DNA of 43,750 nucleotides from Prevotella sp. (GTDB taxonomy: Bacteria; Bacteroidota; Bacteroidia; Bacteroidales; Bacteroidaceae), in assembly GCA_017413085.1 (NCBI GenBank), contig JAFPVC010000040.1:1-43750 (forward strand), in the 5' to 3' direction. The notes under the pieces were generated by a model. It was not told where the DNA came from and made no database searches. It saw only the letters and a program-made list of their open reading frames with translations. Of this stretch, positions 1 to 43,750 are shown piece by piece (positions within the stretch are counted from its first letter, which is position 1; every line of letters begins with the position of its first letter). The position numbers were made by a program, and so were the translations under genes.

Positions 1-78
1 TCTTAACTCTTAATTCTTAACTCTTAATTCTTAACTCTTAATTCTTAACTCTTAATTCTTAACTCTTAATTCTTAATT
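1..78. repeat. 14-bp tandem repeat upstream of rhaD
   Basis: Five perfect copies of the 14-mer TCTTAACTCTTAAT are followed by a partial sixth, and the array begins at the window edge so it may be longer. Each 14-mer is two 7-mers (TCTTAAC and TCTTAAT), so the underlying period is seven bases. The array ends about 8 nt before the rhaD start codon. It is AT-rich and contains TAA in its forward frames, so it does not look coding. No promoter box is visible between it and rhaD, which suggests rhaD is co-transcribed from upstream or that the repeat lies in the leader. Confidence 0.95.
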
Positions 79-85
79 ACATAAA

Positions 86-907
86 ATGAAAAGTATTCTT
101 GACGGCCGCGACGGTCTGAAAGCTGTCGTTGACCAGATTGCCGAGGTGACAGGTTACCTCTGGCAGAAAGGTTGGGCAGAGCGTAACGGTGGTAACATCA
201 CCGTAAACGTAACAGAGTTTATGGACGACGAGTGCAAGGCAATGCCTGCCATCGCACCCGTAAAGCAAATCGGCATGGTATTGCCACAGCTCAAAGGCAA
301 GTATTTCTACTGCAAGGGCACTGGCAAGCGTATGCGCGACCTTGCACGCTGGCCAATGCAGAACGGCTCTATCATCCGCATCTGCGACGACTGCGCAAGC
401 TATGAAATCATTGCCGACGAGCCAGTGGCTCCAACATCAGAGTTGCCGACACACCTCGCACTGCAGAACTATCTGCTCGAGACCGGCTCTTGCTACAAGG
501 CAACACTCCACACCCACCCCATCGAACTGGTTGCCATGAGCCACATACAGCGATTCCTCAAGGGCGACGAGATGACCCGCGTGCTGTGGTCTATGATTCC
601 AGAGACACTGGCCTTTGCTCCTCTGGGCATTGGCATCGTGCCTTACGGCCTGCCATCATCAGTAGAACTGGCAAAGGACACACTGGAGCAAATCAAGACA
701 CATGACGTAGTATTGTGGGAGAAGCACGGCACCGTAGCCGTAGGCCAGGACATCATGGATGCCTTCGACCAGACCGACGTGCTATGCAAGGCTGCAAACA
801 TCTACATGTGCGCACGCAACATGGGCAGCGAGCCAGACGGCATGACCGCAGAGGCAATGAAGGAGGTACAGGACGTATTCAACCTTCCAAAGACACGTCC
901 ATGCTGA
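86..907 (+). CDS. rhaD: Rhamnulose-1-phosphate aldolase
   Basis: This 273-residue class II (zinc) aldolase cleaves L-rhamnulose 1-phosphate to dihydroxyacetone phosphate and L-lactaldehyde, the last cytoplasmic step of L-rhamnose breakdown. The family signature ERNGGNIT lies near residues 32-39. The zinc ligands appear as the HTH pair at His142 and His144 plus His214 in KHGT, and Glu119 is in the position of the catalytic glutamate. These positions closely match the known Escherichia coli enzyme. The length is normal for RhaD. The first ATG follows a short spacer after the tandem repeat. A strong terminator lies 52 nt downstream, so this is probably the last gene of a rhamnose operon whose kinase, isomerase and permease would lie left of the window. 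A rhamnose mutarotase gene is encoded separately at 23.1 kb. Confidence 0.95.
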   Translation: MKSILDGRDGLKAVVDQIAEVTGYLWQKGWAERNGGNITVNVTEFMDDECKAMPAIAPVKQIGMVLPQLKGKYFYCKGTGKRMRDLARWPMQNGSIIRICDDCASYEIIADEPVAPTSELPTHLALQNYLLETGSCYKATLHTHPIELVAMSHIQRFLKGDEMTRVLWSMIPETLAFAPLGIGIVPYGLPSSVELAKDTLEQIKTHDVVLWEKHGTVAVGQDIMDAFDQTDVLCKAANIYMCARNMGSEPDGMTAEAMKEVQDVFNLPKTRPC

Positions 908-958
908 CTTGCCAAGTAGTTAGAAGAAGATAAAAGAAGATAGAAGACGGATTTTACA

Positions 959-1002
959 CCGTCTGACAATCCGAAACTGGATTGTCAGACGGTTATTTTT
1001 TT
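959..1002 (+). terminator. Rho-independent terminator after rhaD
   Basis: A perfect 14-bp stem (959-972 with 979-992) and a 6-nt GAAACT loop are followed by TTATTTTTTT. The stretch between the rhaD stop and the hairpin is a purine-rich run of near-repeats of AGAAGATA with no evident coding function. Confidence 0.9.
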
Positions 1003-1238
1003 GTAACCTAAATCAAAAATAAACAAAAAACACCAGCACGCTCTTTGCCATTTGTTTCACAAAACCATTTGAGATGTATCAAACAGACTTTTGGACGGAT
1101 AATTGTTTAGTTTAAAAGTTTTTTTTATTCTAACTTTGCACTTGCAAACAGAATTATATATTGAAAAAAATTGGCAGCGATGCCAGAGAGAGACCTATGC
1201 GATACAACACATTACAAAATTTATAAAAAACGAAAAAA
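1003..1238 (+). promoter_or_regulatory. Promoter and leader of the acetylesterase gene
   Basis: This 236-nt AT-rich gap holds a Bacteroidetes -7 box TAACTTTG at 1131-1138. A clear TTTG -33 box at ideal spacing is not seen; TTG at 1103-1105 is the nearest candidate. Transcription starting near 1145 would give a leader of about 94 nt, containing a small TGGCA-GCGA-TGCCA hairpin (1172-1185). No other gene is visible here. Confidence 0.6.
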
Positions 1239-2156
1239 ATGAGCTATTTTAAAATTTCATCACTACACTTAAACAGAGTGAAGAAGTGTCTACTGACAGG
1301 TATTATGCTATCAACTACATTAATCGGGGCACAGGCTGAGCCAGACCCAAACTTTCACATCTACCTCTGTTTCGGACAGTCGAACATGGAAGGTAACGCA
1401 AGGCCTGAGGACGTGGACAAAGAGTACGTGGACGAGCGTTTCCAAACGCTGGCATGCGTTGATTTTCAAAACCCAGAGCGCAAGATGGGACAGTGGTACA
1501 CTGCATATCCCCCAATTGTGCGCCAACACACAGGACTGGGCATGGCCGACTATTTCGGACGCACAATGGTGAAGAACCTGCCGGCCAACGTGAAAGTGGG
1601 AGTTGTGGACGTAGCCATCGGAGGAACAAAAATCGAGGGCTTCATGCAAGATAAGGTGGAAGCATACATCGACTCCATGAAACCACATGAGCAGTGGTTG
1701 AGAAACTTCTACAAAGAATATGACAACGAGCCATACAAGCGTCTTGTAGACATGGCCAGGATAGCACAGCAGTCAGGAGTAATAAAAGGCATACTGCTGC
1801 ATCAGGGCGAGAGCAACAACGGTCAGGCAGACTGGCCGCAGAAAGTCAAGACCATATACAACCAGCTAATCAGCGATCTTGGACTGAATGCTAATGACGT
1901 TCCGCTGTTCGTGGGCGAGACAGTAAGCCAGGAACAGAAGGGCGCATGCTGGCTGCACAACACCATTATCGCAACAGTGCCTGACGTAATCCCTAATTCA
2001 CACGTCATAACATCAAACGGCTGTCCACAGAGAGGCGATGGCCTGCACTTCACCCCTGAAGGCTACCGAATCATGGGAAAGCGCTATGCACAGGCTGCAC
2101 TGAAGCTCATGGGCATCAATATCGAGGTAGAGCAGCCCGCCACTAAAGACAAATAA
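1239..2156 (+). CDS. Secreted SASA/SGNH-type carbohydrate acetylesterase
   Basis: This 305-residue protein has an N-terminal signal peptide (about residues 1-33, cleavage after AQA). It carries the SASA-family serine hydrolase motifs: the nucleophile motif GQSNMEG near residue 49, LLHQGESN near residue 190, and the Asp/His motif DGLHFTPEG near residue 268. Members of this family, which includes sialate O-acetylesterases and CE6-type acetyl xylan esterases, remove O-acetyl groups from sugars. Because it sits between rhaD and a pectin lyase/methylesterase fusion, acetylated pectin or rhamnogalacturonan is a plausible substrate, but this is inferred from context. It has its own promoter and terminator, so it appears monocistronic. 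The start is supported by the good signal peptide directly following the ATG. Confidence 0.8.
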   Translation: MSYFKISSLHLNRVKKCLLTGIMLSTTLIGAQAEPDPNFHIYLCFGQSNMEGNARPEDVDKEYVDERFQTLACVDFQNPERKMGQWYTAYPPIVRQHTGLGMADYFGRTMVKNLPANVKVGVVDVAIGGTKIEGFMQDKVEAYIDSMKPHEQWLRNFYKEYDNEPYKRLVDMARIAQQSGVIKGILLHQGESNNGQADWPQKVKTIYNQLISDLGLNANDVPLFVGETVSQEQKGACWLHNTIIATVPDVIPNSHVITSNGCPQRGDGLHFTPEGYRIMGKRYAQAALKLMGINIEVEQPATKDK

Positions 2157-2178
2157 CTGACATCCATACAAATAATTG

Positions 2179-2216
2179 AAAAGGTGTGTCCAAAGAATAT
2201 TTTGGTCACACCTTTT
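2179..2216 (+). terminator. Terminator-like hairpin after the acetylesterase
   Basis: A 10-bp stem (2179-2188 with 2207-2216), one T-T mismatch, then a further 5-bp stem (2190-2194 with 2201-2205) closed by GAATAT. The stem ends in TTTT but there is no long T tail. Confidence 0.75.
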
Positions 2217-2289
2217 ATGCTTATATTGGTGTATTACAACACAATAAAACAGTAAACGACATTCCGAAGTTAACAAAAATCACTAAACA

Positions 2290-2321
2290 TTTGGCGGATT
2301 GAACTTTTTTTCTTAAATTTG
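2290..2321 (+). promoter_or_regulatory. Promoter of the PL10-CE8 gene
   Basis: This is one of the best promoters in the window: -33 TTTG at 2290-2293, then 20 nt, then -7 TAAATTTG at 2314-2321. It predicts a start near 2328 and a short leader of about 28 nt before the ATG at 2356. Confidence 0.75.
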
Positions 2322-2355
2322 CGACGTAAAAACTAATATAAAAACATTTCAATCC

Positions 2356-4461
2356 ATGAAATCAGCACATAAAATAAGAATCTGCATGTTGGCAACACTC
2401 ATCGCAGTATTGCCGACTTTCGCTCAGATACGCACAGGAGTAGCAGTTATAAGAGAGAAGGACAAAGCATTCTTTGTAACCGACGAGGCACGCCGCATAG
2501 GCGACCAGATTCTTCTATACCAGCGCGCAAGCGGTGGATGGCCAAAAAACATCGACATGGCGAAACCACTGTCTGACGATGAGCGTAAGGCTGTGGAGAA
2601 AGACAAGGCTCGACTTGACGACTCAACCATCGACAACAATGCCACGACGATGCAGGTGTCATATCTGGCACGCCTGTATCAAGGCACTGGCGACGAGCGT
2701 TACCGCAAGGCTTTCGTCGATGGTATCGAGTTTCTGCTGAGCGGTCAATATGACAATGGCGGCTGGCCACAGTTCTGGCCACAATCCGGCGGATATCACC
2801 TGCACATAACATATAACGACGGTGCTATGGTGAACGTAATGAACGTGCTTGACGACATTGCCGAGCAGCGCGAACCGTATGAGGGGAAAATCGCTGATAA
2901 ATCCATGCGGAAGAGGGCAAAGAAAGCTTTTGAGAAGGGTTTGGAATGTATATTGAAGACGCAGATCGTTTCCGATGGAAAACTCACAATATGGTGTCAG
3001 CAACATGACCGTGAGACACTGTTGCCGGCTCCAGCAAGGACATACGAACTGCCGTCATACTGTCCGCAGGAGAGTATTGGCATAACAATGCTGCTGATGA
3101 ACCTGCCAAACCCTGACGAAAGAGTAAAAAAGGCCATACACGGTGCCATGGCATGGTTTGACAAATACAAAATGACGGGTGTAAGGGTGAAGCGCACGGG
3201 AAGTAAGGAAAGCCCAGACTGCGACACACGCCTGATTACTGATCCAAAAGCGAAACCTGTGTGGGCACGCTTCTATGACATAGAGAACTGCAGACCATAC
3301 GTGTGCGACCGTGACGGTGTGCCACGCCGAAGTCTGCAGGCTATAGGCACAGAGCGACGCAACGGCTACACATGGTATTCGGGCAACCCGGCACGCCTGT
3401 ACAAGCTTTATGATGAATGGGCAGCCAAATACGACCCAGAGCACAAGGTAGATATCGACCTCAACAGCAAAGGATTCAATGAGACAATGGCGGCAGAGAT
3501 TCCTGTTCCGGTGAAACATGCTACCGATTTTGACGCCGTGGTGAATGCCGGCGAAAGCATACAGGCCGCGATTGAGAAAGCACCAGAGCACTCAGACAAG
3601 CCATTCCTAATCCTGATACGCAAGGGACTGTATGAACAGAAAGTAGTGATTGACCGTCCGAACATCGTGCTGGTAGGCGAAGACCGCGACAGCACCATAA
3701 TCAGACTGGCAATGCTGAACAACAAGCCGACAGTTACTGAATACAAAGGCAAGCCACTGAAGTATGGTGTGGTAGAACTGCTTGAGGGAGCCGACGACTG
3801 CATACTCAGCGGTCTTACGATATACAACAACTACGGTTCAACGGTAGAAAAGACCACAGCACACCAGATGGCAGTATATGGCAGGGCTACACGCACCATA
3901 ATACTTAACAGCAACATTCTTGCCGACGGCAACGATGCTCTTTCATTATGGAAATCAGATGACGGCATGTATTACCATGCAGACTTGTCACTGAGCTGCG
4001 CTGGCGTCGATTTCCTGTGTCCGCGTGGATGGTGCTACGCCACACGATGCAAGTTCCTTGGTGACGGCCACGCCATTATCTGGCACGACGGACGCAACGA
4101 CAAGTCAAAGAAGCTGGTCATCACCAATTCATCGTTTGATGCGAAGCGCCCCACCCAGTTAGGCAGATACCACCATGATGCGCAGTTCTTCCTCGTACTC
4201 TGTAAACTGTCAGAGCAGATACTTGACCACAACATTTGTTATGCCTACACCGACAAGGTGCTTGACCCATGTCCGTGGGGACAACGAACATATTATTATA
4301 ACTGCGCTCGCGAGGGCGGTGACAGCGGATGGCTCAAAAACAACCTGAACGAATCTGAAGATCACCCACAGTTCTATGCAATAACAGCACAATGGACTTT
4401 CGGTAACAAGTGGGATCCTGAGAAGCGTATCAGAGACTTGTGGAAAATCCTTGAATACTAA
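2356..4461 (+). CDS. Secreted pectate lyase (PL10) - pectin methylesterase (CE8) fusion
   Basis: This 701-residue protein has a signal peptide (residues 1-24, ending TFAQ). The first half (about 45-375) is a family 10 pectate lyase, recognised by QRASGGWPKNID, the STIDNNATTMQVSYLARLY helix and NGGWPQFWP, and would cleave polygalacturonate by beta-elimination. The second half (about 395-695) is a CE8 pectinesterase-like right-handed beta-helix starting DAVVNAGESIQAAI. It carries GNDALSLW where CE8 enzymes usually have QDTL, and CAGVDFLCPRG where they have GTVDFIFG, so both catalytic aspartates seem retained in divergent surroundings. Joining demethylation and cleavage in one chain makes sense for methylated pectin. 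It has its own promoter and a strong convergent terminator. Confidence 0.85.
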   Translation: MKSAHKIRICMLATLIAVLPTFAQIRTGVAVIREKDKAFFVTDEARRIGDQILLYQRASGGWPKNIDMAKPLSDDERKAVEKDKARLDDSTIDNNATTMQVSYLARLYQGTGDERYRKAFVDGIEFLLSGQYDNGGWPQFWPQSGGYHLHITYNDGAMVNVMNVLDDIAEQREPYEGKIADKSMRKRAKKAFEKGLECILKTQIVSDGKLTIWCQQHDRETLLPAPARTYELPSYCPQESIGITMLLMNLPNPDERVKKAIHGAMAWFDKYKMTGVRVKRTGSKESPDCDTRLITDPKAKPVWARFYDIENCRPYVCDRDGVPRRSLQAIGTERRNGYTWYSGNPARLYKLYDEWAAKYDPEHKVDIDLNSKGFNETMAAEIPVPVKHATDFDAVVNAGESIQAAIEKAPEHSDKPFLILIRKGLYEQKVVIDRPNIVLVGEDRDSTIIRLAMLNNKPTVTEYKGKPLKYGVVELLEGADDCILSGLTIYNNYGSTVEKTTAHQMAVYGRATRTIILNSNILADGNDALSLWKSDDGMYYHADLSLSCAGVDFLCPRGWCYATRCKFLGDGHAIIWHDGRNDKSKKLVITNSSFDAKRPTQLGRYHHDAQFFLVLCKLSEQILDHNICYAYTDKVLDPCPWGQRTYYYNCAREGGDSGWLKNNLNESEDHPQFYAITAQWTFGNKWDPEKRIRDLWKILEY

Positions 4462-4505
4462 ATGACGATAAGATTAAGGTGGGATTTATAGACCCCACCA
4501 CCTTA

Positions 4506-4555
4506 AATAATAAACACAGCCATAATCTTTAATGATTATGGCTGTGTTTATTATT
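4506..4555. terminator. 22-bp perfect bidirectional terminator hairpin
   Basis: A perfect 22-bp stem (4506-4527 with 4534-4555) is closed by TTTAAT. It sits between convergent genes, with a weaker 9-bp GGTGG hairpin just before it (about 4475-4507). Long T-runs are absent, but stem arms rich in TTTATTATT could serve both strands. Confidence 0.8.
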
Positions 4556-4596
4556 ACCCTATCAATCGAATATTCATGTGTCTGTGATAAAACCTC

Positions 4597-7500
4597 TTAC
4601 GGTGCCAAGTACATGTTCACTATTGCATTGGCATCTGCCATGGTGATGTCGTGGTCGCCGTTCACATCAGCTGCAGCCACGTTGAAGTCCTCTGGTTTGT
4701 CTGATGCCAGGTAGTAGTTTACCACAGCATTGGCATCTGCCATAGTGACGTTGCCGTCATTGTTCACATCGCCAGGAATAAACTCAGGTCTAACAAACTT
4801 CACTTTCAGCGTAGAGCCTGTAGAAACTCCTTCGTCATCCAGCACTTGCGCTTCAATAACCTTACCAACGGGTCCGGAGAACACCTTAGGTATCGTCACC
4901 TTATCCTCCTGGCAATCTATCGTCATACTCCAACTACTCTCATCATCACTGCAGAGCAGGCTGATATTGTCGTTATAGCTCTGACTCTCGTGATCGTAGA
5001 GCAGGACAGACGGAATCTGTGCCCAGATAACCGTAGCATTTCGTTCGTAAACATCCATCACTACCGTATTGTCGATAGTTTGATTTTCAAGCGTCAGTGT
5101 GGTAACATTTTCGCTTATCACTGGCTTCACTTCCGCCAACTTATTGTCTGAAGCATAGAGCGTCTCCAGTTCCGTCAGCGGCTGTGCGAAGACACCAATA
5201 TTGCCCGTCAACTGATTCTCTGACAAGTTCACAGCACGCAGTTTGCTTGTGAAGCCCTCGTTCTCTTCAGTAAACTGACTCATGCCCTCACCGATATCGC
5301 CCGTCAGCTGGTTCTCACTCAGGTTGAGCGTTTCCAGTGCCGGCAGCGTAAGCAGCGTGAACGGGAAGCCACCTGTCAGTCCGTTGCGGCTCAGGTTGAT
5401 GCTCACCACACGTCCGCCTCGCATCGCAATACCCGGCAGCGACTGCACTGTGCGGCGCTCCACGTTGAAGTCCCATGTATTGGTCCATCCTTCGCCACTG
5501 CCCATCTCGCTGTAGGCCTGCTGCAGCGTGTTCCAGTCTTCTTCGTTCATCTGCGGCATGTCAATGTTCACCTTAACGTAGAAGAAATTGTCGCTGCGCA
5601 CTGACGTCTCATCCTGCTCAGTCACCTTATTGTTGCCACTCTCGGTGGTAGCCATCAGATAACCATAGTCAGCCGAAGCCGGTTCATACGGGTTGACGAT
5701 AGCGCCTCCCGCCTTTTCCCAGTCAATATTGGTAACGCTCGACATGTCGGCACTGACAAGCAGATAGAAGTTGCCATACTGCGTTTCATCAAGGTCCACC
5801 TCGGCCGTAGCCTCATACTCCTCGCCACTCGCCAGAGTCTTTACGCACTCCTGCGCGACAAGTCTGCGGCATGTGGTCTGGCTCGTGCCGCCATATACGT
5901 CGGGCACTATCCACATGCGGTCTGTCCACTTCTGCGTGTCGATGCTGCCCTGTCCGTCGTTGCGCACGGTCCACTTTATCGTGGCCTTGGTGCCAGCCTC
6001 AAGGCGTGAAGGAACAGTGATGCCCGTCACATGCAGGTCAGGCAGCAGATATACGCTGAACGTCATCTCGTTGCTGACAATCTGCTGCGTAGCGTTGCGT
6101 GCAACAATCTGCCACTTATACGACTTGCGGTCCTGGCAGAAGTTTGCCGACGTAAACGACGTCTCGGTTATTCCCTCTGCCATCGGAGTGGCCGGACGCT
6201 GATTGGCAGCATTCCATAGATACACGTCATACACGGCGTTGGCAATTGGGTTCCACTGCAGCGTCACTGTCGTCACGTCAAGCACCTTGCTGCTGGCCGG
6301 AGTCAGAGTGGTGAATGTTCCAACGAGTGCCGGTCGCACGGTGATGGTGTGGGTGAAGGTGCAGAACACCTCGCTGCCACGCTTTGCCGTAACATTATAT
6401 GTCATCGTAACGTCATCGACGGCAGTGCTCACGATTGTCACAGCCCCGATGTTGCCCGTTCCGCTGGCGGTGTAACCGCTGAGGGTAGCAGGCGCATCAG
6501 CCACTTCCCATGCAAAGGTCAGGTCGGTGCTTATCGGTGAGAAATCAACCACTTCGGTCTTTTTGCCTGATACCACCGTCTGAGATGTCACGCCGTCAAT
6601 CTCAGCAGGGTTAAACCTAATGCCCCATAGCTGCAGGCTCACATTGCTACACACGAGGTTCTGTCCGAACGATGTGAATATGCCGACCACATCGGTGTTT
6701 ATCACCTCAGAAGGATTGCCGAAGCCCAGCACTGGCACCTCGCCCTCACCGTTCTGCAGCAACGTCAGCGTGTAGCCTTCAGCCACCATGCGTGACTGTA
6801 TGGTCTGCAAGCGACCGACATTAGTCGCATCAAGAGCGCAACCGAATGTCTCGCCAGCCTTTACCATCACGTTCACATTGCCAGATATGGGCGATGCAGA
6901 CATAAAGTCAACCAACTGCTCTGCCGAAGTGAAATAGCGCACGCCTTTCTGCTCGGTGTCGAGGAACAGCGTTCCGTCAACGCGCCATGTGGCTTTGTCG
7001 TTCACCACTACGGACATCATCGCCATGTCGGTACCTGTCACGCCCTTCACTTCGAGCGTCACTTCATAACTGCCGGCAGCCTCATATATGTGCATCGGAT
7101 TGCGCTCATGGCTCGACGTGCCGTCGCCGAAGTTCCATGTCCACTCTATGGCCTTGTCAGACGACTGGTTAGTGAACTTGAAGCGATTCTGCAGTTTCTC
7201 ATATATGAACGAGGCATACAGTCCGTCTTCCCTCTCCTGCTCCACCGATATGTAGCCACTGTGCATGGTCACCATCGTCATGGAGTTGTCAGAATTGATG
7301 CGAGCACCGTTTGTCAGCGTCACGTCATAATTCTGTCCGGGCTCAGCATCGGCAGCTATCGTTACGGGCAGGTCAAACAGTTTGCCGTTGCAGCCGGTTA
7401 TCGCCGTACCGCCGGTAATGTCGAAACGGTAGGCATTGCCGTCAACGTGGGTCACTGTCAGAGTCTTGCCGGCAGCACGCTCTGCCAGCGTCGCACTCTC

Positions 7501-8571
7501 TGTCTGCACAGTAAAGCCATCAGGGAAGCGCACCACCACCGTCATGTCGCCCACTTCGCTTGTATTCTCAAGGTAGATGGGATAATTCAGGGTCTGTCCG
7601 CGCACTCCGTTCATCGTCAGAGCATAGATGTTGATTTCAGAAGCAGTTGACGCACCAGGCTCAGATGGACTACCAGGGTTGTAGTTGTAGTCGAAGTGAG
7701 CCACCAGCGTTATATCCTTTGTCGGTATATTAAAGGTATATACGCTGTTGGTAGATACTTCCTCACCGTCAAGCGTCCAGCAGCGGAATGTGTACCAAGT
7801 ACTGTTGTAGGCGCGAAATGTCTGCTGCGTACCTTCCTCATACTCATTGCCGCTTGCCACATTGAACGAGCCACCGCCCACGGGGTCAACCTGCAGGAAC
7901 ACCTTGTGGTACAATCTCTGCGTAGGCTCAGCAGGATTGCCCGGCTCATACGAATAGTTGGCAACGAGCCTATTGGCATCCTCGCCGTCCTTCATTGTAT
8001 AGTTGAACGGATTGCTGGTTGATATCACCTCACCGTCCTGCGTCCAGTTCACAAACTTGAAATTTGATGCTACGTTGGCCCGCACGCTTACCGACGTGCC
8101 CACCTCGTAGTTGTTGCCGCTGGCAATGTTGAACGAGCCTGCTGCTGCCGGCGATGCTGTGAGATACAGCGGTGCATAAACTGGTTTGGCAGGGATGTTG
8201 GCCTCAGCCGGTTCACCAGGTGCATTCGGATTGTACCGATAGTGCGCCACGAGTTTGGTGGCATGCGACGGCATGGTATATTGGAAGCTGTTGGCGGTCG
8301 ATATGACCTCACCGTCCTCTGTCCAGTTGATAAAGGTGAAGTTAGCGGCAGCGTTGGCCCTCACCGTGAACGTCAAGCCCTCCGTCTGACTCGTCACCGC
8401 ATTCAGGTTGAACGAGCAACTGCCTACGGGGTCAGCCTCCAGCGTCAGCTCATACTGCCTCACCGGAGCACCGGGCTCCGCCGGACTCGCAGGGTTGTAT
8501 TGCCCCCACGCGCCTGTGGCCGCCACAGTCAACAACACCATTATAATATATTTGAAACATCTCATAGTCAT
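4597..8571 (-). CDS. Giant secreted multidomain protein with dockerin-like C-terminus
   Basis: This protein has about 1324 residues. The longest frame begins at a TTG at 8610, but the ATG at 8571 (or 8565) directly precedes a good signal peptide ending GAWG, so 8571 is chosen. Domains in order: three InlB/Flg_new-type repeats (about 30-300) with the recurring core NWTxDGEVIST; a cohesin-like or adhesion beta-domain; a PKD domain (about 452-523, WTWNFGDGTSS); an Ig-like/fibronectin region; a CARDB domain (about 842-1000); a plant-type leucine-rich-repeat stretch (about 1003-1157, LNLSENQLTGDIG); and two dockerin-type calcium loops (about 1262-1324, GDVNNDGNVTMADANAVVNYYL and its partner). The architecture points to a surface or extracellular adhesin or structural protein. 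No catalytic domain was recognised and the true function is unknown. Confidence 0.85.
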   Translation of the reverse strand: MTMRCFKYIIMVLLTVAATGAWGQYNPASPAEPGAPVRQYELTLEADPVGSCSFNLNAVTSQTEGLTFTVRANAAANFTFINWTEDGEVISTANSFQYTMPSHATKLVAHYRYNPNAPGEPAEANIPAKPVYAPLYLTASPAAAGSFNIASGNNYEVGTSVSVRANVASNFKFVNWTQDGEVISTSNPFNYTMKDGEDANRLVANYSYEPGNPAEPTQRLYHKVFLQVDPVGGGSFNVASGNEYEEGTQQTFRAYNSTWYTFRCWTLDGEEVSTNSVYTFNIPTKDITLVAHFDYNYNPGSPSEPGASTASEINIYALTMNGVRGQTLNYPIYLENTSEVGDMTVVVRFPDGFTVQTESATLAERAAGKTLTVTHVDGNAYRFDITGGTAITGCNGKLFDLPVTIAADAEPGQNYDVTLTNGARINSDNSMTMVTMHSGYISVEQEREDGLYASFIYEKLQNRFKFTNQSSDKAIEWTWNFGDGTSSHERNPMHIYEAAGSYEVTLEVKGVTGTDMAMMSVVVNDKATWRVDGTLFLDTEQKGVRYFTSAEQLVDFMSASPISGNVNVMVKAGETFGCALDATNVGRLQTIQSRMVAEGYTLTLLQNGEGEVPVLGFGNPSEVINTDVVGIFTSFGQNLVCSNVSLQLWGIRFNPAEIDGVTSQTVVSGKKTEVVDFSPISTDLTFAWEVADAPATLSGYTASGTGNIGAVTIVSTAVDDVTMTYNVTAKRGSEVFCTFTHTITVRPALVGTFTTLTPASSKVLDVTTVTLQWNPIANAVYDVYLWNAANQRPATPMAEGITETSFTSANFCQDRKSYKWQIVARNATQQIVSNEMTFSVYLLPDLHVTGITVPSRLEAGTKATIKWTVRNDGQGSIDTQKWTDRMWIVPDVYGGTSQTTCRRLVAQECVKTLASGEEYEATAEVDLDETQYGNFYLLVSADMSSVTNIDWEKAGGAIVNPYEPASADYGYLMATTESGNNKVTEQDETSVRSDNFFYVKVNIDMPQMNEEDWNTLQQAYSEMGSGEGWTNTWDFNVERRTVQSLPGIAMRGGRVVSINLSRNGLTGGFPFTLLTLPALETLNLSENQLTGDIGEGMSQFTEENEGFTSKLRAVNLSENQLTGNIGVFAQPLTELETLYASDNKLAEVKPVISENVTTLTLENQTIDNTVVMDVYERNATVIWAQIPSVLLYDHESQSYNDNISLLCSDDESSWSMTIDCQEDKVTIPKVFSGPVGKVIEAQVLDDEGVSTGSTLKVKFVRPEFIPGDVNNDGNVTMADANAVVNYYLASDKPEDFNVAAADVNGDHDITMADANAIVNMYLAP

Positions 8572-8630
8572 CAATGGTTTAGAGATGAAACTATATTTTT
8601 TTCTTAACAATGGATTTCATTCTTAACAAC

Positions 8631-8709
8631 GAATTTCACGAATTAAACGAATTAATACCTTCATGATTCCACACAGGCGTCAGCCTAATTCGTGAAATCC
8701 GTGAAATTC
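8631..8709. repeat. Imperfect 24-bp inverted repeat
   Basis: The arms at 8631-8654 and 8686-8709 match at 21 of 24 positions as inverted repeats, around a 31-nt loop. Each arm holds versions of the unit TTTCACGAATT. It fills most of the gap between two same-strand giant genes. Without a T tail it is not a clear terminator. It looks like a small interspersed palindromic element. Confidence 0.75.
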
Positions 8710-8734
8710 ATTGTCTAAATAACATTGTACGACA

Positions 8735-11700
8735 TTACTTCGCCACTTTCTGTCCTTTCTGGATGTAGATACCCGGCTGATCAGCGTTGGTCTTGCGGCC
8801 AGAGAGGTCGTAGATGTCGCCGCTGACAGCTGTATTCTCACCCTTCACGCCGTCGATTGCAGTGGCAGTGCCCATGTCGAGCTTCAGAGTGAAGCGCGTA
8901 CTGTTCACACCGTCGGTGGCATCGCTGTAGAAGGTGTAGTCGCCCTCGGTGAGGTCAACAGTCTTGCCTTCCTCGTTGTCGATGAGCCGTATGGCACTGT
9001 CGGCACGCTTCGCACTGATGGTATATTGTCCATCCTCGCCAGCATAGTATGCCAGGGCAACAACACCGTCCTGCTTCGGACGCTCGTTGATGGCGTAAGC
9101 ATTACCGTCTGCATCGGTGGTGTAGAGCTGTGGCACGTCTGCATTCATGCTCATGAACTTCGATGCGTCGCACTCCATCTCATAACCCATGTTTGCATTA
9201 TCGTTGAGCACCACGCGGGTCTCGTCGGCTGTCTCACTGCCAGCATTGGCAATCTGCACGTTGAATATCTGACGGCTGGACAGTCCCATGCCCTTGGCAC
9301 CTGCCGCAGCGTGCGACGAAACGGTGCTGAGCAACTGGCGGCCGCTCTTGCCGAAGACAATCTTGTCAACAGCATCAGGCTTCTGCACGAAGAACGACTG
9401 CATCGGACGGAGCACGAAGTCGTCGTCAGCTATAGAATAAGCCTTATACGTAGAGCCAGTCCATACGGTTATCGGAGCAGAGAAGCCCATGTAATAGATG
9501 TCGTAATAGCAAGGATATGGGTTACCCACGTAGTTCCAAGAACTGTTGGCTGAATTCTCCGCCACGTTGGTCACGAGGTTTGTCGTCACGTCGGTGGTAG
9601 TGAAAATCTGTGCCTGACCGTTAGCACCTGCAGGGAAGGTTATCTCACATGCTGTGTTGCAGTGGAAGATATAGCCCTGTCCGGCAAGGAGTTTCTCTGT
9701 ATCCACGTTCTTCCAACTGCCCGATGCGCCGCTGGTAGCACGATTTGTAGCATCGTAATAACGTATTACGTATGAAGCATCGTTTGTCACGGTGATGTCA
9801 GCCACGTTCACGTCGTGCAACGGAGTAAAGAAATACCACTTGTTGGCAGCCACAGAGAAACGAGTCGTGATATTATCGGCAGTCACGTCGTCACAGGTAT
9901 TGAGCAGACGGCCTGGGTTATCCTCGCTAACATACATATTGAAGTCTTTCATCGTCATAGGAGCCGCACCGCCCACGGTAAGCTGTCCGTTGTAGTAGAG
10001 GTCAACGTCAGGCTTGCCCTGCATACGGCGGTTGTTGGTAAGCATCAGCGGAGAGGTAATCTTCCAGTAGTCCACATCGTCGCCCTCAATGATGCTGCCA
10101 AACTGCTTCCAGTAGGTGTCAAGCTTATAGTTCACCACGGCGAATGAAGGGACCACAAGCGTAACGACGGTCTTGTCGCGGCTGCCTGCGAATGGGTCGG
10201 CAGGCACCTCCGGTGGAGTAGCAGAACGCATTATAACCTCCTCAATGTTGGGGCAAGAACGGAAGTTGTTGCGGTAGCCAGAAGCTCTGCCGTAATACTC
10301 CCTATATATAGAACCGCCATAGTCCCTATGGCTTGTATATCCGTCGGCAGAGAGGTATGATGGCAACTCTATCTTCTTAAGACTGCTGTTGTTGCTGAAG
10401 GCATCTTCACCCAATATTTGCAGGTTAATAGGAAGTTTCACAAACTCTATAGAGCTGTAGTTAAAAGCACTGTACTCTATCTGCACGAGGTTATCAGGGA
10501 ACTCTATCTCCTTTAGGCTGCTCGTCTCGTAGAAAGCCTCATAGTCAAGGCGCTTAAGATTAGCAGGCAGATGTACTTGCTTCAAGGCACGATCATAACA
10601 ACATACTTGAGGCATTATCTCCTCAATATTGTCAGAGAAGCGGATGCTCTCCAGACTGGTATTGTTCTTAAAGGCATAATATTCTATTGTTGTTACCGCA
10701 TCACCCATTGTCACGCTTTTCATTAGGTTACATCCCTCAAAAGCAGCCCACTCTATAATCTCCAGTTGCTCAGGCAGATCTATCTCCTGTAACAAGGTAC
10801 ATGAAGAGAAAGCATGTCTTCTTATGGCTTTAAGTTGTGAACCTTCGGCAAATGTCACATACATTACAGGTGTAGAATGGAATGCATACTGCTTTATCTC
10901 CGTCACGGAGGCAGGAATACTTATCCGTTTCAGATTTGTGCCACGGAACGCATACTGACCTATAGACGTAGCTGTCTCAGGCAAGATGACACTGCCGAGC
11001 GTTGTCAGTCCGTCAAAGGCATAGTCGGGCACTGCCCCCGTGACAGCCTCGCTGAGGTCAAGAGCCTTCAGGTTCTGCATATTCTTGATGTCAGCCCAGT
11101 CGGCATCGTTCATCTTTCCCTTTACCTTCAAGAACTCCACGTCATTCAATACATTAATGCCCGGAGTGTAAAGAACCTCATATCCCAAGGTGCCAGGAGT
11201 GGCAAGGTCAACTGATATCCAGTTGTTACTCAACTCTATATTCTTAAGACGAACATAGTAATCTTCTGAACGCCACGCTGTATCCTGTAACTCTACTGTA
11301 TATTCTCCTGGTTCAAGAACCATGCTATAGGTAATATATGTACTATTAGAAGCACCGTAGCCATTAAGCAACACTCCGTTAAGATACACGTTCAGACGAT
11401 GATAGTTACTGCTGTTACCTGAGTTTGAACCTATGTACCTGTCAGGATTAAACATATAGTCAAATGAGAAGTTTGATGTTTCAGACAAAGTAAATGTCGT
11501 AAACAAACTTGCATTATTCGGATTCTGTCCCCATGTCTTATGCTCAATATACCCATCCTCAATAGTCCAGGGGGCGGCACTGTTGTTCGTAAACGTCAGC
11601 GGCTGTGAGTTTGCACTGATTGCATTAGACTCGCCGATGGGAGTTATTTCCTTTACCTTAATATTCCTTATCTCGAAATGCTTACTTGCATTGCGTCCTG

Positions 11701-12583
11701 CCACGGTGTCACGGAATTGTATTACGTGCTCACCTGGCTCAAGAAAGAAATGACGGTTGCCAAAATAATAGTAGGTATGACCAGTGCCACAGTTCTCTAC
11801 AAAAACGCCGTCAATGTACAACTGTCCCGCTACTTGATAATCATACAACCACTCAAAGGAGAGTTCTGTGCGGTAGGTTGACGTATAGTTCATCGTAAGC
11901 CATGAGTCATAGTATGACTTGTTATTATCGCGTCTGATAATAGTATAGCCCTCTACTGTCCAAGGATTGTCGGCATCATTTACAAATGTCACTGGTACAT
12001 CTGCGCGAGTCATCGCATCCTGGAAGTCTGAAGCATACAAGCCGAAGTCCATATAGCGAGTGCCGCCATTGGTGTCAGACACCTTTACTGCCAGCACATT
12101 GTCCTGCCCTGCCTTCATTGCAGCCTTCGCCTCTTCGTTTACGGCGATGATGTTGTAGTTGGCTGCCGCCGTAACATTATACACCTGCACGCCGTTAATG
12201 TATGCCTCGCAGGTATTGTCGTTGGCAATATACAAATAAAGGAACTTTGTAAGATCATCTGCCGTAGGAGTAAAGTGGCAACGCACCCAGTAGGTGGTGT
12301 TTGCAATCTCCCACGTAGTGTTGGAATAAGACAAAGTACCATTTACAATAGGACCCGTCACCGTGCCCCATTCCGTGTCGTTGAAATCGGCAGTATACCA
12401 ACTGTCGCCCGGTGTATCACCACTTGCGATGGTGGCATAGTAGAACTGTGCCGTCCACGGTTTTTGGTCTAACACACCAAACGGGATTATGGCCTTAGCC
12501 ATTGCCGTGATGCAAGCCGTGAGCAACAATGTGGCCACGAGCAGACTGCGTCTTCCTAAAGATAGTCTTGGATTCATAATCAT
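8735..12583 (-). CDS. Giant secreted BspA-like leucine-rich-repeat protein
   Basis: This 1282-residue protein starts with a signal peptide (about 1-30, ending ITAMAKA). The N-terminal half holds beta-sandwich domains resembling carbohydrate-binding modules, with WVRCHFTP and repeated YINGVQVY / LYIDGVFVE / VYLNGVLLN strands. Residues about 495-785 are BspA/LRR_5 repeats of the form LPETATSIGQYAF. The C-terminal end GDIYDLSGRK...GIYIQKGQKVAK resembles the short C-terminal beta-domains found on many Prevotella secreted proteins, which may act in sorting. A role in adhesion or substrate binding is likely, but no ligand can be named. It is transcribed away from an AraC-type regulator, and a 14-bp direct repeat in the shared region suggests direct control by it. 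Confidence 0.85.
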   Translation of the reverse strand: MIMNPRLSLGRRSLLVATLLLTACITAMAKAIIPFGVLDQKPWTAQFYYATIASGDTPGDSWYTADFNDTEWGTVTGPIVNGTLSYSNTTWEIANTTYWVRCHFTPTADDLTKFLYLYIANDNTCEAYINGVQVYNVTAAANYNIIAVNEEAKAAMKAGQDNVLAVKVSDTNGGTRYMDFGLYASDFQDAMTRADVPVTFVNDADNPWTVEGYTIIRRDNNKSYYDSWLTMNYTSTYRTELSFEWLYDYQVAGQLYIDGVFVENCGTGHTYYYFGNRHFFLEPGEHVIQFRDTVAGRNASKHFEIRNIKVKEITPIGESNAISANSQPLTFTNNSAAPWTIEDGYIEHKTWGQNPNNASLFTTFTLSETSNFSFDYMFNPDRYIGSNSGNSSNYHRLNVYLNGVLLNGYGASNSTYITYSMVLEPGEYTVELQDTAWRSEDYYVRLKNIELSNNWISVDLATPGTLGYEVLYTPGINVLNDVEFLKVKGKMNDADWADIKNMQNLKALDLSEAVTGAVPDYAFDGLTTLGSVILPETATSIGQYAFRGTNLKRISIPASVTEIKQYAFHSTPVMYVTFAEGSQLKAIRRHAFSSCTLLQEIDLPEQLEIIEWAAFEGCNLMKSVTMGDAVTTIEYYAFKNNTSLESIRFSDNIEEIMPQVCCYDRALKQVHLPANLKRLDYEAFYETSSLKEIEFPDNLVQIEYSAFNYSSIEFVKLPINLQILGEDAFSNNSSLKKIELPSYLSADGYTSHRDYGGSIYREYYGRASGYRNNFRSCPNIEEVIMRSATPPEVPADPFAGSRDKTVVTLVVPSFAVVNYKLDTYWKQFGSIIEGDDVDYWKITSPLMLTNNRRMQGKPDVDLYYNGQLTVGGAAPMTMKDFNMYVSEDNPGRLLNTCDDVTADNITTRFSVAANKWYFFTPLHDVNVADITVTNDASYVIRYYDATNRATSGASGSWKNVDTEKLLAGQGYIFHCNTACEITFPAGANGQAQIFTTTDVTTNLVTNVAENSANSSWNYVGNPYPCYYDIYYMGFSAPITVWTGSTYKAYSIADDDFVLRPMQSFFVQKPDAVDKIVFGKSGRQLLSTVSSHAAAGAKGMGLSSRQIFNVQIANAGSETADETRVVLNDNANMGYEMECDASKFMSMNADVPQLYTTDADGNAYAINERPKQDGVVALAYYAGEDGQYTISAKRADSAIRLIDNEEGKTVDLTEGDYTFYSDATDGVNSTRFTLKLDMGTATAIDGVKGENTAVSGDIYDLSGRKTNADQPGIYIQKGQKVAK

Positions 12584-12659
12584 AATAGGTTTTTAAGGTT
12601 ATATAATATTTTGTTTCGTCTGTAGTAGTCGTATATAGGTTGTTTATTAATGTTGTTGG

Positions 12660-12667
12660 CAAAGTTA
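12660..12667 (-). promoter_or_regulatory. -7 promoter box for the BspA-like gene
   Basis: Read on the minus strand this is TAACTTTG, a match to the Bacteroidetes -7 consensus, about 76 nt before the start codon. The nearest minus-strand TTTG (12693-12696) is 25 nt away, longer than usual, and lies inside the first direct repeat. Confidence 0.55.
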
Positions 12668-12693
12668 ACATTTACTTCTTATATTACGCTTTC

Positions 12694-12729
12694 AAATTCA
12701 CAGAAACACATTCCTAAATTCACAGAAAC
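12694..12729. promoter_or_regulatory. Direct repeat, candidate AraC-family operator
   Basis: AAATTCACAGAAAC occurs identically at 12694-12707 and 12716-12729, 22 bp start to start, or about two helical turns. It lies between divergent genes and overlaps the possible -33 element of the minus-strand gene. AraC-family proteins are known to bind direct repeats at about 21-22 bp spacing, so the divergently encoded regulator is the obvious candidate ligand. Confidence 0.6.
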
Positions 12730-12835
12730 TGCCATTTCTGCGATATTGAGACAATAAAACAACGGATTAATCAGTGACAGACACATGAAACAGAAAAAAA
12801 ACTTTAGTTTCCACGGATAATTAAAATATTATGAT

Positions 12836-12843
12836 TATCTTTG
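12836..12843 (+). promoter_or_regulatory. -7 promoter box for the AraC-type regulator
   Basis: TATCTTTG fits TAnnTTTG. It overlaps the longest possible start (ATG at 12831), so transcription should begin near 12850 and the ATG at 12870 is the likely translation start. Confidence 0.6.
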
Positions 12844-12869
12844 CAAACGAAAAACAGAAAACAACACAC

Positions 12870-14078
12870 ATGCTACTGTATTTTATTACATCGCTGCCTA
12901 TGATGGTGAGTCTGTTCTGGCTCACCGTGCTTATTGTGGACTGCCTCAAACAGTTCACAATGTCGCGCGCACGTATCACGATATTCGCCGCCGTTACAAC
13001 AACTCTGTACGGATGTCACTTCTGCTACTTCAACCACCTGACGGAATGGCTGCCCGTAAGCGACACAATATACAGCGCAGCTACACTGGCGGTATTCCCA
13101 CTGTATTACCTATATATAAAGGAGACATGCCAAGGTTCGCCCACCATGCGCGAGAAAATACTGTCGGTGCTGCCATCTACAGCAATCGGCACAGCTGTGA
13201 CAATCATATACATTCTGATGAACACCAATGAGCGTCAGACATTCATCAATAACGGACTGTATGGCGGTGAAGTTCTGTCGTTAACAGGACTGCCACAGCT
13301 GCAAGCCATAATACACGCTGCGGGACGACTGCTGTTTGTAATGGAGATACTACCCGTACTGTACTTCGGTGCACGGCTGATACGAAAATACAACACATTG
13401 GTAGACAACGTATACGCCGACAGCGACTACCGTCGCATGGACATAGCCGATACCGCCATGAAGGTTTTTATAGCAACATGCGTGGTGGGCTTCGTATGCA
13501 ACATCATCGGCCGCTATCAGTTTGCAAGCAACATAGCACTGCTCGCAGTGCCCTCGGTGATGTTCTCAATACTGATATTCCTCGTAATGTATGCCGCCCA
13601 TACGCAGAGGAACACTATCGTAGAACTGAAGAACGAAACCTCTGCACATACATGCACCAAAGTAAGTGAAACGAACACAAAACTGCCACCAACACAGGAT
13701 GACACACAAACAGAAAGAGAAGAAGTGAAGCCTGATGCCATCAACACTCTGCGCCAGCGCATAGAGCAGATGATGCATGAAGAGCGCCCTTACTTGAAAC
13801 CAGATCTAAAAATCAGCGACATAGCCATGCGTCTCGGCACCAACCGCGACTATATATACCAAGCCATCAACGTGCAGATGGGCATATCGTTCGCCGACTA
13901 CGTAAACCGTCTGCGCATAGACCACGCCTGTAGTCTGCTACGCAAAAATCCCACCATGCCGCTGAGCGAGGTAATGGTGGCGTGCGGCTACAGCAGCAAC
14001 AGCACCTTCTACCGCTGCTTCCGCAAATTTGCAGGGAAAACACCTGCGGAATACATCCTTGCAAACAAGAATTCCTAA
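12870..14078 (+). CDS. Membrane-anchored AraC-family transcriptional regulator
   Basis: This protein is about 402 residues long. The N-terminal half (about 1-240) contains roughly six to seven hydrophobic segments, such as MLLYFITSLPMMVSLFWLTVLIV. A charged linker follows, then a C-terminal AraC/XylS double helix-turn-helix (about 300-400) with DLKISDIAMRLGTNRDYIYQAIN and the signature region MVACGYSSNSTFYRCFRKFAGKTPAEY. Such integral-membrane AraC proteins are common in Bacteroidetes and probably respond to a membrane or envelope signal. The start at 12870 was chosen because a -7 promoter box covers the earlier ATG at 12831. The divergent BspA-like gene and the intergenic direct repeat are its most likely targets. 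Confidence 0.85.
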   Translation: MLLYFITSLPMMVSLFWLTVLIVDCLKQFTMSRARITIFAAVTTTLYGCHFCYFNHLTEWLPVSDTIYSAATLAVFPLYYLYIKETCQGSPTMREKILSVLPSTAIGTAVTIIYILMNTNERQTFINNGLYGGEVLSLTGLPQLQAIIHAAGRLLFVMEILPVLYFGARLIRKYNTLVDNVYADSDYRRMDIADTAMKVFIATCVVGFVCNIIGRYQFASNIALLAVPSVMFSILIFLVMYAAHTQRNTIVELKNETSAHTCTKVSETNTKLPPTQDDTQTEREEVKPDAINTLRQRIEQMMHEERPYLKPDLKISDIAMRLGTNRDYIYQAINVQMGISFADYVNRLRIDHACSLLRKNPTMPLSEVMVACGYSSNSTFYRCFRKFAGKTPAEYILANKNS

Positions 14079-14139
14079 CAGTCTGAAAAAACAACAATAA
14101 AATTACACTGCAAAGATAGGTTATTTGCTTTTTTTTTAG

Positions 14140-14147
14140 TAACTTTG
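14140..14147 (+). promoter_or_regulatory. -7 promoter box for yicC
   Basis: TAACTTTG lies 29 nt before the ATG. No TTTG at 19-20 nt spacing is present. A TGCAAAG at 14110 forms a partial inverted repeat with the CTTTGCA of the box. Confidence 0.5.
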
Positions 14148-14176
14148 CACTCTGAACCAATAAATAAAAAGACGAA

Positions 14177-15061
14177 ATGCTGCTATCAATGACAGGCTAC
14201 GGCAAGGCCGTGGCAAAATACCAGGACAAGACAATACATGTGGAGGTGAAAGCACTGAACTCAAAAGCCTTTGATTGTCAGGTGCGCATCGCCCCCATCT
14301 ACAGAGAGAAGGAAATAGAACTGCGCCGCATGGCGCAGGAGCAACTTGTGCGCGGCAAGGTGGACTTTGCCATCTGGATAGAACGTGAGGCTTCGGGCGA
14401 AGCACAGACCGTTAACATACCATTGCTTACCAACTATTACAAACAACTGCGAGCTGCCGAGGATGCTATAGGCAACGGTGAGCACCTGTCTATGACAGAG
14501 GCCATGCCCATACTCATGCGTATGCCCGACGTTGTAAGCCGCACAGAGCAAGAAGTGCTGAGCGATGAAGAATGGGATGTATGCCGCATCGCAGTGGAAG
14601 AAGCACTCAAAGCGCTGAATGATTTCCGCCGTCAGGAAGGCGCAGCACTACGCCTCAAGTTTGAGGAAAAACTCTCAAACATAGCCCGCCTTATGACAGA
14701 AATAGAGCCATACGAGCAGGGACGCGTGGAGAAGATACGCCAAAGGCTGACCGACAACCTCGCACAATTGCCCGAAGTGGAGTATGACCGCAACCGACTG
14801 GAGCAGGAACTCATTTACTACATTGAGAAACTGGACATATCAGAAGAGAAACAGCGACTGACAAACCACCTGAAGTATTTCCGCGAGACAATGGACGAAG
14901 CACAGAGCCAAGGAAAGAAACTAGGCTTCATTGCACAGGAGATGGGACGCGAGATTAACACCACTGGCTCAAAAAGCAACCAGGCTGAGATGCAGAACAT
15001 CGTGGTCCAGATGAAAGACGAATTGGAACAGATTAAGGAACAGGTGCTCAACGCCCTGTAA
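14177..15061 (+). CDS. yicC: YicC family endoribonuclease
   Basis: This 294-residue cytoplasmic protein has the YicC N-terminal signature MLLSMTGYGKA followed by EVKALNSK. It also has the conserved C-terminal DUF1732 domain (about 210-294), with GKKLGFIAQEMGREINTTGSKSN and the closing LEQIKEQVLN. Family members act as RNA endonucleases affecting small-RNA turnover. The length is typical. In many bacteria guanylate kinase follows yicC, but here the next gene is on the opposite strand. The gene has its own promoter box and shares a terminator hairpin with the convergent gtrA-like gene. Confidence 0.9.
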   Translation: MLLSMTGYGKAVAKYQDKTIHVEVKALNSKAFDCQVRIAPIYREKEIELRRMAQEQLVRGKVDFAIWIEREASGEAQTVNIPLLTNYYKQLRAAEDAIGNGEHLSMTEAMPILMRMPDVVSRTEQEVLSDEEWDVCRIAVEEALKALNDFRRQEGAALRLKFEEKLSNIARLMTEIEPYEQGRVEKIRQRLTDNLAQLPEVEYDRNRLEQELIYYIEKLDISEEKQRLTNHLKYFRETMDEAQSQGKKLGFIAQEMGREINTTGSKSNQAEMQNIVVQMKDELEQIKEQVLNAL

Positions 15062-15081
15062 CATCATAAAAACAGATATAT

Positions 15082-15129
15082 AAAAGAAAGACGCAGACCA
15101 CTATTCAGAATGGCCTGCGTCTTTCTTTT
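15082..15129. terminator. Convergent terminator shared by yicC and the GtrA-family gene
   Basis: A perfect 15-bp stem (15082-15096 with 15115-15129) surrounds an 18-nt loop. The right arm lies inside the last codons of the minus-strand GtrA-family gene, so the hairpin is partly coding. T-runs or A-runs at both edges suit termination in both directions. Confidence 0.8.
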
Positions 15130-15517
15130 TGAATACAAATCGTAGAATTGAAAACTGTACCATCATAGCCATACACATCACGATTGCCGGCGCAATAAGA
15201 CGATGTATGCCTATCTGCATGCAGAGCCAAAATAGCGACACATGCAAACAGAAATTTACCGCATGAGAGCCAGAGAAGCCAATGAAATGCTTCCACGTGG
15301 GCTGCTGTCTGAAGGTAAACCTGCACGTAGTGTAGTAGTTTACGAGAAAACTCAACACATAACCTATGGCGTATGAAATGTTAACCTCAATAAACAGCTG
15401 ACACAGAAAATATATGGTATAGTGCACGGCGGCAGAAAAACAGCCATTGAGCACGAAACGCAAAAACTGCGCCTTACCCTTATCGTCGGTAGCCAAATGT
15501 CGTATTTTATCTTGCAT
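15101..15517 (-). CDS. GtrA-family membrane protein
   Basis: This 138-residue protein has about four transmembrane segments and the GtrA (PF04138) pattern: FLRFVLNGCFSAAVHYTIYFL, then YAIGYVLSFLVNYYTTCRFTF, and a C-terminal VMCMAMMVQFSILRFVF. Family members are thought to help move lipid-linked sugars across the inner membrane in surface-polysaccharide modification. It starts 11 nt after a glycosyltransferase, which supports such a role. The last codons overlap the convergent terminator stem. Confidence 0.85.
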   Translation of the reverse strand: MQDKIRHLATDDKGKAQFLRFVLNGCFSAAVHYTIYFLCQLFIEVNISYAIGYVLSFLVNYYTTCRFTFRQQPTWKHFIGFSGSHAVNFCLHVSLFWLCMQIGIHRLIAPAIVMCMAMMVQFSILRFVFKKKDAGHSE

Positions 15518-15528
15518 AATATTCGTTG

Positions 15529-16605
15529 TTAGAGCGATGACTGTGTACTTACTTTCTTATAAAGTTCAAACATCTGGCGTGTAAGTTCATCAGGATTAAA
15601 CATGCTCAAGCAATATTCGCGAGCCTGAATGCCACGCCGTGTGCGTTCTTCTGTATTACGCAACAGCATGTGCAGAGCATCGGCCAACTCCTGCACAGAT
15701 GCAGGATTGCACTGTACGGCAGCAGGTCCTGCGGCTTCAGGAAGAGAAGATATGTTGCTGGTTATTACCGGGCAGCGTTGCAGTGAAGCCTCAACCACCG
15801 GAAGACCGAAGCCCTCGCAGAACGAGGGATACATCAGCAGGAGCGTACGTGTATAAAGAGCCTGAAGCGTCTGTGCATCATGTATATTGCTCTCTATGCG
15901 TATGTCATCCTGCAACCCTTTCTCATTGATATAAGCCTCAACTTTATGGCGATACTCACGGCCGTTGCCAACCACAATGAACATCGGTCGCTCTCCTGAT
16001 GGCAGCGTGGCGTATGCCTTGACCATATTCATAAGATTCTTGCGACTGTTGATTGAGCCTACTGTCAATATATAGGAACGCTCATGAAGATATGGCAGGG
16101 AATGTCGAATGATGTCATCGGCATCATTCTTACCCATCGGTGTGTAATACAGAGGAGCTACAGGCTGGTATATAACGCTAATCTTCTCCTCCGGCACATT
16201 ATAATAACGCATCACCTCACGCTTCGTAGCTTCGCTAATGCAGACAACGTGGGTGGCATGACGCGCACTCCATCCGTACTTCCAGTCATAAATCAGTCTG
16301 TCCCACGGCTTATACATGGCGGGGTATGTACGCCATGCTACATCGTGCATGGTAACGATGGACGGCACTGCAGACCTGACAATATCGCGCGGCAGTTCGT
16401 TTGACAGTCCATGAAAGAGAGTGCAACCGTCTTTCGCAGCCTTACGTCCAAGACGGAAAGTGCGCTCCCAAGTCTTACAGTCATATAACATCACCTCCAC
16501 ATCATCGGCATACATAGAACTGACGTCGCCCACCAGCGTCCTGCTGTAGTTGCCCAGTCCTGTCTGGTTATGATAATACCGCTTTGCGTCGTATGCAATT
16601 TTCAT
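15529..16605 (-). CDS. Glycosyltransferase family 4 (GT-B fold)
   Basis: This 358-residue protein begins MKIAYDAKRYYHNQTGLGNYSR, the usual GT4 N-terminus with a Gly-rich acceptor loop. The C-terminal nucleotide-sugar site is clear: ILTVGSINSRKNL near 180 and the E-x7-E motif in PSFCEGFGLPVVEASLQRCPVITS near 265-285. It should transfer a sugar from an NDP donor to a cell-surface glycan intermediate on the cytoplasmic side. Donor and acceptor cannot be predicted. It lies between the inositol-phosphatase-like gene (25 nt upstream) and gtrA (11 nt downstream), likely in one operon. Confidence 0.9.
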   Translation of the reverse strand: MKIAYDAKRYYHNQTGLGNYSRTLVGDVSSMYADDVEVMLYDCKTWERTFRLGRKAAKDGCTLFHGLSNELPRDIVRSAVPSIVTMHDVAWRTYPAMYKPWDRLIYDWKYGWSARHATHVVCISEATKREVMRYYNVPEEKISVIYQPVAPLYYTPMGKNDADDIIRHSLPYLHERSYILTVGSINSRKNLMNMVKAYATLPSGERPMFIVVGNGREYRHKVEAYINEKGLQDDIRIESNIHDAQTLQALYTRTLLLMYPSFCEGFGLPVVEASLQRCPVITSNISSLPEAAGPAAVQCNPASVQELADALHMLLRNTEERTRRGIQAREYCLSMFNPDELTRQMFELYKKVSTQSSL

Positions 16606-16630
16606 CGAAATTCAAATATTCAATAAACAT

Positions 16631-17431
16631 CTATTCAACAAGAGCACCTATTTTCTCCACCAGCGTCTCGTTGCCCGCAATAATGCTGATATGACGGTCT
16701 TCCCTGAAAGGTTTAATAATTCCACCAGCCTCACGCACTATCACGATACCGGCACAGCAGTCATATTCCTTCAGGTCAAGTTCCCAATACACATCAATTG
16801 TGCCCATGGCCACACTGCACATATCATAAGCGCAACTGCCCATGCGGCGGAAACCACGCACGAGAGGTATCACCTTTGCTGAATTAGTTATATTGTTAGC
16901 AGGGTTGGTGGCCTTGTCATAAGGGAATCCCGATGCTACGACACATTCCCCCAAATCAGTCTTTTGCGAAACATGAAGACGGTCGCCCGGCAACGGTTCT
17001 CCCATGCAAAGTCCCTGCTGCATCTGAGCCCCCTTACCCTTAACGGCAGTAAACAATTCGTCAAGGTACGGAGCATAGACAACACCCACTACCGGTTCAC
17101 CCTTATAACGCACACCTATACTCACACAGAATATCGGCAGCCCCTGAGAATAACTATTGGTACCGTCGAGAGGGTCGACCACCCACTCCCATTCCGCACC
17201 TTCATGAACGTGCTTGCCAGTCTCCTCACCTATTATGCTGTGCTCTGGATAACGTTTGCTTATCTCTCTAACAAGGTAGTCCTCACATGCCTTGTCTACT
17301 TCAGTAACTACGTCATACTGTGTAGTTTTCGTATCCATGCGCAGCTGAGGTGAACGGAACGACTCCATCTGTATCTCACCAACCTCGGCCGCCATTTTAA
17401 CGGCATCAGACAGTATTTTATCTAAATCCAT
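16631..17431 (-). CDS. Inositol monophosphatase family protein
   Basis: This 266-residue cytoplasmic phosphatase carries the metal-binding motifs of the family: GEETG near 69-73, WVVDPLDGTNSY near 84-95, and the C-terminal EYDCCAGIVIVREAGG, where the usual WD is YD. Substrates in the family include inositol phosphate, 3'-phosphoadenosine 5'-phosphate (CysQ) and fructose bisphosphate, and sequence alone does not decide among them. It leads an apparent operon with a glycosyltransferase and GtrA-family protein. A TAACTTTG box lies about 104 nt upstream. Confidence 0.85.
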   Translation of the reverse strand: MDLDKILSDAVKMAAEVGEIQMESFRSPQLRMDTKTTQYDVVTEVDKACEDYLVREISKRYPEHSIIGEETGKHVHEGAEWEWVVDPLDGTNSYSQGLPIFCVSIGVRYKGEPVVGVVYAPYLDELFTAVKGKGAQMQQGLCMGEPLPGDRLHVSQKTDLGECVVASGFPYDKATNPANNITNSAKVIPLVRGFRRMGSCAYDMCSVAMGTIDVYWELDLKEYDCCAGIVIVREAGGIIKPFREDRHISIIAGNETLVEKIGALVE

Positions 17432-17491
17432 CTTATCAGTTAAAAATTAGAATTAATATTTACTATATTTATTCATCCCCTTTTATATTAC

Positions 17492-17542
17492 AAAAAAAGC
17501 AGGCCTGTCGAGACTCACATCTAAACAGGCCCTTGCAAAGTT
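17492..17542 (-). promoter_or_regulatory. Overlapping terminator (M23 gene) and promoter box (phosphatase operon)
   Basis: On the minus strand, GGCCTGT (17531-17525) pairs with ACAGGCC (17508-17502) and is followed by a run of seven T (17498-17492), a terminator for the M23 gene. A minus-strand -7 box TAACTTTG (17542-17535) lies directly before it, placing the predicted transcription start inside the first arm of the stem. Confidence 0.6.
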
Positions 17543-17600
17543 ATGTTTTTTTGTTTATGAAAGGAGATTTTTTCAATTCTGTATTGTTATGCTAAATCTA

Positions 17601-18590
17601 TCATGAGTAACGCAGGAGCTGTCCTACGCGTACCTTCATATTCTTGTTGATATGGTTCATCTTACACAACTGGTCAACCGTCACACCGCGACGCTTTGAT
17701 ATGCTGTAGAGTGTCTCACCAGCAGCCACCTTGTGGTAACGCACTTCAGCCATTGCTCTCTGCGGAGACACCACCTGCTGACCCTGCTTTGCTGCAGATG
17801 CTTCCTTTGCCTCGCCACCGCCAGGGATTGTCTCACCACGCACGTCACTTGCCACGTAACCACCGTTGCCGACCTTACCACGCAGGGCATTTGCAGCCTG
17901 TCCTTCATTCTCGTATGTAGACTTGCGGAACATATAGCTGTCACCCACAACATCCTGATTACGGAAATCAAACATCAACGCAGGATTGAGAGCCACACCG
18001 CAGAGACGAGTCTCAAAATGCAGGTGTGAACCAGTGCTTCGTCCAGTGTTACCACCCAGTCCAATTGGCTGACCAGCCTTTACAATCTGGTTTTCCTGCA
18101 CCAACTGTGCACTCATGTGGCCATATATTGTCTCAAGACCGTTATTGTGACGGATAACAACATATTTACCATAACCAGCAGCCTCATAGCGAACCACGCG
18201 CACCTTACCTGAGAAAGCAGCACGGATTGTGTCGCCAATGTAGACCTTAATATCAAGACCTTTGTGCTGACGTCCCCAGCGTGCACCGAAGTTGCTCGTC
18301 ACAACACGGCTCTCCGTAGGCATGTGGAAACCACGCAGGTTGATACGGAACGAATCAGGAAGTTCCGTAGCACGATGTGCATATTTGTTGCTCCACTCGT
18401 CATACAGTTTTGAAGCAGGCATCTGTGCCTCTTCACGCTCTATGACCTGACGCAGAGCCAGAGTGTCAATTTTACGCATGTGCTTGTCGACAGGTGCCTG
18501 ACGAGCAAGCAAGTCCTGGGCAAAAGCCGCAGGGGTAATGAATAGAAGTGTTAATACTACAATAATTAAATGAAACTTTTTTAAACCCAT
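17601..18590 (-). CDS. M23 family endopeptidase with C-terminal LysM
   Basis: This 329-residue exported protein has a signal peptide (1-25, PAAFAQ). An M23/LytM domain lies at about 95-205, with the zinc motifs HKGLD near 112 and SHLHFE near 192 and the intervening YGHMS. All metal ligands seem present, so it is probably an active peptidoglycan endopeptidase. A linker leads to one LysM domain (about 285-328, YHKVAAGETLYSISKRRGVTVDQLCKMN) that binds peptidoglycan. It would work in the periplasm in cell-wall remodelling. It has a strong promoter and a terminator of its own, separate from dnaA upstream. Confidence 0.9.
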   Translation of the reverse strand: MGLKKFHLIIVVLTLLFITPAAFAQDLLARQAPVDKHMRKIDTLALRQVIEREEAQMPASKLYDEWSNKYAHRATELPDSFRINLRGFHMPTESRVVTSNFGARWGRQHKGLDIKVYIGDTIRAAFSGKVRVVRYEAAGYGKYVVIRHNNGLETIYGHMSAQLVQENQIVKAGQPIGLGGNTGRSTGSHLHFETRLCGVALNPALMFDFRNQDVVGDSYMFRKSTYENEGQAANALRGKVGNGGYVASDVRGETIPGGGEAKEASAAKQGQQVVSPQRAMAEVRYHKVAAGETLYSISKRRGVTVDQLCKMNHINKNMKVRVGQLLRYS

Positions 18591-18765
18591 TGGTTAGTAT
18601 CTCCGTATTTTTACAGCGGCGCAGCAGCCGGAACCACCACCCCACATAAATTAAACTTCTAAAAGATTGATTTCGAAAGACTGCCCATAAGATAAAGAAG
18701 CAGACTCCGTCTCTAACATGCATCTGAACAATCAAATGCCAACCGACTTAAAATCCGATTTGATG

Positions 18766-18797
18766 CAAAGTTACGATTTTTTATTTTACCTTGCAAA
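18766..18797 (-). promoter_or_regulatory. Promoter of the M23 gene
   Basis: On the minus strand, TTTG (18797-18794), 20 nt, then TAACTTTG (18773-18766): a full consensus promoter. The leader would be about 170 nt. Confidence 0.75.
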
Positions 18798-18823
18798 TTG
18801 TTTTTGCATTTTAAAACAATTTG
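18794..18823. repeat. 11-bp inverted repeat over the -33 element
   Basis: CAAATTGTTTT at 18794-18804 is perfectly inverted at 18813-18823, with an 8-nt loop. It lies just after dnaA and covers the -33 box of the M23 gene. It could be a weak dnaA terminator or an operator. There is no T tail on the minus strand. Confidence 0.65.
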
Positions 18824-18853
18824 TTGGTGATAGAAAAAACCATTTAACATCTT

Positions 18854-20275
18854 TTACGATTTTATCTTCAATGCTTTAACAATTTCGTCAACGGTTTTCA
18901 TAAAGGCGCTGTCGGTCTGTATCATTTCCTCGACTTTCGCTATGCTGTGAAGCACAGTGCTGTGGTCACGCGAACCTATGAGCTTACCTATTCGCGTAAC
19001 TGGAATGTTAGTGTATTTGTCAGCCAGATACATTGACAACTGGCGCGGTATCACCAATTCCTTCTTGCGTGAGCGGCTTTTCACTGCTCCCTGCGTAACC
19101 TCATACTTGCGACACACGCGGTCGAGTATGTCATCAACTGTCAGAGGCATATCGTCTACCTTTACCGCTCTTTTCACCACGCGGTTCACAAGGTTCATGT
19201 CTATATTGCAATGATATACAATACTATTGGCAAGCAGCGACATTATCACCCCCTCCAACTCACGAATAGAGCCGTTAGCAGTCTGTGCGATGAACTGCAC
19301 CACGTCATCTGGCACAACAAGTCCGTCACGTGCTATCTTACGCCGCAGTATGTCAACGCACAACTGGAAATTAGGTTTCTCCATCTCTGCCGTCATGCCA
19401 CAGGCAAAGCGTGTGACAAGGCGTTTGTTCATTCCCTCCAGTTCTATTGGCGCACGGTCGCTTACCAGAATAATGCGCCGTCCGTTGCGATGTAGATGAT
19501 TAAAGATATGGAAGAAAGTATCTTGCGTCGATGTAGCCTTCATCCACTCCTGCACATCGTCAACGATAAGCATGTCGATAGTTTGGTAGAAGGCAATAAA
19601 ATCATTTATCTTCCCCTGCTGTGTGGCCGTAACATACTGTGCCTGAAAAGTGCGTGCACTGACGTAGAGCACGCGCTTCGTCGGATACAGTTCACAGCAA
19701 CGGTTGCCTATTGCATTCACAAGATGTGTCTTGCCGCACCCCGACGGTCCGAAGATAAACATCGGATTAAACTGTGTGCTGTTCGGATGCTCTGCCACAT
19801 TCATGCCTATGGAACGCGACAATTTGTTACTGTCGCCCTCTATGAACGACCTGAAAGTCTGCTGGGGATGAAGTTGGGAATCTATTGGAGGCAGACTGCT
19901 TTGCCCACTTACGGCAGGAGATTGCTGCTGTTGTTCCTTTGGTACGATGTCGTAAGGCACCGAGCCAGGTTCACTTTCCTCTACAATCTTCTTGCCTTTT
20001 TCGTGTTCGGTATTTCCAATGACCAATACATTCCAATAGAGATTAATCTTGCCGAAGGTATTGTATATGGCAATACGCATCACGTCAAGGAAATGCTTCT
20101 CTATCTGCTCACGAATAAAAGGATTTGGCACCCGAAGAACAAGGCAGTTCTCCGCCACCATGAATTTATCAAACTCCACAAAGGCAAAGAGCTTTTCATA
20201 GTCCTCTGCCTTTACATTGTCGCGTATGTATTTCTGGCACGACGCCCAGTCAGCTTTTCTGTCTTTCAACACCAT
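18854..20275 (-). CDS. dnaA: Chromosomal replication initiator protein DnaA
   Basis: This 473-residue protein has the full DnaA layout. Domain I is at about 1-85. A Gln/Pro-rich linker follows, then the AAA+ domain (about 140-350) with Walker A GPSGCGKTH and Walker B LIVDDVQ. The C-terminal DNA-binding domain (about 375-473) has the signature IGSRDHSTVLHSIAKVEE. It opens the origin by binding DnaA boxes in its ATP form. It is the third gene of an apparent operon after an amidase and an MCE protein, starting 3 nt after the MCE stop. dnaN and a visible cluster of DnaA boxes are both absent from the flanks, so this does not look like the origin. Confidence 0.97.
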   Translation of the reverse strand: MVLKDRKADWASCQKYIRDNVKAEDYEKLFAFVEFDKFMVAENCLVLRVPNPFIREQIEKHFLDVMRIAIYNTFGKINLYWNVLVIGNTEHEKGKKIVEESEPGSVPYDIVPKEQQQQSPAVSGQSSLPPIDSQLHPQQTFRSFIEGDSNKLSRSIGMNVAEHPNSTQFNPMFIFGPSGCGKTHLVNAIGNRCCELYPTKRVLYVSARTFQAQYVTATQQGKINDFIAFYQTIDMLIVDDVQEWMKATSTQDTFFHIFNHLHRNGRRIILVSDRAPIELEGMNKRLVTRFACGMTAEMEKPNFQLCVDILRRKIARDGLVVPDDVVQFIAQTANGSIRELEGVIMSLLANSIVYHCNIDMNLVNRVVKRAVKVDDMPLTVDDILDRVCRKYEVTQGAVKSRSRKKELVIPRQLSMYLADKYTNIPVTRIGKLIGSRDHSTVLHSIAKVEEMIQTDSAFMKTVDEIVKALKIKS

Positions 20276-20278
20276 GCC

Positions 20279-21196
20279 TTATTTCTCCTGTGCTTTATCC
20301 TTCTTTCCGAAAACAGAGAAATGTACATAGCGTTTTGGATGAGCCTTAAAGTCTATCATCAGTGAATCGGCATGGCTCATAGTGGAGTTCAAGTTGTTAT
20401 ATACTCCCTTGTCATACATCAACAGTCCGAGCGTCCCCTCACGATTGCTGAGTGCGTTTGACATCTGCTCAAGGTTTGACAGTGTATGGTCAATCTTGCG
20501 CATGGTACCGTCAACGTCCACCTTGGCAAGGTTGTCTGTCAGCGTCTCCGTGTTGGCAAGCGTAGCATCTGCATGCTTCATAAGGCCCGGCACGTTTTTG
20601 TTCAGCTGCGACGCCAGCGAGTTCAGCTCAGCCGTCGTAACCTTGAGATTTGCCGTCATGCCCTCTGCATTTTGCAGTATGTGTATGATAGCGGGATTTG
20701 CCAATATGTTATTCACTGATGTCACGATGCTGTCAAGCTTCGGTATGATAGCCATTACCGTAGGCATCATTTCCGCAGCCTGCGCCAGCAGCCCTACTTC
20801 GTCTACGCCCTGTATAACGCCACCCGGCTCTATCCTTTCACGTGGATTGTTTGCCAGCAGCAGATTGACCTTGATGTTGCCCATAAGGTCGCTCTCTATT
20901 TCCGCCTGAGAACCTGCAGGTATGCGCAACTGCGGGTCGAGGTCACACTCCACGATAATGTTACCGGCCTTCTCATAATCATAGTTAATATCCGTTACCG
21001 ACCCGACCTTGTAGCCATCGGCATAAATCGCCGTCGACTTTGACAGACCTTTCAGGTCACGGAACGACATCTTATAACTTGTAGTCGAACTGAAGATGGT
21101 CAGTCCCTTCAGGAAATTCATCCCGAAGAACAGCAGCACCAATGCAGTTATCGCCACGAGTGCAATCTTCACTTCCTTTGTAAATATCTTGTTCAT
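20279..21196 (-). CDS. MCE/MlaD family protein
   Basis: This 305-residue protein has an N-terminal transmembrane anchor (about 9-30, VALVAITALVLLFFGMNFL-like) and a single MCE domain (about 35-115) containing GLSKSTAIYADGYKVGSVTDI and IESDLMGNIKVNLL. A long helical C-terminal region follows. MCE proteins form hexameric lipid-shuttling complexes between inner and outer membranes. Here it would be the periplasmic substrate-binding part; the usual ATPase and permease partners (MlaF/MlaE) are not next to it. Its start overlaps the end of the amidase gene by 4 nt (ATGA), implying coupled translation. Confidence 0.88.
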   Translation of the reverse strand: MNKIFTKEVKIALVAITALVLLFFGMNFLKGLTIFSSTTSYKMSFRDLKGLSKSTAIYADGYKVGSVTDINYDYEKAGNIIVECDLDPQLRIPAGSQAEIESDLMGNIKVNLLLANNPRERIEPGGVIQGVDEVGLLAQAAEMMPTVMAIIPKLDSIVTSVNNILANPAIIHILQNAEGMTANLKVTTAELNSLASQLNKNVPGLMKHADATLANTETLTDNLAKVDVDGTMRKIDHTLSNLEQMSNALSNREGTLGLLMYDKGVYNNLNSTMSHADSLMIDFKAHPKRYVHFSVFGKKDKAQEK

Positions 21197-22482
21197 CTCT
21201 TATTCTTATTTCTCTTATATTCACGTATGGCCTCAGCCGTGTTCATCTTCACGTCACCCTTGAAGGCTATAATAAAGCAGTCTGTGAAAGTAGGCTGCAG
21301 TTCATTGCGCAGTCTCAATATCTCACTATAATCCTCTGACTCACCGATAGTGTATTTCGTCATGCCGTTCTCTTTGTATTCAGCATAATCCGTGCGTCCT
21401 TTGAAATGCGGGTCTCCTTTCTTAAACGGCTTGTCGGTAGCACATATCTGCACCTTGAACACCGGCTTTGCCGCCTCTTTAACATTAGGCTTCTCCAACT
21501 CCACGACAGTCGGTTCCTTTTTCTCTTCCACTCGCCGTTTCGCCTCTTCAGCCTTCTTCTGCTCTTCTTCTTTCTTTTTTTTCTCTTCCTCTTTCTTCTT
21601 CAGTCGTTCCGACTTACCCGTTTCACTTGGTTTCTTGTCATCACCAGTCTTCACCGTTGATGCCGACGTATCCGTTGACGCAACCATAGGCTGTTGAGCA
21701 CCGGCATCGTATGTATTGTCATACTTCTTGCGGTATTCCACAAAGGCATTGAATATGCCACGCCCGATGTTATCTATCGCAGTCTCATCATTCAACAGTT
21801 TTTCTTCTGCCGGAGTTGATATGAATCCAAGCTCTATCAGGCAACTTGGCATTGATGTCTCACGCAACACGAGGAACCCCGCCTGCTTTACTCCCTTGTC
21901 AGGACGGCTTGCCAGCGAACACGTGTTTCGCTGCACCAGTTTCGCAAGGTCTACCGAACGCTGCATGTTATTGTCCTGCATGAACTCAAATATAATGTAA
22001 CTCTCAGCAGAGTTAGGGTCAAAGCCCTGATACGACTCCTTGTAATCCTCCTCCACGAGTATGACGGAGTTCTCGCGCTTGGCCACGTCAAGGTTATCCT
22101 TGGCACGGTGCATACCCAGTGTGTAGGTTTCCATGCCCTTGGCAGTATTGTATCCCGCCGGCTGCGCATTGGTGTGAATGCTCACGAAGAGGTCGGCCTT
22201 GGCCTTGTTGGCAATCTCGGCCCTGCCGTGCAGCGTAACAAACACATCCTTTTTCCTGGTGTATATCACCTTCACGTCAGGACAGTTCCGCTCCACATAC
22301 TTGCCGAACGTCAGCGCCGTCTTCAGGTTAATGTCTTTCTCCTTTGAGAAAGCGCCCACAGCCCCTGCGTCATGTCCGCCGTGACCAGCATCGATGACGA
22401 GCGTAAAATCCCTCGCGCTCATCTTTAGAGTGAGTGCATAAAGCAGGCTGAATATCAATATAATACATTTTCCGCTGTGCAT
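21193..22482 (-). CDS. N-acetylmuramoyl-L-alanine amidase with SPOR-like C-terminus
   Basis: This protein is about 429 residues long. The longest frame starts at 22527, but a consensus promoter (22503-22533) covers that start, so the ATG at 22482 followed by a hydrophobic signal segment is chosen. An Amidase_3 domain lies at about 25-245, with zinc/catalytic motifs IDAGHGGHDAG, SIHTNA and CLIELGFIS. A highly charged Lys/Glu helix follows (about 275-330, KKKEEEKKKKEEEQKK), probably coiled coil. The C-terminus (about 345-415) resembles a SPOR domain that would bind denuded septal peptidoglycan. It should split the amide bond between muramic acid and the stem peptide during division. Confidence 0.9.
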   Translation of the reverse strand: MHSGKCIILIFSLLYALTLKMSARDFTLVIDAGHGGHDAGAVGAFSKEKDINLKTALTFGKYVERNCPDVKVIYTRKKDVFVTLHGRAEIANKAKADLFVSIHTNAQPAGYNTAKGMETYTLGMHRAKDNLDVAKRENSVILVEEDYKESYQGFDPNSAESYIIFEFMQDNNMQRSVDLAKLVQRNTCSLASRPDKGVKQAGFLVLRETSMPSCLIELGFISTPAEEKLLNDETAIDNIGRGIFNAFVEYRKKYDNTYDAGAQQPMVASTDTSASTVKTGDDKKPSETGKSERLKKKEEEKKKKEEEQKKAEEAKRRVEEKKEPTVVELEKPNVKEAAKPVFKVQICATDKPFKKGDPHFKGRTDYAEYKENGMTKYTIGESEDYSEILRLRNELQPTFTDCFIIAFKGDVKMNTAEAIREYKRNKNKR

Positions 22483-22502
22483 AGAACAAACAAAAATGTA
22501 TG

Positions 22503-22533
22503 CAAATTTACAAATTTCTTGTGACATGACAAA
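22503..22533 (-). promoter_or_regulatory. Promoter of the amidase-MCE-dnaA operon
   Basis: On the minus strand: TTTG (22533-22530), 19 nt, TAAATTTG (22510-22503). Transcription should begin near 22496, 14 nt before the chosen ATG. No later strong promoter is evident inside the operon, so dnaA may be read from here. Confidence 0.7.
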
Positions 22534-22614
22534 CTGTTTCGGCCTTTTTTTCGATTTATTAAGAAAGTTATTTTTTTTCTTCCATATATCATTTCATTTT
22601 ACATTTTTATTTAT

Positions 22615-22622
22615 TAACTTTG
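22615..22622 (+). promoter_or_regulatory. -7 promoter box for the DUF3467 gene
   Basis: TAACTTTG lies 47 nt before the ATG at 22670, in the divergent region with the amidase operon. The -33 region is only T/A-rich. Confidence 0.55.
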
Positions 22623-22669
22623 TAGTGTAGAAATATTTCCAAACAATTTTAACATAAATCTAAACAACA

Positions 22670-23005
22670 ATGAACAACAACAACCAACAGCAGGGGCAGC
22701 AGCTCCAGATTGAAGTAAATCAGGACATTGCGCGCGGTGTCTACAGCAATTTTGCCATTATCTCCCACTCTCATGCCGAGTTCATCCTCGACTTAGCAAG
22801 CACCTTGCCCGGCACGCCTAAGGCACAGGTGGTAAGCCGTGTGATTCTTGCTCCCGAGCATGCCAAGCGCCTTGCCATGGCACTTCAGGAGAACGTGATG
22901 CGCTACGAACAGGAGTTTGGCAAGATACAGATGGCACAACCACAGCAACCTACCCAGCAGTCTGTGCCACCTACAACAGCAGCACCATTCGGCACAGGAA
23001 AGTAA
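22670..23005 (+). CDS. DUF3467 domain-containing protein
   Basis: This 111-residue protein has no signal peptide. An Asn/Gln-rich start (NNNNQQQGQQ) precedes a compact DUF3467 core (about 12-85) with GVYSNFAIISHSHAEFILDLASTLPG and VVSRVILAPEHAKRLAMALQENVMRYE. A Gln/Pro/Thr-rich tail follows. The family is common in Bacteroidetes and has no established function. It is preceded by a -7 promoter box and followed 71 nt later by the rhamnose mutarotase gene. Confidence 0.85.
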   Translation: MNNNNQQQGQQLQIEVNQDIARGVYSNFAIISHSHAEFILDLASTLPGTPKAQVVSRVILAPEHAKRLAMALQENVMRYEQEFGKIQMAQPQQPTQQSVPPTTAAPFGTGK

Positions 23006-23076
23006 CATTACACAAAACGAATGTGATTTCATCTACACTCCACCTTAATTAATAAACAAATCAAAAACTACGAACT

Positions 23077-23397
23077 ATGACACGATTTGCATTCAAGATG
23101 TTCCTCAAGCCCGGCTGCGAGGAGGAATACCAGAAACGCCATGCCGCTATATGGCCCGAACTCGTTAAGATGATTAAAGACTCAGGTGTAGGCAACTACA
23201 GCATTTACTGGGACAAGGACACCAACATACTCTTCGGCTACCAGGAGTGCAGCGGCGACACCACGTCGCAGGACACAGAAGGTGGCGTTGACCCTATAAC
23301 ACAGAAGTGGTGGGACATGATGGCCGACATCATGGAGGTGAACCCCGACAACTCTCCTGTTACCATACCTATAAAGGAAGTGTTCCACTTAGACTAA
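23077..23397 (+). CDS. rhaM: L-rhamnose mutarotase
   Basis: This 106-residue protein matches the RhaM/DUF718 family: RFAFKMFLKPGCEEEYQKRHAAIWPEL, then SIYWDKDTNILFGYQE, and a closing WWDMMADIMEVNPDNSP. It interconverts alpha and beta L-rhamnose, speeding entry into the catabolic pathway. Key residues seen are His22 in KRHAAIWPEL and the paired Trp (KWWDMM). The gene is 15 nt before folB, apart from rhaD at the window start, so its location does not reveal a rhamnose operon. Confidence 0.93.
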   Translation: MTRFAFKMFLKPGCEEEYQKRHAAIWPELVKMIKDSGVGNYSIYWDKDTNILFGYQECSGDTTSQDTEGGVDPITQKWWDMMADIMEVNPDNSPVTIPIKEVFHLD

Positions 23398-23412
23398 ACC
23401 TACGCCGGATTC

Positions 23413-23802
23413 ATGCAGCAGATATACATACGCAACCTGCGACTGCGTGCACAGCACGGGGTGCTGCCGCAAGAGAAGGTTGTAGGCGGCGACTACGTGG
23501 TCAACGTCACGGCAGACTATCCTATAGCAAAGACGTGCGTCAGCGATGACGTAGCCGACACGATGAACTACGCCGAGGCTCTTGAGGTAGTGAAACGCGT
23601 GATGCGCATACCGCGTAAGACGCTGGAATGTGTGGCATACAATATTGCCAGAGAACTGCTGACGACATTCACCGAATTACAGTCGGTTACCATTGACGTG
23701 TGCAAGCAATGCCCGCCAATGGGAGCCGACTGCGACGGTGCCGGTGTCAGACTTTCACTGACCGCCCTGGAACTGAAAGCCGATGATGCAGAGCTGCAAT
23801 GA
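23413..23802 (+). CDS. folB: Dihydroneopterin aldolase
   Basis: This 129-residue protein has the FolB pattern IYIRNLRLRAQHGVLPQEKVVGGDYVVNV near the N-terminus, where the Glu is catalytic. It continues with DTMNYAEALEVVKRVM and a C-terminal VTIDVCKQCPPMG that corresponds to the conserved Lys-x-x-Pro/pterin-binding segment. It converts dihydroneopterin to 6-hydroxymethyl-dihydropterin and glycolaldehyde in folate synthesis. Its stop overlaps the next gene by 4 nt (ATGA). Confidence 0.92.
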   Translation: MQQIYIRNLRLRAQHGVLPQEKVVGGDYVVNVTADYPIAKTCVSDDVADTMNYAEALEVVKRVMRIPRKTLECVAYNIARELLTTFTELQSVTIDVCKQCPPMGADCDGAGVRLSLTALELKADDAELQ

Positions 23803-25907
23803 AGTTGTTCTCACACAACATATTGCGCATCTGCATCGTAATGGCTATGGCAACGGCCCTGCTGTCATCAATGCCTGCACATGCTAATAACAACAGTGCA
23901 TGGGAATCATACCTGCAGGAATTGTTTGAGAACAGCGACAACGGCGCAGAGGAGTTTGAAAAGGCATACCAGCAATTAACGGAACTTCAGTCCGCCCCAC
24001 TTGACATAAACACGGCAGAGGTGGCGGAACTGCTTCAGATACCAGGGCTCGACCTTGAAATCATTAACGACATAATCGAATATCGCGAGAAATATGGACG
24101 GCTGCACAGCATTACCGAACTGGCGCTCATTCCATCCATAGACAACAGGCTGCGCGACTTTCTTGCATGCTTTCTAATCGTAGCGGGGGACGACCAAAAG
24201 CCATGGTACTGCAAGGACGAAATAAAGAAATCGCTACGGTATATCAAGCACACGGCGATACTGTCGGCCTCTATCCCCACATATTACAGAGCCGGCGACA
24301 CTGGCATGGCCTCAGTGAAAGGTAACAAATATGCAGGTGCCTACCTCGGTGATCCGCTGAAGCACTCCCTGCGCTACAACATGAAACTGGGCAGACATGC
24401 CGCACTTAACTTCACAGGCGGAAAGACTGCAGGTGAGCCTTTCGGATGCAATGGCAACAGCATGGGGTATGACACATACTCATTCAACGTCAGTGCCAAC
24501 AGAATTGGACATCTCAACCGCATAATCATTGGGCATTTCCGTGGACAGTTCGGCATGGGTCTGACAGTCAACAACAGTTTTTCCTTGGGCAAACAGGCCA
24601 TGCTCGCCTCCATAGGCCGCCTGACCAATGCCTTCACCCCTCACAGCAGCACAAGCGACGGCAAGCATTTCCAAGGCATTGCCGCAACAATTGTCCTGAC
24701 ACAGCGATTCCAGTTGTCGGCTTTCGCCTCATGCAGGTATGTTGACGCAACTCTCAACAGCGACTCCTCAGTGTCTACCCTGCTCTCTTCGCCTCAACAC
24801 CGCACACGCAATGAGATGGCGAAGAAAAACAACACCATGCAAAGCGACTTCGGACTGCACCTGCGCCACACGGCTCCACTTACGAGCAAGGTGCAATGGC
24901 AAGTCGGGGCTTCATTTACCTATACCGCCTTCAACCGCACACTTAATCCCACATTCAGCAAGACCGGCACCGTGAGTGGCTCCCGGCTCTACCGTCTTTA
25001 CCTACCTCACGGTTCTCATTTCTTCAACGCCAGCGTCGACTACAGTCTACGCCGACGCTCCATCACCATCTGCGGTGAAACAGCCATCAACGACAATGGC
25101 GCATTGGCCAGCATCAACACTGCTCTGTGGCAAGCCCTGCCAACGCTTACGCTGTCTGCAGCACAGCGTTACTACGCCTACCGATACCACACGCTGAACG
25201 GTTCTTCATTCAGCAGCGGCGGCAACGTGCAAAACGAAAGCGGACTGTATCTCGCAGCGAAATACACACAAATCAAACACATCGCCATTGAGGCGTATAC
25301 CGACATTGCATACTATCCCTGGCTGAAATACCAGATATCAAGTGCTTCATACTCTTGGGACAACTGCATAACCGCCACATACGCTAAAAATGCCTGGAAC
25401 CTCGCCTTACGCTACCGTGCAAACAGTCGTCAGCGCGACATCAGCACCGGAAGCAGGAAGCAACTGGCATGGCGAACCGACCAACGGCTACGGCTAACCA
25501 TAGCGCGGCAGACCGACCGTCTGACACTGCGCACACAGGTTGAAGGATGCCTGCTGACATTTGACGAAAACTCAAAGGGCATCATTCTTACTCAGCAAGC
25601 CACATACGCATTAAACAGGAAATGGAGCACATACGCCATGGGGGCATACTTCCATACCGACGACTATGACTCACGCATATATACCTACGAGCGCGGGCCA
25701 CTACACAATTTCGGCTACTCTGCCTATTACGGCCACGGCATGCGCCTTGCGCTGATGCTGCGCACCGACATCTCAGAACATCTCATGGCCACGGCCAAAG
25801 TGGGCCACACTCATTACTTTGACCGCAAGGCCATTGGCACAGCCGAGCGCACCATCTACTCTAACCACCAGACCGACATTGACCTGCAACTGAGGCTCAA
25901 ATTATAA
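23799..25907 (+). CDS. Exported helix-hairpin-helix protein with beta-rich body
   Basis: This 702-residue protein has a signal peptide (about 1-27, ending SMPAHA). Residues about 60-125 hold a ComEA-like helix-hairpin-helix region (LDINTAEVAELLQIPGLDLEIINDIIEYREKYGRL). The remaining ~570 residues alternate polar and hydrophobic residues with many aromatic-ended strands, such as LRYNMKLGRHAALNFTGGK, and end DIDLQLRLKL, suggesting an outer-membrane beta-barrel. Proteins of this layout are widespread in Bacteroidetes but their role is not established; DNA handling at the outer membrane is only a guess from the HHH motif. Translation is likely coupled to folB through the ATGA overlap. Confidence 0.8.
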   Translation: MKLFSHNILRICIVMAMATALLSSMPAHANNNSAWESYLQELFENSDNGAEEFEKAYQQLTELQSAPLDINTAEVAELLQIPGLDLEIINDIIEYREKYGRLHSITELALIPSIDNRLRDFLACFLIVAGDDQKPWYCKDEIKKSLRYIKHTAILSASIPTYYRAGDTGMASVKGNKYAGAYLGDPLKHSLRYNMKLGRHAALNFTGGKTAGEPFGCNGNSMGYDTYSFNVSANRIGHLNRIIIGHFRGQFGMGLTVNNSFSLGKQAMLASIGRLTNAFTPHSSTSDGKHFQGIAATIVLTQRFQLSAFASCRYVDATLNSDSSVSTLLSSPQHRTRNEMAKKNNTMQSDFGLHLRHTAPLTSKVQWQVGASFTYTAFNRTLNPTFSKTGTVSGSRLYRLYLPHGSHFFNASVDYSLRRRSITICGETAINDNGALASINTALWQALPTLTLSAAQRYYAYRYHTLNGSSFSSGGNVQNESGLYLAAKYTQIKHIAIEAYTDIAYYPWLKYQISSASYSWDNCITATYAKNAWNLALRYRANSRQRDISTGSRKQLAWRTDQRLRLTIARQTDRLTLRTQVEGCLLTFDENSKGIILTQQATYALNRKWSTYAMGAYFHTDDYDSRIYTYERGPLHNFGYSAYYGHGMRLALMLRTDISEHLMATAKVGHTHYFDRKAIGTAERTIYSNHQTDIDLQLRLKL

Positions 25908-25979
25908 AGAATACGGATTCTGAAACGTTTTTAACAACATCCTGCAACATTTGTTTAATACAGTTTGTATTTTTAGTTG

Positions 25980-25987
25980 TAACTTTG
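25980..25987 (+). promoter_or_regulatory. -7 promoter box for the carboxylesterase
   Basis: TAACTTTG lies 66 nt before the ATG at 26054. TTTG occurs at 25950 and 25964, neither at the usual spacing. Confidence 0.5.
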
Positions 25988-26053
25988 CGATGAAAAAGCT
26001 AACATGGCTTTTCCATCGCATAATTTATTACTAATTCTAAAAATATCAACTCC

Positions 26054-27544
26054 ATGAAGAAATCTTTTTTAATTATGCCGTTCATGGCAATGATGATGAG
26101 CGTGGCGCCTTGCATGAAGGTGTCAGCAGAACCCGTGTTGACTGTTGAGGGCGGCCAGATACAGGGCGTGAAAACCGAAAAACCTGATGTATTCGCCTAC
26201 AAGGGTATTCCCTACGCTGCACCGCCAATCGGTGACCTGCGCTGGAAAGAACCGCAGCCTGTGGTTGCATGGGATGGTGTGCGCATGTGTGACAAGTTCG
26301 GTCACCCAGGTTATCAGGCCGTACATTACCCCGGAGGCTACGCTACAGAATGGGGCTACGGTGATGAAGCACCATACAGCGAGGACTGCCTTTATCTGAA
26401 TGTATATACGAAAGCTCCGGGACAGGCTGGCAAGAAACTGCCAGTGGCACTCTGGATACATGGTGGTGGCTACCGCGAGGGATGGGGCACCGAACCAGAG
26501 TTTGACGGTCAGGAGTGGGCTGCCAAGGACGTTGTGCTTGTCACCATCAACTACCGCCTTGGTATCTTCGGTTTCATGACACACCCCGAACTGTCGGCAG
26601 AGAGTCCGCACCACGTCAGCGGCAACTACGGCATCCTTGACCAGATACAGTCTTTGAAGTGGATAAAGGCAAACATTGCACAGTTTGGCGGCGACCCTGA
26701 CAATGTGACCATCTTCGGACAGAGTGCAGGTGCAGGCAGCGTGCGCACATTGAGCGAAAGTCCGCTGGCGCGCGGTTTGTTCCATAAGGCTGTCATCATG
26801 AGCGGCGGCGGCATCAATGTGCCGGCAAAGAAAGGTGAGGAAGCCAAGCCTGCCACGCCGATGAACCGCTTCTTCACCTACAACCCATCTCTGAAGGAGA
26901 GTGAGGCTGAGACAAAGAAAGTGATGGACTGGGCTGGACTGACCGACCTGAAGAAACTGCGTGCGGCATCAACGGAAATCATGTACACCGTAGGTCAGCT
27001 TTACAATATGGTCACTAAGGATGACGTATTCCTTATGCAGCGTCCTATCATCGATGGCTATGTATCGCTGAAGAGTTTTGACGAGGCCACACGTGAGGGC
27101 ACCATTGCCGACGTGCCATATATGATAGGCTACACACTCAACGACATGGGTTCGATGAGTGCCGGCATAGCAGAGTTCTGCAAGGTACGCGAGAGCAAGG
27201 GCGCAAAGGCCTGGGCATACGAGTTTGCCCGTCCGTTGCCAGATGACGGCAAGCACCCAGAGGTTACCAACCGTCTGAAGGGAGCCTTCCACAGCAGCGA
27301 CCTCTGGTATGTGTTCAAGAGTCTGAAGCACTGCTGGCGTCCGTGGACTCAGGGTGACTGGGACTTGAGTGAGAAGATGCTCACAGCATGGACAAACTTC
27401 GCCAAGTACAGCAATCCTAACGGTGCCGACGGCAAGGGTCTGGGATGGAATACCTGTACCGCCAAGAAACCTCTTTTCATGCTCTTCAAACTTGATGCTA
27501 AGGATGCCGAAGCATCAGAAATGGGTGAGCCGATACTGCAATAA
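26054..27544 (+). CDS. Secreted type-B carboxylesterase
   Basis: This 496-residue alpha/beta hydrolase has a signal peptide (about 1-25, MKVSAEP). The family motifs are clear: FAYKGIPYAAPPIGDLRWKEP, the oxyanion-hole region LWIHGGGYREGWG, EDCLYLNVYT, and the nucleophile elbow FGQSAGAGS near residue 225. A candidate catalytic His is in GAFHSSDLWYVF near 410. Substrate specificity cannot be read from sequence; in gut Bacteroidales similar enzymes are often linked to plant-polymer ester removal. It appears to be monocistronic and is followed by a strong hairpin at 27726. Confidence 0.87.
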   Translation: MKKSFLIMPFMAMMMSVAPCMKVSAEPVLTVEGGQIQGVKTEKPDVFAYKGIPYAAPPIGDLRWKEPQPVVAWDGVRMCDKFGHPGYQAVHYPGGYATEWGYGDEAPYSEDCLYLNVYTKAPGQAGKKLPVALWIHGGGYREGWGTEPEFDGQEWAAKDVVLVTINYRLGIFGFMTHPELSAESPHHVSGNYGILDQIQSLKWIKANIAQFGGDPDNVTIFGQSAGAGSVRTLSESPLARGLFHKAVIMSGGGINVPAKKGEEAKPATPMNRFFTYNPSLKESEAETKKVMDWAGLTDLKKLRAASTEIMYTVGQLYNMVTKDDVFLMQRPIIDGYVSLKSFDEATREGTIADVPYMIGYTLNDMGSMSAGIAEFCKVRESKGAKAWAYEFARPLPDDGKHPEVTNRLKGAFHSSDLWYVFKSLKHCWRPWTQGDWDLSEKMLTAWTNFAKYSNPNGADGKGLGWNTCTAKKPLFMLFKLDAKDAEASEMGEPILQ

Positions 27545-27725
27545 AAACAGTCCTCTCCGCCTCATTTCCTTTTTGTCTAAATCTCCACAAATAAGAAAAC
27601 TCATTTTAAGCAACGATTTCAGCCCTGGTGGAGCCGACGTCTACAACGAGGGTCAAAACACGTAGAGACACTTTAAAACGCATTCTGGAGGGTCGGTGAT
27701 TTTTCAAATTCTTATAAAAACGCTA
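27545..27725. other. Intergenic stretch with no recognised gene
   Basis: This piece after the carboxylesterase has no supported reading frame, promoter box or long repeat. A weak TCTAC/GTAGA inverted pair lies near 27640-27665. It leads directly into the palindromic element. Confidence 0.5.
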
Positions 27726-27770
27726 AAAAGGCGCAAATTGCAACTGTGCCAAATGCAATTTGCGCCTTTT
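27726..27770. terminator. 17-bp perfect hairpin
   Basis: The arms at 27726-27742 and 27754-27770 are perfect inverted repeats around an 11-nt loop. The right arm ends in TTTT, so it may end transcription of the carboxylesterase, although it lies 180 nt beyond its stop. It is also the left edge of a larger palindrome-rich element. Confidence 0.75.
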
Positions 27771-27874
27771 CATGCTGTAATCGCATAGCTTTTACGATGC
27801 AATTAGCACCATATTGCATGGTAATCAGGTGCTGATTACACTGTAATTTGCACTTGATTACAGCGCGTTAAGAA
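27726..27874. repeat. Palindrome-rich repeat element of unknown type
   Basis: After the 17-bp hairpin, related short words recur in both orientations: GCAATTAGCAC, GTAATCAGGTGC, CTGATTACAC, GTAATTTGCAC, TTGATTACAG. CTGTAATC near 27775 is inverted as GATTACAG near 27856, and TAATCA/TGATTA form an inner hairpin. It lies immediately left of the duplicated accessory cassettes. It contains no reading frame and resembles a non-coding mobile or MITE-like unit, but no terminal duplication was identified. Confidence 0.55.
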
Positions 27875-27914
27875 AACTTTACATTTTTAACATTGTTCTA
27901 TTTCTCCAATTTGA

Positions 27915-28022
27915 AGATTCGCATTTATTGGCTGCAAACGTCTATCAGGCGTAGTTCTGATGGACTATGATGTGGTTATAGACAAACAGGCTTTTGAAGG
28001 TTGTGACTTGATAAAGGAATAA
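27915..28022 (+). pseudogene. 3' remnant of a BspA-like leucine-rich-repeat gene
   Basis: Thirty-five codons plus stop remain in frame and match the last residues of the intact gene ending at 30569 (RFAFIGCK..., VLM, DKQAFEGCDLIK) with a few substitutions. Homology stops at the upstream side, where an in-frame TGA precedes it, and there is no start or signal peptide. It is the tail of a lost earlier copy of the cassette, and its downstream intergenic DNA is also duplicated. Confidence 0.85.
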
Positions 28023-28064
28023 TATTGATTGCAAAATGTCGCATTGTTTTCCACAAATTGTTTC

Positions 28065-28084
28065 ACTGGCAGAATAATGCCTGT
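28065..28084. promoter_or_regulatory. Conserved hairpin, copy 1
   Basis: ACTGGCA/TGCCTGT (7 positions, one T-T mismatch) around GAATAA, located between the remnant and cassette A. It corresponds base for base to the hairpin at 30611-30630, with a compensatory G-C to A-T change. Confidence 0.6.
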
Positions 28085-28114
28085 TTCATGAGCTATTATT
28101 TCTGAATAATTGTT

Positions 28115-28122
28115 TACTTTTG
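28115..28122 (+). promoter_or_regulatory. -7 promoter box for lipoprotein A
   Basis: TACTTTTG matches TAnnTTTG, 51 nt before the start codon. The matching position in cassette B (30661-30668) reads TACCCTTG, one base off consensus. Confidence 0.5.
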
Positions 28123-28173
28123 CACCTAAATATGACTATGTAGTTTTCAAATAAATTTCACATAAACTAAACA

Positions 28174-28842
28174 ATGAAAAAAATCAATTTTATAGCAGCA
28201 TGTCTGCTTGTTGCCTGTGGCATTATTGTAATCAGCTGTAATCAAGACGGAGATTATAACGAGGATTTCTATGGTCTGGATGTCTTGTATCACACTTGTG
28301 CGACCAAAAGTACCTTGGAGGACATGGCGTTTATTCAGAATGAGGACGATGTTATTAAGCACAACAAAAAATACCCAAAGGAAGACGATTGTTGTTATCT
28401 AACCGTTATAATGGAGCAATGGATAGCATCAAAAGGAAACTTTTACTTTGGAAGCGGATGCGAAGAAACAGCAGAGCAACATTATTATAAATTAAAAGAA
28501 GACTGGAGAGAGAAAAACCCTGGTTGGAAAGAGGGCGATTCCGTTAAGAATAAACAATTCATGAATTATGCAGGTGATATGTTCGGCTCTGAAGAGATTT
28601 TTGCTGAAACAGGCACTGATGCTGAAAAATATTTTAGTGACAAAAGGCAAAGAAAAAATGTTGCTGTAATATATGTAGAAAAAAATGAACCTGGACGTGG
28701 TGTGGTTGGTCATATTGCTTACGTAACCAATTGCACGGAGAACAAGATTTACTTTAAAGGTGAACCTTTCTGTGGGAAAAATTCTATGAAAATAAGTGGT
28801 GAAAATGGATGGAAAATAGTTGGAGTAATAAACAAAAGATAA
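28174..28842 (+). CDS. Cassette A lipoprotein with possible cysteine-peptidase-like domain
   Basis: This 222-residue lipoprotein has a signal peptide with lipobox VISC, so Cys22 would be lipidated. Residues 1-37 are nearly identical to the lipoprotein at 30745, and beyond residue 37 the two cannot be aligned by eye. The mature part has a Cys pair at 73-74 (DDCCYLTVIMEQW) and a C-terminal GHIAYVTNCTENKIYF with His180. This is the order and type of setting seen in papain-fold, C39-like or NlpC-like peptidases, but the identity is a guess and no family was firmly recognised. It would sit on the outer membrane, possibly outside the cell. It is followed 35 nt later by a BspA-like gene. Codon use is AT-rich compared with the flanks. 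Confidence 0.75.
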   Translation: MKKINFIAACLLVACGIIVISCNQDGDYNEDFYGLDVLYHTCATKSTLEDMAFIQNEDDVIKHNKKYPKEDDCCYLTVIMEQWIASKGNFYFGSGCEETAEQHYYKLKEDWREKNPGWKEGDSVKNKQFMNYAGDMFGSEEIFAETGTDAEKYFSDKRQRKNVAVIYVEKNEPGRGVVGHIAYVTNCTENKIYFKGEPFCGKNSMKISGENGWKIVGVINKR

Positions 28843-28877
28843 TGATTTAATGAATGATGGTTTGAAATATATGAAAT

Positions 28878-30569
28878 ATGTATAAACATCTTTTACTCAT
28901 ACTAATTGCTCTATGCTCATCCGGAATGGCTTCGGCTGATTCTGAATTTGTGCAATCTGGCATAGCATATAAAGTAGTTGCAGACAACATAGTTGATGTC
29001 ATTGCACAAAAGGACAAGAAATGCTGTTACCAAACATTTAAGGACTCCATACTGACAGTGCCTTCATGCATCATTCACGAAAACAAGGAATACAAAGTGA
29101 AGTGCATTGAGAAAACTGCATTTTCCACTTGGTGTGGAATGAAAAGAGTTGTCATAAGCAATGGTATTGAGGAGATACAAGACAAGGCTTTTGCAGGATG
29201 TGCGAACCTTGAATCCGTGTATATACCCTCCAGCGTGAAGTCAATCGGAACAGAGAATATATTTGCTTTTTGTTTCAGTCTGACAGAGATAACTGTAGAT
29301 GACGGCAATACAGTCTTTGACAGTCGCAATGGATGCAATGCCATAATAAAGACTGTTGACAATTCTCTTTTGTGTGCTTGCAAGTCAACACTTATCCCCT
29401 CAACTGTTGAAAAAATAAACAGTTACGCTTATACAGGGCTTCAGGTAACATCTATAGGCATCCCCAACGGCGTAAAGACAATCAGCGAGTATGCCGTATG
29501 CCAATGTAAGCAACTTGAGCAGATTACCATATCTTCGTCTGTAGAATCTATTGCACCACGGGCATTCGACCAATGTGACAATGTAAAATCTGTGTCGGTT
29601 GATAAGAATAATAAATATTACGATTCAAGAAACAACTGCAATGCCATAATAGAAGACAAAGAAATGCTTATCTGGGGATGCAGCACGACAAAGATTCCTT
29701 TTGGGGTTGTCGAAATCGGAGAGTCTGCATTCGCATGGTGTGGGACATTGCGTGAAATAACAATACCTGAGGGCGTGGAATATATAAACAGAGATGCTTT
29801 TACAGGTTGTTCTGCACTCAAGGTTGTGAAACTACCCTCCACTCTTGTGGGATTTGAAGGTTTCTCGCATTTCATCTATTGTACCTCGCTGGACAGCATA
29901 TATATACCGCAAAATGTAAAGAAAATCCCATCCGACATTTTTGCTGGATGCACATCGTTGACAAGAATTATTGTTGACAAGAGAAATGTGTGGTATGATT
30001 CACGCAATGATTGTAATGCAATAATCCATAGTTCTGACAACAGTTTAATCGCAGGGGGCAAGGGCTCCACTATTGTGGAAGGAGTCAGGTCTATAGCAGA
30101 GAACGCATTTCTGATGAGCGGAGTAACATCAATACATATTCCAGCGTCTGTAGAATACATTGATTCTACTGCATTTCGCAAGAGCGAGAATTGTAAGGCA
30201 ATCACTGTTGACAGAGGAAATGCAAAATACAAGTCGGACGGTTCCAATTCTATTGTTGAAAGAGCCACAAACAAAATGATTCTCGCTTGTTCGACTACCA
30301 AGATTCTTCCTAAAGTATCAAGTATAGGGGGATATGCATACCTTAATACTTCTGCAAATGTAATCCTTCCATCGGGAATAAAGGAAATAGGAAATCGTGC
30401 TTTTGCAGATTGTAAAGACCTGTGTTCCATTTTCATTCCATCAACGGTAAAACACATAGGCAGATTTGCATTTATTGGTTGCAAATATCTGTCTGACGTT
30501 GTTCTGATGGGTAATGATCTGGTTATAGACAAACAAGCTTTTGAAGGTTGTGATTTGATAAAGAAGTAA
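28878..30569 (+). CDS. Cassette A BspA-like leucine-rich-repeat surface protein
   Basis: This 563-residue protein has a signal peptide (about 1-20, SSGMASA). Nearly all the rest is BspA/LRR_5 repeats: units such as IPSSVKSIGTENIFAFC alternate with the insert type (V/Y)(F/Y)DSRNxCNAII....L..AC..T.IP, seen three clear times plus a degenerate one. BspA proteins of oral and gut Bacteroidales are surface proteins that bind host or matrix components, and the ligand here is unknown. It ends with a repeat and has no recognised sorting domain. Its last 35 codons match the remnant at 27915. It probably forms one transcript with the lipoprotein 35 nt upstream. Confidence 0.85.
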   Translation: MYKHLLLILIALCSSGMASADSEFVQSGIAYKVVADNIVDVIAQKDKKCCYQTFKDSILTVPSCIIHENKEYKVKCIEKTAFSTWCGMKRVVISNGIEEIQDKAFAGCANLESVYIPSSVKSIGTENIFAFCFSLTEITVDDGNTVFDSRNGCNAIIKTVDNSLLCACKSTLIPSTVEKINSYAYTGLQVTSIGIPNGVKTISEYAVCQCKQLEQITISSSVESIAPRAFDQCDNVKSVSVDKNNKYYDSRNNCNAIIEDKEMLIWGCSTTKIPFGVVEIGESAFAWCGTLREITIPEGVEYINRDAFTGCSALKVVKLPSTLVGFEGFSHFIYCTSLDSIYIPQNVKKIPSDIFAGCTSLTRIIVDKRNVWYDSRNDCNAIIHSSDNSLIAGGKGSTIVEGVRSIAENAFLMSGVTSIHIPASVEYIDSTAFRKSENCKAITVDRGNAKYKSDGSNSIVERATNKMILACSTTKILPKVSSIGGYAYLNTSANVILPSGIKEIGNRAFADCKDLCSIFIPSTVKHIGRFAFIGCKYLSDVVLMGNDLVIDKQAFEGCDLIKK

Positions 30570-30610
30570 TATTGATTGCAAAAAGTCGCATTTTTTCCGC
30601 AAATTGTTTC

Positions 30611-30630
30611 ACAGACAAAATGATGTCTGT
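30611..30630. promoter_or_regulatory. Conserved hairpin, copy 2
   Basis: A perfect 7-bp stem ACAGACA/TGTCTGT around AAATGA, 41 nt after the leucine-rich-repeat stop and 30 nt before the putative promoter of lipoprotein B. It aligns with the copy at 28065-28084; pairing is kept despite base changes. Confidence 0.6.
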
Positions 30631-30744
30631 TTCGCAAGCTATTATTTCTGAGATAATGTTTACCCTTGTACTTAAAATATACACATGACTATGTAGTTTT
30701 CAAAAAACATTTCACAGAACAAACAATATCACATAAACCAAACA

Positions 30745-31470
30745 ATGAAAAAAATCAATTTTATAGCAGCATGTCTGCTTGTTGCCTGTGGCATTATTGT
30801 AATCAGTTGTAATCAAGATGGGGATTATGACGAGGACTTCTATGGTCTGGATGTAATTCGGTACACGTCTGTTGCCAAAACCGCGCAATTTGAGCCAACT
30901 GGGGCAACTCAAAAATTTGGCAACGGTACAAACGATTATGATGATGGTACGACTGTACCAACGTATAAAGATGAATGCACTTTATGGTCACTTGTCACCG
31001 TTGCTGTAAACAAAAAAACTAAATTTGAAGTAACAAATAAAAAAGGAGATACAGAATACAATAGTATAGGTCATGGTTGTACTGCATCATATGCCTATGA
31101 ATATGTCAAAAGTTTGGCGCAAGGACAAACGTGGAGAGAAGATGGCGAGGAGCATGTCTATACAAATGGTGCTATGCCACCTTCAATTGCTGCAAACATT
31201 GCCCGTGAAGCGGGGATTATGGAAGGAATAACACGCCATTTTAATACATACCAAGAATTGTATGATTTCATCTCAGATCCTTCTTGGGCAAATGATCATC
31301 CCAGTGGAACATATATGATTAGCAATGACAAACTCAAACACACATGTGTTTGCAATGGAATAAAGAAAGGTGAAGTAAAACTTCAACGCAATAGAGACAA
31401 TATGGAATCACAACCTAAATGTTTCAATACAGATGACAACTCCAATGACGGCTTCGTGCTTATTTATTAA
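30745..31470 (+). CDS. Cassette B lipoprotein with possible cysteine-peptidase-like domain
   Basis: This 241-residue lipoprotein has the same first 37 residues as the cassette A lipoprotein, with one substitution (Asn29 to Asp) and the same lipidated Cys22. The first 62 nt of the two genes are identical. From residue 38 the sequence is different. DECTLWSLVTVAV (Cys78), GHGCTASYAYEYV and KLKHTCVCNGIKKGEVKL (His199) give a Cys...His order that would suit a papain-fold peptidase, with 121 residues between them against about 106 in A. This assignment is tentative. It heads an AT-rich, tightly packed gene group: BspA-like protein 17 nt on, then Wzy-like and transglutaminase-like genes by 4-nt overlaps. 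Confidence 0.75.
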   Translation: MKKINFIAACLLVACGIIVISCNQDGDYDEDFYGLDVIRYTSVAKTAQFEPTGATQKFGNGTNDYDDGTTVPTYKDECTLWSLVTVAVNKKTKFEVTNKKGDTEYNSIGHGCTASYAYEYVKSLAQGQTWREDGEEHVYTNGAMPPSIAANIAREAGIMEGITRHFNTYQELYDFISDPSWANDHPSGTYMISNDKLKHTCVCNGIKKGEVKLQRNRDNMESQPKCFNTDDNSNDGFVLIY

Positions 31471-31487
31471 CTAAATTATACAACAAA

Positions 31488-33032
31488 ATGAAAAAACACA
31501 TATATATAATTTTGAAATGTCTGTTAGCTCTTTTGTTGTGTCCACTTTCTCAAATGTATGGTCGTACTTTTACTGAAAATGGATTTACATATTTAATACA
31601 AAGAGATAGTATAAGTGTTTCGCTCATAGGTTATCAGCCGTCAGTTATTGTTGAGAACAAACCTTTGCTTCATATTCCTGCTTCTGTAGTTCATGAAGGA
31701 CAAACATATCAAGTAAATTATATAGGACCGGATGCGCTTAATGGTTTAGTATCCATAGAGAGAATTGTGGTTGAAGAAGGTATAAAAGATATAGGCAATC
31801 GTGCTTTTGAATGTTGCACAAGTTTAAAATCCATTTATTTGCCAGCATCATTAGACGGTGTTGCTCATGGTATCTTTGGCAGTTGTTACAATTTGAGAGA
31901 GATTGTAGTAGATCCACGCAATGAGTGTTTGGATTCTCGTGACAATTGCAATGCCATCATAGACTCTGATGATGACAAACTTCTTGCAGCGTGTCCTGTT
32001 ACAAAAATCCCCAACTCTGTCAAGTCAATTGCAAAACGTGCATTTTACCATTGCAACACAATGGAAGAACTTGATATTCCAGAGGGGGTGGAGACGATAG
32101 AAAGCTTTGCTTTCAATGACTGCAGCCAACTTAAGCGCGTGTCATTACCACAATCACTTCACAAGATAGAAGAAAGTGCTTTTTATAGATGCAATTCACT
32201 GGAATCTGTATTTATTCCAAAGAATGTCTGTGACATAGAGGAAGCTAATATATTTCCGCAATGTTACAACCTGGCATCCATCGTTGTGGATGATGCCAAC
32301 CCAATATATGACTCACGTTCCAACTGCAATGGAATTGTCAGAAAGTCAGACTCCACTCTCATCGCTACATGCAAGGCAACGGTTATTCCTGGGAATGTAA
32401 AAAGGCTCGGCCATAAATGTTTTCTTGGAACCAGAATGTTCTCTGTCAGAATACCCAAATCCGTAATTGAGATAGCGAAGATGGCCTTCTTCGGATGTGA
32501 TGAGTTAGACTCTCTCAACGTTGATGCTGATAATCCTGTTTACATGTCTCCCAGTGGAATAAATGCAATTCTGACGAAAGACGGAAAGACGCTTGTTTTG
32601 GGAGGATGTACCACAGATATTCCCAATGGTATAGAAACCATCGGAGCTTATGCGTTTGCAGGCAGATACCCTAAAACCATGCTGAAGATACCAGAGGGAG
32701 TGAAATCAATAGGAGAGGGAGCCTTTAGGGATTGCAGTTACATCAGTGACATTGTTATTCCCACTTCGGTTATCGATATCGGCATGTCTGCCTTTGAAAA
32801 ATGTTTTTTTCTCAAATCCGTACAATTGCTCTCACCAGTGGAATACATCAACCCCTATACTTTTTCTGGCTGTGTCAGACTTACAGTTGTTGATATTCCA
32901 GAAGGTGTAAAAGAAATATGCAATTGGGCATTTGACAACTGTACAGGTTTGAAATATGTTCATCTGCCATCTTCTATTGAAACAGTGGAAAGGGAAGCAT
33001 TCGCTAACTGCCCTGTGTCCGAAAAGAAATGA
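31488..33032 (+). CDS. Cassette B BspA-like leucine-rich-repeat surface protein
   Basis: This 514-residue secreted protein has a signal peptide (about 1-25, LCPLSQMYG). It is built of BspA/LRR_5 repeats (IPEGVETIESFAFNDC and similar) with two clear DSRxNCN(A/G)I inserts and one degenerate insert, as in cassette A but strongly diverged. The most C-terminal repeats end CPVSEKK. It is expected at the cell surface as a binding protein; the ligand is unknown. Its TGA stop overlaps the ATG of the next gene (ATGA), tying it to an O-antigen-ligase-like membrane protein. The homologous cassette A gene lacks such downstream partners. Confidence 0.85.
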   Translation: MKKHIYIILKCLLALLLCPLSQMYGRTFTENGFTYLIQRDSISVSLIGYQPSVIVENKPLLHIPASVVHEGQTYQVNYIGPDALNGLVSIERIVVEEGIKDIGNRAFECCTSLKSIYLPASLDGVAHGIFGSCYNLREIVVDPRNECLDSRDNCNAIIDSDDDKLLAACPVTKIPNSVKSIAKRAFYHCNTMEELDIPEGVETIESFAFNDCSQLKRVSLPQSLHKIEESAFYRCNSLESVFIPKNVCDIEEANIFPQCYNLASIVVDDANPIYDSRSNCNGIVRKSDSTLIATCKATVIPGNVKRLGHKCFLGTRMFSVRIPKSVIEIAKMAFFGCDELDSLNVDADNPVYMSPSGINAILTKDGKTLVLGGCTTDIPNGIETIGAYAFAGRYPKTMLKIPEGVKSIGEGAFRDCSYISDIVIPTSVIDIGMSAFEKCFFLKSVQLLSPVEYINPYTFSGCVRLTVVDIPEGVKEICNWAFDNCTGLKYVHLPSSIETVEREAFANCPVSEKK

Positions 33033-34582
33033 AGAACATACATGTTCCAACATTAATAATCCTTGGGGGAAGTATCTTTTGTTTCTCCACGCAATATTTT
33101 GAACTAGCGAATACTATTCAGCGTTGCTGGACGGGTGGATTTGCGATTTTATTACTGATATATTACTTCGCAATGGTGTGCCTGGGGAAATGTGTCACCT
33201 TACCAAAAGACCAGATTATGAAGACGTTGTGTATACTTGGAATATTGGAGATTATCTTTTCCATAATACAACTTTTCGGGCTTTTACCAGACAATTACAA
33301 ATATGCACATTTCTCAGGAAGTCTGAACAATCCCGCCATATTTGGGATGTTGCTGTCATTCTGCGTACCTGTAAGCGTATATTTCCTCAAGTACACGGAT
33401 GGAAAGGAAAAGACATTGTGGAAGTTTCTATTTGTCATATTTGCAGTGTTCATAATCTTGTCTGACTCGCGTACTGCAATACTTGCATCTGCATGTGGTG
33501 CTTTGTCGGTATTGTTAATGATGGAGAAGAACTTATTTAGGGAGAAACTAAAAAAGAGGAAATTCAAGTTTCTCACATATATATTCATTGTGCTCACATT
33601 TGTATTTTTATATTTCTATAAACGCGATTCAGCAGAAGGGCGATTTCTAATTTGGAATGTCTGTGTAGAAATGATAAAAGAAAAACCATTATGGGGATGG
33701 GGAACGGATGGATTTTACGCCCATTACATGAATTATCAAGCGGAATATCTTAAATCACATGCTGGTTCTCCCTTTGCATTACTGGCTGACGAGACACAAA
33801 ATCCATTCAATGAATTTTTGCATATCGCAATTGTATGTGGCGTTCCTTGTTGCTTGTTCTTTTTCGGAATTATAATTGGAACAATATGGTATCTATGTAA
33901 CAGGCGTATAGAACATTGTGAGGTATTACTGGGACTGACCTTGGTATTTGTGGTATGGTGCATGTTTTGTTATCCGCTGACCACTCCATTTGTATGGATA
34001 ATACTTTCTTTTATTGCATTATCGACGATTAGCCGTGAGACTTTACCTAAACCATGTCATGCTGTTATATTCGTTATGTGCTTGTTTTGTTTGTTTCTAA
34101 TGGTAAAGAATGGATATGCGAATATTAGGAGAGTGTTTTTACAGGAATACGCAATGAATAATCATGATATACAGGTAATGGACAAGTACGAATCAATGTA
34201 TAGAGAAATGTCATCAAATGGTTTGTTTCTCTATAATTACGCTGCTATGCTTCATCTTAATGGAGATTACGAAAAGAGTATCATAGTTTTTAAAGAATGT
34301 TCTGCATATATCAACGATTACAACATGATGCTCCTAATGGGGGATAATTACCAACAAATGGATATTCCTGATTCTGCGATTGTGTATTATAAAAGGGCAA
34401 GTGAGATGATTCCCAACAGATTTCTGCCGCTGTATTATCAGATGGCTGTATATCAGGAACAAGGAAATAATAATAAAGCGAAGGAGATAGCAGAAATCAT
34501 CGTCCACAAAGAAAACAAGATTAAGAAATCTAAGACAGTTAATGAAATAATTATAAGGGCAAACGAATGTTTGAGGGAATGA
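33029..34582 (+). CDS. O-antigen ligase/Wzy-like polytopic protein with C-terminal TPRs
   Basis: This 517-residue protein has about ten to twelve hydrophobic membrane segments over residues 1-370. It has the Wzy_C/O-antigen ligase motifs GSLNNPAIFGMLLSF, LSDSRTAILA and the periplasmic-loop segment RFLIWNVCVEMIKEKPLWGWGTDGF. Residues about 395-510 form TPR-like helices (NYAAMLHLNGDYEKSIIVFKEC, DSAIVYYKRASEMIPNRFLPLYYQMAVY). The family joins or polymerises lipid-linked glycans in the periplasm, including glycan transfer to lipid A or to proteins. No other glycan synthesis gene is adjacent, so a ligase acting on a glycan made elsewhere is more likely than a dedicated polymerase. Start and stop each overlap neighbours by 4 nt, so it is surely co-expressed with them. 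Confidence 0.85.
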   Translation: MKNIHVPTLIILGGSIFCFSTQYFELANTIQRCWTGGFAILLLIYYFAMVCLGKCVTLPKDQIMKTLCILGILEIIFSIIQLFGLLPDNYKYAHFSGSLNNPAIFGMLLSFCVPVSVYFLKYTDGKEKTLWKFLFVIFAVFIILSDSRTAILASACGALSVLLMMEKNLFREKLKKRKFKFLTYIFIVLTFVFLYFYKRDSAEGRFLIWNVCVEMIKEKPLWGWGTDGFYAHYMNYQAEYLKSHAGSPFALLADETQNPFNEFLHIAIVCGVPCCLFFFGIIIGTIWYLCNRRIEHCEVLLGLTLVFVVWCMFCYPLTTPFVWIILSFIALSTISRETLPKPCHAVIFVMCLFCLFLMVKNGYANIRRVFLQEYAMNNHDIQVMDKYESMYREMSSNGLFLYNYAAMLHLNGDYEKSIIVFKECSAYINDYNMMLLMGDNYQQMDIPDSAIVYYKRASEMIPNRFLPLYYQMAVYQEQGNNNKAKEIAEIIVHKENKIKKSKTVNEIIIRANECLRE

Positions 34583-37401
34583 TTATGAATTTCAAAACTA
34601 TTTTATACAGCATCTCATTGTTTTTTGCGATTTATTCAGTTCTGTCATGTAACAAGGGACTTGACAAGGCCTTGGAGATATCTGGTGACAACAGGGGGGA
34701 GTTGGAGAAAGTTCTCAGGCATTTCGAGAACGACCCCGACCGGTTGAAATACAGAGCGGCTAAATTCCTCATAGAGAATATGCCTGGGCAATACTACAAT
34801 GCAGGACAGGGTGTAGAATACAGCGATTCCCTGTTTCTGGCGGCAGCAGGTGAATCGCAGAACATCCGCACGAAATGGTTCAACAACCACGCCTCCAGAA
34901 TTTACAGTCTGCCCTCGGAAATTGTTTATGACCTGACGACCCTCAAGGCCGACTTCCTGATAAAAGCTATTGAGGAGGCATGTGATGTGTGGAACGCTGC
35001 GCCATGGCATGAGGAATATGACGAAGAAATATTCTTTGAATACGTGCTGCCATACAGGCTCAACCACGAACCGCCGAGCGACTGGAGGCAGACCATAGAA
35101 GAGGAATACCCAATGCTTACAAAAGAATACGTCATCACGCGTCGCGGTTTCCAGATGGAAGCCGAGCAGGGATACTGCATCGGATGCCAGACCAAGGAAT
35201 ATATTGGTGCAGCAGGGCATAAGGCGGAAATGATGTTCAAGGGAAAATCCTCGGTGTCATTCACGATAGACTCAGAGCGGCAAACACACAAACGCCTCAT
35301 TGTGAAATATTCCACCAACGCACACCAAATGGAAGCCGTGGTGATGGTAAACGGAGTGTTTTTCGACACGCTAAGGCTGGCACCGACAAGAAACATAGAG
35401 TCATTTGCAGAGAAATGGTTCAACAAGGCGTTGCCGATAAAGAAAGGCAGAAACATCGTAAAAGTGTCCAACGTCACAGACTCCCTCTGCCTCGACTACA
35501 TTCAGTTTGGAGCAGTGGAAGATTTCAAAGCAGAGGACATAAAGGACTTCTCTGGTGACTATTACAGCATCATCAACAAGAAAACACAACACTGCATCAC
35601 ATTCGACACACTGAAGACTTCTATACAGAACATTATAGACTTGAAAAAGCTTGACACAAACGACAACACGCAGTTGCTGAGACTTGACTATGCAGGCTAT
35701 TCGCTCTGGAAAATAGGCTGTTTCACCAACAAAAGCAATGCTACAGACATGTGTCTTGAAATGGAATTCGGTACGCCACGCACTTTAAGCACAGACTCTA
35801 TCATCACTGCGGCAAAGTATATAAAACGGCCATTCCAGCAGTGGATTTTCTTTCCTGTGGGTGGCGATTACTATAGAATCATGAACAAGCACACGGGAAT
35901 GTTCCTTGACTCGGAAACCGACGCGGCGACGGGAAGGGAATACCTTGTGCAAAATCCTTATTCTGAGAAGGACAGTCAGATATGGAAGTTGAACAAGCGC
36001 GGAAGAAATCCATACAGCGACACTTTCTTCAAAGTCAACTCCGCATTCTCCGAGGCAATGCGGGTGTTCGACCTTACGCATCAGTTTGAGTATTACATCT
36101 ATGACAGTAAGTTTCAAACAAATGCAATATTATTATACAAAGCAAAAAGCGGAAAGTGTGCTGACGAAACAAGTTTCTCTATATATCTTTCCAGATATTT
36201 GGGCATACCCGCTGCATATGATTTTACCCCACATTGGGGCAATCGTAGCAACAGCCACTCATGGAGTGTATTGATAGGAAAAGATGGAAAAGCCGTACCA
36301 TTCTTCATGGGTAACGTGCCTGGGGATACGGTGCATTATTTCTACTCCTACATAAAGCCCAAAGTGTTCCGCTATCGCTATAGTGTAAACAAGAAACTCA
36401 TAAATGACTTAAAACACGAAGAATCCGTACCAGAATTGTTTGTTAATAATACAAGGATAACCGACGTTACGGATGAATACTGTAAGACATCAGATGTGGT
36501 ACGCCCTGTACCCAAGGAAATACAAAACAGGAAAGTGGCATACATTTGCGTCTTCGACAACAGAAACTGGGTGCCCGTGGATTATGGCATGATAAAGGGT
36601 GGCAAGGTCAGATTCAAATCTATGGGTCGCGGCATCATGTATATGGCAGGACTGTTCGTGAATGGGACAATTGTACCATTCGGAAACCCTTTCCTTATCA
36701 CCAACGATGGAGATATAAAAGACATTGATGTGAACGAGAAGGAAACCGTACGAATGAAACTGCTGAGGAAATACCCATTCATGGGGGCGCAGGACTTCTT
36801 CAACAGCAGAATGAACGGAGGACAGTTCCAAGCATCCAACTATGAGGATTTCTCAGACAGTACAGTGTTATATGTACACAAAGGCATCACTAACGGCAAC
36901 TGGTATGACATCCCTATCAGAACCCAACGGCCACACAAGTTCCTGCGGTATATAGGTGGCAGGGGTTCTTTCTGCAACATCAACGAACTGGAGTTCTATG
37001 ATTCTACGGGCAAGAAGATAGAAGGCACTATTATAGGGACAGAGGGAGAAGACTGGGGAAAGAAAGAAAAAGTATTTGACGGCGACATTCTCACTGGTTT
37101 CGGTGGTCTAAGTCCTGACGGAAACTGGGTGGGTCTGGCACTGAAAATCCCATGTATGGTGTCAAGAATTCGATACATAGGCAGAAATGATGGAAACGGA
37201 ATAGAAATGAATGATAGCTACGAGTTGCTGTATTGGAGTTCGGCACGAGGCTGGGTGAAGCATGGTAACAAGGTAGCAAAGGACAATGTCATCTATTTTG
37301 AGAATGTTCCAGCTGGAGGATTATATATTCTAAGGGATTTAACAAAAGGCGTGGAGGAACGCATTTTCACTTACGAAAACGGTAAGCAAGTATGGTGGTA
37401 G
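34579..37401 (+). CDS. Large lipoprotein with lectin-like, transglutaminase-like and discoidin-like domains
   Basis: This lipoprotein is about 940 residues long. An earlier ATG exists at 34567, but 34579 gives a 4-nt ATGA overlap with the preceding stop; 34585, behind GAGGG, is also possible. The signal has lipobox SVLSC. An N-terminal helical domain is followed by a CBM-like beta domain (about 190-310) and a beta-trefoil, ricin-like region (about 327-474) with DYYSIINKKT, QQWIFFPV and SQIWKLN. A transglutaminase-like core follows, with Cys527 (GKCADE), His560 (NSHSW) and candidate Asp569. The C-terminus (about 785-900) resembles an F5/8-type discoidin domain (FLRYIGGRGSFCNINELEFYD). It may be a sugar-directed surface enzyme that cuts or crosslinks peptide bonds; the reaction is not known. 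Confidence 0.8.
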   Translation: MIMNFKTILYSISLFFAIYSVLSCNKGLDKALEISGDNRGELEKVLRHFENDPDRLKYRAAKFLIENMPGQYYNAGQGVEYSDSLFLAAAGESQNIRTKWFNNHASRIYSLPSEIVYDLTTLKADFLIKAIEEACDVWNAAPWHEEYDEEIFFEYVLPYRLNHEPPSDWRQTIEEEYPMLTKEYVITRRGFQMEAEQGYCIGCQTKEYIGAAGHKAEMMFKGKSSVSFTIDSERQTHKRLIVKYSTNAHQMEAVVMVNGVFFDTLRLAPTRNIESFAEKWFNKALPIKKGRNIVKVSNVTDSLCLDYIQFGAVEDFKAEDIKDFSGDYYSIINKKTQHCITFDTLKTSIQNIIDLKKLDTNDNTQLLRLDYAGYSLWKIGCFTNKSNATDMCLEMEFGTPRTLSTDSIITAAKYIKRPFQQWIFFPVGGDYYRIMNKHTGMFLDSETDAATGREYLVQNPYSEKDSQIWKLNKRGRNPYSDTFFKVNSAFSEAMRVFDLTHQFEYYIYDSKFQTNAILLYKAKSGKCADETSFSIYLSRYLGIPAAYDFTPHWGNRSNSHSWSVLIGKDGKAVPFFMGNVPGDTVHYFYSYIKPKVFRYRYSVNKKLINDLKHEESVPELFVNNTRITDVTDEYCKTSDVVRPVPKEIQNRKVAYICVFDNRNWVPVDYGMIKGGKVRFKSMGRGIMYMAGLFVNGTIVPFGNPFLITNDGDIKDIDVNEKETVRMKLLRKYPFMGAQDFFNSRMNGGQFQASNYEDFSDSTVLYVHKGITNGNWYDIPIRTQRPHKFLRYIGGRGSFCNINELEFYDSTGKKIEGTIIGTEGEDWGKKEKVFDGDILTGFGGLSPDGNWVGLALKIPCMVSRIRYIGRNDGNGIEMNDSYELLYWSSARGWVKHGNKVAKDNVIYFENVPAGGLYILRDLTKGVEERIFTYENGKQVWW

Positions 37402-37476
37402 AAGCAATTAACTAATCGCCTTATATATGCACAGGCATCATTCTTGCTATTTTTGTTTCACATCAACATAAAAAAC

Positions 37477-37531
37477 GTATCATACCACCCTATATAATAA
37501 TGTCGGAGCTTTGGTATGATACTTTTTTTTT
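37477..37531 (+). terminator. Terminator-like inverted repeat before the xylan operon
   Basis: An 11-bp perfect inverted repeat (37477-37487 and 37512-37522, GTATCATACCA) with a 24-nt loop is followed by a run of T (37524-37531). The right arm overlaps the -33 TTTG of the next promoter, so it could also be an operator. Confidence 0.65.
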
Positions 37532-37540
37532 CTAACTTTG
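37510..37540 (+). promoter_or_regulatory. Promoter of the GH43-GH43-GH67 operon
   Basis: TTTG at 37510-37513, 19 nt, then TAACTTTG at 37533-37540, predicting a start near 37547 and a 22-nt leader before the ATG at 37569. It is the only good promoter seen for the three xylan genes. Confidence 0.75.
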
Positions 37541-37568
37541 TAGTTCGTTAATTATATGCTAACTGACA

Positions 37569-39692
37569 ATGAAGATAAAATCAGCATTATTTCTATTGGG
37601 TATGCCGGCAATCGTGTCGGCACAGAACCCGATTATCAGGGATCAGTTTACAGCTGACCCCACCGCTCGAGTTTTTAATAACAAGGTTTATGTTTACCCC
37701 TCACATGACATCTTTCCGCCTGACGGACAGAGGCAGGACTGGTTCTGCATGGAAGACTACCATGTGTTCTCGTCGGAGAACCTCACCGAATGGACAGACC
37801 ACGGAATGATTCTGTCACAGCTGACCGTGCCTTGGGGCAATCCGGCTGGCTACTCCATGTGGGCACCTGACTGTGTGTATAAAAACGGGAAGTATTATTT
37901 CTACTACCCTAATGCTCCGAAAAGCGGCAGAGGCTTTGCCATCGGCGTAGCCACGGCCGACAGTCCGGAAGGACCATTCACCTGCCAACCGGAACCCATT
38001 AAAGGCGTTTCGGGCATAGACCCATGCGTGCTCGTTGACGACGACGGCTCTGCCTATATCTACTGGAGCGGCATGGGCATCAGAGGTGCTAAACTGAAGG
38101 ATAACATGCTGGAACTTGACGGCGAACTGCAGGAGATGAAGATGCCTCGTCGTGAGGGACAGCCAGAGATGCCGCCGATGAAAGTGGGCGGGCAGGTGAT
38201 GGAAGGCCTGCCCGACGGTTTCAAGGAAGGACCGTTTGCCTTCAAGCGCGGCGACTGGTATTACCTCACCTTCCCATGGGTGCGCGGCGACAACAGCAAT
38301 GGAAAGAACCCTACGGAAACACTGGCATACGCCATGTCTAAATCGCCGCTGGGTCCTTGGGATTTCAAGGGCATCATCATGGCTGAGCACGAAAACCACT
38401 GCTGGACAAATCACCACAGCCTCATAGAATACAAGGGACAGTGGTATATCTTCTACCACCACAACGTGTTCTCTCCAAATGACGACAAGCGCCGTTCCGC
38501 ACAGATAGAGAAGGTGTTCTTCAATGCTGACGGCACCATCCAGGAGGTAAAGGAAACAATGCGTGGCGTGGGTATCAACAGCGCAACGGAGAAAATTGAG
38601 ATAGACCGTTACAGCAGTGCCAGTGCCGGCGTGACTACACAGTTGATAGATACGGTGAACACATTCCGCAGCCTTGAGGCCACATTGCCGCAGAAAGGCA
38701 GCTGGATAAAATACAATGATGTGGACTTCAGCTGTATTACCGACGGTTACATCGTTGTAAACGCCAAGGCAGCAGGAAATACTAAGTTCGCAATACGGGA
38801 AAAGAGTGCCAACGGCAAGGTGATTGCCCAGTTCGACATGAAGGTGAAGCCTGATGCAGGAGACCAGTCGCCATTCCGCCGCGACCTCAGCAACCAGTGG
38901 CTTACGCAATCGGCTGTACTGGACTACACTCCGAAGGGAGTGACTGACTTGGTCGTAACATGCGAAGGCGATGCAAGCGTAAGCATTGACTGGGCACAGT
39001 TCAAGAACCGTGCGAAGTATTTCTCACCAGTCACCACCGCCAGTGCACAGCCTGACGATGAAGGCTTCATACGTCGTTGGCTGGTATTGGAACCCATAGA
39101 CAAGCCGAACCGTGGCAATACCGTGTTTACGGATTCATACCTGCGTGAGCACTTCAACATGGAGTATTTCAAAGGACAACAGACCATCGTACCGAAGGAC
39201 GGCCAGAAGGTCAAGGTGTCGTTCAAGCAGGAGCAGGTGCCGGCGGGCTTCGGCCGTGGCAATCAGGCAGAGCCAGCCAAGCCAGAGATTAAGACTGTCA
39301 ACCAGACCCTGACATGGCATGCGCTTGACAGCGAGAACATGAATGTGAAACTCTTCCGCTTTGCCGAGAAGTGGAGCAACAAGGTGTATGGCGTGCTCTT
39401 CTGGACCGTCACCATCATTGACTGTGATGAAGACATCGAGAACGTGCGCCTGGCCGTAGGTTCCAACTCTGCATCCATGTGGTGGCTCAACGGCAAGGAG
39501 GCGCTTCTGATGTCAGGCGACCGCCGCATGGTGAAGGACGATGCCATGTCGCCGCGCCTTACACTGAAGAAGGGACGTAACATCCTGCGCGGTGCCATCA
39601 TCAACGGCCCCGGCATGAGTGACTTCTGCGTACGCTTCCTCGACGAGAAGGGCAACCCTGTTAAGAATTATCAGATTAAAACCAACAATTAA
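37569..39692 (+). CDS. Secreted GH43 glycosidase with CBM6-like module
   Basis: This 707-residue protein has a signal peptide (1-18, AIVSAQ). The GH43 five-bladed propeller is at about 20-320, with the likely catalytic base in FTADPTARVFN, the pKa-tuning Asp in GIDPCVLVDDDGSAYIYWSG and the acid in GFKEGPFAFKRGDWYYLTFP. It is followed by a CBM6-like beta-sandwich (about 340-480, ending VSIDWAQFK) and a C-terminal module of about 220 residues (RRWLVLEPIDKPNRG...) that probably binds substrate or packs on the catalytic domain. Xylosidase or arabinofuranosidase activity on xylan side chains is likely from its operon with GH67, but subfamily was not determined. The next gene starts 14 nt later. 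Confidence 0.87.
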   Translation: MKIKSALFLLGMPAIVSAQNPIIRDQFTADPTARVFNNKVYVYPSHDIFPPDGQRQDWFCMEDYHVFSSENLTEWTDHGMILSQLTVPWGNPAGYSMWAPDCVYKNGKYYFYYPNAPKSGRGFAIGVATADSPEGPFTCQPEPIKGVSGIDPCVLVDDDGSAYIYWSGMGIRGAKLKDNMLELDGELQEMKMPRREGQPEMPPMKVGGQVMEGLPDGFKEGPFAFKRGDWYYLTFPWVRGDNSNGKNPTETLAYAMSKSPLGPWDFKGIIMAEHENHCWTNHHSLIEYKGQWYIFYHHNVFSPNDDKRRSAQIEKVFFNADGTIQEVKETMRGVGINSATEKIEIDRYSSASAGVTTQLIDTVNTFRSLEATLPQKGSWIKYNDVDFSCITDGYIVVNAKAAGNTKFAIREKSANGKVIAQFDMKVKPDAGDQSPFRRDLSNQWLTQSAVLDYTPKGVTDLVVTCEGDASVSIDWAQFKNRAKYFSPVTTASAQPDDEGFIRRWLVLEPIDKPNRGNTVFTDSYLREHFNMEYFKGQQTIVPKDGQKVKVSFKQEQVPAGFGRGNQAEPAKPEIKTVNQTLTWHALDSENMNVKLFRFAEKWSNKVYGVLFWTVTIIDCDEDIENVRLAVGSNSASMWWLNGKEALLMSGDRRMVKDDAMSPRLTLKKGRNILRGAIINGPGMSDFCVRFLDEKGNPVKNYQIKTNN

Positions 39693-39706
39693 GATTATCA
39701 AGAGTC

Positions 39707-41185
39707 ATGATTAAATATACAAAAGAGAGACGCAGACTGCTTTGCGCAGCATTCTTCACTCTTCATTCTTCACTCCTCACTGTTCAGGCACAGGTTGGCG
39801 CACCTTACATACATGACCCCTCAACCATTGCAGAATGTGAAGGAAAATACTACACCTTCGGCACCGGTGGCGGAGGTCTGATTTCAGAAGACGGCTGGAC
39901 ATGGAACAGCGGTGCCGACCGTCCCGGCGGTGGTGCTGCACCTGACGTCCTGAAGATTGGCGACCGTTACCTTTGCATCTACGGTGCCACTGGCGGCGGT
40001 CTCGGCGGTGGCCATGCCGGACGCATCCTCACGATGTGGAACAAGACACTCGACCCGAAGTCGCCTGATTTCAAGTGGACCGAGGCTGTGGAGGTATGCG
40101 CCTCTGACGGCATGGAAGACCAGGATGCCATTGACCCCGGATTGCTCCTTGACCCTACCACGGGCAGACTATGGGTAAGCTATGGCACATACTTCGGCAC
40201 CATACGTCTTATAGAAATTGACCCAAAGACTGGTTTCCGTGTCAGCGGCAACAAGGAGAAAGACATCGCCATCGACTGTGAGGCTACTGACCTGATATAC
40301 CGTGACGGATGGTATTATCTGCTCGGCACCCACGGCACATGCTGCGACGGTGTTAATTCCACGTATAATATAGTGGTAGGCCGCTCACGCAGCGTGCAGG
40401 GCCCTTACCTTGACAATGTGGGTCGCGACATGTATCACGGCGGTGGCAAGATGGTGATAGCCGCCGGTGACCGTGTGTGTGGCCCCGGACACTTCGGACG
40501 CACCATAATCGACGAAGGCGTTGAAATAATGTCATGCCACTATGAAGCTGATTTCGAAGTCAGTGGCCGCAGCGTTCTTGGCATACGCCCACTGCTGTGG
40601 AAGAACGGCTGGCCTGTGGCAGGCGACAAGTTCAAGGGCGGCACATTTGAAATAGAGAGTGAGCGCCGTGGCTATGCACTGGAACTTGCCGTCGATTTTG
40701 TGCGTATGAAACAGGAACGTCAGGGCTGGTTCAACCGTGAGCAGATGCAGCAGCCTGTCAAGCCTATCGCCAACCAGACACTGGCTGAGGTTATCGACAC
40801 ATGGCCAAAGGGCGACATCCCTGCACGCATAGGCGACTATATGTTCCGTCCGCATCAGCGTTGGACTGTGACTTCTGCTGAGGGCAAGGGCGGCTACTTG
40901 GGTGGCCCTTACTTCAAGATTGTCATCGAGGGAACAGAGCGTGCTCTCGCTGCCACGGCAGACAAGGAAGTTACCACCGTACCTGCATACACTGGAGCCG
41001 ACGAACAGTTATGGCGCATTGAGCAACTGACTGACGGCACCTTCCGCATCATGCCCAAGACAATACCGGGCATAGAAGGCACGAACACTCGCTATTGCCT
41101 CTATTCGGCTGGCGACTCCACACCTACCCTCGCTGAATATGACTTCAACAGCGACAACTCAAAGTGGAATTTCCGCAACCACTAA
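39707..41185 (+). CDS. Secreted GH43-like glycosidase
   Basis: This 492-residue protein has a propeller with GAPYIHDPSTIAECEGKYYTFGT (probable catalytic Asp), DQDAIDPGLLLDPTTGRLWVSYG and CEATDLIYRDGWYYLLGTHGTCC (probable acid), close to arabinan-type GH43 enzymes. A C-terminal region (about 320-490) is beta-rich and includes FRPHQRWTV and LWRIEQLTDGTFRIMPK, which resembles a small carbohydrate-binding trefoil. Its signal peptide hydrophobic core (FFTLHSSLLTV) is encoded by five 7-bp repeats, which is unusual. Activity on arabinose side chains of xylan is suggested by context. The stop lies 7 nt before the GH67 start. Confidence 0.85.
   Translation: MIKYTKERRRLLCAAFFTLHSSLLTVQAQVGAPYIHDPSTIAECEGKYYTFGTGGGGLISEDGWTWNSGADRPGGGAAPDVLKIGDRYLCIYGATGGGLGGGHAGRILTMWNKTLDPKSPDFKWTEAVEVCASDGMEDQDAIDPGLLLDPTTGRLWVSYGTYFGTIRLIEIDPKTGFRVSGNKEKDIAIDCEATDLIYRDGWYYLLGTHGTCCDGVNSTYNIVVGRSRSVQGPYLDNVGRDMYHGGGKMVIAAGDRVCGPGHFGRTIIDEGVEIMSCHYEADFEVSGRSVLGIRPLLWKNGWPVAGDKFKGGTFEIESERRGYALELAVDFVRMKQERQGWFNREQMQQPVKPIANQTLAEVIDTWPKGDIPARIGDYMFRPHQRWTVTSAEGKGGYLGGPYFKIVIEGTERALAATADKEVTTVPAYTGADEQLWRIEQLTDGTFRIMPKTIPGIEGTNTRYCLYSAGDSTPTLAEYDFNSDNSKWNFRNH
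39752..39786. repeat. Five 7-bp repeats inside a signal peptide
   Basis: TTCTTCA, CTCTTCA, TTCTTCA, CTCCTCA, CTGTTCA follow each other in the reading frame of the GH43 gene and encode FFTLHSSLLTVQ. The 14-base unit differs from the array at 1-78 mainly by A to C, which turns the TAA words into TCA and so removes stop codons. Confidence 0.85.
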
Positions 41186-41192
41186 ACTTTTG

Positions 41193-43205
41193 ATGAAAAC
41201 AATGAAAAAAATACTTATCTCTGCACTCTTCATGCTTATGGCTGGATGGAGTGTTGCTGCAGTTCATGATGAAGACGGCAGTCGTTTGTGGTTGCGTTTT
41301 GACAATGCCAGTACGTCTGCTTCTGTTTCGGGTGTAAAAGGCACAGCCATGACCGAGTTGCAAACCTATTGGCAGGGTGGTCCTGTCGTGCTGAAGAAAC
41401 AGAAGGGCATGGCACAGGATGGTTACACCATCACAAGTCAGGGCGGAAAGACCGTGATTGCAGCTGCCAACGACAACGGACTGCTTTATGGTGCCTATCA
41501 CCTGCTGCGCCTGCAACAGACAGGACAGTCTTGCGCTAACCTCAACATCAAGGAGCAGCCGGCTTACGACCTGCGCATACTGAACCACTGGGACAATCCC
41601 AATGGCACCGTAGAGCGTGGCTTTGCCGGCAAGAGCATCTTCGTGAATCCTGATGTCAACCGTATGAAGATGTATGGCCGCGCCAATGCCTCGATAGGCA
41701 TCAACGGCACGGTGCTCAACAATGTCAACGCCAGTCCGATGGCACTCTCTGCGGAGCAGTTGCAGAATGCCAAGTTCGTTGCCGACCAGCTGCGTCCTTA
41801 CGGCATACGCGTATATCTCTCCATCAACTTTGCTTCGCCTATCAAACTGGGCGGACTCAAGACCGCCGACCCGCTCAATGCTGACGTCGTGCGCTGGTGG
41901 AAGGATAAGGTGAATGAGATATACCGTCTTATCCCCGACTTTGGCGGTTTCCTTGTGAAAGCCAATTCAGAGGGCGAGCCGGGACCACAGGACTTCGGTC
42001 GCACACACGCTGACGGTGCCAACATGCTTGCCGACGTACTGCGTCCGCACAACGGCATCGTAATGTGGCGTGCCTTCGTATATGCACCGCAGAGTCCTGA
42101 CCGTGCCAACCAGGCTAGTCTGGAGTTCATGCCGCTCGACGGACAGTTCCGCGACAATGTCATCATACAGATAAAGAACGGCCCAGTGGATTTCCAGCCG
42201 CGCGAACCATACAGTCCCTTGTTCACTTCAATGAAAAAGACACAGATGATGGTGGAGTTCCAGATTACGCAGGAGTATCTTGGTGCTGCCAACCATCTGG
42301 TGTATCTCGCTCCCACGTGGAAGGAGTTCTTCTCGTTTGTGAAGCCCAACAGTCTGAGGGCAATGGCTGGTGTGGCAAACATCGGTGATGACGTAAACTG
42401 GTGCGGACACCACTTCGCACAGTCCAACTGGTATGCCTTCGGCCGTCTGGCATGGAATCCTGCTTTGACTTCAGAGCAGATTGCAGACGAGTGGCTTGCA
42501 CAGACCTTTGACAATGCACAATGCACAATGCATAATGCACAATCGGCTGGCACAACAGAGCATTGTGCATTAAAACAAGTAATGCTCGACAGCCGTGAGG
42601 CATGCGTCAGCTATATGATGCCGCTGGGAATACACCACATCTTTGCCGGCATTCACCACTACGGTCCCGAACCCTGGTATGCTCCTCGCGGCGTGAGAGC
42701 CGACTGGACACCGCCATACTATCACCGTGCCGACAGCATCGGTCTTGGCTTTGACCGCACGACGGCTGGTTCAGGAAACGTAAAGCAGTATCCAGAAGAA
42801 CTCTGCAATCTTTATAATGACATCAACACCTGCCCGGAGAACCTGCTGGCATGGTTCCACCATGTGCCTTGGGATCACCGTATGAAGAGCGGCCGCATCT
42901 TCTGGGATGAGTTGTGCCACAAGTATGACGACGGTGTGCATCAGGCACGCCACTTCCTCGCCGTATGGGATGCCATGCAGCCCTATGTTGACCAGCAGCG
43001 TTTCAACGAGGTGCAGCACAAGCTCCGCATCCAGGCCCGTGATGCAGAGTGGTGGCGCGACGCCTGTCTGCTGTATTTCCAGCAGTTCTCCAAGCGTCCA
43101 ATCCCGCAGGATGTAGAGCATCCCGTACACAACCTCGACGAGATGATGAAGTTCAGAATACACATCGGCATGTATGTGAACCCCGAATGTGGTTACACGA
43201 AGTAA
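41193..43205 (+). CDS. GH67 alpha-glucuronidase
   Basis: This protein is about 670 residues long. The longest frame begins at 41139 inside the previous gene, but the ATG at 41193 directly precedes a signal peptide (MKTMKKILISALFMLMAGWSVAA), so that start is used. The GH67 hallmarks are strong: LLYGAYHLLRLQQ, the YDLRILNHWDNPNGTVERG segment, GGFLVKANSEGEPGPQDFGRTHADGANMLA (catalytic-site region), MVEFQITQEYLG, and the C-terminal GLGFDRTTAGSG...LAWFHHVPWDHRMKSG. It removes 4-O-methyl-glucuronic acid from the non-reducing end of xylo-oligosaccharides. A 7-bp repeat insertion lies in frame near residues 440-465. It is the last gene of the xylan operon. Confidence 0.93.
   Translation: MKTMKKILISALFMLMAGWSVAAVHDEDGSRLWLRFDNASTSASVSGVKGTAMTELQTYWQGGPVVLKKQKGMAQDGYTITSQGGKTVIAAANDNGLLYGAYHLLRLQQTGQSCANLNIKEQPAYDLRILNHWDNPNGTVERGFAGKSIFVNPDVNRMKMYGRANASIGINGTVLNNVNASPMALSAEQLQNAKFVADQLRPYGIRVYLSINFASPIKLGGLKTADPLNADVVRWWKDKVNEIYRLIPDFGGFLVKANSEGEPGPQDFGRTHADGANMLADVLRPHNGIVMWRAFVYAPQSPDRANQASLEFMPLDGQFRDNVIIQIKNGPVDFQPREPYSPLFTSMKKTQMMVEFQITQEYLGAANHLVYLAPTWKEFFSFVKPNSLRAMAGVANIGDDVNWCGHHFAQSNWYAFGRLAWNPALTSEQIADEWLAQTFDNAQCTMHNAQSAGTTEHCALKQVMLDSREACVSYMMPLGIHHIFAGIHHYGPEPWYAPRGVRADWTPPYYHRADSIGLGFDRTTAGSGNVKQYPEELCNLYNDINTCPENLLAWFHHVPWDHRMKSGRIFWDELCHKYDDGVHQARHFLAVWDAMQPYVDQQRFNEVQHKLRIQARDAEWWRDACLLYFQQFSKRPIPQDVEHPVHNLDEMMKFRIHIGMYVNPECGYTK
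42511..42572. repeat. 7-bp repeats and inverted repeat inside GH67
   Basis: From 42511 to 42543 the unit ACAATGC (one copy ATAATGC) repeats nearly five times. Its last part, 42533-42543, is exactly inverted at 42562-42572 around an 18-nt loop. It is translated without a stop as DNAQCTMHNAQSAGTTEHCALKQ, which is unlike the surrounding GH67 sequence. Confidence 0.85.
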
Positions 43206-43228
43206 AGAAATAATTTAGAAGGTAATAG

Positions 43229-43276
43229 TTTTACCCCCAAATCAGTCTAATGACCGATTTGGGGGTAAAATTTTTT
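43229..43276 (+). terminator. Rho-independent terminator of the xylan operon
   Basis: A perfect 15-bp stem (43229-43243 with 43256-43270), one mismatch, three further pairs and a TAAT loop are followed by TTTTTT. It is the clearest terminator in the window. Confidence 0.93.
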
Positions 43277-43308
43277 AGTGTGCTAACTGCAAAGTAAAAT
43301 CAAATGGC

Positions 43309-43750
43309 TTACGCCTCTTCTATTATGTATTTCTCTATCGTTCGGGTATCATTGGAGAAGTTCATGCCTATCATATATGTCTTTTTGCTGTCCAGGGTGA
43401 ACGGCAGCAGATAGTTCTTGTCCTTTATCTGCTGCAACGCCTGCTCGGCAGTGCCGTCGAGCTTGAACTCCATTATGTAGCGATAGTCTTTTGTCTCAAT
43501 CAACAAGTCTATACGGCCGTCAGAGGTCTTGTATTCTGCCTGGCTGTAGAATCCCATCATGGTGAACACCACCCACACCACGTTGCGGTAGTTGCCCTCC
43601 CACGTCATTTGTGCGTCGTATGGCGCACTGGCAAGGAGCGACTGCAGGCGCTTGCAGAACTGTTCCGGCATGCCGCCGCGCACGTCTTCCGTAAACCTCT
43701 CCACGTCAAACGCAGTGCCTTTCTCCCTGTTTGACAGGTACGTCGGCGCA
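43309..43750 (-). CDS. PD-(D/E)XK nuclease-like protein (5' end beyond window)
   Basis: Only the last ~147 codons are present; the frame stays open to the window edge, so the apparent GTG start at 43704 is not the real one. The visible part begins TYLSNREKGTAFDVERF and contains the nuclease-fold motif DGRIDLLIETKDYRYIMEFKLDGTAEQALQQIKDK, with the Asp and Glu-x-Lys of PD-(D/E)XK folds. It resembles the C-terminal domain of the AAA-ATPase-like/DUF1703 proteins that are numerous in Bacteroidales genomes. Whether these are active nucleases is unclear. It is convergent with the GH67 operon. Confidence 0.85.
   Translation of the reverse strand, partial: APTYLSNREKGTAFDVERFTEDVRGGMPEQFCKRLQSLLASAPYDAQMTWEGNYRNVVWVVFTMMGFYSQAEYKTSDGRIDLLIETKDYRYIMEFKLDGTAEQALQQIKDKNYLLPFTLDSKKTYMIGMNFSNDTRTIEKYIIEEA

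What the first reader, a model, noticed from the sequence alone, without database searches (positions are those of the whole stretch)
30745..37401. Four-gene overlapping unit: lipoprotein, BspA protein, Wzy-TPR ligase, lectin-transglutaminase lipoprotein
The genes are joined by a 17-nt gap and two ATGA overlaps, so they are almost certainly one functional unit. It combines an adhesin, a glycan ligase and a surface lipoprotein with sugar-binding and transglutaminase-like parts. A plausible idea is a surface system in which the LRR protein is displayed, glycosylated and covalently modified. This is a strong candidate for an undescribed system in the window.
Basis: partly seen in the sequence, partly recalled or inferred. 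Interest (0 to 1): 0.75.

Follow-up and report, generated by a model that had tools for sequence, protein, structure and literature searches.

The report
Probable protein-decorating operon of Bacteroidota
A Prevotella-like bacterium carries an operon pairing a probable sugar-attaching membrane enzyme and a sugar-binding transglutaminase-like surface protein with small tagged lipoproteins; the enzyme pair recurs in many related bacteria beside different secreted proteins, which suggests an uncharacterised way of decorating them.

Summary
The genes, overlaps and domains are as described. The unit is real but wider and differently composed: an earlier lipoprotein+BspA pair (28174-30569) precedes it, and a strong hairpin with a T run closes it. 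The Wzy-TPR + transglutaminase-lectin (TG) pair is widespread in Bacteroidota (Wzy-TPR in 25 of 33 fully flanked TG loci). BspA is not a general partner (4 of 80 loci), though one distant MAG keeps the same four genes with both ATGA overlaps. Commoner neighbours are signal peptidase I (25 of 80), NVEALA-like peptides (23, loose pattern) and lipoproteins with a shared acidic leader (9), the window's kind. On the Wzy tree the signal-peptidase and leader contexts are separated by one change; on the TG tree they need five, at least four forced (one-clade test p 9e-77). So Wzy is inherited with the cargo type and TG is shared. TG has three predicted carbohydrate-binding modules and an invariant Cys/His. 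Best reading: Wzy-TPR glycosylates its cargo and TG acts on the product. No glycosylation was shown, the His of PglL/WaaL is absent, and only half of the independent leader hits lie by TG or Wzy. No paper on NVEALA or this pairing was found in the held library.

The parts
27900..28067 (+). degenerate 3' end of a third BspA gene (remnant of an earlier array member)
   Evidence: LRR_5 match E 5.4e-4, under the family's cut-off, with 3 stops; overlaps the 83% DNA repeat
27915..28283 (+). repeat copy 1: BspA 3' end, intergenic region, lipoprotein signal peptide and leader
   Evidence: 83% identical over 395 alignment columns to 30462-30854
28174..28842 (+). leader-bearing lipoprotein 1 (222 aa), C/H-type cargo (by eye)
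   Evidence: leader HMM 74 bits, a member of the model's alignment; no Pfam family
28878..30569 (+). BspA LRR protein 1 (563 aa); best match among the 7 BspA compared is that of L040 (50% over 554 aa)
   Evidence: LRR_5 E 4e-76
30462..30854 (+). repeat copy 2: BspA 3' end, intergenic region, leader
30745..31470 (+). leader-bearing lipoprotein 2 (241 aa), C/H-type cargo (by eye)
   Evidence: leader HMM 68 bits, a member of the model's alignment; first 46 aa 83% identical to lipoprotein 1, little similarity after it
31488..33032 (+). BspA LRR protein 2 (514 aa), Sec-like N-terminus; ends after the LRRs
   Evidence: LRR_5 E 5e-79
33029..34582 (+). Wzy-TPR: membrane enzyme of the O-antigen ligase/oligosaccharyltransferase family with C-terminal TPRs; R148 and R205 kept, canonical His replaced
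   Evidence: Wzy_C E 6.5e-18; 51-sequence alignment; PDB 9rmk E 2e-8 and 7tpg E 1e-7
34579..37401 (+). TG-lectin lipoprotein (940 aa): helical N-terminus, CBM35-like (187-313), ricin trefoil (322-476), transglutaminase-like core (Cys527/His560), C-terminal module like 2yb7/5g56
37477..37531 (+). probable intrinsic terminator closing the unit
   Evidence: hairpin -18.3 kcal/mol, z -5.75, then T9; its loop is outside the limits, which did not list it

Best explanation
A dedicated protein-decoration module. SHOWN: (1) Wzy-TPR and the TG-lectin lipoprotein are a conserved pair in Bacteroidota that recurs beside small secreted proteins. (2) Wzy-TPR lineages follow the context (leader-bearing lipoproteins versus signal peptidase I, often with NVEALA peptides), while the TG protein is exchanged between the two. 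(3) TG has an invariant Cys and His and three predicted carbohydrate-binding modules. INFERRED: Wzy-TPR, in the inner membrane with its TPRs in the periplasm, recognises its own cargo through the leader or cargo body and transfers a lipid-linked glycan to it; in this locus the cargo is the leader lipoprotein and perhaps the BspA beside it. The outer-membrane TG lipoprotein, whichever cargo is used, binds the common glycan and then cleaves or transamidates the glycoprotein, maturing or anchoring it at the surface. BspA is one of several accessory passengers.
For: Wzy-TPR in 25 of 33 TG loci with at least 6 kb on both sides and in 47 of 80 in all, many cut by contig ends, against 3 Wzy_C genes over cut-off (5 matches) in the whole 2.83 Mb own genome. 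Wzy tree: 22 signal-peptidase-context and 11 leader-context rows split by one change (shuffled mean 9.4, 0 of 500; 20 rows in neither group not counted). TG tree: 5 changes, at least 4 forced by starred branches (38 rows); in a 22-row tree AU rejects a single leader-context clade, p 9e-77. The 4-gene order and overlaps are conserved in L040. L179, a second locus in the L050 genome, has Wzy, leader lipoprotein and BspA without TG. Base composition breaks at the Wzy/TG boundary: lipoprotein, BspA and Wzy genes 36-40% GC, TG 45%. The two solved matches of the Wzy core are an oligosaccharyltransferase (9rmk) and a polysaccharide polymerase/ligase (7tpg). TG model pLDDT 90 with CBM35, trefoil and 2yb7/5g56 matches. 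Precedent: PglL enzymes lie beside pilin genes in 21 of 31 cases (PMC3643930, section 15).
Against: The position of the His that WaaL and PglL share (PglL H349 in PMC3643930) is F, Y, L or M in 51 of 51 by the 9rmk alignment. No Asp stands at the usual third triad position of TG. The window's own leaders end in TKS and AKT, not in the TR found in 11 of the 14 leaders aligned. The Bacteroidota motif D(S/T)X is not enriched in the lipoproteins or clearly in the BspAs. Of 8 leader hits outside the alignment (33 bits or more, reaching model column 41), only 4 lie by TG or Wzy. The labels used on the trees were set by me from the same loci, SPase is often the direct neighbour of Wzy, and some rows are near-duplicates (L033/L102 identical, L047/L048, L081/L083). 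On the TG trees the labels are still partly clustered (5 against shuffled means of 10.3 and 7.5). No substrate, glycan or processing event was observed.
Confidence: 0.42

Rival explanations
1. Leader processing: the TG-like enzyme is a cysteine peptidase that removes the leader (at the TR-like motif or at NVEALA), and Wzy-TPR modifies something else in the envelope.
For: Leader and cargo are modular: similar leaders precede unrelated cargoes. Cys and His of TG are invariant, 87 of 87. The weak solved TG match, 3isr, is named a putative cysteine protease.
Against: TG is exchanged between loci with quite different cargo, so one specificity would have to serve both. It does not explain three carbohydrate-binding modules.
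Confidence: 0.2
2. Surface polysaccharide system: Wzy-TPR is a polymerase or ligase of an exopolysaccharide or LPS, TG-lectin binds and remodels it, and the lipoproteins and BspA are surface proteins retained by it.
For: Wzy_C is shared by polymerases and ligases; match to 7tpg, named a polysaccharide polymerase/ligase; TG lectins.
Against: No flippase or sugar-transferase family appeared among the 10 neighbour proteins scanned from other loci or the genes scanned beside the window unit; such genes were not searched for systematically in the 80 loci. Wzy follows cargo kind.
Confidence: 0.2
3. Deglycosylation: TG is a PNGase-like amidase (TG fold plus lectin, an architecture recalled from eukaryotic PNGase) that strips glycans from the cargo.
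For: TG-like core plus sugar-binding modules.
Against: PglL-type enzymes make O-linked glycans, which an amidase would not release (general knowledge); no PNGase among the rows shown, though one search shows only 50 rows and the TG core was barely tested by structure.
Confidence: 0.07
4. Chance cluster of unrelated genes in an AT-rich island.
For: Lipoprotein, BspA and Wzy genes are AT-rich compared with the window.
Against: Conserved order and overlaps in L040, conserved Wzy-TG pairing in 25 of 33, Wzy with leader lipoprotein and BspA again in L179.
Confidence: 0.03

Closest known systems
PglL/PilO/TfpO-type O-oligosaccharyltransferases encoded beside their target pilin
   Same: Wzy_C membrane enzyme encoded next to a secreted target candidate; two conserved Arg; Gly positions equivalent to PglL G316/G318
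   Different: no PglL_A/PglL_B Pfam match; catalytic His position is F/Y/L/M; TPR C-terminus; lipoproteins or NVEALA peptides instead of pilins; TG-lectin partner
Pfam NVEALA (PF14055) loci of Bacteroidales
   Same: same TG and Wzy-TPR core; by my count of the two lists, 17 of the 21 genomes with an over-cut-off NVEALA match also have TG, against 59 of 393 overall
   Different: the window's genome (79% complete) has no NVEALA match and the locus no signal peptidase I; its cargo is leader lipoproteins
General O-glycosylation of Bacteroidota (D(S/T)X)
   Same: O-glycosylation of lipoproteins and surface proteins in the phylum (PMC10897501, abstract and passages)
   Different: that system is general and genome-wide, this one is locus-linked; motif not enriched in the cargo
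T9SS/PorU sortase, which attaches cargo to A-LPS
   Same: surface enzyme joining secreted cargo and a glycan (PMC8545088, start of abstract in the listing); an analogy only
   Different: TG-like instead of gingipain-like enzyme (the latter recalled); BspA here ends after its LRRs; the Foldseek PorU row (prob 0.8, rmsd 30) is not meaningful

Membership tests
PglL/WaaL O-oligosaccharyltransferase/ligase | Wzy_C domain | tested here: met
   E 6.5e-18, 65 bits against a cut-off of 31.7
PglL/WaaL O-oligosaccharyltransferase/ligase | Arg pair (WaaL R215, R288) | tested here: met
   R148 and R205 in 51 of 51; R205 aligns with R298 of 9rmk; R148 is matched only through a weak, sub-threshold stretch of the same alignment
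PglL/WaaL O-oligosaccharyltransferase/ligase | His (WaaL H338, PglL H349) | tested here: not met
   aligned position (window F260) is F 33, Y 9, L 8, M 1 of 51
PglL/WaaL O-oligosaccharyltransferase/ligase | PglL_A/PglL_B motifs | tested here: not met
   no such family among the 11 Pfam matches at E 1 or below
PglL/WaaL O-oligosaccharyltransferase/ligase | glycan transfer to protein | not testable with these tools
   needs glycoproteomics or an in vitro assay
Transglutaminase-like superfamily | Transglut_core match | tested here: inconclusive
   22.6 bits against a cut-off of 23, E 1.3e-4; 3isr E 0.011-0.017
Transglutaminase-like superfamily | catalytic Cys and His | tested here: met
   87 of 87 sequences of 580-1050 aa
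Transglutaminase-like superfamily | third residue Asp at the usual place | tested here: inconclusive
   the usual place (recalled) is mostly F (PF.G) here; invariant D629 (940-aa numbering) lies elsewhere and the model's geometry was not inspected
BspA-type LRR protein | LRR_5 repeats | tested here: met
   E 5e-79 and 4e-76
NVEALA locus | NVEALA peptide | tested here: not met
   0 PF14055 matches in G000; that genome is 79% complete
C39/papain-like peptidase (small lipoproteins) | fold and Cys/His | tested here: inconclusive
   Cys aligned in 7 of 7, His in 5 of 7 (not in lipoprotein 2; L045 is cut short); no Pfam match; model pLDDT 44

The most novel reading that the evidence does not exclude
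The TG-lectin lipoprotein is a glycan-dependent transamidase that covalently joins leader-tagged cargo to a glycan supplied through a cargo-matched Wzy-TPR: a T9SS-independent surface anchoring route in Bacteroidota whose exchangeable part is the Wzy+cargo cassette and whose common part is the TG enzyme.
Probability: 0.12. Interest if true: 0.85.

Novelty: new variant of a known kind. Interest (0 to 1): 0.6.

Why it matters
It gives a testable role to widespread Bacteroidota gene families without a described function in the papers searched (Wzy-TPR with TG-lectin, and NVEALA peptides). It also provides a genetic argument, from discordant trees, for which enzyme knows the cargo. If Wzy-TPR is a cargo-specific ligase, gut commensals would have locus-encoded, swappable protein-decoration cassettes beside their general O-glycosylation system.

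Tried and rejected
AlphaFold of lipoprotein 2 with 6 distant relatives gave pLDDT 44 and was not used. Pfam and NCBIfam found no convincing family for the small lipoproteins. The O-glycosylation motif count was uninformative for cargo; it is high only in TG itself (8 against 2.2, 1 of 500 shuffles; 8 proteins tested). Sigma-70-type promoter and TAnnTTTG scans were no better than chance (28 against 30.6; 31 against 27.7). The whole sequence of lipoprotein 2 is found in none of 79 other relatives, so conservation was sought in the leader.

The leader was first thought exclusive to TG/Wzy loci. The wider search did not bear this out. Counting hits of 33 bits or more that reach model column 41 and were not in the alignment, in 37 distinct genomes, there are 8: 4 by TG or Wzy (G447:C35 twice, one of them only a 62-aa frame; G445:C105; G453:C69) and 4 elsewhere (G453:C17; G467:C41; G450:C24, with MG2-domain proteins; G441:C12, a fimbrillin-like 488-aa lipoprotein). 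Just under that line are one more at G450:C24 and one beside TG at G456:C27. L046 was labelled leader-bearing by a loose pattern and its leader is doubtful. The leaders of L183 and L184 score 25-30 bits but sit by TG and Wzy. The NVEALA pattern has at least one false hit (in L046). The leader-versus-SPase exclusion is 0 of 9 against 25 of 71 loci, p 0.051 overall and 0.015 among the 40 loci with long TG, so it is suggestive only.

The VIA-align list was filled by the CBM and trefoil domains, so the TG core fold was barely tested by structure. The name CBM62 for 2yb7/5g56 is recalled; the tables call them carbohydrate binding family 6 and CtXyl5A.

Papers: NVEALA 0 hits; transglutaminase + carbohydrate-binding module + Bacteroides + lipoprotein 0 hits; searches on O-antigen ligase, transglutaminase, propeller and SPase I returned an iron-response paper and one paper on Providencia. 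Searches showed nothing on this locus in their listings. The library lacks most subscription papers.
Full report
Observation. Pfam gives LRR_5 for the 514-aa protein, Wzy_C plus weak TPRs for the 517-aa protein, and ricin lectin plus a borderline Transglut_core for the 940-aa protein; the 241-aa lipoprotein has no family. The window is one whole contig of a 79%-complete genome. A genome of the same genus, G001, holds a contig that looks the same as one named uncultured Prevotella sp. hRUG908 (G001:C123 and L102: 22,868 bases each, identical TG and Wzy rows), so the host is probably Prevotella in the wide sense.

The unit is larger than the four genes. The stretch 30462-30854 (end of BspA 1, intergenic region, lipoprotein signal and leader) is an 83% identical copy of 27915-28283. 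The lipoprotein+BspA pair is therefore tandemly repeated: 28174/28878 and 30745/31488, preceded by a broken BspA 3' end at 27900-28067. In L040, a Bacteroidaceae MAG, the order is lipoprotein, BspA, Wzy, TG with 4-nt overlaps at both later junctions. Its lipoprotein and BspA match the window's first pair best (24% over 246 aa and 50% over 554 aa). A duplication or insertion of the second pair in the window's lineage would explain this. A hairpin followed by nine T at 37477-37531 (z -5.75) separates the unit from the downstream GH43 genes. The two lipoproteins share their first 46 residues (83%) and little after: a constant leader in front of variable cargo.

Who travels with whom. Wzy-TPR is in 25 of the 33 loci with at least 6 kb on both sides and in 47 of 80 overall. 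Own-genome background is 3 Wzy_C genes over cut-off in 2.83 Mb. BspA is in 4 of 80, while the own genome has 55 LRR_5 matches in many genes. Commoner neighbours, counted over 85 loci (the 80 plus the window and 4 from the first search), are 6-bladed propellers, a lipoprotein cluster that mixes thioredoxin-like and DUF1573-like members (my reading of the sequences), TolC, periplasmic adaptor and RND pumps (the last two named by eye), and signal peptidase I. In the 80, signal peptidase I is in 25 and NVEALA-like peptides by a loose pattern in 23. In 393 Bacteroidales genomes, TG (E 1e-20 or below) occurs in 59 and NVEALA over cut-off in 21; by my count of the two lists 17 of the 21 also have TG, several on the same contig. 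These counts are not corrected for kinship.

A shared leader. Fourteen lipoprotein N-termini from such loci align as lipobox Cys, an acidic stretch, then in most a YTxAE-like stretch; 11 of 14 have TR before the cargo, while the window's two have TKS and AKT and one of L051 has neither. Behind it stand unrelated cargoes: C/H-type domains by eye (window x2, L039, L040, L045, L066, L179, L180), sandwich-like domains resembling DUF3244 by eye, and others. In nine genomes the full leader separates clearly in score from ordinary lipoprotein signals (36 bits or more against under 30); 13 of those 17 high hits are alignment members. Of 8 hits not used to build the alignment (33 bits or more, to column 41, 37 distinct genomes), 4 are by TG or Wzy and 4 are not. 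One of them, L179, is a Wzy, leader lipoprotein, BspA operon without TG in a genome whose TG locus is of the other type.

Discordant trees. I labelled loci by context: leader lipoprotein or signal peptidase I. On the Wzy tree (53 rows; 11 leader, 22 SPase, 20 in neither group not counted) the two labels are separated by one change (shuffled mean 9.4, 0 of 500). Five of the unlabelled loci carry another lipoprotein type, with YSCDP-like letters near the N-terminus: four (L080, L096, L107, L118) fall on the leader side and one (L097) on the SPase side of a weakly placed root. On the TG tree (38 rows) the labels need 5 changes, at least 4 forced by starred branches; 4 on the 30 loci left after dropping those not in the Wzy tree. 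In a 22-row careful tree AU rejects one leader-context clade with p 9e-77, and L050 (SPase) is the sister of L076 (leader). So the ligase-like enzyme is inherited with the cargo kind and the TG enzyme is exchanged. The GC break between Wzy (36%) and TG (45%) in the window fits this. Caveats: labels were set by hand, L046 is doubtful, a few rows are near-duplicates, SPase is often directly beside Wzy, and the labels are still partly clustered on the TG trees (5 against shuffled means of 10.3 and 7.5).

The enzymes. The Wzy core's two solved matches are 9rmk, an oligosaccharyltransferase (E 2e-8), and 7tpg, a polysaccharide polymerase/ligase (E 1e-7). Residues R148, S201, R205, G223, G225 and G271 are invariant in 51 of 51. 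The numbering of 9rmk agrees with the Neisseria PglL residues named in PMC3643930 (section 15 read), so I take it as PglL: R205 aligns with R298 and G223/G225 with G316/G318, but the position of H349 is F 33, Y 9, L 8 or M 1 of 51. It therefore cannot be filed as a canonical PglL or WaaL. The TG model (35-sequence alignment, pLDDT 90, pTM 0.87) shows a CBM35-like domain at 187-313, a ricin-type trefoil at 322-476 (3vsf exo-galactanase lectin, ThreeFoil) and, by sequence, a C-terminal module like 2yb7/5g56, which I recall as CBM62. The catalytic Cys and His are in 87 of 87. The shorter members aligned lack the CBM35+trefoil insert.

Interpretation. The simplest account of a cargo-matched ligase and a shared, lectin-rich thiol enzyme is that the first attaches a glycan to its cargo and the second recognises that glycan and processes or couples the product. 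PglL enzymes encoded beside pilin genes (21 of 31, PMC3643930) are the precedent for the first half. The second half has no precedent that I found. Every catalytic step is inferred. Rivals (leader peptidase, polysaccharide remodelling, deglycosylation) remain open and are listed with refuting tests.

Novelty. Searches for NVEALA, for TG with carbohydrate-binding module in Bacteroides lipoproteins and for the gene set found no description in the held library. One iron-response gene table lists what looks like a B. thetaiotaomicron NVEALA-type locus, BT_0662-0669 (PMC10434189, two passages seen). I file the window locus as a new variant: a lipoprotein-leader/BspA version of a widespread, apparently undescribed locus whose ligase half resembles known gene-linked O-glycosylation.

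Noticed in passing
window 34579-37401: The TG protein itself has 8 D(S/T)(A/I/L/V/M/T) motifs against a shuffled mean of 2.2 (1 of 500 as high; 8 proteins tested), so it may be a substrate of the general O-glycosylation system.
   Followed up: partly
L032 68-1591 (G000:C50): A second copy of the long TG type in the same genome ends at 507 aa before the TG core, next to a gene that looks like lgt (by eye) and near a 920-aa BspA gene.
   Followed up: no
L031 1211-10086 (G000:C57): A third TG locus in the same genome: Wzy-TPR 672 aa, several unknown secreted proteins and a TG of about 634-646 aa without the lectin insert; the 477-aa gene between them looks like another C/H-type protein (by eye).
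   Followed up: partly
L182 2778-18685; L181 178-4573: Leader-type lipoproteins in tandem with proteins of about 900 aa, one with a weak MG2 match (L182), and one beside a 1311-aa protein with a similar C-terminus (L181), without Wzy or TG in the stretch read; the leader may serve a wider system.
   Followed up: partly
L160 8741-10207 (G441:C12): A fimbrillin-like lipoprotein (488 aa, kind judged by eye) carries an acidic stretch and TR like the leader, recalling the Arg-cleaved propeptides of type V pilins (recalled, not tested).
   Followed up: partly
L080, L096, L097, L107, L118: A different lipoprotein family (YSCDP..N.W..ENL..I..MSR.EW-like N-terminus, mostly about 220 aa) in loci with Wzy-TPR.
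   Followed up: partly
window 37569-43205: Two GH43 genes and an unexamined 688-aa ORF follow the unit, apparently a separate polysaccharide-use region starting after the terminator.
   Followed up: no
window 4506-4555, 15082-15129, 27726-27770, 43229-43270: Stretches of 42-50 nt that are 83-96% identical to their own reverse complement, possibly terminators.
   Followed up: no
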